Positions 1-24,376 of a stretch of 24,376 nt of DNA are shown piece after piece; position 1 is the first letter of the stretch; each line of letters starts with the position of its first letter. Location of the stretch: IMG/VR virus record IMGVR_UViG_3300024475_000251, positions 1 to 24,376 of that record, one strand, 5' to 3'. Under the pieces are notes generated by a model, which saw nothing but the letters and a program-made list of their open reading frames with translations, was not told the DNA's origin and did no database searches. Position numbers and translations under genes: made by a program. The DNA is from a virus.

Positions 1-237
1 GAAACTATTGGAAGTGCAGAACGCAGTTGTGATGTTGATATGATGCGTGATACATTCCACAGTATTACAGATGGTGCTTACAGTGAGCTACTATTCAAGT
101 TGTTTGGTAAAGAACGTGTACAAGCAGAACTAGAAGAATTTTTACAGCATGACTTCTTCCAAAGAGTAGGCGGAGGTATTGGTTTAACAAGAATGATAGC
201 GGCACTAGACAAGCAAGAACTTGCACTAGCAGCCTAA
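1..237 (+). CDS. Class II aminoacyl-tRNA synthetase-like protein, C-terminal part (5' cut by window)
   Basis: The frame is open from base 1 and ends in TAA, so only the last 78 residues are visible. Near the start is ETIGSAER, which resembles the ATP-site strand of AsnRS/AspRS (E-[IV]-x-G-[SG]-x-x-R). Near the end is GGGIGLTRMI, a clear class II motif 3 (GxGxGxxR). Only about ten residues follow motif 3. That is shorter than in bacterial AsnRS and closer to asparagine synthetase AsnA, which shares the fold and has GGGIGQSR. The protein could therefore charge tRNA with asparagine or aspartate, or make asparagine from aspartate and ammonia. The GUU-anticodon tRNA that starts 8 nt downstream on the same strand favours a link with asparagine. 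The class II fold is well supported; the exact substrate is inference. Confidence 0.75.
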   Translation, partial: ETIGSAERSCDVDMMRDTFHSITDGAYSELLFKLFGKERVQAELEEFLQHDFFQRVGGGIGLTRMIAALDKQELALAA

Positions 238-245
238 TCAACCAG

Positions 246-349
246 TTTGGGGTGACGAAATGGTAGACGTGGGCCGCTGTTTACGGTCTGTTTAGATATG
301 TGTCGCAATATATTTAAGCGTGGAGGTTCGAATCCTCCCCCCAAAGCCA
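246..349 (+). tRNA. tRNA with GUU (Asn) anticodon and oversized variable arm
   Basis: A full cloverleaf can be drawn. The acceptor stem is TTTGGGG (246-252) with CCCCAAA (339-345), discriminator G346 and an encoded CCA (347-349). The D-arm is ACG/CGT (255-257, 268-270) with a GG-containing loop. The anticodon stem is GGCCG/CGGTC (272-276, 284-288) around loop CTGTTTA, giving anticodon GTT at 279-281 with U33 present. The T-arm is GGAGG-TTCGAAT-CCTCC (322-338). Between 289 and 321 lies a 33-nt variable region. It folds into an 8-bp hairpin (292-299 with 310-317), extendable to about 11 bp with wobbles. The D-arm and long variable arm look like a leucine tRNA, but the anticodon reads asparagine codons. 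Position 37 is U, where a purine is normal. It may decode AAY codons, be misread by automatic callers as Leu, or have a non-decoding role. Confidence 0.85.
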
Positions 350-352
350 ATT

Positions 353-439
353 TTAATTACGACCCATGTGCTTACAGCCGGTGTCTCTGGCTATCCAGTC
401 CATAAGTTTGAATAATTTTTTACGCAGCCTTACTAACAT
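353..439 (-). CDS. Possible 28-residue peptide downstream of the Rieske-like gene
   Basis: A short frame begins with ATG at 439, preceded by AGGAAG as a possible ribosome binding site. It overlaps the end of the Rieske-like gene in another frame and ends with TAA at 353-355. The peptide is basic at the N-terminus (MLVRLRKKL) and ends with CKHMGRN. It fills most of the gap between the tRNA and the oxygenase-like gene. On the plus strand the same stretch carries a 6-bp hairpin (AGCCGG/CTGGCT near 375-391) and a T run at about 416-421, so it could instead be the 3' processing or termination region of the tRNA transcript. The coding call is weak. Confidence 0.3.
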   Translation of the reverse strand: MLVRLRKKLFKLMDWIARDTGCKHMGRN

Positions 440-1511
440 CTTCCTGTTGTCCTTGTAGTGGATTTGCAGGATCAACTCCTAGGAAGTTGCCCCACTCTGC
501 ATAGTAGTGACGCATGCCAACTTCGTCGTGTATAGTTGAGTTCTCGTGTCTGCCGTGCAGTATATTTCTTGATTCTGTACCCTCACGCATTGTAGTACCT
601 TGACCTGCAACACCAATAAGGTCTTCGTGCAAGTTTCTGCCGAAAGGTCCCCATATACTATTGTGATGCTTTATGCGTGTTTGTCTTTCCTCTGGTGTAT
701 CTTTTTTAAGTCCGTAACCACGAAACTCAATTAAAACTTTGTTTGGTCCAAGTGGTGTCACTGAGTCTGACCTATAGGCACTGCCCCGTAAGTTAAAGTT
801 GAATCCTGGAAAGAGGTCAACCATGTACCACTGGTTGGGCGGCAAATTTGGAAAAGACAATTCCCCTCTATCTTCAAATCCGTCATACTCTTCATAGTTC
901 ACTGTGAAGCTACTTACATTAACGTGGCCATTATCAAAAGGAATATTCTTTCTAGCGAAATATTCATCGTTAAAACCGCTCACTCTATTAAAGTAATGCA
1001 TGAAGTCGTGATAAAATTCACTGTTTGTATCATGCCACAATTTATAATTTGTATCTATAACTGCTTTGTGATAATGGAATACTTCCATTTCTTCTGTGTC
1101 TATTGCTTCTGCAATACAATCAAATGCACCTGCTGTCCACTCGTCTACGCTACAGTCTGGATTATTATTTAGTGTAACCCATACCATGCCACCATGGTAA
1201 ACTTCACAGTATAGTTCTTTACCAGCGGCTTCGTTACTAGTCATGTTGCCTGCTACACTTGTAATATTATCTCCAAGATATGCTTTTACGCCTGACCCTG
1301 TGTTCCACGCAACCACACGTTGTCCTGCAATCTGACTTGTACGGTAGTCACCTTGGTTGTACATTTCACTGATGTGACACATGGGCACCCAAACTTTACT
1401 AAAGATCAGTTCTTGTTCCTGTATATATAGGTAATGACTGTTATAAGCCTCACTGCTAATGTGTTCTACTTTAGGTTTTGCTGTCCAATTTTTATGATTG
1501 CGTGGTGGCAT
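420..1511 (-). CDS. Rieske non-haem iron oxygenase-like protein with degenerate Rieske domain
   Basis: This 363-residue protein has the layout of the alpha subunit of ring-hydroxylating oxygenases. Residues about 20-110 align with a Rieske domain (W41, the HISE stretch 46-49, GDY 54-56, IAGQRVVAW 61-69). The two ligand boxes, normally CxH and CxxH, are not intact: only C102 and H106 remain in the second box and no C-x-H is seen near residues 80-95. The C-terminal catalytic domain has EFYHDFMH (165-172), matching the mononuclear-iron site (two His, with spacing x3 rather than the usual x4), and D297 is a candidate third ligand. Known family members oxidise aromatic or quaternary-amine substrates using electrons passed through the Rieske cluster. 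This protein may use only the mononuclear iron. The ATG at 1511 follows AAGGAG with good spacing. The substrate is unknown. Confidence 0.75.
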   Translation of the reverse strand: MPPRNHKNWTAKPKVEHISSEAYNSHYLYIQEQELIFSKVWVPMCHISEMYNQGDYRTSQIAGQRVVAWNTGSGVKAYLGDNITSVAGNMTSNEAAGKELYCEVYHGGMVWVTLNNNPDCSVDEWTAGAFDCIAEAIDTEEMEVFHYHKAVIDTNYKLWHDTNSEFYHDFMHYFNRVSGFNDEYFARKNIPFDNGHVNVSSFTVNYEEYDGFEDRGELSFPNLPPNQWYMVDLFPGFNFNLRGSAYRSDSVTPLGPNKVLIEFRGYGLKKDTPEERQTRIKHHNSIWGPFGRNLHEDLIGVAGQGTTMREGTESRNILHGRHENSTIHDEVGMRHYYAEWGNFLGVDPANPLQGQQEDVSKAA

Positions 1512-1527
1512 AGTAAATCTCCTTGTA

Positions 1528-1540
1528 TATAAATATTTAC
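1528..1540. promoter_or_regulatory. Overlapping divergent late-promoter-like boxes
   Basis: The plus strand reads TATAAATA at 1528-1535, identical to the T4 late promoter core, ahead of the membrane-protein gene at 1591. The minus strand reads GTAAATA at 1534-1540, ahead of the oxygenase-like gene that starts at 1511. The shared AAATATTT palindrome lets one short site serve both directions. Sequence match only; no start site is known. Confidence 0.5.
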
Positions 1541-1590
1541 ATACAACATGGCACTAAGTCAATGTTTTACAGTCTATTAGGATATAGCGG

Positions 1591-1980
1591 TTGTCTATTA
1601 AAGAAAGAATAAAAAAGTGGTGTACGATAGATCATATAGTTGATTTGTGTGTTGACATAATGCTTATGATATGGGATGTGATCACAAATCCTGTACTTAT
1701 TGTGGTGCGCATAATCAGACACTTTATAGGTGAGTGGTTTACTGATCGTATAAAAGGATTTTTCCGTTGGATAGCACACTGGTTTGAACGCAAACGTGCT
1801 TATAGGTTAGAACACGGACATGGTATATTGCGCACCTATTGGCTGCAGATAATACTAAGTCCGTTTGTTGCTATTGTTTTATGGCTGGGTAGTATGCTTG
1901 TGTACGGAATGACACTGGGCTATGATGAACTAAAACAAGAAAAGCCAAATAGCGGCATTGTTAAACTGTTAGAAGATTAA
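1591..1980 (+). CDS. Small membrane-associated protein of unknown function
   Basis: The 129-residue product is not recognised. The start is taken as TTG at 1591, because a stop lies just upstream in frame and AGGATA precedes the TTG. An ATG at residue 24 is the alternative. Residues 16-45 are hydrophobic and amphipathic, 48-75 are rich in Trp, Phe, Arg and Lys, and 85-109 form a convincing transmembrane segment (YWLQIILSPFVAIVLWLG and onward). The C-terminus is charged. It is the only plus-strand gene between the tRNA and the lipase, and a TATAAATA box lies about 55 nt upstream. It ends overlapping the stop of a minus-strand mini-gene. A role in lysis or membrane modification is possible but not shown. 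Confidence 0.65.
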   Translation: MSIKERIKKWCTIDHIVDLCVDIMLMIWDVITNPVLIVVRIIRHFIGEWFTDRIKGFFRWIAHWFERKRAYRLEHGHGILRTYWLQIILSPFVAIVLWLGSMLVYGMTLGYDELKQEKPNSGIVKLLED

Positions 1981-2078
1981 ACAAAATACCAAACTAAACC
2001 AACACCAATAGCGCCAAACACCAAGATGTTCATTGCCATTCTAAAAATCATTCTATCTTCTTTATCTAAATGTTTCAT
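1977..2078 (-). CDS. 33-residue membrane peptide
   Basis: A mini-ORF begins at ATG 2078, which overlaps the stop of the gene upstream in a TAATG junction. It ends at TAA 1977-1979. The first 14 residues are charged (MKHLDKEDRM), followed by about 19 hydrophobic residues (NILVFGAIGVGLVWYFV), typical of a single-span membrane peptide. The coupled junction and the clean topology support a real gene. Its 3' end overlaps the convergent membrane-protein gene by a few bases. No family is recognised. Confidence 0.6.
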   Translation of the reverse strand: MKHLDKEDRMIFRMAMNILVFGAIGVGLVWYFV

Positions 2079-2257
2079 TAAAAATCTACTTCTATTCCGT
2101 TCACTGTGTATGTATTGCCGTTAAAGCCTTGATCCATTTTTTCAAGTTCAGTCATGTTTTCACTGTCAACACGCTTGTATGGATTTTTCTTCATTTGTTC
2201 CATACGCCGTTCGTGTGTTTGCTTGTCTCTGCGAGCTTGTAGCCACTTGCGTATCAA
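2078..2257 (-). CDS. Small charged protein (59 residues), unknown
   Basis: The frame runs from TTG at 2257 (with AGGATG 7 nt before it) to TAA at 2078-2080. It fills the gap between the exported protein and the membrane peptide. The product is hydrophilic, with a basic N-terminal helix (RKWLQARRDK, Met- and Lys-rich to residue 30) and an acidic C-terminal half. It sits 9 nt after the stop of the upstream gene and shares a TAATG junction with the next, so all three are probably read from one transcript. There is no recognised domain. Confidence 0.6.
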   Translation of the reverse strand: MIRKWLQARRDKQTHERRMEQMKKNPYKRVDSENMTELEKMDQGFNGNTYTVNGIEVDF

Positions 2258-2266
2258 TTTAACATC

Positions 2267-2698
2267 CTAGTCTAATGTGTTTCTATCGCCCGGTGAACCA
2301 GGACTTTGTGTGCAGTTTTGAGTTCGCGGACATTGAAAGTATTTGTCCATTGCTACTGTAAGATCCAAATGTCCTGTAGCACCGCGTTCGTATATACACA
2401 TGCGTTCATCAGTTTCAGGATCTATGTATTGTCTTTTTAATCTACAGTTAATGGTATTAGTACGAGTTGGAGGCACTGCTTTGCGTCTGCACTCCATGGG
2501 TGCTAGTCCTAATATTGTTTGTGGCCAGCGTAATGGATTTGTATTCCAAAGGGTGCAGTGTGCTTTATCTTCGCTGCCTGTGTAGGTTCTACCTCTGGGT
2601 TCAGCGTGGACTTCCGTCCTTAACATCAACAACATTAATAACACTGTGCTTATGACCACAGTGTGGGCAATACATTGCTTTGGGTTTATAGTTTTCAT
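2267..2698 (-). CDS. Cys-containing exported or membrane-anchored small protein
   Basis: The start is taken at ATG 2698, with GGTGGAG about 11 nt upstream; TTG at 2707 is an alternative. The N-terminus has a short charged part, a hydrophobic core (VVISTVLLMLLML) and VHA-E, a plausible signal-peptidase I site. The rest (about 110 residues) carries six cysteines, suggesting disulfides outside the cytoplasm. No known family is recognised. The whole signal-peptide region overlaps, in another frame, the zinc-ribbon gene 2601-2771, and the predicted cleavage site falls where that gene ends. It may act at the envelope during lysis or infection exclusion, but this is inference. Confidence 0.65.
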   Translation of the reverse strand: MKTINPKQCIAHTVVISTVLLMLLMLRTEVHAEPRGRTYTGSEDKAHCTLWNTNPLRWPQTILGLAPMECRRKAVPPTRTNTINCRLKRQYIDPETDERMCIYERGATGHLDLTVAMDKYFQCPRTQNCTQSPGSPGDRNTLD

Positions 2699-2771
2699 GA
2701 CTTGCAATACTCCACCAGCCTTTACATTCGTCGCATGTATAATGATGTATATATTCTACTGTAGTAATCAT
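2601..2771 (-). CDS. Small zinc-ribbon protein
   Basis: This 56-residue ORF starts at ATG 2771 in an ATGA overlap with the stop of the large structural gene, and ends with TGA at 2601-2603. It has two CxxC knuckles, CDEC at residues 13-16 and CPHC at 35-38, spaced like a zinc ribbon. The rest is short and hydrophilic. The tight junction with the upstream gene and the four-cysteine pattern make it a strong candidate gene. The 3' 98 nt also encode the signal peptide of the next protein in another frame. The partner (nucleic acid or protein) is unknown. Confidence 0.75.
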   Translation of the reverse strand: MITTVEYIHHYTCDECKGWWSIASHENYKPKAMYCPHCGHKHSVINVVDVKDGSPR

Positions 2772-4525
2772 TCATCGAACTCCGCTCTCCAACGAATATC
2801 ATAATCGTCAGCAACTTGTTTGTTTTCTAATTCCTTGATGTAAGCTCGCATATACTCGCCGCCAATATCACCATCTTTAACTGCTTGATCAACCATGCCA
2901 TTAACAATCTCACCTTTACCGCGTTCATTAATAGTACCACGTAATCCTTGCACAAAATTTGCTGCATTGTCACTATAGTTTGTTCTAATACTGTAGCTCA
3001 TATCAATACGGCTCTGAAAATCTTTTTCATCATATATTTTTTTACTAATAAGTTTCCAAGCATCTATGGCATTTTGTATATCAGGATTTACATTGCGACG
3101 ACTCATTAATGCCGCGCATGCTGCTTCAATATGTCCTATTTTATTTGCTTGAAAACTAGCATAGGTTGAATGTATACTGCTATCAAATGGATCTGTGATA
3201 CTGATAACTGGTGGAGGTCCTGGATCAACTTCAGTAGTATAATTTCCGTTTAGGCCATTTGTTAATTCATCTAGTCTACTTTGCAACGCTGTAAGTTCAC
3301 CAGCATCATACAAAGATTTTAATATAGTTCTGTAGTTCACTGCGTATGCACTTACTGTTACTCCTCCGAGTATGCCTATCATATCACCGAGTGTAATAGC
3401 ACCATATGCGCCGGTGCCTCCCAAAAACTTTGCAATTACACTGTCTACATAATCTCTTTTTACAAATTGTGTAGTATTGGATATGGTAGGCAATACTACT
3501 GGGTTAACACTGTTGATATATGCAGCAAACTGTGAAACTGTTTCTATTCTGCCTAGTTCAATTGCCTGTAACTTTGTTCTAAATTCTGCTATGGATGAAA
3601 ATGAAATGATGTCTTTACTATTGACAAATATCTTATTAAAATTAGTGTAATCACCTAAACTTTCCATATCTGAAATATTTGATCCAAGCAATGTTTGTGC
3701 ATTATTAACTAGTTCAGGGACATTGACAGTATCTAATATACTTTGCATTATACTATTATATGTTCCGCTGCCGAGGTTATAGATTGTTTCTGGATCTATT
3801 CCTACATTTGCAAGAACAATGTTCATACCAGTAGCAGTTAATCCATCTGCATTATCAAGTGCTGCTATAACTTGTCCAGGATTTGCAAAATTTGCAATAT
3901 CTGTGATGCTAAATGCACTGCCTAAATTTACTAGATCGCTTGCTAGTAACTGGAAATTCTCCACTGTTGATTCAGTAACAAGAGTGCTTATACCATTTGT
4001 TACTACTGCTTGAATATCTGGATATCCACTTCCTAAATAGTTAGGAAACACCCCATCTGCAGGATACACTAAACTATCTAAATTTGGAAACTTGCCAAAT
4101 TCTACTCCTGTGTTTAGTTTACTAAGAGTTGGTGCCATTCTTTCACTAGTTTGTGTAAATCCTTCTGCAATAAAAAATGTCTGTGCCATTTGTATAGGAC
4201 TAGTGCCAAACATAAGATTAGCGTGTGCGTTTAATCTGTCCATAGCCAAACCTGCACCAACTGTACTGGTATAATCCGCAGGCACAGTGCCTGTAAAGGC
4301 TCCGCTACCACTTATATCTCTATTACATAATGTATCAATTGCTGCACTGTCAGGTTGATTAGTTGCACTTCTAGCACTTGAAGTTTTGCCTATATGACCA
4401 TTTGCTTCTGCTCTAGTTAGAGCAGATATTTCTTTTGTTGCAGGTGCAAATCCTGAATTATCTTCCATTGCGCCAATAGCCATTGCTCCTAAATAACTTA
4501 TTGGACTTGAACTAGCATATGCCAT
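2768..4525 (-). CDS. Large probable virion structural protein, PAAR-linked
   Basis: The 585-residue product begins MAYASSSPISYLG and has no signal peptide. The first about 430 residues are rich in Ala, Gly, Ser, Thr and Asn, with many short helix-like stretches. A proline hinge (DPGPPPV) near residue 435 separates a more charged helical C-terminus, rich in Lys, Arg, Asp and Glu. It starts in a TAATG overlap with the PAAR gene, so the two are probably made together. That context suggests a baseplate or tail-tip component carried with the spike tip. No enzyme motif is seen and no T4 homologue is recognised. Confidence 0.7.
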   Translation of the reverse strand: MAYASSSPISYLGAMAIGAMEDNSGFAPATKEISALTRAEANGHIGKTSSARSATNQPDSAAIDTLCNRDISGSGAFTGTVPADYTSTVGAGLAMDRLNAHANLMFGTSPIQMAQTFFIAEGFTQTSERMAPTLSKLNTGVEFGKFPNLDSLVYPADGVFPNYLGSGYPDIQAVVTNGISTLVTESTVENFQLLASDLVNLGSAFSITDIANFANPGQVIAALDNADGLTATGMNIVLANVGIDPETIYNLGSGTYNSIMQSILDTVNVPELVNNAQTLLGSNISDMESLGDYTNFNKIFVNSKDIISFSSIAEFRTKLQAIELGRIETVSQFAAYINSVNPVVLPTISNTTQFVKRDYVDSVIAKFLGGTGAYGAITLGDMIGILGGVTVSAYAVNYRTILKSLYDAGELTALQSRLDELTNGLNGNYTTEVDPGPPPVISITDPFDSSIHSTYASFQANKIGHIEAACAALMSRRNVNPDIQNAIDAWKLISKKIYDEKDFQSRIDMSYSIRTNYSDNAANFVQGLRGTINERGKGEIVNGMVDQAVKDGDIGGEYMRAYIKELENKQVADDYDIRWRAEFDE

Positions 4526-4815
4526 TATCTTATCACCAACACTCTTCTATCACCTTGTACTCTAGAATGTCCACATGTATCAGTGTCCATAACCTTATGT
4601 ACAGGTTTTCCTTCAGCCCAAACTGTAGGTGACCCACCTGTTATATTTGCAGCACAGTGTATACTACACCCAGGAGCACCACAACAAGGATGCGGAGTCA
4701 CTGAACTTGCAAAAGCTGCAAGTGGTTTTTGACTACTCAACACTGTAGGGCGCGGGGCTATTGCTGCACCACCGGCGGAATTTACATCACCTATTCTTAC
4801 TATTGGAAAACTCAT
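4525..4815 (-). CDS. PAAR-domain spike-tip protein
   Basis: This 96-residue protein begins MSFPIVRIGD and continues with Gly/Ala-rich turns, paired cysteines and histidines (PCCGAPGCSIHC), TGGSPTVWAEGKPVH and a terminal CGH stretch. These are typical of PAAR proteins, which form the metal-stabilised sharp tip of phage tail and type VI secretion spikes (compare T4 gp5.4). The start is fixed by the family N-terminus. No Shine-Dalgarno sequence precedes it, and a late-promoter box ends 3 nt before the ATG, so the message may be leaderless. Its stop overlaps the start of the large structural gene. Confidence 0.88.
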   Translation of the reverse strand: MSFPIVRIGDVNSAGGAAIAPRPTVLSSQKPLAAFASSVTPHPCCGAPGCSIHCAANITGGSPTVWAEGKPVHKVMDTDTCGHSRVQGDRRVLVIR

Positions 4816-4818
4816 ACT

Positions 4819-4826
4819 GTATTTAT
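4819..4826 (-). promoter_or_regulatory. Late-promoter-like box (ATAAATAC) 3 nt from the PAAR start
   Basis: The minus strand reads ATAAATACAGTATG, the last three bases being the PAAR start codon. In T4 the equivalent box is centred near -10, so transcription would start at or next to the ATG. The same 14 bases recur at the gene starting at 16998. Confidence 0.6.
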
Positions 4827-4845
4827 CGGTAGTTATTATATGCTA

Positions 4846-5121
4846 TTATAACTTCATACTGATGTCAAAGTCAAACTCGCCTATGCGTGTTTTAATTTCA
4901 TCTTCTGTAAGTTTAGCAAGCTCTTGTGCGCCACCTTCTACTAACACTTTGCCATTGTGATAAATCTGCGGCATTGTGCGATGACCTTGTTCAATTAACC
5001 AACGGCGTGTTTCACCATCTGTTTCAATGTTAACTTCTTCATATTCAAAACCCATGTCTGTGAGCTGCTTTTTTGCCTGCACACAGAACGGGCAAAAGTC
5101 TTTTGTGTATACTGTAATCAT
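4846..5121 (-). CDS. grx: Glutaredoxin
   Basis: The 91-residue protein has the glutaredoxin/thioredoxin fold order: the strand MITVYTKDF, active site CPFC at residues 9-12, then the cis-proline segment TMPQIYHNGK and a GGAQEL glutathione-binding turn. It would reduce disulfides with glutathione, most likely to recycle the reductase made by nrdA/nrdB in the same operon. The ATG overlaps the stop of the amidinotransferase-like gene (ATGA), so it is translationally coupled and is the last gene of the nrd operon. Confidence 0.93.
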   Translation of the reverse strand: MITVYTKDFCPFCVQAKKQLTDMGFEYEEVNIETDGETRRWLIEQGHRTMPQIYHNGKVLVEGGAQELAKLTEDEIKTRIGEFDFDISMKL

Positions 5122-6242
5122 CCAAAATAATCCTTTTGTACGCCTTCTCGGTAGAGGTCAAGTGTAATACAGTGTAATCCGCCGTCCCAGAAGAATCTAT
5201 GTCTCCATGGAACATACACTGGCTCAACTTTATGTTTTTTTAAAAATGCGTTTACTTGTTCGTTATGTGGATTTGCTACACAGCAATGATGTTCATCTAA
5301 CATTAGTACGTTTACGTCAAACACTGTTTCTTCTACATAACCTACCCAATCACCTAGCCAAGTTTCTACAAAATTTGTAAACTCGTCATTATCTTCTTCA
5401 CCTGCCAACCACCACTTTCCTTCATTTTTCATTTTAAGTTGTAAAAAGTCTTCAACTTTACTCCAACTTTGATCTGGCAAATAACACACATCCCATCCAG
5501 GGAATGATTCACTATATGTTTGAACGTCGCATAAACTTAGTATTGCTCCTGGTTTAATCGGATGATAGTTTCCATCAATGTGACCGTCTATTGATGTGTA
5601 TATTACTTCAAACTCGTCGAAATTATTAGGTGTACTAATCCACTTATCAGGATTGAAGTTAGATTCTTTGGGCAAGCCTACGATTATTTTTTTTCCTAAC
5701 ATAAAAGTGTGTGCGCTGGAAAAAAAGCCGCCACTAAAATCTAACATTTCTTGCCATACAAAATCTTCAAAAAAATCTTTATTTTTTCTGTTTTTTAAAA
5801 AAACTTCGTATCTGGGCCAATCGGAACCAGCAATAATGTTGTATCTGTTTTCATCGTCGATACAAGGTGTGTCAAATTTATATTCAGATATTTCTCCATA
5901 TTCTCGCAGCTTTTTTTCAATTGCCGGGTGATCGCCTGTGCCAACATAACAGTGGTTACCTAATACAAGTTGATAATCTCTTGGTTGTAGCGGCCCTCTT
6001 GGATATCTGTGAGGATTATCCAAAAATCTTTCATTTGGATCTAATTCGGGTTGTATTACTTCAACACCAAAGTCCTGCAATATAGTTTTAAATCCCTCAA
6101 GATCTTCCAGTGTTTCTTCACAAATGCGTTTAAGTGGGCTTGCAACTTTGTCATTTACTCCATCAAAAAACTCAGGTGCATAGTTGTTGCCTAACATGCA
6201 GACTTTAAGTGGATCCCACTTATTCCATATATTATACTTCAT
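5118..6242 (-). CDS. Amidinotransferase-like (pentein fold) enzyme
   Basis: The 374-residue protein looks like glycine/inosamine amidinotransferases of the guanidino-group-modifying (pentein) superfamily. Diagnostic segments are HIDGNYHPIKPG (from H221, family form HIDxxxxPLxPG) and, near the C-terminus, FFWDGGLHCITLD with the expected nucleophile C358. In the segment matching FDAADFIRAG of human AGAT, this protein has FFSSAHTFMLG (173-183), so neither aspartate of the family is kept. The enzyme may have altered chemistry or may use another acid. Known members move an amidino group from arginine to an amine; the substrate here is unknown. It overlaps its neighbours by 11 and 4 nt in the nrd operon. 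Fold assignment is good, reaction uncertain. Confidence 0.8.
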   Translation of the reverse strand: MKYNIWNKWDPLKVCMLGNNYAPEFFDGVNDKVASPLKRICEETLEDLEGFKTILQDFGVEVIQPELDPNERFLDNPHRYPRGPLQPRDYQLVLGNHCYVGTGDHPAIEKKLREYGEISEYKFDTPCIDDENRYNIIAGSDWPRYEVFLKNRKNKDFFEDFVWQEMLDFSGGFFSSAHTFMLGKKIIVGLPKESNFNPDKWISTPNNFDEFEVIYTSIDGHIDGNYHPIKPGAILSLCDVQTYSESFPGWDVCYLPDQSWSKVEDFLQLKMKNEGKWWLAGEEDNDEFTNFVETWLGDWVGYVEETVFDVNVLMLDEHHCCVANPHNEQVNAFLKKHKVEPVYVPWRHRFFWDGGLHCITLDLYREGVQKDYFG

Positions 6243-6555
6243 CGGGCCAGTCTCTATATAAAAAATGTTGGATAGTTTCCATATCCACCATACTGTTAAA
6301 TGCTACATGCTTGGATTCAATATCATCATCGTTACGCACAACATGTGTCATTGCGTCATCCAAATCCTGCATTGTAGCAAATTCCATGTCAATGCGAAAC
6401 TCGCCAATATCCATGCTGCGAAAACCCAGTTTCATTCTTGTAATACGATATGCTTGCAGTGTTGGCAAACTGTCTAAAAACTTGCGCATATTTTTAACAA
6501 AGTGGTGAGGATTGTTACCCTCATTTATATCTGCATATATTGTGTAAATGTTCAT
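6232..6555 (-). CDS. Small alpha/beta-barrel-like protein (DUF6614-like)
   Basis: This 107-residue protein begins MNIYTIYADI, has ITRMKLGFRSMDIGEF at about 38-53 and ends HFLYRDWPDEV. That pattern recalls a small bacterial family (I believe DUF6614) with a dimeric ferredoxin-like alpha/beta barrel fold. No catalytic role is established. It starts in an ATGA overlap with the gene upstream and overlaps the amidinotransferase-like gene by 11 nt, so the three are made together. A ligand-binding or accessory role for the neighbouring enzymes is possible. Confidence 0.65.
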   Translation of the reverse strand: MNIYTIYADINEGNNPHHFVKNMRKFLDSLPTLQAYRITRMKLGFRSMDIGEFRIDMEFATMQDLDDAMTHVVRNDDDIESKHVAFNSMVDMETIQHFLYRDWPDEV

Positions 6556-6995
6556 CGTGGTCCTAGTACCTCAAATCCATCGAACTGCTGTTTATATCCA
6601 TCAGCATCTCCTAGGTATAGATAGTCATATCCCAATGCCTTGTAGTGCGCACATTCCCATTTTAAACTCTTAGTTCCTAGACTAAGTTTAGGATTATGAT
6701 AAGTCCAGGCAAACTGCAGTGCTGCTACATTCTTACTATTATAACGAAACATTAGACTAAATGCAACTAATTCGTTGTTATCATAATACCCATGTACATC
6801 ACTTTGAGGCATCCTATATTCCTCAAAGAACAAGGGCATGACACTGTCAAACTTTTTATACTTTACATAGGTATCATATATTTTCTCAAGTTCCATACAT
6901 TGAGTTTTTGATATATCGGTTAATGTTCTAGCGTCTAGTTTAAGTTTGCTTTTGTTGTAGTTAGTTTTTGATAGATCTATTCTTGTATACGGCAT
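6552..6995 (-). CDS. GNAT-fold protein resembling aminoacyl-tRNA-protein transferase
   Basis: The start is taken at ATG 6995 (MPYTRIDLSK), which forms a TAATG overlap with the gene upstream; a longer frame to 7034 lacks support. The 147-residue product resembles the C-terminal domain of bacterial arginyl/leucyl-tRNA-protein transferases. The segment LSLGTKSLKWE, then LGYDYLYLG, then DGYKQQFDGFEVLG matches the family order SLGTYxL, LGLxYxYLGYW, MxYKxxFxPxE. Those enzymes move an amino acid from charged tRNA onto a protein N-terminus. The usual N-terminal Cys-rich part is absent, so it could be another GNAT acyltransferase. Its place in the nrd operon gives no obvious link. Confidence 0.65.
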   Translation of the reverse strand: MPYTRIDLSKTNYNKSKLKLDARTLTDISKTQCMELEKIYDTYVKYKKFDSVMPLFFEEYRMPQSDVHGYYDNNELVAFSLMFRYNSKNVAALQFAWTYHNPKLSLGTKSLKWECAHYKALGYDYLYLGDADGYKQQFDGFEVLGPR

Positions 6996-7492
6996 TAACG
7001 ATTGACGACTTCTTGCTTGTAGTCTGGATCCCAACTTTTATAATAGTCTTTGCTTTCTAACCAAGCACGAGCTTCCGCTAGTTTTTCAGTTGGTTGTAGT
7101 AAAACTAATGCCCATGTGCCTTGATTAAGATGTACACCTGCTACTTCTTCACGTTCAAAAGGATGATCCTCAAGTGCAGTGTATCCTCTTTTACTTAGCA
7201 TGGGTTTAGCGCGGTCTAATATTTCAGTGAGTTGAAAGGGAAGAATGCTTAGTGGATCAAACCCCAATACAACAACTTCTTTGCCTTTGGGCCAATGGTA
7301 TGTGTAGTTTTCAAGTTCTGCACTGATCCACTGTTTAATCTCAAACTTATTGTCCAAGTGCTGAACAACTACTTTACCATCTATCCATGCACTTTTTGCA
7401 TAAGGACAAGGCGGAAGTCCATTAAAAACTTCCGACCTAATGCTTAGTGTATTGTGAATCCAAGATTCAATGTCAGAGGCTAAATCCTGCAA
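6995..7492 (-). CDS. Conserved-looking protein of unknown function in nrd operon
   Basis: This gene follows nrdB, overlapping its 3' end, and ends in a TAATG junction with the next gene. The start is uncertain: TTG at 7492 gives 165 residues, and longer frames run deep into nrdB. Visible features are GLPPCPYAKSAW near residue 26, a VVVLGFDPLSILP strand-turn and a GVHLNQGTWALVLLQP strand near the middle, and a charged end. The CPYA stretch recalls the CPFA motif of DUF1415 proteins, but the match is weak. Its fixed place after nrdB suggests a role tied to nucleotide metabolism or to the following enzymes. Confidence 0.7.
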   Translation of the reverse strand: MQDLASDIESWIHNTLSIRSEVFNGLPPCPYAKSAWIDGKVVVQHLDNKFEIKQWISAELENYTYHWPKGKEVVVLGFDPLSILPFQLTEILDRAKPMLSKRGYTALEDHPFEREEVAGVHLNQGTWALVLLQPTEKLAEARAWLESKDYYKSWDPDYKQEVVNR

Positions 7493-8594
7493 AAGTATCT
7501 TTCTCGACGTCCTGTTTTGTGCCACCAATAATGTAGCTTGAAATTTCTGTTTCCTGAGGAGCAACTTGCACATCACCGCCTGCAATCCATTTAGCAGTCC
7601 AAGGTAGTGGATTTGCTTGTGGTACAGTATAAGGCGATTTTAGACCTACTGCAAGCATACGCTTGTGTGCGATCCATTCAATGTATCCATCAAGTAGTTG
7701 CTTGTTTAGTCCGATCATACTGCCATCTGCAAACAAATACTCTGCCCATTCTTTTTCTTGATCCACTGCATCAACAAACATTTGTATACAATCTTCGCGT
7801 GTTTCTTCTTGAATCTTAGCAAAATCTGGATCATCTTTAGGAAGGATTTTAAGTAGTTGTTGTGTACTACCCAAGTGTACGTTCTCATCACGAGCAATAA
7901 ACTTGATAATCTTAGCATTGCCTTCCATCTTTTTAAGTTCAGCAAATGCCCAACTACATGCAAACGAAACATAAAAGCGCACACCCTCAAGGATGTTTAC
8001 ACTCATCAGTGTTTTCCATAGCAGTGTTTTCAGTTCATACATATCAATAACAATCTTCTTGCCGTTGACTGTATGTGTGCCCACGCCTAGTAGGTTGTAG
8101 TACATGCTCTTAGTAATAAGTTCGTCATAAAGTTCTGTAATACTGTCTGCACAATCTACAATCTCTTTAATGTCCATCATCTCATCAAAGATAATGCTAG
8201 GATCACTATATACATTGCGGATAATGTGTGTATAACTGCGGCTGTGGATTGTCTCACTAAATGTCCAAGTAGTAATCCAGTTCTCAAGTTCTGGCAAACT
8301 ACAGATAGGATTAAACGCTTCTGCTGGCGCACGACCTTGCACACTGTCAAGCAGGATCTGGCGCTTGAGATTACTTGTAAACACATGACGCTCGTGAGTA
8401 GTTAGTTCCTTAAAGTCTTTGCTATCTTTAAGAATATCCACTTCCTCAGGTCGCCAGAAGAAACCCAACTGCTTGTCAGTTAGTTTATCAAACTGGCGAT
8501 ACTTTAGCGTATCATAACGCTGCATGCCTAGTTCGCCGTCAAAGAACGCCATCTTCTCTGTGTGATTGTGTTTACTTGTGTTTAATACTGCCAT
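7473..8594 (-). CDS. nrdB: Class Ia ribonucleotide reductase beta subunit
   Basis: The 373-residue protein is very close to E. coli NrdB, with every key residue shifted by one. The iron ligands are D83, E114, H117, E203, E237 and H240, and the radical tyrosine is Y121 (HSRSYTHIIRN). The C-terminal tail (KDTFAGFSL), which docks on the alpha subunit, resembles the E. coli tail. It houses the diiron-tyrosyl radical used by NrdA to reduce ribonucleoside diphosphates to deoxynucleotides for phage DNA synthesis. It begins 12 nt after nrdA, with AGAGCGGAAAA before the ATG. Confidence 0.97.
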   Translation of the reverse strand: MAVLNTSKHNHTEKMAFFDGELGMQRYDTLKYRQFDKLTDKQLGFFWRPEEVDILKDSKDFKELTTHERHVFTSNLKRQILLDSVQGRAPAEAFNPICSLPELENWITTWTFSETIHSRSYTHIIRNVYSDPSIIFDEMMDIKEIVDCADSITELYDELITKSMYYNLLGVGTHTVNGKKIVIDMYELKTLLWKTLMSVNILEGVRFYVSFACSWAFAELKKMEGNAKIIKFIARDENVHLGSTQQLLKILPKDDPDFAKIQEETREDCIQMFVDAVDQEKEWAEYLFADGSMIGLNKQLLDGYIEWIAHKRMLAVGLKSPYTVPQANPLPWTAKWIAGGDVQVAPQETEISSYIIGGTKQDVEKDTFAGFSL

Positions 8595-8606
8595 TTTTCC
8601 GCTCTC

Positions 8607-10910
8607 TTATATTGTGCAACTGTCGCAATCTTCTTCATATTGAATCTCATCCGGAAGTTCCAAAGACACACCTTCAACACGATCACTCATGTCGTCGCCG
8701 CTTCCATCATATGTGTTGAAGTAGTACAACTGCTTGGTTCCATATTTATACGCCATTAGCAAATGCTGTAGCATTGTACTCATTGGGATCTTTTCATCTT
8801 CATAGTGTTGTGGGTTGTAGCTGGTGTTTACACTAATGCCTTGGTCAATATACTTTTGTAGTACTGCCATGATCTTAATGTAGCCTTCAGGACTTTGCTG
8901 ATCCCACAGTAGTTCATACTTGTTTTTCAAACGAGGATATCCAGGAACAACTTGCTTTAGAACACCGTCCTTGCTTTGCTTGACACTGACAAACGCACGA
9001 GGCGGCTCAATGCCGTTTGTGCTGTTTGATATCTGCGCACTTGTTTCAGCAGGCATAAGTGCCATTAGTGTGCTGTTACGAATACCAGTTGCTGCAAGTT
9101 GCTTGCGCAGACCTTTCCAATCCATGCGTTCTTGATGTTTAACAAGATCATCTACATCTTTCTTATAAGTTTGGTTAGGCGTAATGCCATCGCCATACTT
9201 TGTTTCATTTGTACCAGGGCAAGCACCTTGCTCAACTGCTAGGTCTGCACTGGCTTTAATTAGGTAGTAACTCCAAGCCTCAGCATACTCATCAATGAGA
9301 TCCAAGTTTGGGTTAGTATAAGTTGTATCATTCCGTGCAAGAAAGTATGCAAGGTTAATGATACCAACGCCTAGAGGACGGCGTTTCATTGTGCTGCGTT
9401 CTGCTGCTTTAACAGGATAGTTTTGATAACTTAGCAGTGCATCAAGTCCACGAACTGCAAGTTCACAAGGCTTTGCAAAATCTTCTGGCTTACGAATATT
9501 GCCCCAGTTGATAGCACTAAGCGTACACAGTGCAATCTCACCTTCTTCGTCATTAAAGTCGTTAAGTGGCTTTGTAGGCAAGTTGATCTCACAGCACAAA
9601 TTGCTCTGTTTGATAGGTGCTAGTTCAGGTTTGAAACTGCCATGATCGTTACTGTGGTCTACATTCTGCAAATAAATGCGTCCTGTGTTTTTGCGCTCTT
9701 CCATGAAACTTGCAAACAACTGTGCTGCTGGTAATGTCTTTTTGCGGATACTTGTTTTGCGTTCTGCTGCTTCGTATAGTTCCTTAAACTTGTCTTGATC
9801 TGCAAAAAATGCATCATACAATCCAGGAACATCATGTGGACTAAACAGTGTAATGTTGCCACCTGAGATCAGTCGTTCATAGAACAGTTTTGAGAACTGA
9901 ACTCCGTAGTCCATGTGGCGGACTCGGTTGTCTTCTGTTCCTTTATTGTTTTTAAGCACGAGCAGATCCTCGACTTCGTAATGCCATATAGGGTAATACA
10001 AAGTAGCGGCTCCGTTTCGCACGCCACCTTGAGAACATGATCTCGTAGCGGATTGAAACATTTTATAGAAGGGGATAACTCCTGTGTGGTAAGCATCTCC
10101 CGCTCTAATAGGCGAGCCCAGGGCCCGTATGGATCCTGCTCCGATGCCAATGCCGGCTTTTTGACTAACATACTTAACAATGCTGCTAGTAGTAGCATTG
10201 ATACTATCCAGACTGTCGTCTGTTTCAATAAGTACGCAACTTGAAAACTGTCTCTGTGGAGTGCGTACACCAGCCATAACAGGAGTAGGAAGGCTAACGT
10301 CGAATGTAGCTATAGCGTCATAGTAATCCTTTACCCACTGCATACGAGTTTCCTTAGGATAATGTGCAAACAATGTTGCTGCAATAAGTGCGTATGCTAC
10401 TTGTGGTGTTTCGAATATTTCGCCTGTGACGCGATTCTTTACTAGATACTTTCCTCTAAACTGCTCCATTGCAGCATAGGTTAAATTTTCGTCACGATCA
10501 TGTTTAATGAAGTCATTGATAGCACTCCATTCGTCATCGTCATAACTAGCAATTAGTTCCTGATCATAGAAACCAATCTCAACATTACGGGCAACAATCT
10601 TCTTAATATGCCAAGGCTCAAACTCGCCATAAACCATTTTGCGTAAGTGATAGTTAATAAGTCTACCACCCACAAACTGATAGCCAGGAGTCTCTTCACT
10701 GATTAAGTCTGCTGCACTTTTGATAAGTGTTTCTTGGATGTCAACGCTTGACATGCCGTTATAAAATTGTATGTGACTGCGAATTTCAACTTCACTTGCA
10801 CTAACACCTGTGATGCCTTCACACGCATAAAAAACGACCTTGTGGATCTTGTCCAATTCAAGGTCTTCTGTGGTACCATCACGTTTGGTGATCTGAATTT
10901 GCTTGTTCAT
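8607..10910 (-). CDS. nrdA: Class Ia ribonucleotide reductase alpha subunit
   Basis: The 767-residue protein matches E. coli NrdA almost position for position: C225 and C462 (redox pair), N437, C439 (thiyl radical) and E441 at the active site, tyrosines 729-730 in the radical path (QLYYFNT), and a C-terminal CDSC at 762-765 for re-reduction by thioredoxin or glutaredoxin. Residues 1-95 form an ATP-cone, the allosteric activity domain. It reduces ribonucleoside diphosphates together with NrdB. It is the first gene of the nrd-grx operon and has a late-type box about 43 nt upstream. Confidence 0.97.
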   Translation of the reverse strand: MNKQIQITKRDGTTEDLELDKIHKVVFYACEGITGVSASEVEIRSHIQFYNGMSSVDIQETLIKSAADLISEETPGYQFVGGRLINYHLRKMVYGEFEPWHIKKIVARNVEIGFYDQELIASYDDDEWSAINDFIKHDRDENLTYAAMEQFRGKYLVKNRVTGEIFETPQVAYALIAATLFAHYPKETRMQWVKDYYDAIATFDVSLPTPVMAGVRTPQRQFSSCVLIETDDSLDSINATTSSIVKYVSQKAGIGIGAGSIRALGSPIRAGDAYHTGVIPFYKMFQSATRSCSQGGVRNGAATLYYPIWHYEVEDLLVLKNNKGTEDNRVRHMDYGVQFSKLFYERLISGGNITLFSPHDVPGLYDAFFADQDKFKELYEAAERKTSIRKKTLPAAQLFASFMEERKNTGRIYLQNVDHSNDHGSFKPELAPIKQSNLCCEINLPTKPLNDFNDEEGEIALCTLSAINWGNIRKPEDFAKPCELAVRGLDALLSYQNYPVKAAERSTMKRRPLGVGIINLAYFLARNDTTYTNPNLDLIDEYAEAWSYYLIKASADLAVEQGACPGTNETKYGDGITPNQTYKKDVDDLVKHQERMDWKGLRKQLAATGIRNSTLMALMPAETSAQISNSTNGIEPPRAFVSVKQSKDGVLKQVVPGYPRLKNKYELLWDQQSPEGYIKIMAVLQKYIDQGISVNTSYNPQHYEDEKIPMSTMLQHLLMAYKYGTKQLYYFNTYDGSGDDMSDRVEGVSLELPDEIQYEEDCDSCTI

Positions 10911-10952
10911 CTTTGAACCCTTTTGAATATTTCTAATATTTTTTGTAACGCG

Positions 10953-10960
10953 GTATTTAC
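10953..10960 (-). promoter_or_regulatory. Late-promoter-like box upstream of nrdA
   Basis: The minus strand reads GTAAATAC 43-50 nt before the nrdA start. It is a weaker match to the late consensus than ATAAATAC. The rest of the gap 10911-11020 is AT-rich and shows no clear gene. nrd genes are usually transcribed early or in mid-infection, so another promoter may also exist here. Confidence 0.35.
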
Positions 10961-11020
10961 AGACACGAACACCATATATTTAAGACGTTATAATTCATAG
11001 ACACCTAAGACTAATGATTA

Positions 11021-12592
11021 TTATTGAATCAATCTAATACTGTATTTGAACGTTGCAGCCGATCCGGTGCTAGTTGTAGTATACTGTAGTGTAGTAATAT
11101 TTGAACTATTTGTCAAGTTAAAAGTTACACCTGCACTGCCATTATTTTCACTAAAATCATCGTCTAGTACCTGTGCAGTTGCATCATGTGTAATACGCAT
11201 AGTACCTTGACGCTTGGTTGTGCCGCGCACAATACTGTAGTCAATTTCTACAATGTTCTCTAGACTGTTGTTATCTGAGAATGTAACACCTGTTGACTGA
11301 TTACTAACATTGTCAGTTAGTGTTGCTGTTTGCCCATAGTTACGAATGTAAGAGCCAAACTGTGCTCCACTGTTCTGCACACTAAGTCCAAAATGACTAA
11401 CACGCAAAGTAGTTGTTGTTTCATCAGCATCTGGACGCTCAAAATCATCGCCGATACTGTGCATACCGACGCCAGCATATTCAATAACATGTGTACTAGC
11501 ATTGCCACTACCGAGATTGTTGTTAGCACAATCTTTAAATGTATTGTTAGCACTTGTAAAGCCAGGCCCATAGTAAACATGAATGGCACGATTATAGATG
11601 TCATTAAACAAACTGTTAGTAACTTTTACGCCGCGCGGCCCATTAACTGCCGGTGCAACACCTGTTCTAGCTTCGCCAATCTTTAGTCCTTTAAACAACG
11701 TATCAAACTGGCAACCAGTAAATGTAATGCTGCTCATGTCGTGATCTGCTACTACACCAAACGGACTGTTATTAAAGATACATCCTAAGAACTGCACATG
11801 TTCACTCTCGCGAGTTGTACTACTTTCAATTTTTACACTTGTTCTGCCCGTACTTGTTGGCACTGCAGATTCGTTGCCTCTAAAACGACAGTTTAAAAAT
11901 GTCATATGTTTTGCTTGGTTAACAACAAATGCATCAATGCCAGCTACTGCGGCCCAAAATGTTAGTCCATCAATAACAACATTGCCTGGTAATGCTGCGC
12001 CACTTGCACCAATACTACCATCTGTTTGTTGCAGAGCATCGCTAGTCATAGCAACTGCGTCACCTCCAGCAGTTGTACATTTGATAATACTACTATCAAA
12101 TCCATCGCCCCATAGTTTAGCGTATGTAGGAATCTTTAGTACGTCTGTTACAATGTAAGTACCCGCTGGGAAGAACAATGCACGACGAATCTCTGTGTTT
12201 GTTGCACGACTGAACAGTTGAAACAGTGCGCGGTTAATTGCTGCAGTATCATCTGTTACACCATCACCTTTAGCACCAAAGTCTTTAACACTAGCATGGT
12301 CATCATACTTTTGCTGCATGGTGCGTGTAATTGGATCATTGGCAGTTAAACCAGTTGTAGCAGTATAGCCTGCTGCAGCACCCTTGTAGGTGTAGGTATC
12401 TGCACTGTCAAGCAAGTCGCTGTTTGCTGTTAGTAGTTCAATGTTCTCAATCTGTGGAGCATCTGTGCCGCCATTGCCAATGTAAATTCTGCGTGTATCT
12501 ACCGCAAGACCAAGCTCGCCCACTGCTAGTTGTGGTAAGTTATCAGCAACGCCTCTACGATGTTGAATTCTCGAGATTTGCACAATCGCCAT
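11021..12592 (-). CDS. Tail fibre/tailspike with pectate-lyase-like beta-helix
   Basis: The 523-residue protein starts with a short domain (IQHRRG at 9-14, GELGLAVDTRRIYIGNG at 25-41) common at the N-terminus of phage fibre proteins. Residues 101-120 contain SVKDFGAKGDGVTDDT, the entry of the pectate-lyase_3 superfamily right-handed beta-helix, followed by many short strand repeats (IDGLTFWAA, FLNCRFRGN, FLGCIFNNS, FTGCQFDTL, VTNSLFNDI). The C-terminus is a beta-rich head. Such proteins form trimers that bind or cleave surface polysaccharide and set host range. It has its own late box and a GTAGGAG ribosome site. Confidence 0.85.
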   Translation of the reverse strand: MAIVQISRIQHRRGVADNLPQLAVGELGLAVDTRRIYIGNGGTDAPQIENIELLTANSDLLDSADTYTYKGAAAGYTATTGLTANDPITRTMQQKYDDHASVKDFGAKGDGVTDDTAAINRALFQLFSRATNTEIRRALFFPAGTYIVTDVLKIPTYAKLWGDGFDSSIIKCTTAGGDAVAMTSDALQQTDGSIGASGAALPGNVVIDGLTFWAAVAGIDAFVVNQAKHMTFLNCRFRGNESAVPTSTGRTSVKIESSTTRESEHVQFLGCIFNNSPFGVVADHDMSSITFTGCQFDTLFKGLKIGEARTGVAPAVNGPRGVKVTNSLFNDIYNRAIHVYYGPGFTSANNTFKDCANNNLGSGNASTHVIEYAGVGMHSIGDDFERPDADETTTTLRVSHFGLSVQNSGAQFGSYIRNYGQTATLTDNVSNQSTGVTFSDNNSLENIVEIDYSIVRGTTKRQGTMRITHDATAQVLDDDFSENNGSAGVTFNLTNSSNITTLQYTTTSTGSAATFKYSIRLIQ

Positions 12593-12619
12593 GTTAGTAT
12601 ACTCCTACAATATAATGTA

Positions 12620-12627
12620 GTATTTAT
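12620..12627 (-). promoter_or_regulatory. Late promoter for the tailspike gene
   Basis: The minus strand reads ATAAATAC followed by TACATTA, close to the T4 late consensus. It overlaps the stop codon of the nuclease gene and lies 28 nt before the tailspike ATG, leaving room for a leader with GTAGGAG. Confidence 0.75.
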
Positions 12628-13304
12628 CCTTGCTCGTAGTACTGAGCGACTCTGTCAAACCATATATTACTGTAGTGGTCAAATGCAGCACCTTCCAGTA
12701 TCCATTCCTGGTACTGATAGTCTTTGCTGCACATAAGAATAACACCTTTGTTGATACTAGTTTCAAACATATTATTGTGTGCATGAGCATAAGCACATAA
12801 CTGCAGGAAGTAATCTTCTACCCATTCAGTTTTCTTTGGCTTATTTGTTTGCTTAAAATCGAGAATAGCGGGATCGCCAGCATGCACACCAACTAGGTCA
12901 GTTGTGCCTGCATATAGTCCACTGTAGTAAAGAGGAACTTCTGTACCCCAATACTCATCTGCATTTTTAAGACCATGCTCAATGACAAGCTCTGCCATAC
13001 GATGGCTTTGCGCACTGTAAGGATTGCTACCAGGTGTGCCAATCTCACCAGTCATAACATAGTCCTCAAGCCACTTGTGCATGCGAGTGCCTCTGCCTGC
13101 TGCTTCAGTGACAATCTGCTGTGCTTTTTCCTCACCAACCCGTTTTTTCCAATTAGCAAGTGCTTGCATCTTTTCTTTAGACTTTGTCTTGTCGAGGATC
13201 GTAGTGACACTAGGCACTGCATTTCCATCTGGAGTTGCATAGTGCCTTTTGCCTTCAATTGTTTTTCTATTAATGGGTTTATAGTCGTATCTGTTAATAA
13301 GCAT
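12624..13304 (-). CDS. PD-(D/E)XK (RecB-like) nuclease
   Basis: The 226-residue protein has the motifs of RecB-family exonucleases in order: GTRMHKWLE with H76, GTTDLVG with D136, LDFKQTNK with D149-x-K151 (the catalytic D-x-K pair), and QLCAY with Q168 and Y172. These chelate two metal ions for DNA cleavage. The protein is close to full size for a single-domain member. Its job could be DNA processing during recombination, packaging-associated trimming or host DNA breakdown. The start codon sits inside a perfect inverted repeat and has no clear Shine-Dalgarno sequence. Confidence 0.85.
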   Translation of the reverse strand: MLINRYDYKPINRKTIEGKRHYATPDGNAVPSVTTILDKTKSKEKMQALANWKKRVGEEKAQQIVTEAAGRGTRMHKWLEDYVMTGEIGTPGSNPYSAQSHRMAELVIEHGLKNADEYWGTEVPLYYSGLYAGTTDLVGVHAGDPAILDFKQTNKPKKTEWVEDYFLQLCAYAHAHNNMFETSINKGVILMCSKDYQYQEWILEGAAFDHYSNIWFDRVAQYYEQG

Positions 13305-13313
13305 GTGCTTATT
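13296..13313. repeat. Perfect inverted repeat over the nuclease start codon
   Basis: Arms AATAAGCA and TGCTTATT flank a 2-nt centre. The ATG of the nuclease gene (13302-13304 on the plus strand, read as CAT) lies within it. In RNA it would make a 7-bp hairpin with a 4-nt loop that contains part of the start codon. It could repress translation or be a protein-binding palindrome. Confidence 0.55.
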
Positions 13314-13321
13314 ATACTATA

Positions 13322-13681
13322 CTACCAAGTGATATACCAATAAAAATATGTACCGCTAGAGCTTTTTCTTGCGATAGTATAACCCTTGTTCTCGAAATGT
13401 GCAATCACTTCGTTCATCTGTTCTGTTTTAACAGTGTCAGTGATTGTGCCTTGATATGCTTTGTAATAGTTTTGACCGTCTGTGTCATTGTCAGTCATTG
13501 GGCTACCTGTAATAGTAGTACCTTGTATACTAACTGTTGAGGTGTCGCTAATGGTTGCTACAAACGCACTGTTAGCAATAGCATTTAGTACAGCAATTTC
13601 CATGATACTGATTTGCTGTGCTAGTACATTGTTGTTTTGCGCTCTTTCACGAGCCTGTGCGCCTGTAGGGAAATATGCCAT
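13322..13681 (-). CDS. Small probable virion protein, unknown
   Basis: The 119-residue product begins MAYFPTGAQARERAQNNNVL. It has an N-terminal helix, a Thr/Ser-rich middle (ISDTSTVSIQGTTITGSP) and a C-terminal mixed part ending in SGTYFYWYITW. There is no signal peptide or enzyme motif. The ATG is in a TAATG overlap with the gene upstream, so it belongs to the 15815-13322 series. No family is recognised beyond a small structural-protein look. Confidence 0.7.
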   Translation of the reverse strand: MAYFPTGAQARERAQNNNVLAQQISIMEIAVLNAIANSAFVATISDTSTVSIQGTTITGSPMTDNDTDGQNYYKAYQGTITDTVKTEQMNEVIAHFENKGYTIARKSSSGTYFYWYITW

Positions 13682-13950
13682 TAATCGTACATGAAGATAA
13701 CTTCTGTGCTACCTTCCTCCATGTCTACAATTTCGTATCCGCCTGGAAATCTTTTATCAAGTTCATCTAGTAAAGAATCTTTAGGTTCATCATCTGTAAA
13801 GAATGTTGCACGGATGTAGCCTTCATCTTCTTCGCCAAACATGCCGTTGATGCCCAAAAAGTCAACCATGTCAATCACAGCATTTTCAACTTCTTTTTCG
13901 CTAGGATACTTTTTTGTTTTTTCGTTAAGTTTGTCTAATAAGTCACGCAT
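13681..13950 (-). CDS. Small acidic protein, unknown
   Basis: The start is taken at ATG 13950 (MRDLLDKLNEKTKKYPSEKE), overlapping the previous stop by 8 nt. The frame is open to 14019, but the longer N-terminus lies inside the upstream gene. The 89-residue protein is charged: a helical N-terminus, then GYIRATFFTDDEP and YEIVDMEEGSTEVIFMYD, suggesting a small alpha/beta domain. The function is unknown. Confidence 0.7.
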   Translation of the reverse strand: MRDLLDKLNEKTKKYPSEKEVENAVIDMVDFLGINGMFGEEDEGYIRATFFTDDEPKDSLLDELDKRFPGGYEIVDMEEGSTEVIFMYD

Positions 13951-14836
13951 TTTTCTTTGCCATCTTAGTTGCTGTAGCGTAGTAAATCGCTTCGCCTTGT
14001 TCTTTACCATAGCGGTCAATAAAGTCTGACTTTGGTAGTTTCTTTTCGTAATGCTTCATCTTACGCTTTTCTGCTTTAGTAAGACTGCGCTCTTTAAATG
14101 CTTGCCATGCCTCATTGACACTCTCACCAGCATGCATTGCAGCCATGTGCTTGCGATACTTTTCAGTACCTTTCTTGTGTGGGCTCTTGCCTTCACCAAT
14201 CATGTTAAACAGTTTAGGCATTAGTTTGTTAAACTTTTCAATTGTGCCAATACGCTGAATGATTGCTTCTTTACTGTTGTCGTTAACTTTGTCATAGATT
14301 TGTGTAAGCACACTAGCAGTGTACATGTCGATCATTTGTTTGCCATCACCAAACTCAACTTTACTTGCTTGTTTGTTAGCAACAATATCACGCATCTGTT
14401 TCATAACATCTGTGCGTGTGTCAACTTGTCTGCCATCTTTGCCAAACATTTTACTTAGGTGTGGCGGAAGTTCGCCTTCAACAAATTCTTTGGTTCTCAT
14501 CTTAGTTGCCCTTTGTGCCATTTTTGCAACACGCTCATCATCTGGCATGTCTGTTTGCGGCTCCTCATATCCTGCGCCTTCGTCTTCTGCATCTGCACTT
14601 GCAAATGTGATACTATCCTTGTCAAACTTAGCAATAACATTTGCAAGTTGTGGATTAGTATCAAATACTGTTTTAAAACCTTCATAGTCAACAACTACAC
14701 CTGCGTTAGCAAGCATCTGTAGAAAGCCGTTCATGCTAAGTTTACCCTGCTTGTCACGCTGACTAGCACGGTTCTGTGCAATCATTGCTGCACTCATAAT
14801 AGCATCTACTGCACTATCTACTTCAAAGAAACGCAT
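13943..14836 (-). CDS. Helical protein with capsid-targeting-like N-terminus, unknown
   Basis: The 297-residue protein begins MRFFEVDSAVDAIMSAA, which shares the M-R-F-x-E start seen in other genes of this region. It is mostly predicted helix, with an acidic linker near 80-102 (DAEDEGAGYEE, DMPDDERV) and a strongly basic C-terminus rich in Lys, Arg and His (HKKGTEKYRKH; LTKAEKRKMKHYEKKL). It starts in a TAATG overlap after the 67-residue gene. Such composition fits a scaffold-core or internal head protein that touches DNA. No enzyme motif is seen. Confidence 0.7.
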   Translation of the reverse strand: MRFFEVDSAVDAIMSAAMIAQNRASQRDKQGKLSMNGFLQMLANAGVVVDYEGFKTVFDTNPQLANVIAKFDKDSITFASADAEDEGAGYEEPQTDMPDDERVAKMAQRATKMRTKEFVEGELPPHLSKMFGKDGRQVDTRTDVMKQMRDIVANKQASKVEFGDGKQMIDMYTASVLTQIYDKVNDNSKEAIIQRIGTIEKFNKLMPKLFNMIGEGKSPHKKGTEKYRKHMAAMHAGESVNEAWQAFKERSLTKAEKRKMKHYEKKLPKSDFIDRYGKEQGEAIYYATATKMAKKNA

Positions 14837-15039
14837 TATGCACTAAAGCCCATTACGCCGCTACGACCTAGCATGTCTTTAAACTCTGCAAATTCAACAT
14901 CGCCATCTGCTAGTTCAACTTGTTCCACTTCAGGTGCTGTTTCTGGTGCTGCTGTTTCAACTGCAACTTCTTCTGCAACTGGTGTTGTAATAGCATCCAA
15001 ACGATCTTGTAATGCTCTCATGTCAACTGTTGTATACAT
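14836..15039 (-). CDS. Small acidic protein, unknown
   Basis: The 67-residue product has a helical start (MYTTVDMRALQDRLDAI) and an Ala/Glu/Pro/Val-rich acidic middle (VAEEVAVETAAPETAPEVEQ), then EFAEFKDMLGRSG. It shares TAATG junctions on both sides, so it is coupled to the 258- and 297-residue genes. The composition recalls small prohead-core proteins, but no specific homologue is recognised. Confidence 0.7.
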   Translation of the reverse strand: MYTTVDMRALQDRLDAITTPVAEEVAVETAAPETAPEVEQVELADGDVEFAEFKDMLGRSGVMGFSA

Positions 15040-15815
15040 TATGCTCTCTTTTCTCTGCCTACTGGTGCTTCTTCGCCGCCCTGTGCTGCAGGTGCTGCTG
15101 CAAACTCATCTTCAATTGGCTCTTCAATTGGTTCCATGTCTGCTACATCATCCATGTCCATGCCCATTGGTTCTGCAGGTGCATCGCCAACTAGTACACG
15201 AGTTGCATTGTCTGCTGCAACACGATCATTTTTCATTGTGTCCAAAGTGTTCTGTAGTGCGCCTGTCATTCCTGCAACAAACTGATCTGCAATGTCCGAA
15301 CCCATTTCATCACGGATCTTATCTGCTACTGGTGCTAGTTCTTCGTTAAGCATTTCGCCTACATCTTGAATCATTGCATCGTACTTGTCAACCATGCTCT
15401 TAGCAGCCATGATCAATTCGCTTGACTCAACTGCGCCTTCGTTCATCTTCTTTTTCTTTTTGCCGTAAGAACCTTCGTCTGCTTTCTCTTTTTTATCTTT
15501 AGCAGCCTTTTTCATTGGCTCTTTAGTATCACCATCTTTGTCAAGATCTAAAAAGTCTGGCTTTGCTTTCTTTTCAGCGATGTGCTTAGTAAGTGCCTCA
15601 AGTGCAATCTTCATCTCATAATACTTTGTACGAGTTTGACTTGCACTACCTAGTTTACTTTCATAGATAGCCATCTGGTCACTGAGGTTCTTGTGTAGAC
15701 GCTGCGCTTTTGTTTCACTTAGATTGTCTAAGTCTAGCGCATATCCAAATACACGTTTTGCTAATTGGTTTACTTTTGATGCACTTGGTGCAGGTACGAG
15801 TTCGTTAAGGTTCAT
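15039..15815 (-). CDS. Charged scaffold-like protein with EF-hand-like loop
   Basis: The 258-residue protein begins MNLNELVPAPSASK and has a helical first 90 residues. DLDKDGDTKEPM (about residues 95-106) follows, matching the DxDxDG part of a calcium-binding loop but lacking the final glutamate. A lysine-rich stretch (KKAAKDKKEKADEGSYGKKKKK) then leads to a helical segment (about 130-200) and an acidic Met/Asp/Glu/Pro tail. The high charge and disorder suit a prohead core or scaffold protein. It has its own late box and the ribosome site AAAGGGAAG. It is the first gene of the series running to 13322. Confidence 0.7.
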   Translation of the reverse strand: MNLNELVPAPSASKVNQLAKRVFGYALDLDNLSETKAQRLHKNLSDQMAIYESKLGSASQTRTKYYEMKIALEALTKHIAEKKAKPDFLDLDKDGDTKEPMKKAAKDKKEKADEGSYGKKKKKMNEGAVESSELIMAAKSMVDKYDAMIQDVGEMLNEELAPVADKIRDEMGSDIADQFVAGMTGALQNTLDTMKNDRVAADNATRVLVGDAPAEPMGMDMDDVADMEPIEEPIEDEFAAAPAAQGGEEAPVGREKRA

Positions 15816-15840
15816 GGTTCTTCCCTTTAAATTATATAGT

Positions 15841-15848
15841 GTATTTAT
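15841..15848 (-). promoter_or_regulatory. Late promoter for the 15815 operon
   Basis: The minus strand reads ATAAATACACTATA, a strong late-type match. It lies 26 nt before the ATG and next to the stop codon of the gene upstream, with a normal leader containing AAAGGGAAG. Confidence 0.75.
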
Positions 15849-16276
15849 TAAACTGAAATGGTTTTGAGTAATTGTGTGAGCGCACTATCTGCTTGCTGAA
15901 GGCGGGGCATGTCTGCACTGATGCGGTGACTCATGATATTTTTGCGCACTTGATTGCTGTTACGCAAATGATAGTGGTAGAAGTCTATGTCTGTTTTAAT
16001 TTTTTGCAGTTTACGATCTAGTTCTTTTATTGTTTTTGCTTTGTTTGCGTCATTGCGTAGCAAGCACAGGGCATATCCCACTGCACTTTTACGTCTATAA
16101 AAACTCTCATCTTTGCATATCCACTCACCGTAAAGATTTTCAATGACAATGTCATTGACTTTTACAGCGCCATGTTCAAGTTTGCTGATTCTTATTTCAG
16201 GAGTGAAATCAAGTAAGCGATCAATACGTTGATGTAGAGTTTGCTGCCTTGGAAAGTTTATAATAGATGCTGTCAT
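15848..16276 (-). CDS. Small basic helical protein, unknown
   Basis: The 142-residue protein starts at ATG 16276 and overlaps the gene upstream by 56 nt. It has a beta-type segment (ISKLEHGAVKVNDIVIENLYGEWICKD is cut by charged turns) followed by a helical basic region (KAKTIKELDRKLQKIK and on). The length of the overlap is unusual, but the frame keeps a consistent composition. No family is recognised. Confidence 0.65.
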   Translation of the reverse strand: MTASIINFPRQQTLHQRIDRLLDFTPEIRISKLEHGAVKVNDIVIENLYGEWICKDESFYRRKSAVGYALCLLRNDANKAKTIKELDRKLQKIKTDIDFYHYHLRNSNQVRKNIMSHRISADMPRLQQADSALTQLLKTISV

Positions 16277-16448
16277 CGTGCTTTTGCCTTGTTAGAATAG
16301 ATTTTTCAGTTAAGCGGCGTGCCACTTGTTGTTGTCTCTCACTTAAATCTCTCTTATTGACAGGACCCTTGCTCATTGTCTCAATGAGATCCTGCTCCTC
16401 CTTGGTTACAAAAGTCTGAAGACCACTTGTAAATTCTACAAAACGCAT
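16221..16448 (-). CDS. Small protein with capsid-targeting-like N-terminus
   Basis: The 75-residue product begins MRFVEFTSGLQTF and is otherwise charged and helical (EEQDLIETMSKG, RDLSERQQQVARRL), with a short beta-type end. The middle could be a winged-helix-like DNA-binding unit, but this is only an impression. The ATG overlaps the stop of the gene upstream in a TAATG junction. The N-terminus matches the M-R-F-x-E pattern shared by several genes here. Confidence 0.65.
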   Translation of the reverse strand: MRFVEFTSGLQTFVTKEEQDLIETMSKGPVNKRDLSERQQQVARRLTEKSILTRQKHDDSIYYKLSKAANSTSTY

Positions 16449-16732
16449 TATCGTAAACTGCTTACGTTAACGTCAACCATTGCACCTTTTGCACGGCGAA
16501 TCAAGTTCGCTCTGTCTGCAGGTGTTAGTTCATCTGTAATCTGTATCATACCGTTAGGTCCTGACAGATCTATTTTTTTATCGCTTAGATTCATCGTAAA
16601 TGTAATACGTGGATCATTTGGATCAGCAAATGTTGCAGTAAAGCCTTGTGTGCCTGTTAGAATATACTGTGCTTCGTTTAACTGTACATGTTTACCTACG
16701 GTTATACCATACTGTGCTTCTAATATTTTCAT
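16448..16732 (-). CDS. Small protein with capsid-targeting-like N-terminus, beta-rich
   Basis: The 94-residue product begins MKILEAQYGITVG, followed by strand-like repeats (QYILTGTQGFTATFAD, RITFTMNLSDKKIDLSG, GMIQITDEL) and a helical end (PADRANLIRRAKGAM). It starts in an ATGA overlap with the basic-protein gene. It is probably a small virion component. No homologue is recognised. Confidence 0.65.
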   Translation of the reverse strand: MKILEAQYGITVGKHVQLNEAQYILTGTQGFTATFADPNDPRITFTMNLSDKKIDLSGPNGMIQITDELTPADRANLIRRAKGAMVDVNVSSLR

Positions 16733-16998
16733 CTGCTTGCCTTGTTTAGTGCTGCTACACGTTTACTTGCTGGATTAACTCTTTTTGTTTTCTTTGATTT
16801 GCGTGCCATTCTTGCGCCCAAGCGTGCCTTAGTCATCTTTAACTTGATACGCTTTTTAATATCTGGTGCTGCAAAGCACTGTGCTGGTGAACTTACTATA
16901 CGGCTTTTGCGTCTGCCGCTGGTGCAACGAAACTTGCGGACAACTTTGTTGCCTCGTTTTGCCCATGCCATACCTTCAGTAAGTTCGCTTAAAATCAT
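16729..16998 (-). CDS. Very basic small protein with likely prohead-protease site
   Basis: The 89-residue protein is dominated by Lys and Arg (RRKSR, IKKRIKLKMTKAR, ARKSKKTKR) and has two cysteines (25 and 41). It looks like a DNA-condensing protein. The N-terminus MILSELTEGMAWAKRG contains L-T-E followed by G, which fits the cleavage rule of the T4 prohead protease gp21 ([LI]-x-E before A, G or S). It was probably made for the head interior. A box ATAAATAC ends 3 nt before the ATG and there is no Shine-Dalgarno sequence, as at the PAAR gene. Confidence 0.75.
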   Translation of the reverse strand: MILSELTEGMAWAKRGNKVVRKFRCTSGRRKSRIVSSPAQCFAAPDIKKRIKLKMTKARLGARMARKSKKTKRVNPASKRVAALNKASR

Positions 16999-17001
16999 AC
17001 T

Positions 17002-17009
17002 GTATTTAT
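17002..17009 (-). promoter_or_regulatory. Late-promoter-like box 3 nt from start of the basic-protein gene
   Basis: The minus strand reads ATAAATACAGTATG, ending in the start codon. This is the same 14-base sequence found at the PAAR gene (4813-4826). Normal box-to-start geometry would place the RNA start at or within the ATG. Confidence 0.6.
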
Positions 17010-17016
17010 GCTTGTA

Positions 17017-17271
17017 TTATTTTGTTAGTAAAACAAATAGTAGTGCGCCAACCGCGCTTGTTAGGACACCGATAACAGCAATGCCCCAGTTGATTAGTTG
17101 TTGTTGCCTGTCAGTTTTCAGGCGGATCATCATGTCTCGCAGTTCTGAGAGTGTTTGTTCAAACTTCTCCATGCGAGCACCCATACCTTTGAGTTCTCTC
17201 ACGAGTGTAGTGTACCTTTCGCTGCACAAGTCTACATGTGCTTCTAAAGACTCTTTTTCAAGTTCTGACAT
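17017..17271 (-). CDS. Coiled-coil protein with C-terminal membrane anchor
   Basis: The 84-residue protein begins MSELEKESLEAHVDLC. Residues 1-57 form a heptad-like helix (YTTLVRELKGMGARMEKF and on), and residues 60-82 a single transmembrane helix (INWGIAVIGVLTSAVGALL), leaving a two-residue tail. This topology resembles small phage holin- or spanin-like accessory proteins, but no direct lysis evidence is present. A 6-bp hairpin (17277-17296) sits just before its TTAGGA ribosome site. Confidence 0.75.
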   Translation of the reverse strand: MSELEKESLEAHVDLCSERYTTLVRELKGMGARMEKFEQTLSELRDMMIRLKTDRQQQLINWGIAVIGVLTSAVGALLFVLLTK

Positions 17272-17276
17272 TCCTA

Positions 17277-17296
17277 ATCACCTACCTTGGGGTGAT
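17277..17296 (-). promoter_or_regulatory. Hairpin in the leader of the coiled-coil membrane gene
   Basis: ATCACC and GGTGAT form a perfect 6-bp stem with an 8-nt loop, directly followed on the minus strand by TTAGGAATG, which holds the ribosome site and start. The hairpin could modulate access of the ribosome. The rest of the gap 17297-17373 shows no gene. Confidence 0.4.
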
Positions 17297-17370
17297 GTCT
17301 AGATTTTCTATTGCCTTGTTATGTGCCTATAAGTGTTTTTTATGTGTGCCTAATGTTCTAGCATCATTGT

Positions 17371-17378
17371 TATTTATT
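17371..17378 (-). promoter_or_regulatory. Weak late-promoter-like box
   Basis: The minus strand reads AATAAATA followed by ACAATG. It overlaps the stop of the 155-residue gene and would give a leader of roughly 90 nt for the coiled-coil membrane gene. It lacks the usual C after the box, so confidence is modest. Confidence 0.4.
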
Positions 17379-17841
17379 TGAGAGTGGGTGCAGGGAAAAA
17401 CTGTATGTTAATTAATTCAGAGTTGCTAGTGTGGAATACACTGGGTTCTAGTTTAATAGTTTCAGTAAGATCGGGTATTACTGGTACTAGATCAAACAGA
17501 CCAAGTAGTGTATCGCAGTCCAGTACATCTGCTCGTTCACTGCCAATGGCAAACACCCAAAAGCGTGTATCTGGTCTAAGCATTTCAACTACAAACTGGT
17601 GCTGCTTGCCCATGCGTTTAAATAGTTCACTGCCCACAAAGTTATCATCTGCATTGTAAAAATGTTCCTCTGGAAGCTGTAGTATAACAGGCTGTGTTTG
17701 TAGTCCAAAGATTTGTAGCACAGTCTCCCAGTTACGCTGCTGATTGCGAGCTAGATTTTCACCTCTAGTTACACCTGTGCATGTAACGTCTACAAAACTT
17801 ACACCATAAACTGCACTGGGCATATCAAATACTGCGCCCAT
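17374..17841 (-). CDS. Unknown beta-rich protein
   Basis: The 155-residue product begins MGAVFDMPSAVYGVSFVDVTCTG. It has alternating strand-like segments (PVILQLPEEHF, HQFVVEMLRPDTRFWVFAIGSE) and a C-terminal acidic stretch with many Leu and Val. It overlaps the ParB-like gene by 17 nt and is co-transcribed with it. No domain is recognised; the lack of signal peptide and the context suggest a virion or morphogenesis protein. Confidence 0.65.
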   Translation of the reverse strand: MGAVFDMPSAVYGVSFVDVTCTGVTRGENLARNQQRNWETVLQIFGLQTQPVILQLPEEHFYNADDNFVGSELFKRMGKQHQFVVEMLRPDTRFWVFAIGSERADVLDCDTLLGLFDLVPVIPDLTETIKLEPSVFHTSNSELINIQFFPAPTLK

Positions 17842-18253
17842 GCTTGCCTCCGTGTAGTGGATCTTTTTCTCTGAGTTGTTCGCCTAGTTTAAGCAGCGTG
17901 TTTACATCATCAAACAGTATTGCATCTGCACTTGTGTATCCCATGAACTTTAAACACTTGAGTCTGTTGCTACCAGTCTTTAGTGCCCAGATCATACCAT
18001 CTTCATTTACAACTGGAGGATTTATTCCGGGCCATGATTCACTTTTACCGAACCAGCCTTTAAACTTAGTGTTCCACCATTCAGGAGTAACTTTGTAGTA
18101 TAGTAAAGGATACCACATGCCATCATCCATCACTTTAGGCAAGTCACGCCAATACCAACGATTGTCCTTGCGGGCACTCATTGGACTTAGTTTGCTTAGT
18201 TCAACTGTGTGTATGCCGGGATGGTCTTGCCAAATACTGCTTGCATGTTTCAT
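17825..18253 (-). CDS. ParB/Srx-like fold protein
   Basis: The 142-residue protein has the order seen in ParB-like N-terminal domains: a conserved strand with ELSKLSP (about 18-24), RDLPKVMDDGMWYPLLYY (36 on), then NEDGMIWALKTGSNRLKCLK and FMGYTSADAILFDD. The GSNRLKCLKFMGY part parallels the GxxR-x-x-A-x-x-x-x-G box of ParB/sulfiredoxin proteins, which bind nucleotide or DNA. The usual nuclease Arg context is only partly kept. Its role in the phage is unknown. It has a late box 8 nt upstream and follows a strong terminator. Confidence 0.6.
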   Translation of the reverse strand: MKHASSIWQDHPGIHTVELSKLSPMSARKDNRWYWRDLPKVMDDGMWYPLLYYKVTPEWWNTKFKGWFGKSESWPGINPPVVNEDGMIWALKTGSNRLKCLKFMGYTSADAILFDDVNTLLKLGEQLREKDPLHGGKHGRSI

Positions 18254-18260
18254 TATAACA

Positions 18261-18268
18261 GTATTTAA
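18261..18268 (-). promoter_or_regulatory. Late-promoter-like box (TTAAATAC)
   Basis: The minus strand reads TTAAATACTGTTATAATG before the ParB-like gene, 7 nt from the true ATG, so the leader would be very short. It lies just after the terminator of the gene upstream, as expected for an independent transcript. Confidence 0.55.
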
Positions 18269-18273
18269 CTCAT

Positions 18274-18304
18274 AAAAAAAGCGCCACTTAAAAAGTGACG
18301 CTTT
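18274..18304 (-). terminator. Rho-independent terminator after the 83-residue gene
   Basis: The minus strand forms an 11-bp stem, AAGCGTCACTT with AAGTGGCGCTT (one G-U pair), around a 3-nt loop, followed by a run of seven T. On the plus strand the same pair becomes an A-C mismatch, so it is optimised for minus-strand RNA. It separates the small virion-protein genes from the ParB-like operon. Confidence 0.85.
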
Positions 18305-18322
18305 AATAATTGGTAGTCTAAA

Positions 18323-18574
18323 TTATGCTACAGTAAATGTTGCTACTAGTGAAACACCACTAATTGCTTCTGCGCCACCTGGTCCACCTTGAACCATAAT
18401 GTGGTTGCCGTCTGCTACACCTTCAACTGCTGCAATTGTACCAAAGTACTCTTCTGCAATCTGCTGAGCTGCTGCTGCTGTTGTGATTGTACCTGTTGCA
18501 ACTGCATAAATGTATGTTGTTGGTCCTAGACCACTACCGGCTGTAACTGTTGCGTTAGTTGTAATTCTAGCCAT
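18323..18574 (-). CDS. Small abundant-type virion protein (possible decoration protein)
   Basis: The 83-residue product begins MARITTNATVTAGSGLGPTT and is rich in Ala, Gly, Thr and Val, with no Cys, a beta-type make-up and a VSLVATFTVA end. It has its own late box, a strong AAGGAG ribosome site and a terminator. Together these imply high expression, as for capsid decoration or head-fibre proteins. Its initiation region is identical over 18 nt to that of the 133-residue gene. No family is recognised. Confidence 0.7.
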   Translation of the reverse strand: MARITTNATVTAGSGLGPTTYIYAVATGTITTAAAAQQIAEEYFGTIAAVEGVADGNHIMVQGGPGGAEAISGVSLVATFTVA

Positions 18575-18618
18575 TTTCTTATCTCCTTAAACGATGTATC
18601 TCTACACCTCTATTGTAA

Positions 18619-18626
18619 GTATTTAT
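18619..18626 (-). promoter_or_regulatory. Late promoter for the 83-residue gene
   Basis: The minus strand reads ATAAATACTTACAATA, a good late match, 44 nt before the ATG. The leader contains AAGGAGATAAGAAA, a strong ribosome site. Confidence 0.75.
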
Positions 18627-18631
18627 GTATC

Positions 18632-19033
18632 TTATACGAATTCTAAGCCGCTAGTAGTAACTGTTGTACCACTGACGTCTACTGTATTTGCGCCAACTGA
18701 ACCGCCTAGTGCGCGGATAGCTGTTTGCAATGTTCCTGTTGTCCATGCACCTGCTGGGTAAACTGCTACACTGATTTGACCAGTTGCATCACCTTCTACC
18801 TGATACATTTCTACATTGCCTTTTGTTTCAATTGCTTGCATGATTGCTACAACTGACTCTGCCGCGTCTAGTTCGTTAGTAATATCAACAACTTCTGCTG
18901 AACCGTTAGTTACAATAATTTTGAAAAAGTCCAGTTCTGGACCGTTTAGAATCACTAGTTCGTCTGCAGAAATTGCGCCTGCTGGTGAACCGTGTGCTTT
19001 TGCGTTTCCGTTTACACGAGTTACGTCTGCCAT
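18632..19033 (-). CDS. Small virion-type protein, unknown
   Basis: The 133-residue product begins MADVTRVNGNAKAHGSPAG and has strand-like segments (ELVILNGPELDFFKIIVTNG, NVEMYQVEGDATGQISVAVY) and a Thr/Val/Gly-rich end, typical of surface proteins with a beta fold. It has its own late box and an AGGAGATAAG leader, shared with the next gene. That gene arrangement suggests parallel high-level synthesis of two small structural proteins. The function is unknown. Confidence 0.7.
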   Translation of the reverse strand: MADVTRVNGNAKAHGSPAGAISADELVILNGPELDFFKIIVTNGSAEVVDITNELDAAESVVAIMQAIETKGNVEMYQVEGDATGQISVAVYPAGAWTTGTLQTAIRALGGSVGANTVDVSGTTVTTSGLEFV

Positions 19034-19074
19034 TTTCTTATCTCCTATTAATGCAAGTCTATTCTTGCTTAGAA

Positions 19075-19082
19075 GTATTTAT
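19075..19082 (-). promoter_or_regulatory. Late promoter for the 133-residue gene
   Basis: The minus strand reads ATAAATACTTCTAAG, 41 nt before the ATG at 19033 and just after the end of the upstream gene, with AGGAGATAAG in the leader. Confidence 0.75.
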
Positions 19083-19096
19083 TAAGAAAAGGTAAT

Positions 19097-19765
19097 TTAT
19101 CCTGTGAAACTACTACGTCCGATTGCATAACCTGCCGCAAAGCCTGCGGCTGCTTTTGCCCAAGTCGGTAAACCTTTTTTCTCATCTGGAATAAGTTTTT
19201 TGTCTTTAATAGTACCCATATACTTTTTACTAATATCACTGCGGAACTTACCATCTACACGCTGACTGTTGACCATTCTGGCACTTAATGCAGTGCGTTC
19301 GCCAGCATTGCTTCTGTTGTAGTCGGCACTTACACGTCTTGCTGCTTTTAGGAAACTACTGTCAATGCCCAAATTCTTTTGCTGGCGCATAAGAAATGTT
19401 CTATCCATTGCTTGATTTGTTCTGCCGGCTGCAATGTCACGCAAATAACGTTTAAATCCTAGCTCGTCAAAACTTACGTTGCCGCCGCTTGTAACACCTT
19501 GGTACTTGCCGGGATTGTTAATAATGCTTGCAAGGTTATGTAGATCAGTGCCGCCTGGTTTTACACTGCTAAAGTTCATAAACTTTAGTGTATCTTTTGC
19601 ATACTTTTTTGCAAATGCTGGATTTTCAAAACGCATCTGCTGCAACATAAGCAGTTGTTCAAAGAAACTTTCTCCAACATCTGTCATGTCTCTTCCAACT
19701 GTGTCTGCTGCACTGCGAATATAACGTGCTTCTGTAATTTCTTCTCTGATAAATTCAAATGCCAT
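19097..19765 (-). CDS. Probable internal or structural protein with capsid-targeting-like N-terminus
   Basis: The 222-residue protein begins MAFEFIREEITEARYIRS. I-T-E followed by A fits the T4 prohead-protease rule, with cleavage after E12. The body is helical and basic (FFEQLLMLQQMRFENPAF, KNLGIDSSFLKAARR and on), and the C-terminus has a Gly/Ala-rich hydrophobic stretch (WAKAAAGFAAGYAIGRS) like a glycine-zipper membrane segment. It starts in a TAATG overlap after the 438-residue gene. It may be carried in the head and act on a membrane after injection; this is inference. Confidence 0.7.
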   Translation of the reverse strand: MAFEFIREEITEARYIRSAADTVGRDMTDVGESFFEQLLMLQQMRFENPAFAKKYAKDTLKFMNFSSVKPGGTDLHNLASIINNPGKYQGVTSGGNVSFDELGFKRYLRDIAAGRTNQAMDRTFLMRQQKNLGIDSSFLKAARRVSADYNRSNAGERTALSARMVNSQRVDGKFRSDISKKYMGTIKDKKLIPDEKKGLPTWAKAAAGFAAGYAIGRSSFTG

Positions 19766-21081
19766 TATCTTAACCTTATGACTTTCTTTGGTGGACCTTT
19801 GCGCCAGCCTGTATAGAATACGTCTTGATCCTTATAAGGATCTGTTTTATTTTTTGGTTTGGCAGGCGGTACTACAACTGGTGGAGGAGTAACCGGTGGC
19901 GCAACTGCTGTCTGTGGTTGTGCAATCGTTGTTGCAACTGTATCTGTTTGTGCTTGTGTTTGTGTCGTTGCCTGGGTATTTGCTACTGTGCCTGTCTCTG
20001 CACCTGTTCCTGCTTGTGCGCCTGTGCCTGTCTCTGCACCTGTTCCTGCTTGTGCGCCAGCACCAGCCTGTGTGCCAGTGCCACTAGTAGTGCCTGAAGT
20101 AGCACCCGGTACTCCTTGGCCTGCTTCGTCACCTGGTCTAACAACAGGTGGAGCAATAGGCTTGGATATTGTTTTATCATCTGGTTTTGTTGTTGGACCA
20201 GATTTAGGAGGTGCACCTGGAATGCCATCCTTTGACCAATCTGTGCGTCCTCCTGGTTTCGGCAAGTCGCTACTTTGAGGAGGCACAGTTGAAGGTTTAA
20301 CATCATCCTCACCACCAAACAATCCACCTACTGCGCCTGCAACAGTATTAAAGACACCGCCAACTGCATCGCCTGCACGATCCAACCAACTAGGACCGCT
20401 TTTATCAATACTGCCAGCACTAGGTTTACTAATAGTAGTGCCAGGTGCGCTTATATCATCAACTTGTCCTGTTACAGGTTTGCCTGTGACTTTACCCATG
20501 TCTTTGTATGGAACAAAACCTCGTTTGTCTTTACTCAATACCCCGCCTGCATCAGGGCTTACTTTGTATGTTTTACCGCCGATATTTACCACTGTGCCAT
20601 CTTTTAACCTTGGCAATGCTTTCTGTGCGTTTGCTTGACTGTCAAATCTAGTAATATTACTTACAATTACATCGCCTATCTTTTTTTGAATCGCTTGTGC
20701 TGTTTCTTTGCGGCGTAACATACCATTTTTATCTTTTACATAGTCACTGGGTTGTGCTGGCTTGTTGCCTGTAGTGCTACCACCTGTCATCCAATCCCAT
20801 GCACTTGAAAATGCACTTGCTATAGGAAAGGCTACATCGCCTACTTTACTAGGATCTTTAGGAAGTGCACCTGCATCTTGCCCTTGTTTAATTTGTTTTC
20901 CAAATTCATTTGCTTGTGATGGATTGTTTTTAATCCAACGATCAATATTTCTCGCTGTTTCTGGATTGCCAGCGACCATTGCTCCGCCTGCAGCAAGCAG
21001 TGCTAGAATATAAGGAGCAAGAGCAACTACTGCTACTTCATCTACACGCTGTCGAGGTTCTTTAAACTCTCTTAGTCTCAT
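19765..21081 (-). CDS. Low-complexity protein with hydrophobic segment and capsid-targeting-like N-terminus
   Basis: The 438-residue protein begins MRLREFKEPRQRVDEVAVV, with a hydrophobic stretch at about 16-37 (VVALAPYILALLAAGGAMV). The middle has charged linkers, a second Gly/Ala/Val hydrophobic segment near 240 (AVGGVFNTVAGAVGGLFGG) and a long Pro/Thr/Gly/Ala region. A near-perfect repeat (GTGAQAGTGAET) is encoded by a 36-bp tandem repeat in the C-terminal third. The last residues are basic (RKGPPKKVIRLR). It is coupled by TAATG junctions on both sides. It could be an injected, membrane-active or flexible-linker virion protein; no enzyme motif is seen. Confidence 0.65.
   Translation of the reverse strand: MRLREFKEPRQRVDEVAVVALAPYILALLAAGGAMVAGNPETARNIDRWIKNNPSQANEFGKQIKQGQDAGALPKDPSKVGDVAFPIASAFSSAWDWMTGGSTTGNKPAQPSDYVKDKNGMLRRKETAQAIQKKIGDVIVSNITRFDSQANAQKALPRLKDGTVVNIGGKTYKVSPDAGGVLSKDKRGFVPYKDMGKVTGKPVTGQVDDISAPGTTISKPSAGSIDKSGPSWLDRAGDAVGGVFNTVAGAVGGLFGGEDDVKPSTVPPQSSDLPKPGGRTDWSKDGIPGAPPKSGPTTKPDDKTISKPIAPPVVRPGDEAGQGVPGATSGTTSGTGTQAGAGAQAGTGAETGTGAQAGTGAETGTVANTQATTQTQAQTDTVATTIAQPQTAVAPPVTPPPVVVPPAKPKNKTDPYKDQDVFYTGWRKGPPKKVIRLR
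19987..20058 (-). repeat. 36-bp tandem repeat (two full copies) in coding sequence
   Basis: Two identical copies, at 19987-20022 and 20023-20058, encode a 12-residue unit (GAQAGTGAETGT type) inside the 438-residue protein. A degraded third copy (agcaccagcctgtgtgcc) follows at about 20059-20076. Being a multiple of three, gain or loss of units would keep the frame and vary linker length. Confidence 0.8.
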
Positions 21082-22304
21082 TACTTGCTCCAGTTCTTAA
21101 CAGCATTGAAGTTTTGTTTACTAAACTCCATACGGTCAACCAGTTTAACTGCACCACTGTCTTTACCAATAGCAACAAAACCTTCTGGGTTTGTTACTGT
21201 GTATCCTGTATCAGTACGAATAAGTGACTTAATACTGTCTACTTTATTTAATTTATTTATAAGCATATTTTTTAGTGCAATGATGTCTTTGTACACTGCA
21301 AGCGCACTGGCAATACCTGTCATGTTGTCAGTGATAAACTTGTTCTGTGCGGCAATTGCATCTGTACGTTTCTTTACTGCAGGACTCTCAGGATCTTGAT
21401 TCTTTAGTTTTGCAATTTCTTTTTGTATGTAGTCGTTATACCACTGTGTAAAGTCTGTAGCAAAACTCTGCGAATCGTCTATTTGTGTATCGCCACGTTT
21501 AATTCTTGCATTTACATACTGCATGAACAATTTTTTATAATCTTCATTGCTAACTGCTGCAAAGTCTGCAGTTTTAAGTGCGCCTGCTGCGGCCGTCATT
21601 CCCTTAAGGATTTTTGAGTTTTCTGCTTGTGATAGGCTTGCCTGTCCACTTAGATCTTTGTATACTGCATCGTCAACCCATATACTTGCAATTTTGTTTA
21701 GTCCACTTACATCCGCACCGAAATTTGCAGTCATTTCAGGCACACTGTCTCCAGTGTATGTTGTGTGAAATATAATACCCATTTCACTTGCAGCAATACG
21801 TTTACCCAATTTACTGTTTTTTGGTACTGCATATGTAATAGTGTTTGGTTGGAACACCCAACTCTCTTCACCATCAATATCTGCAGATTCTAGATCTGCT
21901 TGTGTATACATCATATCGCCTTGTAGTACACCTTGAATACCCAGTTTAGGAAGTAATTTTAATGCTAGTGTGAGTTTGTCACGCAAGCCTCCACTGTATC
22001 CATACTTGTCAAGGTCCGCTGTGCTTTTTACAAGTTTACCTGTTTTACTGAATACACCTTTAGTGCCAACAAAAAACTTACCGTCTGCAGGATCTGTACC
22101 AGCAAATATAGCAGGAGCACCGTCCCACTTTACAGTTATGTTACCACTGTCGCCGCCATTCTCCAGCATGTCACGCACACTGTTAATATACTGTAACGCA
22201 CTTTGCGCACCAGGCTTGCCTTGAAGAAATACTAGATCTTCAATATGCTCAAGATGGGTGTTTTTACCTTCAGCAGCCTCGGCTACTATTTCTCTGAAGC
22301 GCAT
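21081..22304 (-). CDS. Ligase-type nucleotidyltransferase-like protein, likely head-targeted
   Basis: The 407-residue protein carries motifs of covalent nucleotidyltransferases (DNA/RNA ligase superfamily) in order: motif I KWDG at 59-62 (K59 would bind AMP), LQGDMM at 127-132 (motif III type), GIIFHTTY at 176-183 (IIIa type), EGFV at 374-377 (motif IV) and VKLVD at 386-390 (motif V). The N-terminus MRFREIVAEAAEGKN resembles the T4 internal-protein targeting peptide, with V-A-E followed by A as a possible protease site. A long helical insert lies between IIIa and IV. It might repair or modify nucleic acid after injection, or be an inactive relative. I believe this is the DUF6267 family. Motif I and V are convincing; the reaction is inference. 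Confidence 0.75.
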   Translation of the reverse strand: MRFREIVAEAAEGKNTHLEHIEDLVFLQGKPGAQSALQYINSVRDMLENGGDSGNITVKWDGAPAIFAGTDPADGKFFVGTKGVFSKTGKLVKSTADLDKYGYSGGLRDKLTLALKLLPKLGIQGVLQGDMMYTQADLESADIDGEESWVFQPNTITYAVPKNSKLGKRIAASEMGIIFHTTYTGDSVPEMTANFGADVSGLNKIASIWVDDAVYKDLSGQASLSQAENSKILKGMTAAAGALKTADFAAVSNEDYKKLFMQYVNARIKRGDTQIDDSQSFATDFTQWYNDYIQKEIAKLKNQDPESPAVKKRTDAIAAQNKFITDNMTGIASALAVYKDIIALKNMLINKLNKVDSIKSLIRTDTGYTVTNPEGFVAIGKDSGAVKLVDRMEFSKQNFNAVKNWSK

Positions 22305-22549
22305 TTGCTTTCGTTGACTTTCCGAATACCTCGCACAAACTTACGACTGTCCTGATGTTTAATACTGTTTAGCAGACGGCGTTCTAAATCACCTGCCACA
22401 TCGGCATCATAATGCTTGTGCATTTCATTAATAAGATTGATTGCGCTCTCTATCACGTTAGTTGCTCGACTTTCCATTACATGTTGTCTATCTTTTTCAA
22501 CAATCATGCTGTTTAGTTCGTGTAGTATACTACGGGTCTGTTTACGCAT
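22286..22549 (-). CDS. Small helical charged protein
   Basis: The 87-residue product begins MRKQTRSILHELNSMIVEKDR and is almost wholly helical, with mixed charge, and no membrane segment. It is the first gene of the operon that continues with the ligase-like protein, overlapping it by 19 nt. The ribosome site is AAGGACG, under a late box at 22572-22579. No family is recognised; a coat-assembly or chaperone-like role is possible. Confidence 0.65.
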   Translation of the reverse strand: MRKQTRSILHELNSMIVEKDRQHVMESRATNVIESAINLINEMHKHYDADVAGDLERRLLNSIKHQDSRKFVRGIRKVNESKCASEK

Positions 22550-22571
22550 GGTTTCGTCCTTATCGTTTTTA

Positions 22572-22590
22572 GTATTTATCGGTTAAATAC
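22572..22590. promoter_or_regulatory. Two divergent late-promoter-like boxes
   Basis: The minus strand has ATAAATAC at 22572-22579 ahead of the gene at 22549. The plus strand has TTAAATAC at 22583-22590 ahead of the lipase-like gene at 22624. The two boxes are 3 nt apart and point in opposite directions, forming a compact divergent promoter. Confidence 0.65.
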
Positions 22591-22623
22591 AACATTACAT
22601 TATTGTACATTGAGGAGAGAACA

Positions 22624-23355
22624 ATGTCAACTATCGAGAACCCTGGGTTGCACTTTGCAACTCTGGCTAAAATAGCCTATATGACTGAAAAAGAAAGTAA
22701 GCCAATTGCACATACAATGGGTTACACAAAGACTAAACTTATTGATCATAAAGGTGCAGAGTGCTTGTTCCTTGAAAATAGTGAACGTATCGTGCTTGCA
22801 TTTAGAGGCACAGAGCCAAAAGAATTTAGTGATATCAAAGCAGATTTAAAAGCATGGAAGCGTCCTAGTGAAACTGAAGGTATGGTACATGCTGGCTTTT
22901 ATGATTATCTAGAACGCATCTGGGATACAGTTGAAAACCATATTAACTATGGCAAACGTGAACAAAAAGAACTTTACATTTGTGGACATAGTTTAGGGGG
23001 TGCGATGGCGGCGCTGGCCAGTAGTAGGCTTAATGACAGAGTTGTTGCTTGTTATACTTACGGACAACCTCGTGTGGGAGGCAGTGACTGGTGTGCAAAG
23101 CAAACATACGAACACCACAGATATGTAAACAACAATGACATTGTGCCTCGTGTACCATTTGCTATTATGGGCTTCCGTCACAGAGGCGAACTACACTACA
23201 TCAACTACTATGGTTACATTCGTAAGATGACACCGTGGCAGATTATCAAAGATGGATGGCGTGGTCGTATGAGAGCATGGAGTAAACTAGAGTTCTTTGA
23301 TGGTGCAAGAGATCACAGCATGGATTTATACGAAGCAAAAATTGCTAAGAATTAA
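22624..23355 (+). CDS. Class 3 lipase-like alpha/beta hydrolase
   Basis: The start is placed at ATG 22624, with GAGGAGAG as ribosome site; the open frame begins slightly earlier but lacks one. The 243-residue protein has the class 3 lipase order: FRGTEPKEF (60-68), nucleophile elbow GHSLGG with S123, D172 in NNDIVPRVP and H231 in DHSMDLY. Between them, YGQPRVG (146-152) is typical of fungal-type lipases. No signal peptide is visible, so it would act inside the cell or be released at lysis. It would hydrolyse acylglycerol or phospholipid esters. It is the only plus-strand enzyme in the right half, with its own promoter. Confidence 0.9.
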   Translation: MSTIENPGLHFATLAKIAYMTEKESKPIAHTMGYTKTKLIDHKGAECLFLENSERIVLAFRGTEPKEFSDIKADLKAWKRPSETEGMVHAGFYDYLERIWDTVENHINYGKREQKELYICGHSLGGAMAALASSRLNDRVVACYTYGQPRVGGSDWCAKQTYEHHRYVNNNDIVPRVPFAIMGFRHRGELHYINYYGYIRKMTPWQIIKDGWRGRMRAWSKLEFFDGARDHSMDLYEAKIAKN

Positions 23356-24376
23356 TAAGGACGATAAGCGTCCAAGTCAGGAATATAATCTTTAAGTTTT
23401 ATATTCCTGGCTGAATCCATAATATCATTCCATTTAAAAAACTTTTCTACTTTTTCAGGCTCAGGAGTATATGTTTCATAATGTGACAACATACCATCAA
23501 TACCTGATTTACAATCTTTACCATCACTATAATATAATTTGGTTTCTTTTGTACGGCGTAAACTTTCTTTAACTTCTTCAATCATTGGACTTATAAATGC
23601 ACTGTGTACATCTACATAATTGTACTGAAGATAAAGAAGTTCCTGTGGAAAGTTTTTACTTGCAAATTCAAAAAATTCATGAGTACGATGTATGCCCCAC
23701 ACAGTAGGTACATGATTCCAAGTGAACTTATGTCCTTTAGATTTTATTTTTTCACAATTTTTAATAATATTGTCCCAACTACTGCGCCATCTAATATAGT
23801 CGTTTACAATTCCAAAAGCATCCACACTTACACTAAAATGCAATTGAGTAAAATGATCTCCCAACTCCCAAAAAGCATCACTAATAAAGTTTGCATTAGT
23901 ATTAATAGTAAGTGAAAAATCTGTGTTACCAACATCTATACAATTACGCATAAAACTGTAAGTTTCTTTCATTACTGTTGGTTCACCGCCAGTCAAATAA
24001 ACAGTATGTTTGGGTGTTAAACTTGGTATGTTGATAGTATTAATAATATCACTATATTTGTAACTGTCTTTCCAAACTTGGTAATCATTGTACAATTCTG
24101 GATTCTGATTAAATTCTCTTTTCAGCAAATGGCTAAATTGAGGCTTGCACATGCGGCACATCAAATTACACTTATTACTGCTGCGTATTTCATAATAGTA
24201 TGGATTGTCAATTTTATCTAAATCACTAATTGACTTAATTCCTAATTCTGCAATATAATCCAGACTATCATGAACTCTATAACTATCCATTCCCTTATCT
24301 TCATAGTCGTAACAATTACTGCAGGTTTCAGGTATACGTTTACCTTTCAACATTTTCTGTCTAAGATCAACATATC
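23352..24376 (-). CDS. Radical SAM protein (twitch-type), 5' end cut by window
   Basis: The last 333 residues run from an internal ATG at 24353; the frame is open further upstream (YVDLRQK), so the true start lies outside the window. Cysteines C62, C66 and C69 form CNLMCRMC, the CxxxCxxC that binds the [4Fe-4S] cluster and SAM. YLTGGEPTVM is the GGE motif that contacts the SAM amino group. Before the cluster site, CSNCYDYED followed by GMDSYR is typical of twitch-domain radical SAM proteins common in marine phages. Substrate unknown; the twitch type often acts on small peptides or nucleosides. It is convergent with the lipase gene, with a 4-nt overlap. Confidence 0.88.
   Translation of the reverse strand, partial: YVDLRQKMLKGKRIPETCSNCYDYEDKGMDSYRVHDSLDYIAELGIKSISDLDKIDNPYYYEIRSSNKCNLMCRMCKPQFSHLLKREFNQNPELYNDYQVWKDSYKYSDIINTINIPSLTPKHTVYLTGGEPTVMKETYSFMRNCIDVGNTDFSLTINTNANFISDAFWELGDHFTQLHFSVSVDAFGIVNDYIRWRSSWDNIIKNCEKIKSKGHKFTWNHVPTVWGIHRTHEFFEFASKNFPQELLYLQYNYVDVHSAFISPMIEEVKESLRRTKETKLYYSDGKDCKSGIDGMLSHYETYTPEPEKVEKFFKWNDIMDSARNIKLKDYIPDLDAYRPY

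Follow-up and report, generated by a model that had tools for sequence, protein, structure and literature searches.

The window examined here is a whole IMG/VR record of 24,376 bases. It opens inside a synthetase gene, the start of which lies beyond the contig edge, and the gene is followed directly by a tRNA. The features are arranged as follows:

1..237, + strand: 3′ end of a class II AsnRS-like, core-only synthetase gene; reading frame open at the 5′ end, stop codon TAA at 235-237
238..245, + strand: 8-nt spacer from stop codon to tRNA, by direct reading
246..349, + strand: tRNA gene, 104 nt, class II body, anticodon GUU, G73, CCA encoded
246..252, + strand: 5′ strand (UUUGGGG) of the 7-bp acceptor stem, U1:A72; partner strand at 339-345
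255..270, + strand: leucine-type D arm, ACGAAAUGGUAGACGU, placed by alignment; the pattern is that of true tRNA-Leu genes of related loci
272..288, + strand: anticodon stem-loop with a 5-bp stem
277..283, + strand: anticodon loop CUGUUUA (DNA CTGTTTA) with U33, G34 U35 U36, and U37; GTT at 279-281, U37 at 282
289..321, + strand: variable region, 33 nt, with a predicted 12-bp hairpin pairing 290-301 with 308-319
322..338, + strand: T arm, GGAGG UUCGAAU CCUCC
346..349, + strand: discriminator G73 (346) and encoded CCA

The original prediction, made from sequence alone, had claimed a synthetase-like gene ending 8 nt before a 104-nt GUU tRNA on the same strand, which is confirmed by direct reading, and a leucine-type D arm, a 33-nt variable region, and U37, which also hold. 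The variable-arm hairpin, put there at 8-11 bp, is present with a predicted length of 12 bp. The D stem comprises 3 bp with a Leu-type loop. The predicted fold of the complete tRNA, which includes the 12-bp hairpin, has an energy of −35.9 kcal/mol (z −2.66), and 2 of 200 shuffles fold as stably. Neither ARAGORN nor Rfam alone calls the window copy (246-349); it scores 90.3 bits against a model built from 43 members, itself among them, and its sister copies are recognized by Rfam RF00005. Elsewhere, positions 420-1511 and 23352-24353 of this phage contig hold a Rieske-type ring-hydroxylase alpha-subunit homolog and a radical SAM protein.

Only 78 C-terminal residues of the synthetase are encoded in the window, with the class II motif 3 (GGGIGLTRM) at the end. 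A protein search with this fragment recovers 80 close relatives in viral contigs, among them the full-length protein L001, which matches the 78 residues with 100% identity; the cyanophage P-SSM7 protein, used as a further query, yields at least 600 relatives. Full-length members are 263-290 aa long and start with MTQLINPQKFT or a similar sequence. PF00152 (tRNA-synt_2, the class II D/K/N catalytic domain) matches along these proteins and no other Pfam domain is found; the N-terminal OB-fold anticodon-binding domain, a feature of AsnRS, is missing. They match PHROG 29758, whose function is unknown. The curated AsnRS, AspRS, and AsnA models all match the phage protein weakly, with 33.9 bits against a cut-off of 342.6 for TIGR00457 (AsnRS) and 21.9 bits against 389 for PRK06462 (archaeal-type AsnA), neither of which is met. 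The motif 2 and motif 3 arginines, R88 and R265, are invariant in 36 phage and cellular sequences. The enzyme gene is under purifying selection, with dN/dS values of 0.07-0.17.

An AlphaFold2 model of the enzyme (pLDDT 91.4) finds its best structural match in an AsnRS with bound Asn-adenylate (8h53; Z 28.0, rmsd 2.2 Å over 249 aligned residues), followed by AspRS (Z 26.4), EpmA (Z 23.9), and archaeal AsnA (3reu, Z 23.6; 3p8t, Z 23.5). Foldseek agrees, and a profile search of the PDB also places AsnRS at the top (E 6e-12) and archaeal AsnA far lower (E 8e-4). The nearest fold of the modeled enzyme is that of AsnRS; of the two possibilities in the initial label "AsnRS/AsnA-like", AsnRS is the closer by profile and by structure. 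The substrate loop QTGQMWLE aligns with QSSQLYLE of AsnRS; the corresponding AspRS loop is QSPQLYKQ. Leu occupies the position of the AspRS Lys, and the AsnRS-type Glu is present. These loop positions we take to be the amino-acid-specificity residues, from what is generally known of class IIb synthetases. For a residue comparison with archaeal AsnA proper, the group searched yielded no protein that passed the cut-off. The phage enzyme thus shares with AsnRS (TIGR00457) the catalytic fold, class II motifs, and substrate loop, but it lacks the N-terminal domain, falls far below the curated score, and forms a separate clade. With archaeal asparagine synthetase A (AS-AR, 3P8T/3REU) it shares a stand-alone core (~290 aa) without an anticodon domain, but the profile and structural matches are weaker, and archaeal asparagine synthetase A is not known to be paired with a tRNA gene.

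The tRNA follows the synthetase gene in 151 of the 155 viral loci that were found by protein and have at least 200 nt of downstream sequence. Because ARAGORN often mis-sets the anticodon on relatives (Asp atc, Glu ctc, Gly acc), tRNA stems after the gene were parsed by script in 154 loci, MAG contigs included; every one of the 149 parsed viral loci except one (136 nt) has the tRNA 4-12 nt past the stop codon. For the converse, viral contigs were scanned with a DNA pattern that covers the D and anticodon arms and uses no protein information. It returned at least 112 viral tRNAs with 150 nt or more of upstream sequence, and every one of these (112/112) has the synthetase gene within 1200 nt upstream; their contigs overlap in part with the protein-found set. 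Linkage of gene and tRNA is thereby shown, and conserved pairing, which had been set beforehand as a test, holds both ways. Among 121 loci, 64 distinct pairs of flanking gene families surround the cassette. In P-SSM7, gp23 lies upstream and a tail gene downstream; in P-SSM2, a lipase lies downstream. Gene and tRNA probably form a single cassette that is passed on, and transferred among genomic sites, as a unit.

Four of the 155 related viral loci lack the tRNA, which counts against the pair reading; L036 and L065, and L052 and L059, are inferred to have lost it. The huge phages LR756501 and LR756508 encode the protein, but searches of them gave no GUU pattern match and no tRNA following the gene. 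In L171 (4859-4890), only tRNA acceptor ends are left downstream of the gene (TCCGGGG TC CCCCGGA GCCA), as if the tRNA body had been deleted or, possibly, collapsed in assembly. In several relatives, the region upstream of the synthetase gene also holds a permuted tmRNA of the alphaproteobacterial type (RF01849), encoded by the phage and oriented divergently from that gene (L006 3967-4330, L009 3770-4321, L015 1154-1455, L029 1060-1390, L042 3919-4321, minus strand), with tags read by ARAGORN such as ANDNQQPEMALAA. This tmRNA suggests an alphaproteobacterial host and a translation-gene cluster.

Anticodon GUU, G73, and U1:A72 are each present in 91 of 91 distinct tRNAs. The acceptor branch is 7/5, and the variable region spans 11-38 nt with a paired arm; the short variable loop of bacterial tRNA-Asn (class I body) is not met. 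The D arm is common to true tRNA-Leu genes in the same loci (e.g. GUGAAAUGGUAGACAC in L008), and Ser and Tyr genes differ. CCA is encoded in 41 of the 91 and not in the cyanophage-type group. In the 43-member alignment, 99.8% of stem cells are paired and 21 of 24 pairs have changed on both sides; the four pairs of the variable arm reach 98.7% pairing, and each of them shows two-sided changes. This covariation is real and well above slid controls, so variable-arm covariation, the other test set in advance, is passed as well. The anticodon loop reads CUGUUUA in 48 tRNAs, UUGUUUC in 23, CUGUUUC in 8, CUGUUAA in 6, CCGUUUA in 5, and UUGUUUA in 1. U37 is the rule in most members; together with C33 in five tRNAs, it is odd for a tRNA reading A-starting codons and counts against Asn decoding. 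The CCGUUUA loop, in which C33 replaces the near-universal U33, occurs in L090, L122, L123, L128, and L157.

Two further peculiarities of the tRNA are noted. GCAA recurs at the tip of the long variable arm in the CCA-encoding group (window 305-308), within variable surrounding sequences, and is absent from short-armed members. An extra T-stem base (GCAUGG versus CCUGC) is common to L064 (5278-5377) and L076 (2485-2584); these copies may be degenerate or a true variant.

Homologs of the enzyme with 50-66% identity and the same motifs occur in genome contigs assigned to Patescibacteria, Bacteroidota, Pasteurella atlantica, Midichloriaceae, and others, although some MAG contigs with homologs are evidently phage. 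Genome contigs L172-L179, L181-L186, and L188-L247 hold this core-only AsnRS-like family, of unknown function, without a tRNA. Overall, the genomes with cellular homologs yield no more pattern matches to a Leu-bodied GUU tRNA than the reversed-pattern control does, and the sequences fetched around the cellular genes contain no GUU tRNA by ARAGORN, L180 excepted. L180 is a Chloroflexi MAG contig, with neighbors that appear phage-like by eye. In the tree, the tRNA-bearing marine phages form one clade (100/98; 17 rows with the tRNA and 3 without), L180 is a separate tRNA-bearing lineage, and the phage family stands apart from the seven synthetase rows included (100/100). It seems that the core-only enzyme of AsnRS type predates the pair and that the tRNA was added in phages, a few of which have since lost it. 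AsnRS or GatB is present in most of the checked genomes with a cellular homolog. In Bandiella (G014), neither is present, and the homolog was considered as its sole AsnRS; this idea was rejected because the assembly also lacks GlnRS and relatives have GatB, so that it is probably incomplete.

The cellular homologs without a tRNA imply that the core enzyme can do something alone, which counts against the pair reading. In one alternative, the tRNA is merely a neighbor inherited alongside an enzyme of another kind, either an archaeal AsnA-type asparagine synthetase or a protein aminoacylase resembling EpmA. The domain plan is the same, a core without an anticodon domain, and both folds are among the structural matches given above; bacterial homologs lack such a tRNA and, in most genomes checked, coexist with AsnRS or GatB. 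Against this stand the near-perfect two-way linkage at 4-12 nt in 64 contexts and the position of AsnRS as the closest match by profile and structure. We consider this alternative unlikely.

Identity elements in the tRNA bear on the amino acid. In bacteria, Leu identity needs A73, Ser identity uses C72, and G73 with a GUU anticodon transfers Asn identity (PMC9976931). In all 91 cases, the phage tRNA conforms to the Asn set and to neither the Leu nor the Ser set. Its partner enzyme is also AsnRS-like, and Asn is the simplest charge. Charging by host LeuRS alone had been named as an outcome that would refute the pair; it is disfavored by the G73 found in every tRNA, where A73 is needed. A broader alternative is that host LeuRS or SerRS charges the tRNA, so that AAY codons are misread or the tRNA acts as a regulator or toxin, as for nematode nev-tRNAs. 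The Leu-like D arm and long variable arm are in its favor, nematode class II tRNAs with foreign anticodons do receive Leu (PMC4300185), and an A73 to G73 change can turn Leu identity into Ser (PMC9976931). However, A73 (Leu) and C72 (Ser) are found in 0 of 91 tRNAs, and a dedicated AsnRS-like gene accompanies the tRNA in 112 of 112 cases, which leaves this explanation very improbable.

A two-step route is also conceivable, in which the tRNA first receives Asp from the phage enzyme and the resulting Asp-tRNA is converted to Asn-tRNA by GatCAB, the amidotransferase of the host. GatCAB selects tRNA-Asn by U1:A72 (PMC9976931, PMC4206432), the very pair that is invariant here, but U1:A72 is also merely typical of bacterial tRNA-Asn. 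Furthermore, the substrate loop is AsnRS-like rather than AspRS-like, with Leu replacing the Lys of QSPQLYK. The route is unlikely, though it cannot be excluded.

The preferred reading, which we regard as likely, is a dedicated phage pair of AsnRS core and tRNA that supplies Asn-tRNA for AAY codons. A phage synthetase and tRNA that recognize each other had been proposed at the outset as the simplest interpretation, and the present results support it; that the tRNA is charged, with which amino acid, what it decodes, and how the phage benefits are all inferred, without biochemistry. From its fold and residues, the stand-alone class IIb core would convert Asn and ATP to Asn-AMP; the linkage and acceptor features suggest that Asn would then be transferred onto the adjacent phage tRNA, which, to judge from GUU, would decode AAU and AAC as Asn. 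With no anticodon domain in the enzyme and a variable arm of anywhere from 11 to 38 nt in the tRNA, recognition would most likely rest on the acceptor end, with its U1:A72 and G73, and on the atypical Leu-like elbow. If so, GUU is kept for decoding. On a Leu-type body, the change from A73 to G73 should rule out LeuRS, and SerRS should be disfavored by A72. Recoding of AAY was weakly tested and not seen: the catalytic Asn of the large RNR subunit in the window (SNLCCEI) is coded AAT, so AAY appears still to read Asn in this phage. The window uses AAC 176 times and AAT 186 times in 6860 codons.

Feeding of Asn-tRNA to a non-ribosomal reaction, that is, amino-acid transfer to a protein or small molecule, had been raised as another possibility, and nothing was found in support beyond one marginal hint. 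The window protein at 6552-7034 matches PF04377 (arginyl-tRNA-protein transferase C-terminal fold) and could be an aminoacyl-tRNA user, but the match is weak (25.8 against a cut-off of 25) and there are no co-occurrence data with the pair. Moreover, the invariant GUU would be needless for a non-decoding tRNA unless the enzyme reads the anticodon. We regard this reading as very unlikely.

The advantage to the phage can only be conjectured. Phage tRNAs with altered anticodon loops have been proposed to resist host anticodon nucleases (PMC10264068). With its odd body and U37, the tRNA could still provide the phage with Asn-tRNA at times when host tRNA-Asn is in short supply or cleaved by such nucleases; U37 and the Leu-like body would fit nuclease evasion, a possibility for which there are no cleavage data. 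Independence from host Asn-tRNA formation is another potential benefit. In a bolder version, the pair is a natural, mobile, host-independent viral system in which a minimal AsnRS core charges only its Leu-bodied U37 tRNA, keeping Asn codons readable after host defenses destroy or starve tRNA-Asn. We lean slightly against this version. The orthogonality claimed in the original prediction remains an inference, because G73 with GUU is the bacterial Asn identity set, and host AsnRS might charge the phage tRNA too.

If charging holds, many bacterial viruses of the ocean carry a widespread synthetase/tRNA pair dedicated to each other, in which AsnRS is cut down to its catalytic core and the tRNA is rebuilt on a leucine scaffold, giving a private viral supply of one amino acid. 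The question of why phages carry tRNAs would become directly testable for that amino acid. PHROG 29758 would gain a function, with a hint for the bacterial homologs, and the pair would be a candidate orthogonal system of ~270 aa that may not read the anticodon, a property sought for genetic-code engineering.

Among arrangements already described, the CysRS*/selC* tRNA-Cys pairs come closest (Mukai et al. 2017, reviewed in PMC7609411): there, a truncated synthetase without an anticodon-binding domain shares a locus with an odd tRNA with a long variable arm that it has evolved to charge. Those pairs combine a class I CysRS with an 8/4 tRNA-Sec-like body and U73 in anaerobic bacteria, whereas the marine phage pair has a class II AsnRS-like core, a 7/5 Leu-like body, G73, and GUU. 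Nematode nev-tRNAs (PMC4300185) and bacterial allo-tRNAs (PMC7609411) likewise have long variable arms and anticodons foreign to their body type, but they are charged by cellular LeuRS or SerRS and lack a synthetase of their own; the acceptor branch of allo-tRNAs is 8/4 or 9/3. No description of the phage synthetase/tRNA pair was found in the literature searched, and papers beyond that set could exist.

The same gene and tRNA are present in sequenced cyanophages, where T4-GC 194, tabulated in 2010 as "tRNA ligase", occurs with tRNA-Asn in P-SSM2, P-SSM5, and P-SSM7 (PMC3037559); the tRNA partner, its body, and the linkage are not discussed in the relevant sections of that work, and GenBank lists the gene only as "tRNA ligase". 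In the P-SSM2 record (AY939844.2), GenBank puts tRNA-Asn at 164094-164179, ~2 kb downstream and inside a gene. The tRNA-family model places it at 162083-162168, directly after the "tRNA ligase" gene, and the GenBank position looks like a coordinate slip.

What the first reader, a model, noticed from the sequence alone, without database searches (positions are those of the whole stretch)
13943..22304. A family of capsid-targeting-like N-termini across unrelated genes
Unrelated proteins in this stretch start with M-[RK]-[FLI]-x-E or a close variant: MRFREIVAEA, MRLREFKEPR, MAFEFIREEITEA, MILSELTEGM, MKILEAQYG, MRFVEFTSG, MRFFEVDSA, MNLNELVPA. T4 internal proteins start MKTYQEFIAEA and are cut by the gp21 protease after [LI]-x-E. 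Several here have a fitting site (V-A-E/A, I-T-E/A, L-T-E/G). The region may encode a set of proteins packaged in the head and injected with the DNA.
Basis: partly seen in the sequence, partly recalled or inferred. Interest (0 to 1): 0.8.

Follow-up and report, generated by a model that had tools for sequence, protein, structure and literature searches.

The report
Head-targeting tags on phage cargo proteins
A stretch of a marine T4-like phage genome encodes proteins of kinds found in virus particles, and several begin with a short removable tag like the one phage T4 uses to load proteins into its head, which suggests that this group of phages carries ready-made proteins into the host along with its DNA.

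Summary
M[RK][FLI]xE starts 5 of 17 genes in the stretch, none of the other 20 window genes and 13 of 2,714 genes in nine related phages. The five proteins are otherwise unrelated and use different codons. The stretch is a conserved block between the gp41-type helicase and the exonuclease/NrdA genes; in relatives the same block encodes virion proteins found by mass spectrometry (PA5oct, Atu_ph07, S-SZBM1, S-CREM2). T4 gp61.1, MKTFKEFIKED, lies at the same place.

The DUF6267 protein (MRFREIVAE|A) fits the T4 capsid-targeting sequence: its predicted cleavage Glu is invariant in 33 homologues while the leader varies. Three more fit well (19097, 16729, 16448), one is plausible (19765), three do not fit (16221, 13943, 15039). 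Independent support: a cyanophage NMNAT-like enzyme detected in virions of S-SZBM1 and S-CREM2 starts MRFRQFIIE|A or MKNFSSFLTE|A; 30 of 31 distinct N-termini of its homologues fit the T4 pattern. A gp21-type protease was found in 10 of 12 relatives first searched and in both cyanophages. Packaging, cleavage and injection are inferred for this phage; none is shown.

The parts
22278..22304 (-). Leader MRFREIVAE of the DUF6267 protein, predicted cut E9|A10
   Evidence: T4 spacing (F3, I6, V7, E9); P1 Glu 33/33 and P3 L/V/I 33/33 in nonredundant homologues whose leaders are 6-21 residues long
21081..22304 (-). DUF6267 protein, 407 aa, with KWDG, EGxV and KLV motifs
   Evidence: PF19782 E 1.9e-104, phrog_455; motif residues nearly invariant
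21037..21081 (-). Plausible leader MRLREFKEPRQRVDE of 19765-21081
   Evidence: [VI]-[DN]-E kept in 4/5 relatives, LRE at residue 5 in 5/5
19730..19765 (-). Leader MAFEFIREEITE of 19097-19765, predicted cut E12|A13
   Evidence: site kept in 14/14 relatives; jumbo-phage homologues have LNE|SNVIR and LEE|SSVIR at the matching place
16975..16998 (-). Leader MILSELTE of the basic protein 16729-16998, predicted cut E8|G9
   Evidence: x-E|G kept in 7/7 relatives behind different leaders; mature part pI 12.0, 28 Lys/Arg in 81 aa
16673..16732 (-). Leader of 16448-16732, MKILEAQYGITVGKHVQLNE, predicted cut E20|A21 (a second site at E5)
   Evidence: [LI]-[NY]-E|A kept in 8/8 relatives behind a stretch of variable length and sequence
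16221..16448 (-). Virion-protein family (phrog_16215); MRFVEF start is part of the fold, not a leader
   Evidence: PHROG match; homologue SCTP-2 gp10 aligned from residue 1; AlphaFold model has strand 2-6
15039..15815 (-). Homologue of PA5oct gp247, a protein detected in virions; no leader
   Evidence: phrog_14154; profile match 1.9e-11; ESI-MS/MS mark
13943..14836 (-). MRFFEVDSA protein; no L/I-x-E site; role unknown
   Evidence: N-terminus kept 5/5; homology to the positional equivalents not supported
22286..22549 (-). Virion structural protein family next to the helicase side of the block
   Evidence: phrog_11854; PA5oct gp259 8e-17, Vibrio phage 4.6e-20
13322..13681 (-). Homologue of PA5oct gp245, detected in virions
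   Evidence: profile match 1.2e-8; ESI-MS/MS mark
11021..12592 (-). Pectate-lyase-like protein with tropism-determinant-like N-terminal domain; homologue of PA5oct gp243, detected in virions
   Evidence: PF12708 and PF18454; profile match 1.2e-6; ESI-MS/MS mark
12624..13304 (-). Exonuclease, anchor of the conserved gene order
   Evidence: phrog_298; 45% identical to PA5oct exonuclease
8607..10910 (-). Ribonucleotide reductase NrdA, anchor of the conserved gene order
   Evidence: 57% identical to PA5oct NrdA

Best explanation
The stretch is a block of virion-protein genes set inside the replication and nucleotide module, between the gp41-type helicase and the exonuclease/NrdA genes. Several of its products (the DUF6267 protein, 19097, 16729, 16448, probably 19765) carry a T4-type capsid-targeting leader: a few residues with hydrophobic anchors, ending in [L/I/V/F]-x-E. 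During head assembly the leader would bind the scaffold core, so that the protein is built into the prohead; the phage's gp21-type protease would then cut after the Glu, and the mature protein would stay with the DNA and enter the host with it. Shown: the leaders, their conservation, the gene order, the protease in relatives, and virion detection of relatives or positional equivalents. Inferred: packaging, cleavage and injection in this phage.
For: Motif enriched in the block against nine phages. DUF6267: P1 Glu and hydrophobic P3 invariant in 33 homologues with variable leaders, many T4-like to the letter (MKTFADFITE|Q, MKSFKKYIAE|A). T4 rules: residues 4 and 7 target, 8 and 10 process, cut after L/I-x-E (PMC9026906). 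A strict T4 pattern fixed finds in T4 IPII, IPIII, Alt, gp24, gp2 and gp61.1; in S-CREM2 it marks 5 proteins of the virion list against 2 of 179 others, p 0.009. NMNAT-like enzyme found in virions of S-SZBM1 and S-CREM2 has the leader, as do 30/31 distinct N-termini of its homologues. Block = virion-protein cluster in PA5oct and Atu_ph07 CDS 31-76, 29 proteins detected (PMC6102473). gp21-type protease in 10 of 12 relatives and both cyanophages.
Against: No virion data for this phage or for any leader-bearing DUF6267 protein. Three of the eight N-termini do not fit. In the window's own relatives, [LIVMF]-x-E sites in the body are conserved nearly as often (16/37) as near the start (14/21). The 16729 homologue in SCTP-2 has no leader. 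Virion proteomes can hold contaminants. p-values are not corrected for the number of patterns.
Confidence: 0.7

Rival explanations
1. The block encodes virion proteins, but only the DUF6267 protein has a true head-targeting leader; the other similar starts are ordinary N-termini of small structural proteins that begin with a charged residue and a hydrophobic strand.
For: 16221 is such a case by its predicted fold; 13943 and 15039 have no site; the site conservation test does not separate N-terminal from body sites in the window's relatives.
Against: 19097, 16729 and 16448 keep the site while the residues before it change; in other families of such blocks (NMNAT-like, zeta-toxin-like kinase) the same site closes unrelated leaders.
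Confidence: 0.17
2. The N-terminal signals direct the proteins to another virion part or assembly partner (tail, baseplate, or a core docking role without cleavage) and nothing is injected.
For: The block also encodes 11021, a pectate-lyase-like protein with a tropism-determinant-like domain, so it is not a head-only block; detection in virions does not say where in the virion.
Against: The spacing and the Glu match the head-targeting and protease rules of T4; enzymes such as NMNAT-like proteins and SAM hydrolase are unlikely tail parts (inference).
Confidence: 0.08
3. Chance, or a bias of start regions in this genome.
For: The pattern is short and was chosen after looking.
Against: 5/17 in the block against 0/20 in the rest of the window and 13/2,714 elsewhere, with different codons; the DUF6267 site is kept over long distances.
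Confidence: 0.05

Closest known systems
T4 capsid-targeting sequence and internal proteins (IPI, IPII, IPIII, Alt) cut by gp21
   Same: Short N-terminal leader, hydrophobic anchors three residues apart, [L/I/V]-x-E before A/G/S/Q, gp21-type protease in relatives; some cargo very basic (16729); T4 gp61.1 with a leader lies in the same gap between genes 41 and 61.
   Different: Cargo proteins are unrelated to T4's, are gathered in a block of the replication module, and some leaders have one residue less between anchor and Glu. Packaging, cleavage and injection not shown here.
Virion-associated enzymes of cyanophages (NMNAT/cytidylyltransferase, APH/ChoK-like kinase, SAM hydrolase; PMC9146016, PMC10665884, PMC9602691)
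   Same: Reported in purified virions; those of S-SZBM1 and S-CREM2 carry T4-type leaders; the NMNAT gene lies beside DUF6267 in the same block of S-SZBM1.
   Different: The passages read do not mention a targeting sequence, and the S-CREM2 paper leaves contamination open. The window has no NMNAT gene.
Head propeptides and ejection proteins of phiKZ-like phages (SPN3US)
   Same: Many proteins packaged in the head, cut by a gp21-related protease after a Glu (PMC5694885).
   Different: Motif A-x-E rather than L/I-x-E; a different phage group.

Membership tests
T4-type capsid-targeting sequence | Targeting anchors at the positions of T4 residues 4 and 7 | tested here: met
   DUF6267 protein (F3, I6) fits; of the eight only this one meets the strict pattern
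T4-type capsid-targeting sequence | Processing site L/I-x-E within about 7-20 residues of the start, conserved | tested here: met
   DUF6267 (V/I/L at P3), 19097, 16729 and 16448 met; 19765 partly
T4-type capsid-targeting sequence | The same for 16221, 13943 and 15039 | tested here: not met
   16221 start is a strand of the fold; 13943 and 15039 lack a conserved site
T4-type capsid-targeting sequence | A gp21-type protease in the same phage | tested here: inconclusive
   window is a 24 kb fragment without it; present in relatives including G001
T4-type capsid-targeting sequence | The leader alone brings a protein into the head and is removed | not testable with these tools
   needs virion proteomics or a reporter
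Covalent nucleotidyltransferase / ligase superfamily (DUF6267 protein) | KxDG plus downstream motifs, and the ligase fold | tested here: inconclusive
   KWDG, EGxV and KLV nearly invariant, but fold search, PDB profile search and hhalign to T4 ligases gave no match; model pLDDT 71

The most novel reading that the evidence does not exclude
A dedicated cargo block beside gene 41, conserved from T4 (gp61.1) through cyanophages and pelagiphages to Rak2-like jumbo phages, where an enzyme that acquires a T4-type leader is loaded into the head and injected. It would account for unexplained enzymes in cyanophage virions and would include a possible nucleic-acid-joining enzyme (DUF6267) and, in Atu_ph07, a tandem array of about ten related proteins.
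Probability: 0.4. Interest if true: 0.78.

Novelty: new variant of a known kind. Interest (0 to 1): 0.62.

Why it matters
It gives a sequence rule that predicts which proteins of marine T4-like and Rak2-like phages are carried in the head. It would explain enzymes repeatedly found in cyanophage virions that authors could not tell from contaminants, and it turns a set of unknown genes of abundant ocean viruses into candidates for the first minutes of host takeover. I found no paper naming DUF6267 and none linking cyanophage virion enzymes to a capsid-targeting sequence in the library searched; most subscription journals are not in it.

Tried and rejected
hhalign of 13943 to its positional equivalents in PA5oct, RaK2, SCTP-2 and Vibrio phage 2.275: no support, so homology is not claimed; also none for 18323, 16448, 17825, 17374, nor for DUF6267 with PA5oct gp256. 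AlphaFold model of DUF6267 with Foldseek and VIA searches: only helical-bundle matches, ligase fold not shown; PDB profile search empty. hhalign of the Atu_ph07 array to T4 Alt: negative. Site conservation within the window's own relatives as a general proof: body sites are conserved nearly as often. S-CREM2 gp12 has RFASFMAEA at residues 18-26, but the codon before it is CTG, so it is not counted as a leader. My matching of gene ends counted 95 and 55 detected genes where slightly fewer (about 93 and 52) had been entered; the pattern hits themselves were checked against the lists.
Full report
What was checked. The window is a 24,376-base viral fragment with no match to the Peptidase_S77 model. 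The pattern M[RK][FLI].E is found in 5 of 17 genes of the stretch, 0 of the other 20 window genes and 13 of 2,714 genes called in nine phages. The pattern was chosen from the data, so the nominal 1.5e-8 is too small, but the contrast is large. The proteins share nothing else by BLASTP and use different codons at the shared residues.

Where it lies. In close relatives the order is primase, DnaB/gp41-type helicase, a lipase on the other strand, then DUF6267 and the rest, ending in the exonuclease. Window NrdA is 57% and the exonuclease 45% identical to those of jumbo phage PA5oct. PA5oct, RaK2, Salicola SCTP-2 and Vibrio phage 2.275 have a similar arrangement, and in pelagiphage HTVC008M, phage Melnitz, Syn9 and S-SZBM1 a corresponding block lies between helicase gp41 and primase/NrdA. 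In T4 the gap between genes 41 and 61 holds gp61.1, which starts MKTFKEFIKED, a leader by the T4 rule. I know of no virion data for gp61.1.

The block encodes virion proteins elsewhere. In the PA5oct record 12 of the 16 genes from gp258 to gp243 carry the mark ESI-MS/MS. Profile comparison links window 15039 to gp247 (1.9e-11), 13322 to gp245 (1.2e-8) and 11021 to gp243 (1.2e-6), all so marked, and 22286 to gp259 (8e-17), labelled virion structural. Window 22286, 16221 and 15039 match PHROGs labelled virion structural protein. In Atu_ph07 the paper gives the helicase as gp70, which fits counting genes from the start of the record, and names CDS 31-76 as one of three large virion-protein clusters, with 29 proteins found by ESI-MS/MS and only two of them predicted (PMC6102473). 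That range is the matching block. Which genes in it were detected could not be read, as the supplement is not available here.

The leader. T4's capsid-targeting sequence MKTYQEFIAE|A targets mainly through residues 4 and 7 and is processed through residues 8 and 10; gp21 cuts after L/I-x-E (PMC9026906). MRFREIVAE|A has the same spacing. In 33 nonredundant DUF6267 homologues the Glu is invariant, P3 is L, V or I in all, and P1' is mostly A, Q or S, although leader length runs from 6 to 21 residues. Many distant ones are T4-like to the letter, such as MKTFADFITE|Q and MKSFKKYIAE|A. Some window-like relatives (L007, L017, L030) replace the leader and keep V-T-E|A. In the structural model residues 1-17 have very low confidence, which is compatible with a detachable piece.

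Independent tests. A strict T4 pattern (anchors, P3 and Glu in T4 spacing) was fixed, before any proteome was looked at. In T4 it finds six genes: IPII, IPIII, Alt, gp24, gp2 and gp61.1. In S-CREM2 it marks five proteins of the virion list, among them SAM hydrolase MKDFDSFLEE, an APH/ChoK-like kinase MKRFDAFLTEE and a cytidylyltransferase MKNFSSFLTEA, against two of 179 others (p 0.009). These p-values are not corrected for the number of patterns. In S-SZBM1 the cytidylyltransferase next to DUF6267 was found in virions (PMC9146016) and starts MRFRQFIIEA; 30 of 31 distinct N-termini of its homologues in viral contigs match the strict pattern, and the last has the leader behind an upstream ATG. 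Zeta-toxin-like kinases of pelagiphage-like contigs keep a hydrophobic-x-E|G site behind several quite different leaders. DUF6267 relatives without a leader exist in S-SZBM1 and S-CREM2 and are not in those virion lists; this is a contrast of two cases, not a proof.

The other seven N-termini. 19097: ITE|A is kept in 14/14 relatives, with LNE|S and LEE|S at the matching place in distant jumbo-phage homologues. 16729: E|G is kept in 7/7 behind different leaders; the mature part has 28 Lys/Arg in 81 residues, basic like T4 internal proteins; but its homologue in SCTP-2 lacks the leader. 16448: [LI]-[NY]-E|A is kept in 8/8 behind a variable stretch. 19765: plausible only. 16221: the start is a predicted strand of a small mixed fold and is shared with SCTP-2 gp10 from residue 1, so not a leader. 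13943 and 15039: no suitable conserved site. A caution: in the window's own relatives such sites in the body of proteins are conserved nearly as often (16/37) as those near the start (14/21), so the argument rests on DUF6267, on the remote homologues and on the proteomes.

Mechanism. Most likely the leader docks the protein on the scaffold core, the gp21-type protease found in 10 of 12 relatives first searched and in both cyanophages removes it, and the mature protein is ejected with the DNA, as for T4 Alt and the internal proteins. Only leader, conservation, gene order, protease in relatives and virion presence of relatives are shown. What DUF6267 would do in the host is unknown; its KWDG, EGxV and KLV motifs suggest nucleotidyl transfer or nucleic-acid joining, but no fold or profile match supports this.

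Novelty. The targeting system is T4's. What appears new is the cargo, the conserved block in marine and jumbo relatives, and the link to unexplained enzymes in cyanophage virions; the passages read report those enzymes without mentioning a targeting sequence, and no paper in the library names DUF6267. Earlier reports in subscription journals cannot be excluded.

Noticed in passing
L357 6747-12455 and L359 19485-24885 (Agrobacterium phage Atu_ph07, gp53-gp63): Eleven genes in a row start M[RK][WL].[QD]L[TNIL]E; most of them are paralogues (phrog_11975/12810, function unknown) with YRG, SxxF and E[IV][MW] motifs that by eye resemble ADP-ribosyltransferases; no Pfam match and no hhalign match to T4 Alt.
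   Followed up: partly
L287 1067-1231 (T4 gene 61.1): T4 gp61.1 starts MKTFKEFIKED, a capsid-targeting-like leader, and lies between genes 41 and 61.
   Followed up: partly
L288-L356: Zeta-toxin-like P-loop kinases of pelagiphage-like contigs have leaders of different sequence and length that end in a hydrophobic-x-E|G site.
   Followed up: partly
S-CREM2 OR473000 7704-10313 (gp12): The virion-detected protein annotated as CRISPR-Cas9 nuclease has RFASFMAEA at residues 18-26, a leader-like stretch behind a short N-terminal extension.
   Followed up: partly
window 420-1511: Ring-hydroxylating oxygenase catalytic domain (PF00848); by eye the usual Rieske cluster cysteines of the N-terminal part seem to be missing.
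   Followed up: no
window 6552-6995: Match to the C-terminal domain of arginyl-tRNA-protein transferase (PF04377, 1.4e-5) in a phage.
   Followed up: no
window 22603-24353: A class 3 lipase on the + strand and a radical SAM protein lie between the helicase side and the block; the lipase is kept in many relatives.
   Followed up: no
G001 48792-50053, 97451-98506, 216331-217155: Further unrelated proteins of the 230 kb relative start MRISEIAVGEA, MRIFEFDQKE (GNAT-like by eye), MRLNEIAN and MKYRELIFEAG, away from its DUF6267 gene.
   Followed up: no
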